38,538 nt of DNA from Bacteroidales bacterium. Lineage in GTDB: Bacteria; Bacteroidota; Bacteroidia; Bacteroidales; JAIPAP01. Shown here piece after piece: positions 1-38,538 of this stretch. Position 1 is the first letter of the stretch. Every line of letters begins with the position of its first letter. The notes under the pieces are model-generated. The model did not search any database. It saw nothing but the letters and a program-made list of their open reading frames with translations, and had not been told where the DNA came from. The translations under genes were made by a program, and so were the position numbers. The DNA lies in assembly GCA_021740045.1 (NCBI GenBank), contig JAIPAP010000033.1:1-38538 (forward strand), given 5' to 3'.

Positions 1-27
1 GTAATTCGCGTAAATTAGCGGACAAAA
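1..27. repeat. Right end of a family-B palindromic repeat, cut by the window edge
   Basis: The first bases match the right terminus of family B (compare 4740-4766). The rest of this copy lies outside the window. Bases 28-112 are a unique spacer that recurs at 4770-4852. Confidence 0.8.
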
Positions 28-115
28 ATCTTATCCAAAAGAAATTGACAAATTTACAACTGCTTTTCGCCAATCGGTACTCCCATCACGTATCTCGAAA
101 CATGTTTAGGGTCAG

Positions 116-249
116 GGTTTCCAACCCCTTCGGGGATCTGAAACCCACAGGACAAGGTCTGCCTCTTTTAACAAGCAACGCTTTGCTCTCTGGTTAGGTT
201 TCAAATCCCTGAATCTTTGCCTTCAGGCCGGGTGAAGGGTTGGAAACCT
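116..249. repeat. Family-A palindromic repeat, copy 1
   Basis: Family A is made of two hairpins with the same outer arms, GGTTTC...GAAACC. The first is short with a TTCG loop (CCCCTTCGGGG core). The second is larger, with an inner GCCTTTAGGC-like hairpin. They are separated by about 50 bp containing CTTTGCTCTCTGG. The whole unit is also roughly palindromic, because it starts GGTTTCCAACCCC and ends GGGTTGGAAACC. No open reading frame is present. Confidence 0.9.
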
Positions 250-260
250 TGTGCTGGAAT

Positions 261-450
261 TTGTCCGCTAATTTCCGCGAATCCAACACGAATTAACGCT
301 AAGTGTTGCGCTGGCGGGGATTTGTAATCCACGCCATAAACCCATGAGCAGAATACAAATTGAGCGGATTACAAATCCGCTCAAGCAGGTAGCAGCTATC
401 AAGCACTAAGCAAAGCGAATCAGTCTTTAGCGAAAATTTGCGGATAAAAA
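261..450. repeat. Family-B palindromic repeat, copy 1
   Basis: Family B begins TTGTCCGC, carries two inner hairpins (GGCG-GGGATT/AATCC-A-CGCC and the perfect GAGCGGATT-aca-AATCCGCTC), and ends in sequence complementary to its start. This copy has the short right end, finishing in GCGGATAAAAA and running directly into the next A element. Confidence 0.9.
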
Positions 451-457
451 TGGCCAG

Positions 458-592
458 GGTTTCCAACCCCTTCGGGGATTTGAAACCCACATGAAAAGAT
501 CTGCCTCTTTTAACACTAAACGCTTTGCTCTCTGGTTAGGTTTCAAATCCCTGAATCTGTGCCTTTAGGCCGGGTGAAGGGTTGGAAACCTT
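458..592. repeat. Family-A palindromic repeat, copy 2
   Basis: This is a full A element with both GGTTTC/GAAACC hairpins. It completes an A-B-A composite 93 bp upstream of the histidine kinase start. The 93 bp between them are AT-rich and show no convincing promoter match. Confidence 0.9.
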
Positions 593-685
593 AGGCTGGA
601 GAATGAACACTTCAAAATATTTTTTTAATTTTATGTGCTATATATCTATTTACTTAGGGCGATTTGATTTGATTATGAGGAAATT

Positions 686-3600
686 ATGAATATGAAAAAC
701 GGGGATACTACAACCGAGAAGAAGCTCAAAGAACGCGTGAAAGAGCTGAATTGTCTCTATGAGCTTTCACGGCTTATGGAAAACCGGAACATTTCGGAAA
801 ATGAATTCTTACAATCCGCGGTGAATCTGATCCCTCCTGCCTGGCAATATCCCGGAATCACCTGCGCCCGGCTCCTACTGAATGAACAGGAATTCAAAAC
901 CAAAGGCTTCGAAGAAACACCATGGAAACTTTCTGCCAATATTCAAGTGCATAACAAGCCAAAAGGCCGCCTTGATGTTTTTTACCTGGAAGAAAAGCCT
1001 GAGATGAATGAAGGCCCCTTCCTGGAAGAAGAACGAAGGATCCTGGACAGTTTTGTAAGCAACCTGGGGCAATACCTGGAGCGTAAGGAAAAGGAGGAGG
1101 ACCTCCGAAAAAACAAAGATATACTGACAAAAACCCAGAAGCTTGCCCATATAGGAAACTGGGAACTTGATCTTGAAGCAAACCACCTGAGCTGGTCGGA
1201 TGAGGTCTTCCGTATTTTCGGGCTTAAACCGCAAGAATATAGCGCCACTTATGAAGCCTTTCTGGAGTATGTCCATCCTGATGACCGGGCTAAAGTCGAT
1301 GCAGCATATATCAATTCATTGGAAGAAGGAAAAGACACCTATGAGTTGGAGCACAGGGTGGTCCGTAAACATAATGGTGAAGTACGCCATGTTTATGAAA
1401 AGTGTTACCATGAACGTAACCGGGAGGGAAAGGTTATCCGTTCAGTTGGAATTGTTCAGGATATCACAGAACAAAAAGAAATAGAAACTGCTCTCCGCAG
1501 CAGCAGAGAAAACCTGCGCATAACCATCAACTCCATTGGCGATGCAGTTATCGCAACTAACACCAAAGGCCACATTACCCGTATGAATCCGGTTGCCGAA
1601 AGACTGACCGGGTGGGCTGCGACGGAGGCTGAGAACCAACCCCTGGAAAAGGTGTTTAACATCTTCAACGCCAAAAGCGGTAAGAAAACTGAAAACCCGG
1701 TAAAAGAAGTACTGGAAAAGGGTAAGGTTGTCGGGTTGGCCAACGATACCAAACTGATATCAAAAATTGGAAATGAATACCTGATTGCCGATTCCGGGTC
1801 GCCCATTAAAAATAATCATGGAGAAATAACCGGCGTTGTTTTGGTATTCAGGGACGTTACAGAAGACTACCAATTAAGGGAAAATTTAAAGGAAAACGAA
1901 TACCGGTTTAGACAGTTGTTTCAAAATATGAGCAACAGTGTGGCTGTTTACAAGGCGGTGAATAATGGAAAAGATTTCGAAATAATAGATTTCAATGCGG
2001 CCGCTGAACTGGCCGAAAAAATAAACAAAGAAGAAGTTCTTGGTAAAAAGGTGACTGAGGTCTTTCCGGGCGTGAAAGATATTGGCTTATTTGACGTATT
2101 TAAACGCGTATGGGAGACCGGTGAAGCAGAACATCATCCCATATCAAAGTATAAAGATAATCGAATATCGGGATGGCGCAATAACTATGTTTTCAAACTT
2201 CCTACCGGAGAAATCGTAGCCCTTTATGATGATGTTACTGAGCAAAAACAGGCTGAGGAAAAATTACGTGAAAGCGAACAAAAGTTCCGCGATATTTTCA
2301 ATAATACGGGCGATGCTATTGTCATTCAAGACATGCAGGGGTATTTTAAAGAAGTAAACGATATTGCTTGTAAGCGTTCAGGCTATTCCCGCGAAGAATT
2401 ATTGAATAAACATCATTTTGATATAGAATCTCCTGAATTTACCCATCGTATTGAGGAACGGCTCAATATCATGAAACAAAAGGGCGAAGCGACTTTTGAA
2501 ACTGTTTTTCGCCGAAAAGATGGTTCAAAAATGCCGGTGGAAGGGATTGCACGTTTAACAGAATACGAAGGTGAAACCGCGATCCTTAGCGTTGTTCGCG
2601 ACATAACCGAGCGTATAAAGACTGAAAAGGTTAAACAGTTGCTGTACAATGTCTCGCAACTTTCTATCAAAGACATGAGCCTGAAAGAATATCTGCGAAA
2701 TATTCATAGGGAAGTCAGCGAAATTATGAGAGCCGATAATTTTTATATCGCTTTTTATGACAAGAATACGGATAAATACACCTTGCCTTATCATGCGGAT
2801 AAGTATGATGATTTAACAACAGACGAACCCATGTCGCTGAAAAACACCTTAACGGATTATATTCGTAAAACCGGGGAAGCAAAATTATTGACCGAGGAGA
2901 CCGAAAGAGAACTACGGAAAAAAGAAAAAATTAAGGTGGTAGGAACCCCTTCACCGGTATGGATTGGCGCGCCTATTCGAGATTCTTCAGCCAACGAGGT
3001 GACAGGCGTAATTGCTTTGCAGGATTATGAAGACAAAAAAGCTTATGATCATGATGATTTACACACCCTCAGCATTATTGCTACCAATATCGGGAGCTTT
3101 ATTGAACGGATAAACCACCTTGAAAATCTCAAAAAGGCCAAAGAGAAAGCCGAGGAAAGTGACCGGTTGAAAACGGCCTTTCTGGCGAATATGAGCCATG
3201 AAATACGCACCCCGATGAACGGTATCCTTGGCTTTACCGATCTGCTCAGAGAGACCGACATATCCTGCGAGCAAAAAGATCAGTATACGGAGATTATTCA
3301 TAAAAGCGGTCAGCGTTTGATGAATACGGTGAATGATATTGTAGAAATCTCGAAAATAGAAGCCGGAATCATCAGCCTTCAAAAATCAGCCACCAATGTT
3401 AATAAAGTGGTAAAAGAATTAGTGAACTTTTTCTGTTCCGAAACTCAAAAGTATGGCTTAACCCTTGAGCTTGATCAATTGCTGCCGGAATATGCTTCAA
3501 CGATTTTTACCGATCAAAGTAAATTAGAATCCATTCTTACCAATCTAATCAAAAACGGCATCAAATACACGGATTCCGGCAGTATACATGTGGGCTGCCG

Positions 3601-4282
3601 GATGAAAGACCAATTTGTGGAGTTTTATGTGAAGGATACGGGCATCGGGGTCCCCGAAAATCGCCGGGATGCCATATTCAACCGCTTTGAGCAGGCCGAT
3701 GTTTCGGATACCCGGGCGTTTGAAGGCTCGGGACTGGGGCTGGCGATATGTAAATCGTACGTGGAAATGCTCGGGGGAGAAATCGGCCTGGAATCGGAAG
3801 AAAACAAAGGCTCGACTTTTTATTTCACCCTGCCTGTAAGTAAAGCAAAGAGCGAATCGCCAGAAGAAAGGGAGAAGCAATCACAAGATGAACCTACTCA
3901 AAAAACAAAAGCGCCCGGCAAAAAAATAAAAATCCTGGTAGCCGAAGACGACGAAGACAGTTTCCTGTATCTCAAAACCCTGCTCAAAAAAATGGATTGT
4001 GAACTCATACAAACCATTACCGGCACCGAAACGGTTAAACAATGTCGCAACAACCCGGATATTGACCTTATCCTGATGGACATCAAATTGCCCGAAATGG
4101 ATGGTTACGAAGCAACACGCCAAATAAGGGCGTTTAATCAAAAAGTCCCCATCATTGCTCAAACGGCTTATGCTATGGAAGGCGACCGGGCCAAAGCTAT
4201 TAATGCCGGATGTGATGAGTATGTTGGCAAGCCGATCAAGAAGGACGATTTGATGGAAAAGATTAACAAACTTATGAAATAA
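686..4282 (+). CDS. Cytoplasmic hybrid sensor histidine kinase with several PAS/GAF domains and a receiver
   Basis: The 1198-residue protein has no signal peptide or membrane segment, so it should sense an internal cue. In order I see a GAF-like region (about 15-135), a PAS_3-type domain (145-265), three further PAS-like domains (275-400, 405-525, 530-650) and a GAF domain (655-815). HisKA follows with MSHEIRTPMNG and phospho-acceptor H838. The ATPase domain has its N box at N957, G1 box DTGIGVP at D984, and G2 box GSGLGLAIC. A C-terminal receiver has the acidic pocket AEDDED and phospho-acceptor D1132 (LILMDIKLP). There is no DNA-binding output, so a separate phosphotransfer partner or regulator is expected, and none lies nearby. 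GAGG five bases upstream supports the start. The gene stands alone between repeat composites. It is not the one-component hybrid regulator (HTCS) type used by many PULs, because periplasmic propeller and AraC domains are absent. Confidence 0.95.
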   Translation: MNMKNGDTTTEKKLKERVKELNCLYELSRLMENRNISENEFLQSAVNLIPPAWQYPGITCARLLLNEQEFKTKGFEETPWKLSANIQVHNKPKGRLDVFYLEEKPEMNEGPFLEEERRILDSFVSNLGQYLERKEKEEDLRKNKDILTKTQKLAHIGNWELDLEANHLSWSDEVFRIFGLKPQEYSATYEAFLEYVHPDDRAKVDAAYINSLEEGKDTYELEHRVVRKHNGEVRHVYEKCYHERNREGKVIRSVGIVQDITEQKEIETALRSSRENLRITINSIGDAVIATNTKGHITRMNPVAERLTGWAATEAENQPLEKVFNIFNAKSGKKTENPVKEVLEKGKVVGLANDTKLISKIGNEYLIADSGSPIKNNHGEITGVVLVFRDVTEDYQLRENLKENEYRFRQLFQNMSNSVAVYKAVNNGKDFEIIDFNAAAELAEKINKEEVLGKKVTEVFPGVKDIGLFDVFKRVWETGEAEHHPISKYKDNRISGWRNNYVFKLPTGEIVALYDDVTEQKQAEEKLRESEQKFRDIFNNTGDAIVIQDMQGYFKEVNDIACKRSGYSREELLNKHHFDIESPEFTHRIEERLNIMKQKGEATFETVFRRKDGSKMPVEGIARLTEYEGETAILSVVRDITERIKTEKVKQLLYNVSQLSIKDMSLKEYLRNIHREVSEIMRADNFYIAFYDKNTDKYTLPYHADKYDDLTTDEPMSLKNTLTDYIRKTGEAKLLTEETERELRKKEKIKVVGTPSPVWIGAPIRDSSANEVTGVIALQDYEDKKAYDHDDLHTLSIIATNIGSFIERINHLENLKKAKEKAEESDRLKTAFLANMSHEIRTPMNGILGFTDLLRETDISCEQKDQYTEIIHKSGQRLMNTVNDIVEISKIEAGIISLQKSATNVNKVVKELVNFFCSETQKYGLTLELDQLLPEYASTIFTDQSKLESILTNLIKNGIKYTDSGSIHVGCRMKDQFVEFYVKDTGIGVPENRRDAIFNRFEQADVSDTRAFEGSGLGLAICKSYVEMLGGEIGLESEENKGSTFYFTLPVSKAKSESPEEREKQSQDEPTQKTKAPGKKIKILVAEDDEDSFLYLKTLLKKMDCELIQTITGTETVKQCRNNPDIDLILMDIKLPEMDGYEATRQIRAFNQKVPIIAQTAYAMEGDRAKAINAGCDEYVGKPIKKDDLMEKINKLMK

Positions 4283-4409
4283 CTATTGGGTTTCATCCAA
4301 CTTTATGCCTGAATACCGGGAGATATGGGTTGAAGGGATCGGTGCAACAGGGTGAACAACTATCCCGGTGGAATCGGGCTAGCAGTTTGTGAGCTGCCTT
4401 CTTAACTAA

Positions 4410-4550
4410 TACCAAAGCAAAGACCGGTACATCATCGAATTCGATGCCGGCTCCCTGCCCAAAGGCGTGTACCAGTACAACCTAATGGTATCCGGTGCAA
4501 GTACCGACTTTGTTGATACCAAAACGATGGTGAAGGGTTGGAAACCTTAG
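4410..4550 (+). pseudogene. Relic of a T9SS C-terminal sorting domain
   Basis: One frame, opened by a stop at 4407, reads DRYIIEFDAGSLPKGVYQYN and continues to VDTKTMV. This is the typical end of a T9SS type A sorting domain, in which Leu-Pro-x-Gly-Val-Tyr is followed by a final beta strand with Thr-Lys-x-Met-Val. No start codon or upstream protein remains. The frame runs straight into a family-A repeat end, which adds four residues (Lys-Gly-Trp-Lys) and Pro before a TAG stop at 4548. The parent gene was probably a secreted protein lost by deletion or rearrangement at this repeat. Confidence 0.7.
4533..4549. repeat. Family-A right-end fragment
   Basis: Only the last part of an A element (GAAGGGTTGGAAACC) is present, fused to the sorting-domain relic. 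The rest of the element is missing. Confidence 0.75.
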
Positions 4551-4558
4551 GCTGGAAT

Positions 4559-4766
4559 TTGTCCGCGAATTTCCGCGAATCCAACGCGAATTAACGCTAA
4601 GTGTTGCGCTGGCGGGGATTTGTAATCCACGCCATAAACCCGTGAGCAGATTACAAATTGAGCGGATTACAAATCCGCTCAAGCCGGTAGCGGCTATCCA
4701 ACACGAATAAATGCGAATCAGCCCTTAGCGAAAATTAGCGGGTAATTCGCGAAAATTAGCGGACAA
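4559..4766. repeat. Family-B palindromic repeat, copy 2 (full length)
   Basis: This is the clearest full B element, 208 bp. Its outer 22 bp at 4559-4580 and 4745-4766 are inverted copies with two mismatches. Inner hairpins lie at 4611-4633 and 4660-4680. It looks like a miniature inverted-repeat or REP-type element. No protein is encoded. Confidence 0.9.
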
Positions 4767-4769
4767 AAA

Positions 4770-4852
4770 TCTTATCCAAAAGAAATTGACAAATTTACAA
4801 CTGCTTTTCGCCAATCGGTACTCCATCACGTATCTCGAAACATGTTTAGGGT
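4770..4852. repeat. Spacer duplicated from 28-112
   Basis: This stretch outside the A and B elements is nearly identical to 28-112, with one base deleted in a run of C. It shows that the flanking composites arose by duplication of a whole block and not by independent insertions. Confidence 0.85.
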
Positions 4853-4855
4853 CAG

Positions 4856-4990
4856 GGTTTCCAACCCCTTCGGGGATTTGAAACTCACAGGAACAAGGTC
4901 TGCCTCTTTTAACAATAAACGCTTTGCTCTCTGGCTAGGTTTCAAATTCCTGAACCTGTGCCTTTAGGCCAGGTGAAGGGTTGGAAACCT
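4856..4990. repeat. Family-A palindromic repeat, copy 3
   Basis: Full A element corresponding position by position to the copy at 116-249. Confidence 0.9.
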
Positions 4991-5001
4991 TAGGCTGGAA
5001 T

Positions 5002-5189
5002 TTGTCCGCGAATTTCCGTGAATCCAGCACAAATTAACGCTAAGTGTTGCGCTGGCGGGGATTTGTAATCCACGCCATAAACCCGTGAGCAGATTACAAA
5101 TTGAGCGGATTACAAATCCGCTCAAGCCGGTAGCGGCTATCAAGCACTAAACAACGTGAAACAGCCCTTAGCGGAAATTAGCTGATAAA
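5002..5189. repeat. Family-B palindromic repeat, copy 3
   Basis: B element with the short right end, corresponding to the copy at 261-450. Both inner hairpins are intact. Confidence 0.9.
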
Positions 5190-5196
5190 ATGGCCA

Positions 5197-5332
5197 GGGT
5201 TTCCAACCCCTTCGGGGATTTGAAACCCACAGGAACAAGGTCTGCCTCTTTTAGCACTAAACGCTTTGCTCTCTGGTTAGGTTTCAAATCCCTGACCCCG
5301 TGCCTTTAGGTAGGGTGAAGGGTTGGAAACCT
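5197..5332. repeat. Family-A palindromic repeat, copy 4
   Basis: Full A element. It ends 8 bp before the stop codon of the RES toxin gene, so it could act as that gene's 3' hairpin, although it has no strong T-run. Confidence 0.9.
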
Positions 5333-5340
5333 TATACCTC

Positions 5341-5802
5341 TTATTCCCGGTTAAACAACCTGCTATCAAATTCAAACGCTTCTATCTTAATGATCTTTAC
5401 GTTATGAATAGCTTGATGATTTGGATTGAGCAGGTAATTATACTCATCCTCAACAATAGCAGAAGGAACTTTTAAAACCAGGTATTCAGCATTGCTGATA
5501 AACTCATCACCGAGCTTTTGTGTGGCATTGCCGTGCGGTATCGATTTCCAATTTTCAGGAAGATACGGCCTTTGAAACTCAAATACAGCATCATCAGGGA
5601 ATTCAATGCTTACGAGAGAATAATCAAGGGGAATGATGCCCAAGGGCGTATGTACCACTATTTCTGCTGTACACAATGCCCTCGACTCGCTGGTATAAAT
5701 CATTGGAACACCTTTGCTGTTCCATCTTCCACCGGCTAGTTCCGCTCCTCTGCCGGATAAATCATGGGCATATTTGGATTTACATAAACGAAATACGATC
5801 AT
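5341..5802 (-). CDS. RES-domain toxin of a type II toxin-antitoxin pair
   Basis: The 153-residue protein spans a RES domain from end to end. The residues that give the family its name are visible as R26 (GGRW), E47 (CTAEIVVH) and S114 (LKVPSAI), and the family hallmark YNYLLNPNH follows. Studied RES toxins act in the cytoplasm and deplete NAD+ by phosphorolysis or hydrolysis, and that activity is assumed here. The ATG overlaps the antitoxin stop as ATGA, so the two genes are translationally coupled with the antitoxin first. The pair lies between family-A repeats at 5332 and 6333, which suggests a mobile or selfish cassette. All key residues are present and there is no sign of decay. Confidence 0.92.
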   Translation of the reverse strand: MIVFRLCKSKYAHDLSGRGAELAGGRWNSKGVPMIYTSESRALCTAEIVVHTPLGIIPLDYSLVSIEFPDDAVFEFQRPYLPENWKSIPHGNATQKLGDEFISNAEYLVLKVPSAIVEDEYNYLLNPNHQAIHNVKIIKIEAFEFDSRLFNRE

Positions 5803-6230
5803 GCCAGTATACCATGTTCAATACGCGTAAGTTCATTTTTGATCAAATCGATACCAAAGCTATTGTCCAGTAACTCCTTTGGTTTTATTTTTCCCAGGGC
5901 CATGTTTTCGGTCTTAAGCCAGGTATTGAATTTCTTTTCATCGCCAAATACTTCAACCCCGTATTTGAATAGGAGTATGACCTGCACTATCTTTTCCGAT
6001 TGCATTTTATCGAATTTTCTGTCTTCTTTCTTATACCGCTGAAACGTTCTCTCTGAAATATGCAGTATACGTGGCCAATCGGTAGTTGATAATGAAACCA
6101 TTTTGGATAATTCTCTAAAGATAGAATAAGGAATGCCATTATTCACGAGTTTGATGAGGTGAAATACATTCTTATCATCCAAAGCACTGTAAGTTGCTAC
6201 CGGATCATTCAATACGTTTTTCTGAGCCAT
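5799..6230 (-). CDS. Xre/MbcA/ParS-type antitoxin (DUF2384)
   Basis: The 143-residue protein has the two-part layout of RES antitoxins. An N-terminal helix-turn-helix-like part (about 30-85) includes LSKMVSLSTTDWPRILHISERTFQRYKK. A C-terminal DUF2384 toxin-binding part (90-143) includes VFGDEKKFNTWLKTENMALG and ends in GIDLIKNELTRIEHGILA. It should neutralise the RES toxin and autoregulate the operon by binding its promoter. The gene comes first in the operon and overlaps the toxin by 4 bp. A perfect Bacteroidetes -7 box sits 16 bp upstream of the start. Confidence 0.9.
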   Translation of the reverse strand: MAQKNVLNDPVATYSALDDKNVFHLIKLVNNGIPYSIFRELSKMVSLSTTDWPRILHISERTFQRYKKEDRKFDKMQSEKIVQVILLFKYGVEVFGDEKKFNTWLKTENMALGKIKPKELLDNSFGIDLIKNELTRIEHGILA

Positions 6231-6245
6231 AGGAGTTCATTTTTA

Positions 6246-6253
6246 CAAATATA
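6246..6253 (-). promoter_or_regulatory. Candidate -7 box for the toxin-antitoxin operon
   Basis: On the minus strand this reads TATATTTG, a perfect TAnnTTTG. A TTTG lies 24 bp upstream, slightly further than the usual 19-21. Transcription would start about 10 bases before the antitoxin ATG. Confidence 0.5.
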
Positions 6254-6332
6254 GGTAAATTGTCATCAATATAACGTCAAATTGCAGCAATGATTCTATA
6301 AACTGATGGAAATAGCGAATAAAAATGGCCAG

Positions 6333-6466
6333 GGTTTCCAACCCCTTCGGGGATTTGAATCCCACAGGACGAGGCCTGCCTCATTTAACAATAAATGCTT
6401 TGCTTTCTGGCTAGGTTTTAAATCCCTGAACCTGCGCCTTTAGGCCGGGTGAAGGGTTGGAAACCT
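6333..6466. repeat. Family-A palindromic repeat, copy 5
   Basis: Full A element. Its left flank (6313-6325) retains the last bases of a B element (TAGCGAATAAAAA), so an A-B composite once extended toward the toxin-antitoxin genes. Confidence 0.9.
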
Positions 6467-6477
6467 TGTGCTGGAAT

Positions 6478-6609
6478 TTGTCCGCTAATTTCCGCTAATC
6501 CAACGCGAATCAACGCTAAGTGTTGAGCTGGCGGGGATTTGTAATCCACGCCATAAACCCGTGAGCAGATTACAAATTGAGCGGATTACAAATCCGCTCA
6601 AGCAGGTAG
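6478..6609. repeat. Family-B repeat, left part only
   Basis: This copy keeps the left end and both inner hairpins. It stops after AGCAGGTAG, where unique sequence and the DUF6933-like gene begin. The right third is missing. Confidence 0.88.
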
Positions 6610-6640
6610 ATGTATCATGTATTCAATTCAAATCAACAAA

Positions 6641-7159
6641 CTAATCACCTGAGATCTTCGCCAGATAATCATCTAAAATAGTTTTGACACTGATGTATTT
6701 TGAGCCGGTCGCTTTTGTCGTAAACAAGCTGTCAAAAAATATATCCTCAATCCAGGCATAATCAATGCTATCTTTATCTCTTACTTTGTTGCAATGATAT
6801 TCTACATCCCATTTGATCCGGTTGAGGTGCCCCAAAATCGACCGGTTATTTGTTGCCAGAATCTCGGGCTGACTATCCAAATCATAATAGGGTATTAACT
6901 TTTCATATCCAAATCGACTTAAATAATTTGCCACCCTCTCCTGAAAGGTTTTAAATCCTTTGTTAATCGATCTTCCAGGAACAATCACCGAAATTCTGGT
7001 CGGGTTATGAACATATTGAAGTGCAAATCTTCCTTGCTCTCCCAAAGAAATTAAATCGACAAACCACTCCCCGGGTAAACCATTCGATAATTCTAAATCC
7101 TTTTTTACAGGTTTAATCTTATTTACGTTTAGTACTTTTTTAGTTGCCCGAATAATCAT
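6641..7159 (-). CDS. DUF6933-like small protein of unknown function
   Basis: I start this 172-residue protein at the internal ATG for MIIRATKK. AAAAAAAGGAACC lies just upstream, and the N-terminal pattern of Ile-x-Arg-Ala-Thr-Lys-Lys is what I recall for DUF6933. An in-frame start 18 codons upstream is less likely. The middle contains LPGEWFVDLISLGEQGRFAL and a strand-rich VHNPTRISVIVPGRSI. The C-terminal half is mostly helical and charged. No catalytic motif, signal peptide or membrane segment is visible. The gene lies alone between a truncated B element and a complete one. It is probably a horizontally acquired passenger, and its function is unknown. Confidence 0.75.
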   Translation of the reverse strand: MIIRATKKVLNVNKIKPVKKDLELSNGLPGEWFVDLISLGEQGRFALQYVHNPTRISVIVPGRSINKGFKTFQERVANYLSRFGYEKLIPYYDLDSQPEILATNNRSILGHLNRIKWDVEYHCNKVRDKDSIDYAWIEDIFFDSLFTTKATGSKYISVKTILDDYLAKISGD

Positions 7160-7176
7160 AAGGTTCCTTTTTTTAT

Positions 7177-7184
7177 CAAAACTA
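7177..7184 (-). promoter_or_regulatory. Candidate -7 box for the DUF6933-like gene
   Basis: On the minus strand this reads TAGTTTTG, a perfect TAnnTTTG, 17 bp before the chosen ATG. A CTTG lies 18 bp further upstream as a weak -33 element. The position supports the ATG at 7159 over the longer frame. Confidence 0.45.
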
Positions 7185-7225
7185 CAAAACTCCTTTGAAT
7201 TCCAAGCTATCAATCAGATTCTGTC

Positions 7226-7289
7226 GTCGCTACGCGACTTCATTGCGCTCTAATTCAATTATGCTACCATACTTTCATCGCTACGCGAT
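7226..7289. repeat. Two short hairpins sharing TCGCTACGCGA
   Basis: GTCGC-tac-GCGAC (7226-7238) and ATCGC-tac-GCGAT (7277-7289) are small perfect hairpins about 50 bp apart. They lie in the stretch between the DUF6933-like start and the next B repeat. Nothing else is recognisable in 7185-7345. Confidence 0.55.
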
Positions 7290-7345
7290 TGTGTATTTGC
7301 CGCGATTAAATTGTGTAATTCTCATCCTCTTTCGATTTGAGAAAC

Positions 7346-7553
7346 GTCCGCGAATTTCCGTGAATCCAACGCAAATTAACGCTAAGTGTTGCGCTGGCGG
7401 GGATTTGTAATCCACGCCATAAACCCGTTAGCAGATTACAAATTGAGCGGATTACAAATCCGCTCAAGCAGGTAGCGACTATCAAATACTAAGCAAAGCG
7501 AATCAGTCTTTAGCGGAAATTAGCGGGTAATTCGCGTAAATTAGCGGACAAAA
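7346..7553. repeat. Family-B palindromic repeat, copy 5 (full length)
   Basis: This complete B element runs from GTCCGCG to GCGGAC and has both inner hairpins. It lies 161 bp upstream of the VCBS-protein gene. Confidence 0.9.
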
Positions 7554-7663
7554 ATTTCATCCCAAAAAACGTAGCCAATCTACTAACCGCCATTTGTCAC
7601 CCACCATCCGCAACGCGAAATCCGAAAGCATATGATCTTTACACCTGGAAAAAACAAACTCCC

Positions 7664-7695
7664 CTTGCACGAAATCCAGCTTCTTTTTACTTTTA
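7664..7695 (+). promoter_or_regulatory. Candidate promoter of the VCBS-protein gene
   Basis: CTTG (7664-7667) resembles the -33 TTTG. After a 20-bp spacer comes TACTTTTA (7688-7695), which matches TAnnTTTG except for the last base. The predicted leader is about 13 bases. Confidence 0.35.
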
Positions 7696-7714
7696 TCCCT
7701 CAAAAGAACAAACC

Positions 7715-9403
7715 ATGAAACGATTAGTTGGCTTTTTAACCTTACTTATTGCGCTTCACATCAACGCACAGGAAATTCCTTTTAACCAAATCCCCGATTG
7801 GGAATCGACCGCAGCCGGGCGTATTTCAACCGGCCTGGGACTGGCCGATATTAACGGCGACGGCTGGAAAGACATGATCGTGGCGGATGGCAACGACATT
7901 CAACGGCAGCGCTTAACCGTGCATTACAACCTGGGCGACGGAAATTTTAATGACACCCCCGACTGGCAGTCGGACGATATTGATTACCATGGCCACCTTG
8001 CCGTTGGTGACCTGAACAACGACGGCTGGCCGGATGTGGCTGTTTCGGTTTACCTCGGTCCGGGAGGCTTCTCCGAGCCGGGGAAACTTAAGGTGTATTA
8101 CAACCAGCAGGGTGAACTGGAAAGCACACCCTCCTTCGAATCCATGCCTTTCTACACTTTCAGTTGCGCCATGGGCGATGCCGATGGCGACGGTGACCTG
8201 GATATCGGCGTAGCCTGCGGGGAGCCATACGAGGAAATACTTGACAAGGGCAGGATCTATTACAATGATAACGGAACCTTCAGCGATGATAACATCTGGG
8301 AGTCCGGTATCAAGATGGGGCCGCTGGATGTGGAATTCGGGGATATCGACCTGAACGGCCACCTCGACATCATATTTACCTGCGAGGCCACCCCCAACTA
8401 CATCTATTTTGCCGATGATGAGGGACAGATTGAAAGCAGTCCTTCCTGGGCTTCTTCCGATGCAGGAAATTATATCAATTCGGTGGATGTGGGCTATACG
8501 CTGAGCGATGAGCCTTATGCTTACCTGGTTATGACCGGCAATGATCAATTGGGTGGCGACGGCCGTGTGAAGCGTTATGACTTCAAAACAGTACCTTATG
8601 AAACAACCCCGGTTTGGGAATCCAATCCGTTTGGGTATGGCTCGGGCATCCTGCTTTACAGTGTATTGTGGGAAAGTCAACCCGACCTGGTCTACGGTGG
8701 TTGGTGGGAGCCCATGAAAATTGCCTTGCACACCGGCTCGGGCTACGAACTCAACACATCTTACACATCCTCGACCAACTCGGTGGTGGAGGCCATCCTG
8801 GTTTCCGACCTTGGACAGGAATCCATGCTGGATACCACCTATTTGTGCACGGACACCTTGCCGGGCAATATGATTGTTTTGCCTCATCAGGTGGTGGAAG
8901 GTGTTTCGGGGATTTCGGTTCAGGATGTAACGCTCGCACCGGAGCAATACAAGCATATCCCGGGGAAGAACCGGATTGCCGTTAGCGATGAAATACCGCT
9001 TTATCCGCCCATTTCGGTCAATTATCAACACAGCCCGCACGGGGATATCGTGATCTCCAACTGGGACAGCCAAAAAGGCAATTATATTTTCTATAACACC
9101 AACGAGCCGGTGGGAGTTGATGATCATCAGGCATTGCGTGAAATTACGGGACTACAAATTTTCCCCAACCCCGCAAGCGATTACATCAGTATAGAATTTT
9201 CGACTGTTGAAGCTCAGGTTAAAGATGGCAGTTTGGAAGTGCTTGTCCGGGAGCTGTCAGGAAAATGCTTGATCAACAAGGACTTTGATTTGGCGGGTAA
9301 TGTAGGCATCCAATTGGATGTGGGTAAGCTGAATTCCGGTTTATATCTAGTGGATATTCATTTGGGAAATAACAAATACATTCATAAGCTTTGGGTCAAC
9401 TAA
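7715..9403 (+). CDS. Secreted VCBS/FG-GAP repeat protein with T9SS sorting domain
   Basis: This 562-residue protein starts with a signal peptide (MKRLVGFLTLLIALHINAQ). It then carries FG-GAP/VCBS-type repeats with calcium-binding-like loops such as ADINGDGWKD, GDLNNDGWPD, GDADGDGDLD and GDIDLNGHLD (about 40-220). Such repeats usually fold into a beta-propeller. The middle part (220-470) is less typical, with bladelike strands and no catalytic motif I recognise. The last 80 residues form a T9SS type A sorting domain, from FPNPASDYISIEF to LNSGLYLVDIHLGNNKYIHK. The protein should be exported by T9SS to the cell surface or outside. It may bind a ligand or surface, but the target is unknown. The gene stands alone between repeats. 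Confidence 0.92.
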   Translation: MKRLVGFLTLLIALHINAQEIPFNQIPDWESTAAGRISTGLGLADINGDGWKDMIVADGNDIQRQRLTVHYNLGDGNFNDTPDWQSDDIDYHGHLAVGDLNNDGWPDVAVSVYLGPGGFSEPGKLKVYYNQQGELESTPSFESMPFYTFSCAMGDADGDGDLDIGVACGEPYEEILDKGRIYYNDNGTFSDDNIWESGIKMGPLDVEFGDIDLNGHLDIIFTCEATPNYIYFADDEGQIESSPSWASSDAGNYINSVDVGYTLSDEPYAYLVMTGNDQLGGDGRVKRYDFKTVPYETTPVWESNPFGYGSGILLYSVLWESQPDLVYGGWWEPMKIALHTGSGYELNTSYTSSTNSVVEAILVSDLGQESMLDTTYLCTDTLPGNMIVLPHQVVEGVSGISVQDVTLAPEQYKHIPGKNRIAVSDEIPLYPPISVNYQHSPHGDIVISNWDSQKGNYIFYNTNEPVGVDDHQALREITGLQIFPNPASDYISIEFSTVEAQVKDGSLEVLVRELSGKCLINKDFDLAGNVGIQLDVGKLNSGLYLVDIHLGNNKYIHKLWVN

Positions 9404-9405
9404 AA

Positions 9406-9471
9406 TGTCTGCGAATTAAGGCGAATGGTCTTAGCGAAAATTAGCGTGTAATTCGCGAAAATTAGCGGACT
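9406..9471. repeat. Internally deleted miniature family-B element
   Basis: About 66 bp joins a B left end (TGTCTGCGAATT) to a B right end (AATTCGCGAAAATTAGCGGA). The two inner hairpins are lost. It begins 3 bp after the VCBS gene stop. Confidence 0.7.
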
Positions 9472-9493
9472 ACCGCCGGTTAAACATAAAAAG

Positions 9494-9609
9494 GGTTTCC
9501 AACCCCTTTGGGGATTTGAAACCCATAAGTTGCTATAATGAATTTCTGTGAAGCGAGGTTTCAAATCCCTGAACCTGTGCCTTTAGGCAGGGTGAAGGGT
9601 TGGAAACCT
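9494..9609. repeat. Family-A repeat with a different, shorter middle
   Basis: Both GGTTTC/GAAACC hairpins are present, but the linker between them is about 19 bp shorter than in other copies and unrelated in sequence. This shows that the hairpins are the conserved part and the linker is not. Confidence 0.85.
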
Positions 9610-9620
9610 TAGGCTGGAAT

Positions 9621-9810
9621 TTGTCCGCGAATTTCCGCTAATCCAACGCGAATCAACGCTAAATGTTGCGCTGGCGGGGATTTGTAATCCACGCCATAAA
9701 CCCGTGAGCAGATTACAAATTGAGCGGATTACAAATCCGCTCAAGCAGGTAGCGGCTATCAAGCACTAAACAACGCGAATCAGCCCTTAGGGAAAATTAG
9801 CGGATAAAAA
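9621..9810. repeat. Family-B palindromic repeat, copy 7
   Basis: B element with the short right end, followed at once by an A fragment, as in the other composites. Confidence 0.9.
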
Positions 9811-9817
9811 TGGCCAG

Positions 9818-9850
9818 AGTTTCCAACCCCTTCGGGGATTTGAAACCCAC
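9818..9850. repeat. Family-A left hairpin only
   Basis: Only the first A hairpin with the TTCG loop remains. It is cut immediately before the terminator of the lipoprotein gene. Confidence 0.85.
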
Positions 9851-9855
9851 CTAAT

Positions 9856-9892
9856 AAAAAACCCCTATCGTTGTTTTGTGGCAGGGGCTTTT
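9856..9892 (-). terminator. Rho-independent terminator of the lipocalin-like lipoprotein gene
   Basis: On the minus strand the stem GCCCCT...AGGGG is followed by a run of T. It lies 24-60 bases past the stop codon at 9916. Confidence 0.8.
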
Positions 9893-9915
9893 ATAGTTCG
9901 CTCTTATCGTTTGTC

Positions 9916-10875
9916 CTATTTATTCTTCCGTTTACTGCAATCCAATCTTTCGCTGGTACAGTCATTTTCATAAATGGTGGTTTCGAACTCCCAATAGGTA
10001 CCCTGGCAGTCGGCATATACCGAGTAGGTTCCGGTTTCGAGTTCCACGGTAAGGGCGCCGCTGTCACCGCAATCGACCTCACCCGACGGAATATATTGAT
10101 TAATGGCTCCTACTTCTTTACCATCTATCTTAACTTCGATCTCACCACAACCACAATCTTCAGTTAAGTATAGTACAACATTACCCATGGGGATTTCATA
10201 ACATCCGTCGGATGATACCAGATCGTATCCTACCTGATCTCCATCGGCATTCACCGTAATAAACTCATCTGCCGACATATGCTCAATTTCAAGATAAGTG
10301 GTACTACCCGATTTGGCCACCAGGGTATTGCCATCAAAATGCCATACCCCATCAGCTCCACCACCATTATTTAATTTTTTGTGAAATGTATTGTCATCGC
10401 AAAACCAGTATGTATAGCCATAATCATTTTCCCATTTTCCCGGAAGGTTCTCTTCATATTCCTCAACCGGCAGCCAATAGCAACCTTCATTGCTCTGCAA
10501 TTCGGCTGTATAGCTTTTTCCCGATTCCTTATCGGTGAGGGTATATTCATCTTCAAACATCTGATCGATGGTATAATCATAAGTCTCTCCCGAACTGTAA
10601 TTCACGGTAAGCTGATCTTCGCTAATATCCCAGGTACCTGTAGCGTTGTTTCCATTATCGAAATCGGCGTACCAGGTGTTGTCATCGCAATAATAGCGGG
10701 TGGCATAACTATCTTTCCATGCCCCTGTAAAAAAGTAAGCATATTCACTTACGGCAATTTCATCGGAGTTGGAATCGTTGCCACCTTCATCGTTTTTTTC
10801 ATCCTTTTCACACGCGGTAAATAGCAGGGCTGCAAAAGTCATCATCCCCATTAGTAAAACAAGTAGTTTCTTCAT
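9916..10875 (-). CDS. Surface-type lipoprotein with two lipocalin-like repeats
   Basis: The 319-residue protein has a lipoprotein signal peptide ending LLFTAC, with C22 as the lipidated residue. The acidic stretch EKDEKNDE that follows resembles the export signal that sends Bacteroidetes lipoproteins to the outer face of the outer membrane. Two related blocks follow, about 46-130 and 143-225. Each has the pattern tryptophan, 'YYCDDNTW' or 'WFCDDNTF', then GTW or GVW, and ends in 'NEGCYWLP' or 'SDGCYEIP'. This suggests a tandem lipocalin-like or META-like beta fold. The C-terminal part (230-310) is cysteine-rich (CGCGEIEVKIDGK) and resembles a small beta domain. No enzyme motif is visible. The gene is single, with its own terminator. 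Ligand and role are unknown. Confidence 0.85.
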   Translation of the reverse strand: MKKLLVLLMGMMTFAALLFTACEKDEKNDEGGNDSNSDEIAVSEYAYFFTGAWKDSYATRYYCDDNTWYADFDNGNNATGTWDISEDQLTVNYSSGETYDYTIDQMFEDEYTLTDKESGKSYTAELQSNEGCYWLPVEEYEENLPGKWENDYGYTYWFCDDNTFHKKLNNGGGADGVWHFDGNTLVAKSGSTTYLEIEHMSADEFITVNADGDQVGYDLVSSDGCYEIPMGNVVLYLTEDCGCGEIEVKIDGKEVGAINQYIPSGEVDCGDSGALTVELETGTYSVYADCQGTYWEFETTIYENDCTSERLDCSKRKNK

Positions 10876-11264
10876 TGTTAAACGTATTTAAGTTAATTAA
10901 TTCATGAATTCACTATAGTGGTTGCCAGTTCATGTGAAATTTGAAAGAAAGTCCGTAAATTTCCGCTAATCCAACGCAATTTCATGCGAATTAACGCTAA
11001 GGTTAAGTTCAACTATTCCGGTGCGCTGCAGCATAGATATAACCCAGCTTATTGCAAATGGCTGACGCGGATTTGTAATTCGTGCCATTAATCCGTGAGC
11101 GGATTGCAAATATACTCAAGCAAGGTGGGTAAGCTGTAATCCGAACCGCTTATAAAACAAAAGGGCTCCACGGGGAGCCCTTTTCTGGAAAAGGAATTAT
11201 TGAATCAGAAAAAATCACAAAACCTCAAATCCTTACACTGTTCAATAATTATCTTAAAATATGC
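10876..11264. other. Intergenic stretch with a decayed B repeat and the PUL 3' region
   Basis: Bases 10950-11125 are a strongly diverged B left portion (GTCCGTAAATTTCCGCTAAT, then CGCGGATTTGTAATTCGTGCC), with an unrelated insertion of about 50 bp. It is older than the other copies. After it comes the terminator at 11159-11184. A 10-bp inverted repeat (AATTATTGAA at about 11193 and TTCAATAATT at about 11241) follows, just past the last PUL stop codon. No gene is visible. Confidence 0.65.
11159..11184. terminator. Bidirectional terminator at the end of the PUL operon
   Basis: AAAAGGGCTCC-acg-GGGAGCCCTTTT is a near-perfect GC stem flanked by A and T runs. On the minus strand it lies about 80 bp past the last PUL gene and should end that transcript. 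Confidence 0.85.
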
Positions 11265-12368
11265 TTACTTACATTCACCCAGGATCATTTTCACCGGTAC
11301 CCTGATAAAGCGGGGACGATATATGGTGGCATCTTCAAAAAGATCTTCCAACTTAAAACTGTTTACGTTATAGGATATCAGCAGTTCATTGTTTTTATTG
11401 ATGAATTGCGGATGTGCCAGCGCATTGTATGCAAACAGGTTTTTATCATTTCCCGGAACCGGAGGCTGATAAAGGTTTTGCCTGTTTTCCCATCCTGCAT
11501 AGGGTTTGTTGGAAGTGTAGGTGATAATGGTGTTGTCATCAAATCCACCAATTTGTGATAGATATACAAATTTATCCTTTAGCTTAAATACCGAAAATTG
11601 CTCTGACCCATTAATATCCATCATGGGAATTGCTGTTTCCACATCCTTGCTCCATCCTTTACCGGTATAAAAACCCCAGGGCTCCATGATATTTCCTTTT
11701 GGTGCACGGGCCACGTAGGGTTTTTTATCGGCTCCCAGGCCGTAGATGTAGGTGTATTTTTCAGCCTTATCACATACGGCATGGCCGAAATGTATCTTTC
11801 GGCCTTCGGCAAAAGGGACGTGAATAATTTCCTCGAGTTCTACCTCCGGCAAGGAGAATACAGCCAAATCGGTTCTTACCCAACGAAAGCCCCATCCTCC
11901 TTCATGAGCCTGGTAAAAAGCCGACATAAAAACTTTTAATTTCCCGTCCTCGATAAAACCATCGCCGGGCCAATACCAAAGGGAATCTTCAGAAAATTTC
12001 ACACCTTTTGTGGCATCGGGAGGAATAACCAATGAAGATTCCCAGCCATCTTTAACCTGGTATAGGGTTTCCAGTGAATCTCCATCCTGTATGGCCATAC
12101 TGTTACGGATAAAGATGGGATTGCGCTTTTCTCTTGTGCTGTCCGGATTAACAGTTCCTAAAAAGGTATCCCCGAATATCCAAACGCTGCGATTATCGGG
12201 TAACATGATGGAATAAGTGCCGTCGGCACCGGTCATGCCGCAGCAATCGCGCGAAAAAATCTCGTTAAAGCGATGATCCACGCTCACCTCACAATTACCT
12301 GATTGCCCGTAAATATTGGTAAGTGAGAAAATAAGGATCGCAGTTAGTATAATGCATAATTTCTTCAT
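11265..12368 (-). CDS. Secreted beta-propeller protein, DUF5005/DUF4185-like (second copy)
   Basis: I choose the ATG of MKKLCIILTAILIFSLTNIYG, which gives a clean signal peptide with AAGAAG upstream and a 10-base gap to the GH92 stop. A longer frame would overlap that gene. The 367-residue protein looks like a five-bladed propeller of the DUF5005/DUF4185 type, a family assignment made from memory. Signature segments are LPDNRSVWIFGDTFLG, FIRNSMAIQDGD, WYWPGDGFIEDGKLKVF and YNALAHPQFINKNNELLISY. All recur in the paralogue at 16971-18353. It has no T9SS tail, so it is probably periplasmic. The fold resembles five-bladed glycosidases (GH43 or GH130 style), and operon position suggests a glycan-active or glycan-binding role. 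No activity can be assigned from sequence. Confidence 0.85.
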   Translation of the reverse strand: MKKLCIILTAILIFSLTNIYGQSGNCEVSVDHRFNEIFSRDCCGMTGADGTYSIMLPDNRSVWIFGDTFLGTVNPDSTREKRNPIFIRNSMAIQDGDSLETLYQVKDGWESSLVIPPDATKGVKFSEDSLWYWPGDGFIEDGKLKVFMSAFYQAHEGGWGFRWVRTDLAVFSLPEVELEEIIHVPFAEGRKIHFGHAVCDKAEKYTYIYGLGADKKPYVARAPKGNIMEPWGFYTGKGWSKDVETAIPMMDINGSEQFSVFKLKDKFVYLSQIGGFDDNTIITYTSNKPYAGWENRQNLYQPPVPGNDKNLFAYNALAHPQFINKNNELLISYNVNSFKLEDLFEDATIYRPRFIRVPVKMILGECK

Positions 12369-12378
12369 AATAGCTTCT

Positions 12379-15375
12379 TTAATCATTTACATATTCTTCA
12401 ATTGCTTCTTTCCAAACCAGATAGCCCTCGCCATTCACATGCAAGCCATCAAAAGAATATTTGTCTTTTAATTGATTGTTTTCACCGGCAAACAAGCTGA
12501 AAAGATCAATATAGGTTAGCCCGGATTCCTCGCACAGTTTTTTTAACCCATCATTGATCCTCATCAGGTCTTCATTTTTACGGTTTGTATGAATGGCATC
12601 ATCGGTGGGGAGTTCGCTTTGAATATAAAGCGTTGTTTTCGGGCTTTCGGTTGTGATCCGCTCAATTATCCTGCGGTAATTTTTCAAGATATAATCCACG
12701 CTTTTTCCATTAGCCAGGTCATTGGTACCGATCATCAAAAAGATCTTTTCCGGCCTGCGGTCGGTGATCTCTTCCAGGCGTTCCAAAATACCATCGGTGT
12801 CATCACCGCCAATTCCGCGGTTAATGATGCGATCATTATCGAATAACTCGGCCCACTCGGCGCCATCGGTCAGGCTGTTTCCTAAAAATACGATCTCTTT
12901 TCTCATATCCTCAAGGGTTTCAAAATGGGTTTTACGGTGATAATAATAAGCCTTCATGGCTTTATTCCAAGCTTCCATTTCTTCGGACTGCCGGTCGTAA
13001 TTCATGATCTCATTACGTTCTTCGCGGCTCAGGAGCCGGCTCATCGAAGGGGGTGCATTGTCAAGTCCGCTGCCCCATTCCTTATTGGGTTCGCTGCCCA
13101 TCCATAACGTCAACTTACCACCATCAACCAGTTCCTTATGGTAAAACCAGGGCTTGTTCAGGGGCTTACCATCCAGTTCGGCTTTTTGGATGTATCGGTT
13201 TTTATCGGAATTGTCTTTTACTTCAATTACAAATTCACCACCGGGATAATACTTTTCATCCAGTTGGATGGTGACCTTATCAAAAATGGGGCTACCAATT
13301 TCATATATGGGTTTTACCGAAGTGCCGCCGTCCATTTCAAAAAGACCCATAGAACTCATCACAAACCAGGCGCCCATTTGCCCCTGATCCTCATCGCCGG
13401 GCCAGGCATCCACACCATCATAATAAAAACCATTCATGACCTCACGAACCCATTTCTGCGTGAGCCAGGGAGCGCCGGCATGATTGAAAAGGTAAGCCGC
13501 CTGCATATTGGGTTGGTTTCCATGATTGATGGGTAATAAGCCCACACCCACCAGACCGTTTTTATGCAGATGTTCCGAATTAAAACGGTGCGGGCTGGAT
13601 TTCTCAAAACCCTTATTCAGGCGATTGATGAATTCATCCTCTCCCAGCATTTCCACCAGGCCGCTTTGGTCATGTGGCACAAACCAGGTGTATTGCCAGG
13701 CATTTCCTTCCACAAAACCGGAACCCTTGAAAGTGGAATGGCCGTATTTGGAAAAATCGTCCACCCAACTTCCGTCTTTGTTCCTTCGCCATACGTAGCC
13801 TTCGTCTTCCTTAAATATATTCTTGTAGTTATAAGCTCTTTTCATAAAGGTCTTATAATCCTTTTCCTTGCCTAGCGCTTTGGCTATTTGGGCTACGGTA
13901 TAATCATCATAGGCATATTCCATGGTGTTGGAGGTAGGGCCTTCCTCATCGGGAACATAACCCAGTTCGAGGTAGGGAGCCAGTTGCCGGTTTCCTACAT
14001 GACCTCCGGCAGGGTGGGGCCTTCCGGGTTCTGTTTGATTGTGGAGCATGGCTTTGTAAGCCTTTTCCACATCATAATTGCGAATGCCTTTTTGATAGGC
14101 GCTCACAATCAAAGGTATTTCATGTGAGGCAACCATAATGCTGGAATATTCAATACCTGTTGGTCCTTTGGGTAACCAGCCCCCTTTGTCGTTAATCTCC
14201 AGCAGGGATTTCACCCATTTGTTGGCGATTTCGGGATGTTGCAGAGTCCAAAGCTGATTCAGGTTCCAGAACGTATTCCAAAAGGCATCGCAACCATATA
14301 CCGGGCTGTTGGGATCATCGAGTTGTTGGACTTTTTCATACATATCACGGTATTTGCCATTCACATCACTCCAGATGGTGCGGCTGGAATAGGCGCGGTA
14401 CATATTGGTATAAAACTTTTTCAGGTCCGATTCCGATCCGCCTTCAACCTGTATGGTGCCCAGCAATTCATCCCAGGTATCTTTGTTTTGTTTTACGGCT
14501 TTTTCGAAGTTCCAGTCAAAGGGATCCATTTCGGTTTCAAGGTTCAGGCGGGCCTGCTGTATGTTTACCAGCGAAACCCCTGATTGCATCTGAATTTGCT
14601 CTCCTTCTTCGGTGTCGAATTCAACAAAGGCTCCCACATCATCATCACCAAATATTAAAAAGACTTCATTGGTGTCGCGAATGATCTCATCATGCATCCA
14701 GCCATTGAAGGTTTTGAAGGGTTTATCGAAACGGATGACAAAATAAAGGTTGAATTCATTGTAATTTGCTCTCCGCAAGCTTTGCTGCACTGTATATCCC
14801 TGAATTTCGCGGTCGGTAACCTTGGTGATCTTTGCCTGAAAAATTTCATAATTATATTCCGTTGGGATTTTCAGATCGATCAGAACCCTGGCATTTTCGG
14901 ATTCAGGGAAGGTGTAGCGCTGAAATCCGGCACGGGTGGTGGAGGTCAGCTCGGTATTAATGCCGTAATCTTCCAGAAAAACCGAATAATAACCGGGTTG
15001 CGCAATTTCTTGATCATGGTCGATACGGGAACGGTACCCAAGATCCGGATCATCTTCTTTTCCCGGCTTTATTTTCAACTCACCGGTCGTAGGAACCGTG
15101 AGCAAACCGCCCATGGTCCAGGAGTGCAGGTGGCTGAATCCTGCAATATTATCGATATTATATTCATAACCGGCCTTCCAGCCCTTGCGTTGATTATCGG
15201 GGCTAAGCTTTACCATTCCAAACGGCATACTAACCCCGGGAAATAGCATCCAGCGGGAGTCGGTGGTCCCCATCATGGGATCCACGTAATCGGTGGGTTT
15301 ATATGATTTTTGTCCTATTGAACTTGAAATCCCTATCAAGCCAATGAAAAACAGCAGAAATACTTTTCTTATCAT
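12379..15375 (-). CDS. GH92 alpha-mannosidase fused to an SGNH/GDSL hydrolase domain
   Basis: The 998-residue protein has a signal peptide (MIRKVFLLFFIGLIGISSSIGQ). Residues 28-780 are a complete GH92 enzyme, with VDPMMGTTDSRWMLFPGVSMP at the start and GDEDQGQMGAW at 660-670, where the family has its catalytic acidic residues. GH92 enzymes are calcium-dependent, inverting exo-alpha-mannosidases. From about 800 to 998 comes an SGNH hydrolase. It has block I GNSLTDG with nucleophile S834, a block II glycine (GIGGDD), block III GTNDLA, and block V DGLHVN with D976 and H979. The join contains YYYHRKTHFETLEDMRKEIVFLGNS, which resembles the start of stand-alone SGNH proteins. The fusion suggests removal of an ester group (acetyl or similar) together with mannose release, but that substrate is inferred. 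It lies 12 bp downstream of the sulfatase, in the same operon. Confidence 0.93.
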   Translation of the reverse strand: MIRKVFLLFFIGLIGISSSIGQKSYKPTDYVDPMMGTTDSRWMLFPGVSMPFGMVKLSPDNQRKGWKAGYEYNIDNIAGFSHLHSWTMGGLLTVPTTGELKIKPGKEDDPDLGYRSRIDHDQEIAQPGYYSVFLEDYGINTELTSTTRAGFQRYTFPESENARVLIDLKIPTEYNYEIFQAKITKVTDREIQGYTVQQSLRRANYNEFNLYFVIRFDKPFKTFNGWMHDEIIRDTNEVFLIFGDDDVGAFVEFDTEEGEQIQMQSGVSLVNIQQARLNLETEMDPFDWNFEKAVKQNKDTWDELLGTIQVEGGSESDLKKFYTNMYRAYSSRTIWSDVNGKYRDMYEKVQQLDDPNSPVYGCDAFWNTFWNLNQLWTLQHPEIANKWVKSLLEINDKGGWLPKGPTGIEYSSIMVASHEIPLIVSAYQKGIRNYDVEKAYKAMLHNQTEPGRPHPAGGHVGNRQLAPYLELGYVPDEEGPTSNTMEYAYDDYTVAQIAKALGKEKDYKTFMKRAYNYKNIFKEDEGYVWRRNKDGSWVDDFSKYGHSTFKGSGFVEGNAWQYTWFVPHDQSGLVEMLGEDEFINRLNKGFEKSSPHRFNSEHLHKNGLVGVGLLPINHGNQPNMQAAYLFNHAGAPWLTQKWVREVMNGFYYDGVDAWPGDEDQGQMGAWFVMSSMGLFEMDGGTSVKPIYEIGSPIFDKVTIQLDEKYYPGGEFVIEVKDNSDKNRYIQKAELDGKPLNKPWFYHKELVDGGKLTLWMGSEPNKEWGSGLDNAPPSMSRLLSREERNEIMNYDRQSEEMEAWNKAMKAYYYHRKTHFETLEDMRKEIVFLGNSLTDGAEWAELFDNDRIINRGIGGDDTDGILERLEEITDRRPEKIFLMIGTNDLANGKSVDYILKNYRRIIERITTESPKTTLYIQSELPTDDAIHTNRKNEDLMRINDGLKKLCEESGLTYIDLFSLFAGENNQLKDKYSFDGLHVNGEGYLVWKEAIEEYVND

Positions 15376-15387
15376 CTGAGTTCTATT

Positions 15388-16953
15388 TTAGTTTTCGTTT
15401 TTGTTATCTTGTTTCTCCTCAGGAATTTGATACTTATCTTCCAATGCTTCCATTTTATCTTTCAATTCCCTGATCTTTTCCCGGTACTCCGGTTCACCAT
15501 AAAGGTTATTCAATTCATGCGGGTCTTCCTTCAGGTTATATAATTCCCATGAATTCGGATCGGTTTCAAAATGAATAAGTTTGAAATTTTCCGTTCGTAC
15601 ACCGTGGTGTTTGGGAACACCCCAGCCATTGGCATAAAATCGGTAATAAACCGCATCGCGCCAGCTTTCGAGGTCGGGAACCCTGAAAAGCGGGGTGAGT
15701 GACCTTCCCTGCATGGCACCGGGAATTTCCACTCCGGCCACATCCAAAAAGGTGGGGGCAAAATCGATATTTTGTACCATGGCTTCATTTACCAGGCCTT
15801 TTTTAATTTTTCCGGGATATTTCATGATCAGCGGGGTGCGTAGGGATTCCTCATACATATAGCGCTTATCAAAAATGCCATGCTCGCCCAGGAAAAAGCC
15901 TTGGTCGGAGGTGTAAATAACAAGGGTGTTTTCAGCTAATCCGTGCTTTTCCAGGTATTGATTTATCTTACCTATACTGTTATCCACCGAAATAATGGTT
16001 CGCAGATAATCCTCCATATACCGTTGGAAATTCCAATCGGTTCTTTCTTCCGGGGTGAAATCGGTTGAATAGAATTTTTTGATCTCCTCAACATAGCCTT
16101 CTTCCCATGCTTGCCGTTGTTGGGGAGTCATCCTGTTCAGAACTACCGGGTATGCGTTGCGAGGTATGCGATTCACCTTTTTGATTGGACAGGTATCGCA
16201 AGGCACTTTAAAATCCCATGCTATATCCATATGTTCAGCAATGGTGAGCTTTTGATCTTTCATATGCTCACGCCCTTCATAATCATCGTAAAAGGAAGCC
16301 GGTTTGGGGAATTGCCTTTCATCATACTTATCGAGGTAATTGGTATCGGGCATCCAATTGCGGTGAGGAGCCTTATGGTGAATCATCATCATAAAGGGCT
16401 TATCGCTATTGCGTTTTTCAAGCCATTCCAGTGCAAGATCGGTGGTGATATCGGTTACATAACCTTCATACACCGTATCTTTTCCCATTTTAATAAATTC
16501 GGGGTTGTAATAAAGTCCTTGTCCGGGAAGTACGTTCCAATAATCAAAACCACTGGGCCGGCTTTTCAGATGCCATTTACCAACTATGGCAGTTTCATAG
16601 CCGTTTGCCCTGAGCAATTTCGGGAAGGTGACCTGTGTGGAATCAAATACATCATGGTTATCTTTTATTCCGTTCAAATGGGAATATTTCCCGGTTAACG
16701 CAACAGCCCGGCTTGGTGCGCTAATGGAGTTGGTAACAAATGCATTGGCAAACCTCATGCCCTGATCCGCCATTCTGTCGATATGAGGAGTTTTGTTCAA
16801 ATCGCTCCCGTAACAACTTATGGCTTGTGTGGCATGGTCGTCGGTCATAATGAATACAATATTGGGCCTGTTCTTGGCATTTTCCGGTTGCCGGTTGACG
16901 CATGACATGAGCAGCCCCATAGCAGAGACCAATATGAAATTTTTCAGGTTCAT
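15388..16953 (-). CDS. Family S1 sulfatase lipoprotein, serine-type
   Basis: The 521-residue protein has a lipobox LLMSC with C18. It opens with the metal-binding NIVFIMTDDHATQAISCYG. The formylglycine motif is S-A-P-S-R with S78 as the residue to be converted, so it depends on the radical SAM maturase anSME and not on the aerobic Cys-specific enzyme. No anSME gene is in this window. Further metal and substrate segments are GKWHLK, HHKAPHRNW and YTSDQGFFLGEHG. The N-terminal half resembles S1_11-type N-acetylglucosamine-6-sulfatases, but this subfamily call is from memory and tentative. It probably removes sulfate from the PUL glycan at the membrane or in the periplasm. It is 17 bp from the propeller gene and 12 bp from GH92, which indicates co-transcription. 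Confidence 0.93.
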   Translation of the reverse strand: MNLKNFILVSAMGLLMSCVNRQPENAKNRPNIVFIMTDDHATQAISCYGSDLNKTPHIDRMADQGMRFANAFVTNSISAPSRAVALTGKYSHLNGIKDNHDVFDSTQVTFPKLLRANGYETAIVGKWHLKSRPSGFDYWNVLPGQGLYYNPEFIKMGKDTVYEGYVTDITTDLALEWLEKRNSDKPFMMMIHHKAPHRNWMPDTNYLDKYDERQFPKPASFYDDYEGREHMKDQKLTIAEHMDIAWDFKVPCDTCPIKKVNRIPRNAYPVVLNRMTPQQRQAWEEGYVEEIKKFYSTDFTPEERTDWNFQRYMEDYLRTIISVDNSIGKINQYLEKHGLAENTLVIYTSDQGFFLGEHGIFDKRYMYEESLRTPLIMKYPGKIKKGLVNEAMVQNIDFAPTFLDVAGVEIPGAMQGRSLTPLFRVPDLESWRDAVYYRFYANGWGVPKHHGVRTENFKLIHFETDPNSWELYNLKEDPHELNNLYGEPEYREKIRELKDKMEALEDKYQIPEEKQDNKNEN

Positions 16954-16970
16954 AAGGTTTTCATCATAAA

Positions 16971-18353
16971 TTAGTTAACATAATTTTTCTGTGTGACCAC
17001 TCCTTTTTCGGTAATAAGCTGAATAAGGACAATATTTCCCGTCAGCTTTTTCAGGTCAACTCTGTCGCCATTGGTTACGGTTTTTGATAAATATTTTCTT
17101 CCATCTATCCCGTATATATTCAGCAAGGCTTTCTTATTTAAATTCCTGATCTTAAGGGCACCCTGAATAAATTTGAAGTGCTCTTTGCCATGATCAGGTG
17201 ATCCATCTATTGCGGATGTTCCCGGAAAATCATCGAAAATATGGGCGGTACCGGGTTGGGTGGTATTTACCGCTTCTTCCACATCCAGCCAGTAAAACCG
17301 GCCCCGGTAATTGCGTGTATCATCAAAGATGGAAAAGAAATCATCGGCATTTACATTGAAAGAGATCAATATCTCACCATTATCGGTAAACTGCGGATGG
17401 GCAAAGGCGTTGTAGGTGAAATTTTCGTCAGGAACAACGATATCGGCAAATACATTCTCAATGCCACCGGTGTTTGACGTATTCCAGGGGCCGGTGATCT
17501 TATCCGATTTTTGGATGATCAGTTTGCTATCCAGCCATATTTCATGCTGAACAAGGTAAAATGAACCGTTTTGTTCATGCACTGACAGCGATTCACTGAT
17601 AGGCCGGTCACCAATAGGTACAGCATCTTCACTATGTTCCGACCATTGATCATTACCGGCATAAAATTCCCAATCTCCCATCACGGAGTTTTCAACCCTT
17701 GCCAGGTAGGGGAGGAGCCAGGTCCAGGTATTTTGCGTGGTGTCTTTTTTGCCAAACACATAGGTATAATCTTCCTGTTCCAATACGCAGGTGCCAAATC
17801 GCATGTTAGTATCCAAAACTGCTTCCAGCGGCTTGGTGTGTAGGTGTTCCATGGCCGGATAGCTGAAGGATGCAATATGGGTTCCACCGACTTTAAACTG
17901 GAAATTGGGATTTCCTTCCCCCTTCCAAACCCTGAATGCAAATATTCTCAGGGTATCTTCTTCCAAAATAGCATGTTCCGGCCAGAACCAGGCTTCACCT
18001 TGTTCGGGAATAAAGGAAGTGGGATTTTCCAGTGTTCCCCCGTAATAGGTGGTTAATTCATCATTATCTTCAATGATCACGGAATTCCTGATCATGGTGG
18101 AGGCGCCGTTTTTGATATTGAATTCTCCCTCCATTTCACCAATAAAAGTATCGCCAAACAGCCACAGGGTTTTATCACCGGGCAAGGGAAGCGATATGGT
18201 CACATCGGCGGCACACCAGCCGTCGTCCACTTTAGTGAATTTATTAAAGCGTTCCTGTGCAGGCCTGATCACATCCTGCCCCTTAAGATATGACGGAAAT
18301 AAGGTCAATCCGGCCAGGATAAATAAGATTGATATGTTTTTTAGTTTTTGCAT
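16971..18353 (-). CDS. Secreted beta-propeller protein, DUF5005/DUF4185-like, with T9SS sorting tail
   Basis: The 460-residue protein has a signal peptide (MQKLKNISILFILAGLTLFPSYLKGQ). Its propeller region (about 30-365) is paralogous to the 11265-12368 product. Shared blocks are PGDKTLWLFGDTFIG, MIRNSVIIEDND, AWFWPEHAILEEDTLRIF and YNAFAHPQFTDNGEILISFN. The last 70 residues (ALLNIYGIDGRKYLSKTVTN to TEKGVVTQKNYVN) look like a degenerate T9SS type A sorting domain. It should therefore be placed at the cell surface or released. Its position between the transporter and the sulfatase implies a role in glycan processing or binding. The twin without a tail suggests one propeller outside and one inside. 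Catalysis is plausible but unproven. Confidence 0.85.
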   Translation of the reverse strand: MQKLKNISILFILAGLTLFPSYLKGQDVIRPAQERFNKFTKVDDGWCAADVTISLPLPGDKTLWLFGDTFIGEMEGEFNIKNGASTMIRNSVIIEDNDELTTYYGGTLENPTSFIPEQGEAWFWPEHAILEEDTLRIFAFRVWKGEGNPNFQFKVGGTHIASFSYPAMEHLHTKPLEAVLDTNMRFGTCVLEQEDYTYVFGKKDTTQNTWTWLLPYLARVENSVMGDWEFYAGNDQWSEHSEDAVPIGDRPISESLSVHEQNGSFYLVQHEIWLDSKLIIQKSDKITGPWNTSNTGGIENVFADIVVPDENFTYNAFAHPQFTDNGEILISFNVNADDFFSIFDDTRNYRGRFYWLDVEEAVNTTQPGTAHIFDDFPGTSAIDGSPDHGKEHFKFIQGALKIRNLNKKALLNIYGIDGRKYLSKTVTNGDRVDLKKLTGNIVLIQLITEKGVVTQKNYVN

Positions 18354-18362
18354 ATTATTGGT

Positions 18363-19529
18363 TTACGCCGCTTTGGCTTTTGATTGTTTTACGGCCAGCA
18401 ATGTGGCATAACCCACATAGAGAATACAGGCAACCAATACAAAAATGCTGGCGGTTACTCCGAAATGTTGACTCAGTAAACCCATAATTGGTGGAATTAC
18501 TGCACCACCACTTACGGCCAAAATGATCAGGCCCGAAAGCTCATTGGCGTATTTGGGGGTGTGTTCCACAATGATGGCAAAGAAGATGGGGAATATATTG
18601 GCAAATCCCAATCCGGCAATAAATATCATGACAAATGCTACGGCAGAAGTAGGTGCCAGGATGATTCCCGCCAATCCCGCAAGGGTAATAATGCTGCTTA
18701 CCACAAGGAAGGATTCCGGTTTGATAATACGAAGCAGAAAAGTTCCGGAAATCCGCCCTGCCATTAATGAGGCAAAATATACGCTAATGCCCAGGGCAGC
18801 CGAATCAATATCAATGGCAAAACGATCGCGCAGGAAATTGGTGATGTTGCTGTTCATCGAAACATCAAAACCCACTATAAGGAAAATGCCAAAGACCATT
18901 GCCAGGATAAAAGGATTCTTTAACAATCGAAAGGCACTTTTAAAAGTAGCCGGTTCTTTTTCGGGCTTGCGTTCTTCTACATGCACCGATCTCAACCAAA
19001 ATACAACCAGGAGTGATAAAGCTGTATAAATGGGGAATATCAATTTCCAGTCGCCAAAATAGCTGGCAACAAAAGCAGTAATGGCCGGCCCTAGCATAGA
19101 AGCTATTGCTTTTACAAATTGTGACAAACTTAAATTAGCTGCTTTACTTCCTTCTTTTGAAATATCGATCAATAAAGGATTGGCCGAAACCTGTAAAATG
19201 GTGTTCCCAATTCCCAGGATCATAAAACCGATAATAGCGGTAATGTAGGAATAATACACAAATGGGATAATGGTTCCAACCCCGGTAAGCAACATACCCA
19301 GGTTTACCGTATACTTTTTGCCTTTGCGATCCTGAAAGATGCCTGTTGGGATAGCAATAAGGGCAAACCACAGGAATACCATCATGGGTAAAAGTTGTGC
19401 CACACTATCGGTTAGCTGAAAATCCTTTTGGATGTAACCGGTAGCTACTCCTACCAGGTCAACAAACCCCATCACGTAAAATGACATGAAAACGGGGATA
19501 CTGATCTTTAGTGCTGTTTTTTTGTTCAT
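18363..19529 (-). CDS. MFS sugar transporter of the FucP/glucose-galactose type
   Basis: The 388-residue inner-membrane protein has 12 predicted hydrophobic segments. The first begins KISIPVFMSFYVMGFVDLVGVATGYIQ, and the middle loop is SVHVEERKPEKEPATFKSAF. The loop after segment 2 (GIFQDRKGKKY) is the MFS signature. It resembles the Bacteroidetes sugar:cation symporters that import free monosaccharides. Beside ROK kinase, mannose isomerase and GH92, mannose is the likely cargo. It lies 9 bp upstream of the propeller gene. A 72-bp gap before it contains a hairpin and a possible internal promoter. Confidence 0.92.
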   Translation of the reverse strand: MNKKTALKISIPVFMSFYVMGFVDLVGVATGYIQKDFQLTDSVAQLLPMMVFLWFALIAIPTGIFQDRKGKKYTVNLGMLLTGVGTIIPFVYYSYITAIIGFMILGIGNTILQVSANPLLIDISKEGSKAANLSLSQFVKAIASMLGPAITAFVASYFGDWKLIFPIYTALSLLVVFWLRSVHVEERKPEKEPATFKSAFRLLKNPFILAMVFGIFLIVGFDVSMNSNITNFLRDRFAIDIDSAALGISVYFASLMAGRISGTFLLRIIKPESFLVVSSIITLAGLAGIILAPTSAVAFVMIFIAGLGFANIFPIFFAIIVEHTPKYANELSGLIILAVSGGAVIPPIMGLLSQHFGVTASIFVLVACILYVGYATLLAVKQSKAKAA

Positions 19530-19547
19530 TTTATTCGCTTTTCAGTT

Positions 19548-19576
19548 GCATTAAAAGTTGTTTAATGCCAAAAGTA
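19548..19576 (-). promoter_or_regulatory. Candidate internal promoter and palindrome upstream of the transporter
   Basis: On the minus strand TACTTTTG (19569-19576) is a perfect TAnnTTTG box. It is followed at once by GCATTAAA-N5-TTTAATGC (19548-19568), a perfect 8-bp inverted repeat that would cover the transcription start. No good -33 element is visible. It could be an operator or just an intercistronic hairpin. Confidence 0.35.
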
Positions 19577-19601
19577 ACATCTAAAAATTCAATTAAGCTT
19601 C

Positions 19602-21359
19602 TTATATCCTTACATACGCTTTTATGGTTGCGCATTCTTCTCCTTCCGATTTTCCAAATGGCCTGATGGTATATTTTCCTACCGATGCCGGAATAATAAA
19701 GGTTTCGGCATAATGGACCACAAAAGGAATAAAAGCATCATCAGGGCTCTCTACCACGGCTTCTTTTCCGGCCACCAGGTTGAGCACATTGAGGTTTCCA
19801 TTGGTATGATGTTCCACCTTTTTGGTGAACCAGTGGCGCCGGGTTTCAATAAATTCACGTTCATGAAGGCCGGTACGTTCTTCCCGCCAGCCATCTCTGC
19901 TACCTATCTCTTCAATACGATTTATGAGGTTTTTGCGCGTCCAATTTGTAGTGCGATCCCATTGGATTACATTTTCCCCATGTTTGATATTGATAGGCCG
20001 GGGTTTTCCATCCATGCCAAGGCGCCCCCAATCCCATAGCTTAAAGGTGAAGATATAAGGAGTGGAACTGATCTCCAGCACCATGCTGTTTTTACCTGAG
20101 CAATGAATAGTTCCGGCGGGGATGAGGAAATGATCATGCTTTTTGGCAGGCCATTTTTCCACATATTCTTCATCGTTAAATGCGGTGCCGTCCCTTTCCG
20201 ATTGTTTCAAATCAGCGATCATTTCTTCAGAATTGACGCCTTCCTTAAGGCCAAGGTAAACTGAAGCATCTTCTCCGGCATCCATCAGATAATAGCTTTC
20301 ATCCTGTGTGTAATGCATTCCAAAGGTTTCCTGTATGTAATCGGTGGTGGGGTGGACTTGTAAGCTCAGATTACCGCCATCCATAGTATCCAAAAAGTCG
20401 AAACGGATAGGGAATTCCGCTCCAAATCGTCCGTGCACTGCTTCACCCAATAATTCATTGGGTTGATAAAACACCACGTTTAGAGAGGGGATTTCCACAA
20501 TGGTATCACCAAATTCCAGTAGCAGGCTGTTTTCTTCGGGAATGCAATTAATGCTCCATGCATAATTGGGGTGGTTGCGATCCAGGCCGCAAATTTCTTT
20601 CATCCATTGTCCGCCCCAAGGGCCGGCATCAAAATACGGTACAACGCTAAACGGTTGCCGGGCGGCCTGCTTTATGCCTTGCCTCATAGCTTCGCCTGTA
20701 ACCATCTTGGGGGCAGAGCGATCGTTAGTGTCGAGCACGTAATCCCAACGATCGATCTGTTGTCGCTTAAAGCGGTCGCATACCCGCCAGTCGACAAAAT
20801 AGCCCCGTTTGTATTTTGATTCCGGTGATTCGGTTTTATTATTGATACCCAAATTGTTAACCAGCTTATCGCGCATGCGAAGCTGTATTTCCCAGCGGGC
20901 CATGTCTGCATAAACCAGCAAATCGGGTTCGGGTGCTATGAGTGTGGCTCCGGGTCCAAAAATTAAGATCAATCCATTTTCTGTTTCCGCTATGTCATTT
21001 TGAATTTGTTCCAGGCTTTGCTGATCAAAGAAATCCTGCATTTTTAAGCGGGTCATATACCCAAAGATACGGTCATCGGTTACATCCTGATGGGTTAGTT
21101 GCCTGATCTTCTCTTCGGGATGCATGGCCTGTTTGGATTCAATCACCTGGTCGGGTTTGAGCCCCTTCACCAGTTTATCCAGTACTTCCTCATATAAAAT
21201 GCCCTGATAGGTTTCTACAACAATGATCTTAACGGTTTTATCTTCCTTTTCAAGGACTGTCTTCAACTCCCGGTTGGTTGCCTCCCATCCGGTCAAACAG
21301 TCCTTTTCCCTTCCTTCAATTCTTACAAGCGGTCGCTTTTCAAACTTCGTCTTCTCCAT
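19602..21359 (-). CDS. manA: Class I mannose-6-phosphate isomerase, long form with N-terminal domain
   Basis: I start this 585-residue protein at MEKTKFEKRPLV, preceded by GGAG at good spacing. A longer frame would run deeper into the ROK gene. The C-terminal 350 residues contain the zinc-binding set of type I phosphomannose isomerases: Q334 and H336 (LSLQVHP), E354 (DESYYLMD) and H419 (PAGTIHCSG). The enzyme interconverts mannose-6-phosphate and fructose-6-phosphate in the cytoplasm. The first 230 residues are an extra domain with IIVVETYQGILYEEVLDKL, a glycine-rich FGPGATLIAP, and a conserved stretch VDWRVCDRFKRQQIDRWDYV. I recall the same arrangement in other Bacteroidetes, but its function is not known to me. 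The start overlaps the ROK kinase gene by 20 bp, so the two are tightly coupled. Confidence 0.93.
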   Translation of the reverse strand: MEKTKFEKRPLVRIEGREKDCLTGWEATNRELKTVLEKEDKTVKIIVVETYQGILYEEVLDKLVKGLKPDQVIESKQAMHPEEKIRQLTHQDVTDDRIFGYMTRLKMQDFFDQQSLEQIQNDIAETENGLILIFGPGATLIAPEPDLLVYADMARWEIQLRMRDKLVNNLGINNKTESPESKYKRGYFVDWRVCDRFKRQQIDRWDYVLDTNDRSAPKMVTGEAMRQGIKQAARQPFSVVPYFDAGPWGGQWMKEICGLDRNHPNYAWSINCIPEENSLLLEFGDTIVEIPSLNVVFYQPNELLGEAVHGRFGAEFPIRFDFLDTMDGGNLSLQVHPTTDYIQETFGMHYTQDESYYLMDAGEDASVYLGLKEGVNSEEMIADLKQSERDGTAFNDEEYVEKWPAKKHDHFLIPAGTIHCSGKNSMVLEISSTPYIFTFKLWDWGRLGMDGKPRPINIKHGENVIQWDRTTNWTRKNLINRIEEIGSRDGWREERTGLHEREFIETRRHWFTKKVEHHTNGNLNVLNLVAGKEAVVESPDDAFIPFVVHYAETFIIPASVGKYTIRPFGKSEGEECATIKAYVRI

Positions 21360-22311
21360 TCTGATTCTCCAATGTTGTTGCCAGATAAGCCACACCCAGG
21401 AGGGCGGCATTATTCATGTTTTCTGCTTGTACGATTTTTACTTCTCCCCAGCCTATCCAGGCCTGTTCTTTAACTTTTTGTTCGATGTAGGGGATGATCA
21501 CACCGGCACTGCCCATTACTCCGCCATTCAATATCACAATTTCCGGATCATAGGCATGGATCATATTAATAACTGTTGAGGCCCAGATATCGAGGCTGTA
21601 ATTACGGATATTAAGCGCCAGTTTATCTCCTTGTTCGGCCAATTGAAACACTGATTGAAAATCAATCCTTTCGGCTTTTGAGAGTTCGCTCTCCGGCCAT
21701 GCGGGATCATCTTTTGCCTTTTTCTCCAGGCTCCAGGTTGATGCTTCCGCTTCGGCACAACCAATGTTTCCGCAGTTGCAGGGCGTTCCGTTCACATTCA
21801 CAATGAAATGTCCGCCAAGAATACCGGCCTGAAAATGCTTTCCCCTTACTAACTCACCCTGCATTACTGCCGATGTGCCAATACCGGTTCCCAGTGTAAG
21901 GCCAACTACATCGTCTTTTCCACGTCCTGCGCCATATTTCCATTCACCTGCAAGGGCTGCACGGGCATCATTTTCCAAAAACAGCGGGATGTCCCATTTA
22001 TCTTTTGCCCAATTAACAAAATCAAAATTCAGGGCATCGGAAAATTTATCATTAATGGAAATAAGTTTCATCTTTTGGGTATCGACCAGTCCCGGAGTGG
22101 CAAATCCCACTCCGGACAGGTCATTTGAAGTTTTGCCGGCTTCATTCAACAACTTATCAATCTCATCTTCCATAACCGGCAAGCGGGGTAATAATCCTTT
22201 ATCCGATTGAGCATCGATGGATGTCCAGGCCAAGACCTCTCCCTTTTCCACTATACCCAGTTTTATCTTGGTTCCACCCAGGTCAATTGCTATCGCTGCA
22301 TTATCTTTCAT
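21340..22311 (-). CDS. ROK-family sugar kinase
   Basis: The 323-residue cytoplasmic protein has the ROK pattern: ATP-binding AIDLGGTKIKLG at the N terminus, catalytic ENDARAALAGEW, GLTLGTGIGTS, and the zinc-binding cluster GTPCNCGNIGCAE. ROK kinases phosphorylate hexoses such as glucose, mannose, fructose and N-acetylated sugars. Beside a mannose-6-phosphate isomerase and GH92 it is most likely a mannokinase, but the sequence alone does not fix the sugar. It begins 2 bp after the SusD stop and overlaps the isomerase gene by 20 bp. Confidence 0.94.
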   Translation of the reverse strand: MKDNAAIAIDLGGTKIKLGIVEKGEVLAWTSIDAQSDKGLLPRLPVMEDEIDKLLNEAGKTSNDLSGVGFATPGLVDTQKMKLISINDKFSDALNFDFVNWAKDKWDIPLFLENDARAALAGEWKYGAGRGKDDVVGLTLGTGIGTSAVMQGELVRGKHFQAGILGGHFIVNVNGTPCNCGNIGCAEAEASTWSLEKKAKDDPAWPESELSKAERIDFQSVFQLAEQGDKLALNIRNYSLDIWASTVINMIHAYDPEIVILNGGVMGSAGVIIPYIEQKVKEQAWIGWGEVKIVQAENMNNAALLGVAYLATTLENQNGEDEV

Positions 22312-22313
22312 TA

Positions 22314-23759
22314 TTAATAACCTTCATTTTGTGTAAGATTGGGATTCAAATCGCGCTCCCGTTGCGGAATGGGGAAACGGTAGTGAAAGCTTTGCGGATT
22401 CGCATTATTTCCTTTAGCGGCATTAACCCGCTCGATCAAGCGGTTGGTTCGTTTAAGGTCGAACCAGCGGTTGCCTTCATTAATGGTTTCCAGGCGTTTT
22501 TCCTTCCATACTGCAGCACGGAATTCCTCATAATTCAAACCCGAAAGATCGGGCAGAACATCTTCATTGCCGTTACGGGCACGCTCCCTTACCTGATTCA
22601 CGGCATCGTATGCAGCCTGATTGGGACCATTGTTGATCTCATTTAAGGCCTCTGCATAGATCAACAGTACTTCGGGGTAACGCATCAATTTGAAATTAGC
22701 TCCTGACTGTCCGGTTTCACTTGCTTCATAAGCATCCCTGTCCCAATATTTCCAAAGGTGAGGTTCGAATTCATGCTGCCAATAGGAATCAAAAAAGGTC
22801 ACTTCCTTACGGTAATCGCCTTCTTCAAAAGTATTCAGCAGATCTTCGGTGGGCAGTAACATTTCCACGCCTGCCGGGAAAACCGATTGAATAGAGGGTA
22901 AACCGCTGATCACCAATCTTGAATTTTCATTGTTTACGCTGGCGGTAAACTGGACTTCAAAAATAGATTCTTTGCCGTTTTCATTGGATTCTTTAAAGGC
23001 ATCCGCATAATCATCAAACAATTCATAAACACCTGAATTAACAACCGCTTCCGCATGGGTGGCTGCATCATTCCAATTTTCGCGGGTAAGATGCACTTTT
23101 GCCAGCATAGATTTGGCGGCTCCCCAGGTAGCTCTTCCTTTATTGGCTCCCGAATGGCTTTCAGGGAGTTTTTGAGCCGCCTTTTCAAAATCTGCAATAA
23201 TAAGAGCATACACATCTTCAACAGCTGCTCTTTCTTTATATACCTCTTCGTCGCTTAAATCGGGAGAAACCGGTATGGTTACCATGGGTACTCCACCATA
23301 CATGCGAGCCAGGTTGAAATAGAACAGCCCTCTGAGAAAATGAGCTTCTCCAAGAATTTGCTGTTGAAGCGTGGAATCCATTTCAGTATTGGGGATCTTT
23401 TCCAGAACGATATTGGCCCGGCTAATACCTAAATATGATCCCTGCCAGGCTTCTTCTGTATAATTATTAGTAGCTTCCAGGGTATAATGGTCAAATTCAT
23501 GAACATCCGGATCATTCAAATTGGGATTGGCATTGAAATCATCGGAACTGATATCCTGTATATACCAAATATGGCTGTTGTATTGATTCACCTGACCCAA
23601 AACATCGTACACAGCGTTTATGGCATTCAAGGCCGATTCTTCGGTTTGATAAAAATTATCGTAATAGATCCGGTGCGGATCCAGGTCGAGCTTCTCCTTG
23701 CTGCATGAAGAAGCGATTAATAATGATATGGCGATTAAAAAATATGCTGCTTTATTCAT
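22314..23759 (-). CDS. SusD/RagB-family glycan-binding lipoprotein
   Basis: The 481-residue protein has the lipobox ASSC with C19, followed by SKEKLDLDP, typical of SusD proteins. The N-terminal SusD-like part includes YQTEESALNAINAVYDVL, and the helical tetratrico-like core includes EAHFLRGLFYFNLARMYGGVP. The C-terminal RagB region ends YRFPIPQRERDLNPNLTQN, the usual closing motif. It sits on the outer membrane as the lid of the SusC channel and binds the glycan. It starts 11 bp after susC, and the pair is the core marker of a PUL. Confidence 0.96.
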   Translation of the reverse strand: MNKAAYFLIAISLLIASSCSKEKLDLDPHRIYYDNFYQTEESALNAINAVYDVLGQVNQYNSHIWYIQDISSDDFNANPNLNDPDVHEFDHYTLEATNNYTEEAWQGSYLGISRANIVLEKIPNTEMDSTLQQQILGEAHFLRGLFYFNLARMYGGVPMVTIPVSPDLSDEEVYKERAAVEDVYALIIADFEKAAQKLPESHSGANKGRATWGAAKSMLAKVHLTRENWNDAATHAEAVVNSGVYELFDDYADAFKESNENGKESIFEVQFTASVNNENSRLVISGLPSIQSVFPAGVEMLLPTEDLLNTFEEGDYRKEVTFFDSYWQHEFEPHLWKYWDRDAYEASETGQSGANFKLMRYPEVLLIYAEALNEINNGPNQAAYDAVNQVRERARNGNEDVLPDLSGLNYEEFRAAVWKEKRLETINEGNRWFDLKRTNRLIERVNAAKGNNANPQSFHYRFPIPQRERDLNPNLTQNEGY

Positions 23760-23770
23760 AATCTTAAACT

Positions 23771-26700
23771 TTAAATGTTAATGGATAATCCGAGAATATA
23801 GCTTTTCACACTGGGATACGCGCCGAAATCATAACCTACCCGTGTATTATCCTGGCCAAAGTGACTAACTTCCGGGTCAAAACCGGTGTAATCGGTAAAC
23901 GTAAGCAAGTTCTTGGCAGTGATATAAATACGGGCTCCTTTGATCTTTGCCGATTTCAACAAATTTTGGGGAAGGTCATAGGATAAAGAAATTGATTTCA
24001 GGCGGATATAGGAGCCATCTTCCAGGTAGCGGTCCGACATATGCAGGTAATCTGCATTGCGATTGGCCCTTGGATATTTATCCGAGGGATTTTCAGGTGT
24101 CCACCGGTCTAGCATATCAATGGATGCATTGGTAAGACCATTGCCCGATTCCAGTTCAAAGCGGTTGGCGTTAAGGATTTCATTTCCCTGCACTCCTTGT
24201 ACAAAAACATCAAGTGAGAAATTTTTGTAAGAGAAGGAGTTGGTTAATCCCCAGCGGAAATCAGGTAAGGCATGGCCGATGATCTTACGGTCTTCTTCAT
24301 TAAGCTTACCGTCGTTATTCTGGTCGATGTATTTGAAATCACCGGGCTGAGCACCATATGCAGTAGCTTGTTCAGCTTCATCCGACTGCCAGATACCATC
24401 GGCTTCCCAGCCATAAAAGCTTCCCATTTCTTCACCTTCACGTATTACCGACCAGTTTCCGATCTTAAGTTTATACTGGTCGTTATTAATGAAAAGCTCT
24501 TTTCCGTTTAGATCAAGCACCTGATTTCGGTTGGTGGAGATGTTCATATCGGTTGACCATGCGAATTCCCCAACAAAATTATCGGAATGCACGGCAAACT
24601 CGAAACCTTCATTTTCAAGTTCACCTATATTCTTCAGGTAGGAATTAAAACCGGTTGACCATGGCAGATCGGCGTAGTAAAGTAAATCAAACGTCTTCTT
24701 ATAGTAATAATCAGTAGTAATGGTCAACCGGTTATTAATGAATCCCATATCAAATCCCACATCCAGCTGCCGGGTTGTTTCCCATTTCAGATTATTATTG
24801 CCGGGTTGATCCGGAGCAAATCCGCTGGCCGGGCTCTCTCCCAAGTAATAAAGTATAGATGCAATGGTACGGATATACCTAAAATTCGGTATGCGTTCGT
24901 TACCTGAAATACCATAACTCGCACGTAATTTCAGGTTTGAAAAAATATCCAGGTCTTTAATAAAATCTTCTTCGGACATGCGCCAGGCTATAGCTGCTGA
25001 TGGGAAAAATCCAAAGCGATTGTTCTTGCCAAATTTTGAAGAGCCATCCAAACGACCGGTAAGCGTTAGCAGGTATTTATTCTTGAGGCTATAGTTGGCC
25101 CTTGAAAAATAGGATATGAGAGATGACTTATTAAAGCCCGTATAGATCTTCGGCATATTTTCGGCATTCTCAATTCCGTAATAGGAGAGGACATCGTTTG
25201 GAAAGCCCGTAGCTACGTCAATAAATGCACGATTATCCCTTTCCTGATATGTAAAGCCGAGCAAAGCGTTCAGTGAATGCTCCTCATTAAACTGCCTGTT
25301 ATAATTAAGCGTATTCTCGAAATTATACATTTCGTTATTATTGGTGGCATAGCGGGCCTGACCATCGTTCCATGAGCCTTCATAAATGGTACGGGGAGTA
25401 TACATATCCACGGTTTGCGATAATATATCAATCCCAAAACTGGATTTCAGTTTCAAGCCCTCTATGATGGAGTATTCGGCATACACATCACCCAACAGTC
25501 GTTTTACGTGGTTAAGGGCTTCCACTTGGCGGGTTACCGCAACCGGATTATTAAGCCAGGCATCAGCAACCGGATCGGTAAGTGTATAATTTCCATTTTC
25601 ATCTTTAATATCCAATACCGGGCTAATGATCATTGATGTGTTCACCACGCCCGGGAAAAACCCACCGGGTGTGTCGCTGGAAACGGTTTCGGAGTTACTT
25701 TGGCTTATGGTGAGGTGATTCCCCACTTTTAATTTGTCGCTAACATCTTTTTCAAGATTGGCCCTGAAAGAATAGCGTTCAAAATCGGAGCCATGGATAA
25801 TCCCTTTGCGATCATAATAATTCCCCGAAAGCGCATATTTTGTGCTTTCATTTCCACCGGAAACCGAAAGCTCATAATTTTCCATAGGAGCTTGCCTGTA
25901 AATCTCATTTTGCCAGTCGGTACCTGCACCCAGTGATTCCGGATTGGGATAGGCCGGGGTGTAATTCGGGTTGGCATTGATGCCAGCTTCGTCATATAAG
26001 CGGGCGTATTGTTCGGCATTCATCACATCGATGCTGTTGGCTTTCTCCTGAAAACCACTGTAGGCTGAAAATGTGATCTTGTCGTCACCTGATTTACCGC
26101 TTTTGGTAGTGATGAGCACAACACCATTTGCACCGCGGGCTCCGTAAATAGAAGTTGCGGAAGCATCTTTAAGAACTTCAATGGATTCAATATCGTTTGG
26201 GTTGAGCGTACTAAGCCCGTTTTGATTGGGACTATTGGTCCATGATATAAGATCGGTATTTCCGGTTACGGGCACACCATCAATAACATAAAGCGGTTCA
26301 TTACCCGCCATAATCGAATTTCCGCCCCTGATCCTGATGGAAGTAGCTCCACCGGGTTGGGCCGAAGTTTGGGTAACACGCACGCCGGCAGATTGGCCCT
26401 GCAGCTTCTGATCCATGGAATTCACCGGGATCTTTTCCAGTTTTTCGGTTTTAATGGAGGTTACCGAACCGGTGAGATCGCTTTTCTTAACCGCTCCATA
26501 ACCAACCACTACATATTCTTCCAAACTGATTTGATCGCTCTCCAATACCGCATTAATGGTGGCTTTGGTTCCGATTTGTTTGTCAATGGTTTTCATACCA
26601 ACAAATTGAAAGCGTAACACCTTAGCTTCAGGTGAAACGTCCAGAGAATACTCTCCATCGGCATCGGTAATGGTACCGTTACTGGTTCCTTTTACATACA

Positions 26701-26833
26701 CCGTTACACCAGGTAATGGAGAACCGTTTTCTTTTTGGGTAACCTTTCCTGTAATGGTCTTTTGTTGGGCCAGTACCCCAAGGCTCAACAGGGAAAAGAC
26801 CATTAGAAAAAGAATGCTATGATAATTTCTCAT
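23771..26833 (-). CDS. SusC/RagA-family TonB-dependent outer-membrane transporter
   Basis: I start at MRNYHSILFLMVFSLLSLGVLAQ, which gives a proper signal peptide and a 1020-residue protein. An in-frame start 35 codons upstream would add a charged, non-signal leader across the likely operator. After the signal comes the carboxypeptidase-D regulatory-like domain (KTITGKVTQKENGSPLPGVT), then the TonB box region EEYVVVGYGAVKKSDLTGSV. The plug follows with GQSAGVRVTQ and PLYVIDGVPV, and then a long beta barrel ending YILGLSINI. It imports oligosaccharides across the outer membrane using TonB energy, in complex with SusD. The gene opens the PUL operon after the GntR gene. Confidence 0.96.
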   Translation of the reverse strand: MRNYHSILFLMVFSLLSLGVLAQQKTITGKVTQKENGSPLPGVTVYVKGTSNGTITDADGEYSLDVSPEAKVLRFQFVGMKTIDKQIGTKATINAVLESDQISLEEYVVVGYGAVKKSDLTGSVTSIKTEKLEKIPVNSMDQKLQGQSAGVRVTQTSAQPGGATSIRIRGGNSIMAGNEPLYVIDGVPVTGNTDLISWTNSPNQNGLSTLNPNDIESIEVLKDASATSIYGARGANGVVLITTKSGKSGDDKITFSAYSGFQEKANSIDVMNAEQYARLYDEAGINANPNYTPAYPNPESLGAGTDWQNEIYRQAPMENYELSVSGGNESTKYALSGNYYDRKGIIHGSDFERYSFRANLEKDVSDKLKVGNHLTISQSNSETVSSDTPGGFFPGVVNTSMIISPVLDIKDENGNYTLTDPVADAWLNNPVAVTRQVEALNHVKRLLGDVYAEYSIIEGLKLKSSFGIDILSQTVDMYTPRTIYEGSWNDGQARYATNNNEMYNFENTLNYNRQFNEEHSLNALLGFTYQERDNRAFIDVATGFPNDVLSYYGIENAENMPKIYTGFNKSSLISYFSRANYSLKNKYLLTLTGRLDGSSKFGKNNRFGFFPSAAIAWRMSEEDFIKDLDIFSNLKLRASYGISGNERIPNFRYIRTIASILYYLGESPASGFAPDQPGNNNLKWETTRQLDVGFDMGFINNRLTITTDYYYKKTFDLLYYADLPWSTGFNSYLKNIGELENEGFEFAVHSDNFVGEFAWSTDMNISTNRNQVLDLNGKELFINNDQYKLKIGNWSVIREGEEMGSFYGWEADGIWQSDEAEQATAYGAQPGDFKYIDQNNDGKLNEEDRKIIGHALPDFRWGLTNSFSYKNFSLDVFVQGVQGNEILNANRFELESGNGLTNASIDMLDRWTPENPSDKYPRANRNADYLHMSDRYLEDGSYIRLKSISLSYDLPQNLLKSAKIKGARIYITAKNLLTFTDYTGFDPEVSHFGQDNTRVGYDFGAYPSVKSYILGLSINI

Positions 26834-26875
26834 GATCAAAGGTTTATAGTTTGTGTTTTGTTTTTTAGTATTGTC

Positions 26876-26897
26876 TGAACATTTATACATAAAATGT
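26876..26897 (-). promoter_or_regulatory. Candidate operator upstream of susC
   Basis: ACATTT-N7-AAATGT (26879-26897) is an inverted repeat in the 108-bp gap between the GntR gene and susC. On the minus strand it continues into TTCAGACAATACTAA. The same sequence with small changes lies upstream of the gene at 27853-28701. It is a likely site for the neighbouring GntR regulator. Confidence 0.5.
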
Positions 26898-26941
26898 TTT
26901 TGTATCATCTCTTTCTTCAGCTTAGCATAATGATTCATAAA

Positions 26942-27679
26942 TTACTGGATACTTCTTTCGCTTTCGATGGTATAAATGAAGCTATCGGCGCGGTAGTACC
27001 CCAGGTTGTATTCTATGGGACGATTGCCGGGATCGAAAACGTATCGCTTTCTTTTCAGAATGGGTTTTTCTGCGTTTACTTTGAGTTTTTCGGCCAGGAA
27101 TTCATCGGCACTTAATGCACTAATTTCTTCTCTTGATAACTTGGCAACAACAGCATGATCCTGTTCAAGGATCTCATATAAGGGACGGGTAAAGTCTTCT
27201 TGTTCGGTAAGTCCGATACGGGGGTGGAAGTATGAGATAAAGAACACAAAGGGATGGCTTTTATTACCCCGCAGACGTTGCATTCTGAGTATAGGTTCAG
27301 CCTTTTTTAAGTTGAAAAACTCTATAAGTGCTTTATCAGGCTCTACCCAGTCCAGGGTGAGTTCATAGTTCTTAATTGCTATTCCTTTTGCTTTCATCTC
27401 CTGGGTGAAACTAAGCCAATTGGAAAGCCTGGTATTGACGCTTTTATCAACTACCTTGGTTCCTACCCCGTTCTTTCTTACCAGTAAACCTTCATACACA
27501 AGACGGTTAATGGCCTGCCTGACCGTATTGCGTGAAATGCCCAGCTGCTTGGCCATATCAACCTCATTGGGAAGGAATTTCCCCTCTTTGTATTCAGGCA
27601 ATTCAATTAGTGTGCGAAGCATTTGTTCTACTTGCGCATGAAGCGGTACTGAGCTTTTATGATCGATTTCCAGTCGCAT
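26942..27679 (-). CDS. GntR-family transcriptional regulator with UTRA domain (HutC type)
   Basis: I use the ATG at MRLEIDHKSSVPLHAQV, giving 245 residues. Two more codons in frame would need a TTG start. The N-terminal winged helix (about 10-75) has FLPNEVDMAKQLGISRNTVRQAINRLVYEGLL. The UTRA ligand-binding domain (about 90-240) has EPILRMQRLRGN, FVFFISYFHP and RPIEYNLGYYRADSFIYTI. UTRA regulators usually bind a sugar phosphate or similar metabolite and release DNA. Here the effector could be mannose-6-phosphate or another product of the pathway. It lies directly upstream of susC, in the same direction. A GntR regulator is less usual for a PUL than SusR, HTCS or ECF/anti-sigma systems. Confidence 0.94.
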   Translation of the reverse strand: MRLEIDHKSSVPLHAQVEQMLRTLIELPEYKEGKFLPNEVDMAKQLGISRNTVRQAINRLVYEGLLVRKNGVGTKVVDKSVNTRLSNWLSFTQEMKAKGIAIKNYELTLDWVEPDKALIEFFNLKKAEPILRMQRLRGNKSHPFVFFISYFHPRIGLTEQEDFTRPLYEILEQDHAVVAKLSREEISALSADEFLAEKLKVNAEKPILKRKRYVFDPGNRPIEYNLGYYRADSFIYTIESERSIQ

Positions 27680-27736
27680 ATGCAAATTGTAAAAGTAATG
27701 ATAACTGCATAAACATTAAAGTCTATTCCTGAACTT

Positions 27737-27780
27737 TTTTATCCGGTCCCATTTTATTTATAGTACCTTATCGGATAAAA
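27737..27780. promoter_or_regulatory. Perfect 9-bp inverted repeat upstream of the GntR gene
   Basis: TTTTATCCG (27737-27745) and CGGATAAAA (27772-27780) are perfect inverted copies, 26 bp apart and 58-101 bp upstream of the regulator start. This may be a split operator or a weak hairpin. A near -7 box (TACTTTTA) lies between it and the start. Confidence 0.4.
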
Positions 27781-27808
27781 CATGCAATTATAGTTATGCT
27801 TTTAATTA

Positions 27809-27840
27809 AACTGCAACCTCCCAGATGGGTGGTTGCAGTT
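27809..27840 (-). terminator. Terminator-like hairpin after the T9SS-tailed lipoprotein gene
   Basis: AACTGCAACC and GGTTGCAGTT are perfect 10-bp arms, extended by a partly paired inner CCC/GGG. On the minus strand it lies 12 bp past the stop at 27853 and is followed by TTAATTAAAA, a weak T-tract. It separates that gene from the regulator. Confidence 0.65.
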
Positions 27841-27852
27841 GATATTCTCCTC

Positions 27853-28701
27853 CTACTCAATAATAATACGTTTGGCACCTACCAGGCTATTCTCCTGTGA
27901 TAATTTAACCAGGTAAATACCTTTAGCCATTGCATTAAGATCCACAATGGTTCTATCATTTACATTTTCTTTTACCATTATCCGGTTACCGGTAAGGTCA
28001 TAAACTTCCAGGCTGAATTTTTCCCCCTTGTATTCCTGAAGGTTAAGGGTGAATTTTCCGGTGGATGGATTGGGATAAACGGTGAAGAAATCTTCCACTT
28101 CGTTATCAAAAATACCGGCAGAACTCTTTATGGTAATTGCCTGCGGATCGGTTACATCATCAGCCGGGTAACGATCCCAGTAATCAACGTCACCGATGGC
28201 ATAACGCAGGTAGAAAGTACCTGTTTTTTCATCGGTAAGGATTTTCGGACTGAAATAGAGGCTGTCGAAATACATCATATCGGCTTCACGATCGGTTGCA
28301 GCTCCCCACCAGTAATAATCTTCCGTTGATCCAATGGAATCTTCCAACATTAGTGAATTGTCTTCATTATACAGTAAATAACCATCATTGTTATGTTCTT
28401 CCTGTTCGGAAACTATTTGATAGTAAATACTGTCTTCCACGGTCCATCCTTCAGGAATCAATACCCCAAATAAACCAATATCCTGGAGACCTTCCACTGT
28501 AAAATCGTTTTCTCCATCATCTTCATGAGCAATTAACTGTACCTCAAAGGAGCTGTTTGTATAAGCTTCTTCCGGCTGTCCCACATGGGAGAATTCATAA
28601 CATCCGGCAATGAAGATTGCCGATAAAAGGAATACACCAAAAATGTTTCTGGCTTTCAAAACCTTTTTTAATGTGTTGCTAAGTGTAAAATTAAGTTTCA
28701 T
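27853..28701 (-). CDS. T9SS-tailed lipoprotein-like protein associated with the PUL
   Basis: I use the ATG at MKLNFTLSNTLKKVLKARN, giving 282 residues. The longer frame would start inside the promoter-operator. The long signal region ends IFIAGC, a perfect lipobox with C34, yet the last 80 residues form a T9SS type A sorting domain (FFTVYPNPSTGKFTLNL to MAKGIYLVKLSQENSL). The middle domain (about 45-195) is beta-rich, with NSSFEVQLIAHEDDGENDF, FGVLIPEGWTVEDSIYY and GTFYLRYAIGDVDYW. It recalls DUF4961-type surface proteins of PULs, but that is tentative. It is probably a surface glycan-binding accessory. Its promoter shares a motif with susC, which supports a common regulator. Confidence 0.8.
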   Translation of the reverse strand: MKLNFTLSNTLKKVLKARNIFGVFLLSAIFIAGCYEFSHVGQPEEAYTNSSFEVQLIAHEDDGENDFTVEGLQDIGLFGVLIPEGWTVEDSIYYQIVSEQEEHNNDGYLLYNEDNSLMLEDSIGSTEDYYWWGAATDREADMMYFDSLYFSPKILTDEKTGTFYLRYAIGDVDYWDRYPADDVTDPQAITIKSSAGIFDNEVEDFFTVYPNPSTGKFTLNLQEYKGEKFSLEVYDLTGNRIMVKENVNDRTIVDLNAMAKGIYLVKLSQENSLVGAKRIIIE

Positions 28702-28733
28702 AATTGTTGATTTTAATTTGTTAGTATGTTTGA

Positions 28734-28779
28734 ACATTTGAACAGGACAAATGTAATTTTCTACCTGATACTGTGCAAT
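28734..28779 (-). promoter_or_regulatory. Promoter with overlapping operator for the T9SS-tailed protein gene
   Basis: On the minus strand TACATTTG (28748-28755) is a perfect -7 box, and ATTG 20 bp upstream (28776-28779) serves as -33. The perfect inverted repeat ACATTTG-N7-CAAATGT (28734-28754) covers the -7 box and the predicted start, a classic repressor position. Downstream comes TTCAAACATACTAA, shared with the susC leader. Confidence 0.6.
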
Positions 28780-28929
28780 ACTTTCTTAACAATTATTTAA
28801 TAGGTAGGCAGTAAAGTAATGATTGCCAGTTGTATAAAAAAGCTATTTATTTTCATTCCAAATAATTAGTGAAATCTGCATAGCTAAATTCTATGATACC
28901 GATCATCACTCTGCAGGATTGTGCCAGAG

Positions 28930-28959
28930 GGTTTCCAACCCCTTCGGGGATTTGAAACC
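28930..28959. repeat. Solitary family-A hairpin
   Basis: A single GGTTTC...TTCG...GAAACC hairpin lies 20 bp past the serpin stop codon, about 18 kb from the main repeat field. It has no T-run. It may serve as a 3' mRNA stabiliser or be a remnant of an insertion. Confidence 0.85.
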
Positions 28960-28979
28960 CACCAGCATCTGTGAAATCT

Positions 28980-30305
28980 TTATGGGTAGCGTACTATCCC
29001 CATTTGCAATATTGTACTGGTCCGGTCATCCTGTATGAGAAAGAAGAACGGTCGGTTAATGTCAAATGGTACCCCCTGTGTGATAAAATCTTCTGGATTT
29101 CCTTGTTCTTCCACTTGGATTCCCGCCTCATTAACTTCCACATAGCTTTTTTGCTTATAGGCTATGTTAAGGGGTACACTTTCGGAGATCGCGTTAAATT
29201 CGTTATTGTTAATAAAAGCATCTTTAATACCGAATATTTCTTCAACATGATATGTATAATCGACTTTGAATTTGGGTAATTCAAATACCGGCATATAGTT
29301 AAATTCAGGTCCCCATAGATTCGGATATTCTATAAAATTGGATTGATACCTTTTCCAATAGTCTGGACTCATGTATGTGAGTACATCATCCAGTTCTTTA
29401 TATTCGTCGGGCAGGAAAATATACATGGCGATTTTACCGCGTCCATAAGGAATACGAACTGCCTTACCATTCGGCAGCCCCGCATTATTTGGAGAAGGGA
29501 TCAGATAAGTATAATCCCGCCCAATAGTCCGCATGAATTCAACCATTTTTGTTCCACCGGTAGCTGTGGTAAATTCATCAATCTCGTTCCATGAGTTATT
29601 AAAGGCGATAGTCCATTTCCCATCCAGTGAGAATGCATCGAGTGCAACGCCCGAAAAATCATCCATGTCGCGGGTGATCAGTTTGTGGATGTTTCCATAG
29701 GTTTTCCCGGCAGTCCATTCATTCATCCGGGTAAGGGTGGTGGGTTCCATAAAATCAACCTGTGGGGTTTGGGCAAGCAGGTAGGCCCGGTTTTTGGCCA
29801 CAAAACGTTGGTTTACCTCCAAATCCATACTCACCCAAAGGGCGTTGGCAAGTCCCAGGTTTATGTTGGTATCGCACCGCGACAAGCTGAGCAGCAACTT
29901 GCGGTATTGTTGGTTCACTTCTCCGGAAGTCATTTTATCAAAATGTAATATGTTGTGAAGTGTCCGTTTGGTCTCGCCCACCGCTCCATTATACAGCATG
30001 GTGAGGGCTACCGAGGTGCTAAGCGGTGAATACACGATATTTCTACCGTGGATGTTGTTCTCATCGATCTTTTTCAAAGTTTCAAAAGCAAACTCCATCT
30101 GCGCATCAATGAATGCTTCATCAACCTGGCTGGCATATTCATCAGCCTGGTCGTAGGAAGTAACATTAACGGGCTCAGGGAAATTGTAGTTTTCTTCGCC
30201 GGTATTACCGGGTTGATCGGGAACTTCTCCGTTGGAAATACTGTCATCTTTTGAGCACCCAACAAGCAACATCGAAACAATGATCAGGGAAATAAAGGTT
30301 CTCAT
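28980..30305 (-). CDS. Serpin-family lipoprotein
   Basis: The 441-residue protein has a lipobox LLVGC with C17, then an acidic linker SKDDSISNGEVPD. Residues 70-441 form a full serpin fold: NIVYSPLSTSVALTMLYNGA, ANALWVS, NEWTAGKTYGNIHKLI, and the C-terminal INRPFFFLIQDDRTSTILQMG. Serpins act as suicide inhibitors of serine or cysteine proteases, and surface serpins in Bacteroidetes can protect the cell from host or competitor proteases. The hinge of the reactive loop reads NEAGIQVEEQG where inhibitory serpins have small residues (GTEAAAATG), so inhibition may be weak or absent. The gene has its own candidate promoter and need not belong to the PUL. Confidence 0.93.
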   Translation of the reverse strand: MRTFISLIIVSMLLVGCSKDDSISNGEVPDQPGNTGEENYNFPEPVNVTSYDQADEYASQVDEAFIDAQMEFAFETLKKIDENNIHGRNIVYSPLSTSVALTMLYNGAVGETKRTLHNILHFDKMTSGEVNQQYRKLLLSLSRCDTNINLGLANALWVSMDLEVNQRFVAKNRAYLLAQTPQVDFMEPTTLTRMNEWTAGKTYGNIHKLITRDMDDFSGVALDAFSLDGKWTIAFNNSWNEIDEFTTATGGTKMVEFMRTIGRDYTYLIPSPNNAGLPNGKAVRIPYGRGKIAMYIFLPDEYKELDDVLTYMSPDYWKRYQSNFIEYPNLWGPEFNYMPVFELPKFKVDYTYHVEEIFGIKDAFINNNEFNAISESVPLNIAYKQKSYVEVNEAGIQVEEQGNPEDFITQGVPFDINRPFFFLIQDDRTSTILQMGIVRYP

Positions 30306-30335
30306 GGTAAAAATTTTTAATGGTTTGTATGAGCA

Positions 30336-30373
30336 TAAAGGTAAGAAAGAATATTAAATAATGCAAGTGCATT
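30336..30373 (-). promoter_or_regulatory. Candidate serpin promoter with palindrome
   Basis: On the minus strand CTTG (30364-30367), a 20-bp spacer and TACCTTTA (30336-30343) resemble TTTG-N20-TAnnTTTG. The palindrome AATGCA-ag-TGCATT (30360-30373) covers the -33 element and may bind a regulator. Confidence 0.4.
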
Positions 30374-30402
30374 TAAAAAACACACCAGAATGCGCCGAAT
30401 TG

Positions 30403-30434
30403 GTGATGTGGTAATGTGTTAATGTGGTGATGTG
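30403..30434. repeat. Short tandem repeat, four 8-bp units
   Basis: The units are GTGATGTG, GTAATGTG, TTAATGTG and GTGATGTG. Confidence 0.8.
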
Positions 30435-30640
30435 TTGATTTTTCTGTTTATCAATTTATCAGTGGAATTCGGAATAAATGATAGATTGATTGTGAATTTA
30501 TTAATTAATTGCTCCCCATTTATCGCGGCAAGCCCAGAAGTCCTTATCCGCTTCCCGATAATCGATACTTGTGCACTTCAATTGCTTATAACGAGCTGAT
30601 TATTTACAATGACAGGGTATTTCTGATAGTTGAGTTATTC

Positions 30641-30960
30641 GAATCCCGGAGGGATTCAACGGTATTAACTGGACACACCCACTTCATCGGGAATGATTCA
30701 AAACCGTTTTCCCCTCAGTATCAAACAAGAACTTGCCATTAGTTGTGAAGCGGGCCCGCCTGCCTTGCCTAATGCGAGGGCAGGAAATCTCCCTGCTTTT
30801 TCCGGGCAGTAATGTCTTTCACCCAAATTGAGCGATTCTCGCTCACGATAAAGAAATTGTAAGCTTTTCGCCTCACCCATTTGGTGAAAAGCAACAATTT
30901 CTAAATCGGTCCCGATGCTTCGGGATAAGTAAAGCGATTTTTCACTGCGTTCAAGTCGCT
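30641..30960. repeat. Cluster of hairpins in intergenic DNA
   Basis: The clear stems are: GAATCCC/GGGATTC (30641-30657); CCTGCC/GGCAGG (30759-30784); GAGCGA/TCGCTC (30830-30844); a long nested one with AGAAATTGT/ACAATTTCT outside and GCTTTTC/GAAAAGC inside (30852-30902); TCCCGA/TCGGGA (30910-30925); and AGCGATTT/AAGTCGCT (about 30933-30960). These resemble a REP-like mosaic different from families A and B. Confidence 0.6.
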
Positions 30961-30972
30961 CAACTTAGGTTT

Positions 30973-31045
30973 CAATCAATCAATCAACCAATCAACCAAT
31001 CAACCAATCAACCAATCAACCAATCAACCAATCAACCAATCAATC
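30973..31045. repeat. Tandem 8-bp repeat (AATCAACC), about nine units
   Basis: The sequence AATCAACC repeats with near-perfect 8-bp periodicity over 73 bp, with variant units at both ends. It lies 72 bp past the 3' end of the DUF169 gene and may vary in length between strains. Confidence 0.9.
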
Positions 31046-31116
31046 TATAATTTAGCGTATACTCGGAGAAATACTTTTCAAATATCCGTTATAGGTGTTA
31101 CTTTACGATCAAATAT

Positions 31117-31902
31117 CTAATGTTGCATCCCTGCATGCTCACCGTCCATACCGGTGTTGCAAATTCTTTTGTGGATGGTTTTCCAGGTATCGGTAATGAG
31201 GAAGCTTTCATCCATGTAACCGATCAGTTGTTCGAAACGCTTCATGGGTGTGGCAAAGGTAAAGCGTTCCTTGGGCACATAGGGCCTGGCCGAAGGATCG
31301 AACATACCGATGATGCTCTGGGGGTTTTCTTTGTTCTTTTCCTGGTAAGGATACAATACAATTGACCCACAACCGGAGCAGAAAGGCGTTTTTACCCCAT
31401 AAGGTTCCACATAATCGAAATTGGCCAGCATAAACAAACCCGACATAATATCCGGTGTGGCAAAAAAGATGACGACTTCCGGGTTATCGTTTTCGGTAAG
31501 CTGGTCCCAACGCTTAAATACCAACCATTGGCCTTTTTTATCCATATCCGGGAAATCTTTCATCATTTCCGATACCAGTTCCGGCTTGCGTTTATAGCGT
31601 TCACCTTCCATCTCTAACGGAATTCCGCATGACAGAAAATAATTAAAATTAGGCCTTATCTTTTGTGAAAAGCCTGTATAACGAAGTCCCCCACCGCACC
31701 CTATGTTTTGGCCATTCAGGGCAATGGATTCCCCGTTTCTTACTTTATTCAAATCAGCAATAAAACAGTGATGGCCTTTGGGCTTTTCAAGTGGCCTGGC
31801 ATCAGCAGGGTCATCGCTATAATAAAAAGTAATGGGCAATTCGGCAGCTCCAAAGTATTTCTGCCAGCGTTCGATAAATTGATCTTTGAGTTGTTTGTCC
31901 AT
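31117..31902 (-). CDS. DUF169-family protein
   Basis: I start at MDKQLKDQFIERWQKYFG, giving 261 residues. A frame 15 codons longer begins with an untypical leader. The sequence fits DUF169: LPITFYYSDD near the N terminus, HHCFIADLNKVRNGES, a glycine-cysteine cluster NGQNIGCGGGLRYTGF, PEVVIFFATPDIMSGLFML in the middle, and a cysteine pair FCSGCGSIV near the C terminus. The cysteine-rich patches suggest metal or cofactor binding. There is no signal peptide, so it is cytoplasmic. Members occur widely in anaerobes, and I know of no established activity. The gene stands alone between tandem-repeat arrays. Confidence 0.85.
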   Translation of the reverse strand: MDKQLKDQFIERWQKYFGAAELPITFYYSDDPADARPLEKPKGHHCFIADLNKVRNGESIALNGQNIGCGGGLRYTGFSQKIRPNFNYFLSCGIPLEMEGERYKRKPELVSEMMKDFPDMDKKGQWLVFKRWDQLTENDNPEVVIFFATPDIMSGLFMLANFDYVEPYGVKTPFCSGCGSIVLYPYQEKNKENPQSIIGMFDPSARPYVPKERFTFATPMKRFEQLIGYMDESFLITDTWKTIHKRICNTGMDGEHAGMQH

Positions 31903-31984
31903 AGTTATGTTTGCTTTAATGATTATTTTCGGGATGGCCTCGAGCATATTGCATAGAGCAAAATGTTATAAGCCTCTAATCAAC

Positions 31985-32013
31985 CATTCATTCAATCATT
32001 CAATCATTCAATC
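31985..32013. repeat. Short tandem repeat (ATTCAATC), about 3.5 units
   Basis: An 8-bp unit ATTCAATC repeats between the DUF169 gene and the App1-like gene. Its period matches the two arrays at 30403 and 30973. Confidence 0.8.
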
Positions 32014-32049
32014 CTTCCTTCCCATTTCTACTAAAATATGAAATTTCAA

Positions 32050-32973
32050 TTACTGAGAAACGATCTTAACCGGAATTCCATCGGCTCGAAGTTTATCATA
32101 ATAAACCAGGTTGCGTCTGCGGTATTTATCACGCTTTAATTCCCTTACGATCACTCCTTTGATGCGATCGGGGAATTGCCTTCCGATCGCGGCATAGATT
32201 TCCAGATCGCGGTGGCTGTTATCACCTACAAATATAAAGGGCTTCTGCGGGAAGAAGTTTAGCAAATGCTTTATACTCTTGGGCTTATGATCTTCGTATT
32301 TATGGGCTTTAAGGACTACATCGCGCATACCAATGCGAAGGGGTTGAAGCAAAAATATACCCTCAGGGAAATTATTATGCCTGAAAAAATCGGTTAAAAA
32401 ATCGTATAAATTCCATTCGCTGTTCGATACATAAAAGAAATCTTGAGGCAGACTTTCCCCGCTGAGCTCCTCAACATATTTGAATATATCGCCTAATTGC
32501 GGGGTTGCTTTACGTGTAAATGCATTCTTGAGCATCACCAGGCTGATCATCCTGATAATATTGGTTGTATGGGTAATGAGCAAAGTATCGTCAATATCGG
32601 AAATAACAGCGGTATCATAAGCATCACAAACACGGTAACTTCCCGGGAAAATGGTGTTGTCATCGGTGAATTTACAGGTATAATCCTGCCAGCCGGTTTT
32701 GGGGTCGGAAACCGGTAAGGTGGCACTGAAAAATCCCGAACGATCGGTGGTAACATTTTTTTGCACTCCTTTAACAGTTATCTCTATTTCCGCATTCCTG
32801 ACGGGGATGAGTTGGTACCGGTTAATCATTTGTAGAACATTCTTGATAACCGATTGGCGCTCATGACTGGAGTATTGATAATTGCGAAAGGCATGGCCCT
32901 TAACGTGGGTTTCGTCTCCGTTGGAAAACCCATAATGGGGAACAATGATGCTTTTGCGTTGTTTTTTAACCAT
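32050..32973 (-). CDS. App1-family phosphatase-like protein (DUF2183)
   Basis: The 307-residue product starts at MVKKQRKSIIVPHYGFS. A longer frame would need a TTG start. The N-terminal half (20-115) is a beta-rich domain with RGF-like EIEITVKGVQKNVTTDRSGFF. The DUF2183 catalytic domain follows with the HAD-type motif D126-I-D128-D-T130 (SDIDDTLLITHTT), then FYVSNSEWNLYDFL and FIFVGDNSHRDLEIY. Yeast App1 is a phosphatidate phosphatase. The bacterial substrate is unknown to me. There is no signal peptide. It is divergent from the penicillin-binding protein gene with a 49-bp gap, so the two may share regulatory DNA. Confidence 0.9.
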   Translation of the reverse strand: MVKKQRKSIIVPHYGFSNGDETHVKGHAFRNYQYSSHERQSVIKNVLQMINRYQLIPVRNAEIEITVKGVQKNVTTDRSGFFSATLPVSDPKTGWQDYTCKFTDDNTIFPGSYRVCDAYDTAVISDIDDTLLITHTTNIIRMISLVMLKNAFTRKATPQLGDIFKYVEELSGESLPQDFFYVSNSEWNLYDFLTDFFRHNNFPEGIFLLQPLRIGMRDVVLKAHKYEDHKPKSIKHLLNFFPQKPFIFVGDNSHRDLEIYAAIGRQFPDRIKGVIVRELKRDKYRRRNLVYYDKLRADGIPVKIVSQ

Positions 32974-33022
32974 AGGCTTATAAACAGCCACCAATATTAA
33001 AAAAATATATCATTAATGTAAC

Positions 33023-35305
33023 ATGAATGAGAAAAGAAAAGGAAATAAAAAAGGAAATCCCGGTTTTCGTATGCAAAGAAGGATTATTTTTTTACTGGCA
33101 TTTGTAGCAGTTTTTGCTTTAATACCAGTGGTTTTTGTCCTTTCTGTATATATGGGGTTTTTCGGTTCACTTCCGGGCAAAGCCGAGTTAACCGCAATAC
33201 AACATCAACAAGCCTCAATTATTACCGATGATCAAGGCGTGGTGATCGGGAAAATTTACAAGTTGAATCGTATAAATATTCACATTGATGAGATTCCGTT
33301 GCATGTTAAACATGCATTGATTGCGACGGAAGATTCCCGGTTTTACATGCATGAAGGCATTGATTACCGGAGTTATTTGCGGGTTTTGTATAAAACAGTG
33401 CTTTTAGGTGATGAGAATTCCGGGGGAGGAAGCACTATTAGCCAACAATTGGCTAAAAACCTTTTTGGGAGAAGAGGAAATACAGGTCTTGACCTAGTGA
33501 TTAGTAAAGTAAAAGAGGTCATTATTGCAACAAGATTGGAGGATATTTATCGAAAGGAAAAAATTTTAGAATTGTATCTGAATACGATTCCTTTTGGAGA
33601 AGATCTGTATGGATTGGAGGCTGCATCAACCCGTTTTTTCAATAAGCATGCGTCTGATCTCACCATTGAAGAAGGAGCCCTATTAGTTGGAATGCTAAAA
33701 GCAAACACCTATTATAATCCTCGTATTCATCCTGAAAATGCTCTTAAAAGACGTAATGTGGTGATCAAGCAAATGAAGCAGAACAAATACATAGATGAAG
33801 CGGCAGCAGATAGTTTGCAACAAATACCACTGCGTTTGGAATATGCTAATTTAAATAGCGAAGGTCCCGCTGATTATTTTCTATATCAGGTAAGGAAAAG
33901 GCTTAAGCACATTATTGACAGCCTGAACCGAAAACGACAAAATAAACTCAATCCTTATACTTCCGGTTATGTGATCCAAACAACCTTAAATGCAAAATTA
34001 CAAAGAGCGGCCAGGAAGGTTCTTCATAAACACTTGAAGTTTCAACAACATAAGCTGGATCAGTATCTGGAATATTCAGGTAGAAAGCATGAATATTACC
34101 GGGAGCGGAAAGACTTATATGCAAAGGATAGCGTTAAGTTGCGTGAAGTATTTACCTGGCAAGGTGTTAGAATAGATAGCATGCTGAAGCTCGACAGCTT
34201 ATGGCATTATGACCGAATGCTTCAAGGGGGCATGTTAATGATTGATAACCAAAGCGGTGCTATAAAAACTTGGATAGGTTCCAACCACTTTCGTTATTTA
34301 CCTTATGACCTTGTGAAAGCCAAACGGCCTATGGCGTCGGCATTTAAACCTTTGGTCGCAATGGCTGCCTTGTCAGAAGGAATGGAACCGTGTACTTATT
34401 TTAATAATGATACCAGTGATTTCGAAGCCTTTGAAGGTTGGAAGCCCCGTAATTACGACAGAAGCAGCGGCGGAGAATGTGCTATGTGGTATACACTGGC
34501 CCGGTCTAAAAATATACCTGCCGTTGATATGTATATGCAAACTGGATACGAAGCGGTGAAGAAAATGATTGGCAAATTGGGGTTGAGTGCTCAACTACCC
34601 AAAGGTCCTGCAGCCGGTTTAGGAACTATTAATGCATCGCTTCTGGAAGGTGTTGTCGCTTATTCCGTTTTTGCCAATTCGGGTAGAAAACTATCACCCT
34701 ATTTTATAGAAAAGATAACCAAATCAAACGGAGATATTATTTATAAACATAATGGAGATAAATTTCCAAGAGTAGTTGATTCGGTAATCTCGGAACAAGT
34801 TACTGCTATACTTCAAAAAGTGGTTGAGCAGGGAACTGCAGCTTCCTTGCGCAATGTATTTAATGTTCATTATGATCTTGCCGCTAAAACCGGCACGAAC
34901 CAGGAATACACGGATGCCTGGTTTTATTTTTTCAACAGAAGATTTACAGCCGGGGTATATGCCAGCCCGCGGAATTACAAATTGCACTTTAATAATGCTT
35001 TGGGTGCAGGAGCATCAATGTGCCTTCCGGTAGCAGCAAAATTCCTAAGGACGATGGATACTTTGGGGATGAATGAACGCTATCTTCATTCTTTCGGTGT
35101 TAATAACAAGTATAATGAGCGGATGACCTGCGAACCATGTCGTGAAAAAGGTCTTATAAAGCGATTATGGCATGACCTTTTTACACCACGTAAAAAAGCG
35201 AAACAGGAAGAGAAACCGGAACAAAAGAAAGACACTAAAAATATAAGTAAGATTAAAGAATTTTTCAAAAAAATATTTAAAGGTAAAGATGATGATACCA
35301 AATAA
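33023..35305 (+). CDS. Class A penicillin-binding protein (GT51 transglycosylase and transpeptidase)
   Basis: The 760-residue inner-membrane protein has one N-terminal anchor (about 18-45) and a periplasmic body. The GT51 domain (60-260) shows ATEDSRFYMHEGID with catalytic E103 and GGSTISQQLAKNLF. The transpeptidase domain (about 400-680) shows S439-A-F-K442 (SxxK), S495-K-N497 (SxN) and K622-T-G. It polymerises glycan strands and cross-links peptides in cell-wall synthesis. The C terminus (700-760) is a charged tail rich in lysine, including KKAKQEEKPEQKKD. The segment 300-400, between the domains, has a long charged helix region (KHLKFQQHKLDQYLEYSGRK) that is not typical of PBP1a from other phyla. 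All catalytic residues are present. Confidence 0.95.
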   Translation: MNEKRKGNKKGNPGFRMQRRIIFLLAFVAVFALIPVVFVLSVYMGFFGSLPGKAELTAIQHQQASIITDDQGVVIGKIYKLNRINIHIDEIPLHVKHALIATEDSRFYMHEGIDYRSYLRVLYKTVLLGDENSGGGSTISQQLAKNLFGRRGNTGLDLVISKVKEVIIATRLEDIYRKEKILELYLNTIPFGEDLYGLEAASTRFFNKHASDLTIEEGALLVGMLKANTYYNPRIHPENALKRRNVVIKQMKQNKYIDEAAADSLQQIPLRLEYANLNSEGPADYFLYQVRKRLKHIIDSLNRKRQNKLNPYTSGYVIQTTLNAKLQRAARKVLHKHLKFQQHKLDQYLEYSGRKHEYYRERKDLYAKDSVKLREVFTWQGVRIDSMLKLDSLWHYDRMLQGGMLMIDNQSGAIKTWIGSNHFRYLPYDLVKAKRPMASAFKPLVAMAALSEGMEPCTYFNNDTSDFEAFEGWKPRNYDRSSGGECAMWYTLARSKNIPAVDMYMQTGYEAVKKMIGKLGLSAQLPKGPAAGLGTINASLLEGVVAYSVFANSGRKLSPYFIEKITKSNGDIIYKHNGDKFPRVVDSVISEQVTAILQKVVEQGTAASLRNVFNVHYDLAAKTGTNQEYTDAWFYFFNRRFTAGVYASPRNYKLHFNNALGAGASMCLPVAAKFLRTMDTLGMNERYLHSFGVNNKYNERMTCEPCREKGLIKRLWHDLFTPRKKAKQEEKPEQKKDTKNISKIKEFFKKIFKGKDDDTK

Positions 35306-35364
35306 ATATCTCAGCTAGTCTAACTCCCGGAACTTCATGTTTCGTATTTATTATAAAATCGGAA

Positions 35365-36696
35365 TTAGCCTGCCTTCTGTAGTTCAAAAAGCGTTATCTC
35401 AGGCAGAATACCAATACGGCCGGGATAGGCAATGTGGCCCAATCCACGGTTTACATATAAATACTGGTCATCCCTGTTGCCATGATCTTTTGAATACATC
35501 CCGCTCCAGTACTTATAAACATATTGGGCAGGGCTCCATTTGAATTTCTTCATTTCAATCCCAAACTGCATCCCGTGTGTATGCCCGGAAAAGGTGAGGG
35601 AAATATCCTTATAATCTTTACTCACTTCCGACTCCCAATGTGTTGGGTCATGTGAGAGTAAAAGCTTGGTATCTATACCATTGAGGCCGGCAATGGCTTT
35701 TTTCATATCACCACGCTTTTTAAAGCGGGCATGTGAGCTCCAGTTTTCAACCCCGATTACCGCAATGCTCTCGCCGTCTTTCTCAATGATCTGATGCTCG
35801 TTATTGAGCAACTTCCAGCCGACGCGCTTTTGAAGATCATACATATCGGTCATATTTTGTCGCTTATCGGCAGGGTTTTTCCATTTTACATATTCACCAT
35901 AATCGTGGTTACCCAGGATGGAATATACGCCATAAGGAGCCTGAATTTTAGCCAGGGTTTCTTCAAAAGGAAAAGCTTCGCCGGTGGTGTAATTGACCAA
36001 ATCGCCGGTAAAGAAGACCATATCGGGCTTCAGATGCTTGATTTGTCTTACTGCTTTTTCAAGGGGGGCTTTTGATGCCCAGCTTCCAAGGTGCAGATCC
36101 GAAATCTGAACAATACGCATGCCGCGAAAATTCTCAGGGAGATCGTTTAACCTGACGATCTCCTTCTTAACGCGGAAATCGTAAACCCATTTGGTCATTC
36201 CCACGAATAAGCCTATAAAGGCTATGCTGCCAAATAATAATCCCATAATAAATAATGTCTTACTTCTTTTTAACGATGTGTAACGAACTTTTTTAAGTTG
36301 TAATTGCCTGATCAAAAAGCGAATAAACCGAACTATTTCCGCAACGACCAGGAAGACTATGGGGAAAGCTTTGGTTATATATAAAAGGGCAATTATACCC
36401 AGCCAGTATGTTCTTAGGATATCGTTCCAAACTTTAAACGGAACAATAACAGCACCCACGATAAAACCTCCAAAAAGCACCAGGGGTAACCAATAAACAC
36501 CTGTTATCAACCCTTTAGTGGTTCTTTGGAATCGGGTAATTCGCTGCCTGACTTCTGTCCACAAGTAATATTCCAATAACACAAGCACAGCGAAAAACGG
36601 AATCCGGGAAGCATATTTCGGAAATTCGATAGCGGCAAAAATAATGATGCCTGCTGTCAATGCCAATGGAATTCCGTACTTCAGCGCCTTGTTCAT
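35365..36696 (-). CDS. Membrane-anchored calcineurin-like metallophosphoesterase
   Basis: I start at MNKALKYGIPLALT because GAGGAAAG lies just upstream. This gives 443 residues, and a longer frame would add ten. The N-terminal 190 residues have about five hydrophobic segments. The C-terminal half is a metallophosphoesterase with QISDLHLGSW, FTGDLVNYT, LGNHDYGEY, LSHDPTHW and FSGHTHGMQ, which are the five metal-binding motifs. It resembles YaeI/UDP-2,3-diacylglucosamine hydrolase-like and other membrane phosphoesterases, but the substrate is not fixed by sequence. It converges with the penicillin-binding protein gene, with a 59-bp gap and no obvious terminator. Confidence 0.92.
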   Translation of the reverse strand: MNKALKYGIPLALTAGIIIFAAIEFPKYASRIPFFAVLVLLEYYLWTEVRQRITRFQRTTKGLITGVYWLPLVLFGGFIVGAVIVPFKVWNDILRTYWLGIIALLYITKAFPIVFLVVAEIVRFIRFLIRQLQLKKVRYTSLKRSKTLFIMGLLFGSIAFIGLFVGMTKWVYDFRVKKEIVRLNDLPENFRGMRIVQISDLHLGSWASKAPLEKAVRQIKHLKPDMVFFTGDLVNYTTGEAFPFEETLAKIQAPYGVYSILGNHDYGEYVKWKNPADKRQNMTDMYDLQKRVGWKLLNNEHQIIEKDGESIAVIGVENWSSHARFKKRGDMKKAIAGLNGIDTKLLLSHDPTHWESEVSKDYKDISLTFSGHTHGMQFGIEMKKFKWSPAQYVYKYWSGMYSKDHGNRDDQYLYVNRGLGHIAYPGRIGILPEITLFELQKAG

Positions 36697-36797
36697 GAAA
36701 TTTCTTTCCTCAAAATCATCTTGCAATCAAACACTTCAAACGGATTGAATACTTACATATTGCTTTATGTTTTGGTTAACAAATCAATAAGAAAGTG

Positions 36798-38538
36798 TTA
36801 AGCATGTTCCTTCACATAATTCACCAGCCCTTTGGATTTGAATATATCCATAAGCTTTTGCGGGAGCGGGGCAAAATGGAATTCTTTATTCCCAATGAAA
36901 ACTTTTCCATTGTGAAAATCCACGTCTACTTTGTCGCCTTGATTATAAGCGTCAACAGCTTCGGGGAGAATGATGATCGGTAATCCCTGGTTGACAGAAG
37001 AACGATAGAAAATCCTGTTCACCGATTTAACAATTACTGCTTTCACTCCGGCATAGGAGAGACCAACGGCCGGATGCTCTCGGGAACTGCCACAGCCGAA
37101 GTTGTTGCCGGCTATGAGGATATCGCCTTCATGTACTTTTTCGGCAAAACTGTCGTCGAAACCTTTAAACAAATACGGCATGATCTTATCCGGTTCGGAG
37201 CTATTGATGTTGTAGGTGAGATTGCCCGCAAACATTTGGTCGGTATTCAGGTTGTTTACATCGGCATAGTTCCACACACCATTCTCCCGGCGGTTTTCGC
37301 CTTCTTTAACTTCAACGGTTTTCGACTGCTCTTTTTCATACGGAAACTTATCTTTGGCTGAAATACCGCGCGGATCGGTGATCTTTGCATTAAGGGCTGA
37401 ATGCGCGACTGCTGCGGGAGAGGCCAGGTAAATGCTGGCATTTTTGTTACCCATACGCCCTTTGAAATTCCGGTTAGCGGTTGAAATCACATTATAATCA
37501 TCGGCAGGAATACCTTGTCCGGTTCCCAGGCAAGGGCCACAGGAGGTAGATAAAACACTGGCGCCGGCATCCATAAATATTTCCATAAGACCTTCCTGCA
37601 TAGCCTGTTTATAAATTTCTTTAGAAGCCGGGATGATCAGCATCTGGAATCCAACCGGTAGTTTCTTTCCTTTTAAAACAGAAGCCGCTTCGCGTAAATC
37701 TTCCAACCGGCCGTTGGTACATGTCCCCACCAAAGCCTGATTTAAAGGAGTCCCTTCCACTTCCGATAGCGCCTTCACATTATCCACATGATGAGGGGCA
37801 GCAACCACGGGGAAAAGTTCATCCAGGTTGATTTCGATTTCATTGGCATATTCAGCATTCGTATCAGCCCAAATGCCTTCTATTTTTTCACCATAGTAAT
37901 CCTCCAGCACTTCATCTGCCGGGAATACGGCATTTTTAGCGCCCATTTCAGAGGCTAGATTAGCCAGCGTCATCCGTTGCGAAATTGTGAGATTTTTAAC
38001 TCCATCGCCATGATATTCGATGGATTGATAATCGGCCCCGCTTGAACCGATCATTCCAATGATCCATAGCGAAATGTCTTTGGCAAAAACCCCTTCGGGT
38101 AATTTGCCGTTGAGCGTTATTTTTATGGATTCCGGAACCCGGAACCAGGTTTCACTCTGGCTCCAAAGGCCTGCTGTTTCTGTTCGGTCGATACCGGCAG
38201 CAAAAGCATTAAAGGCTCCTGCCGTGCAGGTGTGGCTATCGCTGCCCACAATGATCATTTGTGGTTTGGCATAATCGGCCATGATTTGGTGGCAGATGCC
38301 GCTGCCAACATCATGAAATTTGGTGATGCCCTGTTCTTTCGCCCAATCCCTCACTTTTTGGTAATCATTAGCCAACTTAGCGTTGGTAGGAGGGGCGTTA
38401 TGATCGAGCACAATAAGTAATTGATCGGGGTCGGCTATCTTATCACCGTTCATCTTTTTAAAGGTGCCGGCAATGCTTGCCGAGTTATCGTGTGATAATA
38501 TAATGTCGGGGCGCTTGAATACGATGCTTCCTTTGTCC
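36798..38538 (-). CDS. Fused aconitase-family dehydratase (LeuC+LeuD-like), 5' end beyond the window
   Basis: The frame continues upstream of the first in-window ATG to the edge, with KGSIVFKRPDIILSHDNSAS, so the true start is outside. At least 579 residues are visible. The large-subunit part carries the iron-sulfur ligands in GTCTNGR and STSCGPCLG and the HDVGSGICHQIM and GSDSHTCTAGAF motifs. The small-subunit part follows in the same chain with NNFGCGSSREHPAVGL. Separate LeuC and LeuD proteins do this job in most bacteria. The fused form could be 3-isopropylmalate dehydratase, homoaconitase or a related hydro-lyase. The substrate cannot be told without neighbours. Cytoplasmic, with a 4Fe-4S cluster. 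Confidence 0.9.
   Translation of the reverse strand, partial: DKGSIVFKRPDIILSHDNSASIAGTFKKMNGDKIADPDQLLIVLDHNAPPTNAKLANDYQKVRDWAKEQGITKFHDVGSGICHQIMADYAKPQMIIVGSDSHTCTAGAFNAFAAGIDRTETAGLWSQSETWFRVPESIKITLNGKLPEGVFAKDISLWIIGMIGSSGADYQSIEYHGDGVKNLTISQRMTLANLASEMGAKNAVFPADEVLEDYYGEKIEGIWADTNAEYANEIEINLDELFPVVAAPHHVDNVKALSEVEGTPLNQALVGTCTNGRLEDLREAASVLKGKKLPVGFQMLIIPASKEIYKQAMQEGLMEIFMDAGASVLSTSCGPCLGTGQGIPADDYNVISTANRNFKGRMGNKNASIYLASPAAVAHSALNAKITDPRGISAKDKFPYEKEQSKTVEVKEGENRRENGVWNYADVNNLNTDQMFAGNLTYNINSSEPDKIMPYLFKGFDDSFAEKVHEGDILIAGNNFGCGSSREHPAVGLSYAGVKAVIVKSVNRIFYRSSVNQGLPIIILPEAVDAYNQGDKVDVDFHNGKVFIGNKEFHFAPLPQKLMDIFKSKGLVNYVKEHA

Follow-up and report, generated by a model that had tools for sequence, protein, structure and literature searches.

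A conserved fusion of a GH92 alpha-mannosidase-like enzyme and an SGNH esterase-like domain in a predicted mannose-type polysaccharide utilisation locus of Bacteroidota

The closest described counterparts of the protein reported here are the GH92 enzymes BT3965, BT3130, BT2199 and BT3990 of Bacteroides thetaiotaomicron and the sialate O-acetylesterase PvSAE of Phocaeicola vulgatus (6njc, 7pzg). In BT3965, the mannose in the -1 subsite is held at O4 (and O3) by Asp344 and Trp383, conserved contacts whose counterparts in BT3130 are Asp353 and Trp390 (PMC5930347). PvSAE forms a dimer through its N-terminal helix, and Gln31 of one subunit touches the catalytic Asp199 of its partner (PMC9063846). 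Esterase and GH92 functions are also paired in the xanthan-oligosaccharide PUL of Bacteroides intestinalis, in which a CE domain (PL-CE) and a GH92 serve one substrate with acetylated alpha-mannose (PMC10881899); there, however, the two are separate proteins. NnGH92 and the long GH92s (~990 aa) of the order studied here resemble our protein in being multi-domain, but their extra domains are CBM or CHB_HEX/F5-8C-like, with no esterase (PMC10167667). We found no published GH92-SGNH (or GH92-GDSL) enzyme in the open-licence literature.

We analysed a 38,538-nucleotide stretch of a Bacteroidales genome (hereafter, the window), in which a GH92-SGNH fusion gene occupies 12379..15375 on the minus strand, the strand of all features of the gene and its locus given below. 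ORF reading and Pfam matches delimit a single frame of 998 codons plus a stop, with an ATG start and no internal stops. A putative signal peptide without a lipobox Cys, MIRKVFLLFFIGLIGISSSIG, was read directly from the sequence at about residues 1–21 (15313..15375). It is followed by the GH92 N-terminal beta-sandwich domain (residues 30–268; 14572..15288; PF17678, 5e-71, profile positions 1–236 of 236) and the GH92 catalytic (alpha/alpha)6 domain (residues 274–761; 13093..14556; PF07971, 3.7e-151, profile positions 1–464 of 464). Both are of full profile length and score above their curated cut-offs (239.7 bits against 34.5, and 504.7 against 24.6), as does the match to TIGR01180 (523.6 against 249.55), placing the protein in GH92. 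The GH92 tail and a helical linker (residues 762–800; 12976..13092, from the orthologue alignment) lead into a conserved helix, WNKAMKAYYYHRKTHFE (residues 801–822; 12910..12975), and then into the SGNH esterase domain (residues 823–998; 12382..12909; PF13472), where the Lipase_GDSL_2 profile matches residues 830–985 (4e-27, profile positions 1–176 of 178). A chance ORF is ruled out, since both halves match full-length profiles. In an AlphaFold model of the fusion (pLDDT 82.5, pTM 0.79), residues 23–780 resembled GH92 mannosidases (Z 46.1 to BT2199) and residues 812–998 the Phocaeicola sialate esterase (Z 25.5). The frame, the profiles and the fold matches thus bear out the preliminary description of a complete GH92 followed in one frame by a complete SGNH domain.

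The fusion is not confined to this genome. A search of 149 relatives returned three further full-length fusions with 69–79% identity, and a scan of genome contigs returned ~22 with 61–79% identity in the best segment, two of which (L033 and L042) lie on contigs already returned by the first search. In a sample of the phylum, 4 of 395 genomes carried the fusion, adding three beyond the genome of the window. With no known double counting, about 26 other assemblies have full-length orthologues with 61–79% identity. Those from the contig scan belong to Bacteroidales, Lentimicrobiaceae, Salinivirgaceae, Flavobacteriaceae, Cyclobacteriaceae, Flammeovirgaceae and Cytophagales, and the fusion-bearing bacteria come from sediment, lake and marine habitats. 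Contigs L044 and L052 stop within the SGNH part, and in one MAG (L076) the GH92 and SGNH halves are in different frames. Because full-length orthologues occur in many independent assemblies, a sequencing or assembly error, or a missed stop, is ruled out as the source of the joint. A missed stop had been suggested as a concern for 12900–13050 (residues 775–825); the independent orthologues read through this region in the same frame, with a constant linker length. The proposal of a real gene fusion therefore holds, whereas the idea of a lone oddity gives way to that of a conserved family. Other long GH92s in this order have CHB_HEX/F5-8C-like or PA14 tails and no esterase tails.

In a tree of GH92 domains, the 24 fused rows fell inside a single starred clade of 38 Bacteroidota rows, with three changes needed to explain their distribution. 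This pattern is consistent with one old fusion followed by loss in Saprospiria, which have the same PUL with an unfused GH92, L039 carrying an unfused copy in tandem; the tree would also be compatible with two or three independent gains of the fusion. No SGNH gene was found within the fetched flanks of the unfused GH92s of Saprospiria or Planctomycetota. In two genomes (L149 and L150), the SGNH (65–68% identity) is a separate protein with a signal-like N-terminus of its own, encoded in the same PUL type but with GH92 absent. In the SGNH tree, these proteins nest among fused rows, with modest or weak support, and so look like later fissions; the same weakly supported nesting led us to reject the idea that the two genes were originally separate. 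Unfused GH92s of the same clade from Planctomycetota/Verrucomicrobiota (L056:9104-12235 and L067:179-4018) have an N-terminal PL4-domain-III-like CBM.

We next consider the GH92 half, which shares its fold with the four B. thetaiotaomicron enzymes (Z 37–46, ~30% identity), together with the HGNQ/EP motif and the catalytic Glu/Asp pair. No solved GH92 is more than ~31% identical to it. Alignment and the published assignments (PMC5930347) mapped the general acid to E556 (13708-13710) and the general base to D663 (13387-13389), which align with Glu531 and Asp633 of BT3965, and this pair is retained almost without exception across 147 aligned GH92s. By contrast, the fusion lacks the O4-binding Asp/Trp pair of these enzymes. 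N367 (14275..14277) stands at the position of the O3/O4-binding Asp and G404 (14164..14166) at that of the O4-binding Trp, again as mapped by alignment to characterised GH92s (PMC5930347). The Asp/Trp pair marks the canonical group in the 147-sequence alignment; in the group containing the fusion, with further orthologues included, the first site is N, I, G, L or M and the second is mostly G, with D in one branch. This is a departure inside GH92 and not an exclusion from it, as family membership is by sequence. The alpha-1,2 His584-Glu585 motif of the +1 subsite is likewise missing, the aligned residues being H604 and K605, which vary among orthologues.

With the O4-holding Asp and Trp lost in its clade, the GH92 half may accept O4-modified or otherwise unusual mannose; as the His-Glu motif for alpha-1,2 linkages is absent too, its substrate may be something other than standard mannan. 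One tentative alternative is that the GH92 half cuts a modified or unusual manno-type residue (e.g. 4-O-acyl, 4-O-sulfo or 4-O-glycosyl mannose; perhaps in endo mode) because its -1 pocket has an open O4 wall, with the esterase acting afterwards on the released or exposed residue. The retention of acid and base beside the changes from Asp344/353 to N (or, in other clade members, to I, G, L or M) and from Trp383/390 to G would fit this proposal, as would the preservation of D and W in the compared GH92 structures and in nearly all other GH92s of the set. However, the pocket positions derive from sequence alignment, and the same D/W change is found in unfused clade members without an esterase. 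A related possibility, which we regard as similarly speculative, is that the opened O4 pocket is a new GH92 specificity for mannose with an O4 substituent (an acyl group, a sulfate or another sugar), and that a linker of fixed length couples it to a dedicated esterase for mannose O-acyl groups, evolved from sialate O-acetylesterases.

The SGNH half contains blocks I, II, III and V in the form of S834, G857, N885, D976 and H979, all invariant in 23 of 23 fused sequences. The orthologue alignment places the catalytic residues S834 (12874-12876), D976 (12448-12450) and H979 (12439-12441) where they had previously been located, and they are intact. PvSAE is the nearest solved relative (~42% identity, Z 25.5), sharing the triad, the oxyanion Gly/Asn and the dimer helix; most of its dimer salt-bridge positions (Arg71, Glu58, Glu61) are also kept. 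Unlike PvSAE, the fusion is joined to a GH92 and lies in a different gene context, and its active site is altered: Gln31 is replaced by His (H813), the Ser74-equivalent by Gly856, the Ile102-equivalent by Thr884 and Thr197 by Ser974, with Asp859 as an additional change. These differences are fixed or nearly fixed in the fused clade. On this comparison, the SGNH half appears to be a descendant of sialate-O-acetylesterase-type enzymes with clade-specific active-site changes.

Kinship with PvSAE raises the possibility that the SGNH half is a 9-O-acetyl sialate esterase and that the substrate is a sialylated N-glycan. In this order, relatives of the SGNH half are neighbours or fusion partners of GH20, BNR sialidase, SASA and NanM genes, so the wider SGNH family serves O-acetylated sialoglycans. 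However, this PUL lacks sialidase, GH20 and Nan genes, and none recur in the orthologue loci; this context and the changes at H813, G856, D859, T884 and S974 argue against PvSAE-type activity on O-acetyl sialic acid, and we consider a sialate substrate highly unlikely. Further fusions of this SGNH type are SGNH-GH20 (L152:3248-5848), BNR sialidase-SGNH (L153:5744-8029) and SGNH-SASA-SGNH (L151:3430-6138).

The preliminary description had also noted that the N-terminal motif of stand-alone SGNH proteins is retained at the joint. This is so because the junction helix is the counterpart of the PvSAE dimerisation and active-site-rim helix, as identified by alignment (PMC9063846), and five of its residues (W803, N804, Y810, Y811 and F818) are invariant in 23 of 23 fused sequences. 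By analogy with PvSAE, this suggests that the fusion may dimerise via the junction helix. Across 20 aligned orthologues, linker residues 783–800 are gap-free and conservation of helix 801–822 (70%) is close to that of the GH92 (71%). An invariant linker length and a conserved helix over several orders suggest a fixed geometry of the two sites. This geometry speaks against another arrangement, in which the two domains act on separate parts of one glycan (the esterase, for instance, on a side group carried by a different sugar) and have been joined just for co-secretion and stoichiometry. That arrangement would be in keeping with the stand-alone SGNHs found in the same PUL without GH92 (L149 and L150) and with the unfused GH92 in the same PUL of Saprospiria, which mean that neither activity strictly needs the other; in view of the linker, we judge it unlikely.

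The surrounding genes constitute a PUL, with a SusC/SusD pair, co-directional enzymes and a regulator. In order, and assigned by profile match unless stated, these are a GntR/UTRA regulator (26942..27685), SusC (23771..26938), SusD (22314..23759), a ROK-family sugar kinase (21340..22311), a 602-aa protein with a type I phosphomannose-isomerase-like domain at residues 251–480 (19602..21410; 1qwr, 1.4e-11), a GluP/FucP/NagP-like MFS sugar transporter (18363..19529), a 460-aa DUF4185 protein (16971..18353), a 521-aa sulfatase (SGSH_C; 15388..16953), the GH92-SGNH fusion and a 373-aa DUF5005/DUF4185-type secreted protein (11265..12386; PDB 4hbs, 8e-12), a GH183-like candidate that overlaps the stop of the fusion. 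The 602-aa PMI-like protein keeps the QxHP and later His motifs, and its presence makes a manno-configured hexose the likely product and a mannose-type PUL the likely designation of the locus. The first 250 residues of this protein (19602-21410) have no Pfam or NCBIfam match. Over 24 fused loci, the partners were DUF5005/4185 proteins (23), SusC/D (22), a PMI-like protein (21), a ROK-type kinase (18, of a second type, c5), GntR (15), MFS (14), a CE1-like esterase (8), a 775-aa protein (7), a XylE-like porter (5) and a sulfatase (3). Sulfate is thus not a constant feature of fused loci. A xanthan PUL is ruled out, as PL8, GH88, GH3 and GH5 genes were not recognised in this PUL.

The DUF4185/5005 proteins bear on another candidate substrate, an actinobacterial lipoarabinomannan-like glycan, of which these proteins would cut the furanose part while GH92-SGNH handles acylated mannose. 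The DUF4185 family comprises endo-D-arabinanases that act on LAM (PMC10115798), and DUF4185/5005 proteins are present in 23 of the 24 fused loci. However, the DUF4185 matches are at or under the curated cut-off, and GH172 was not identified among the recurrent genes of these loci; we regard this substrate as the least probable of those considered, slightly behind a sialylated one.

The 775-aa secreted protein (c10; L051:7653-9965, L149:6032-8356 and six more sister loci) recurs beside GH92-SGNH and, in loci that lack GH92, beside the stand-alone SGNH. It had no Pfam, NCBIfam or PDB match, and its low-confidence predicted model (pLDDT 54.7) has a beta-rich N-terminal half and a helical C-terminal half; it is possibly an unnamed glycoside hydrolase. 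Elsewhere in the window are a RES/Xre (ParT/ParS-type) toxin-antitoxin pair scoring over NCBIfam cut-offs (5341-6230), a serpin gene with the PUL on one side and housekeeping genes on the other (28980-30305) and, near the contig end, a single frame that matches both the large and small subunits of 3-isopropylmalate dehydratase/homoaconitase (36798-38453).

The reading we favour, with modest confidence, is that the fusion is a secreted, probably periplasmic, bifunctional de-esterifying exo-mannosidase of a mannose-type PUL, as predicted from its sequence and gene context. A mannose-containing oligosaccharide would be imported by SusCD, the C-terminal SGNH would take an O-acyl group, most likely acetyl, off this oligosaccharide, and the N-terminal GH92, working by the Ca-dependent, inverting mechanism usual in its family, would free the manno-configured sugar at the terminus. 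The constant-length helical linker, including the esterase's dimer/rim helix, would keep the two active sites at a set distance. The freed sugar would then pass through the MFS transporter, be phosphorylated by the ROK kinase and be isomerised by the PMI-like protein. The compartment, acyl type, sugar, linkage, order of steps and linker rigidity in this scheme are what we infer. Counting against a bifunctional exo-mannosidase are the loss of the O4-binding Asp/Trp, with which ordinary terminal mannose may not be a substrate, and the occurrence of each half by itself in the same PUL type. An ester group near terminal mannose, as the preliminary description had predicted, is plausible given the sugar kinase, the PMI-like protein and, in 8 of 24 loci, a second, CE1-like esterase; plain acetylated mannan as the substrate is not supported, the GH92 half missing both the O4 pair and the alpha-1,2 motif, and is one option among others.

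The GH92-SGNH architecture is a conserved, new combination of known enzyme families; more surprising is the change in the GH92 pocket. This altered sugar pocket marks a large GH92 clade, whose members would wrongly be annotated as plain alpha-mannosidases. The fusion suggests that an esterified manno-glycan occurs in anoxic sediments, lakes and seas, and indicates which enzyme pair would open it.
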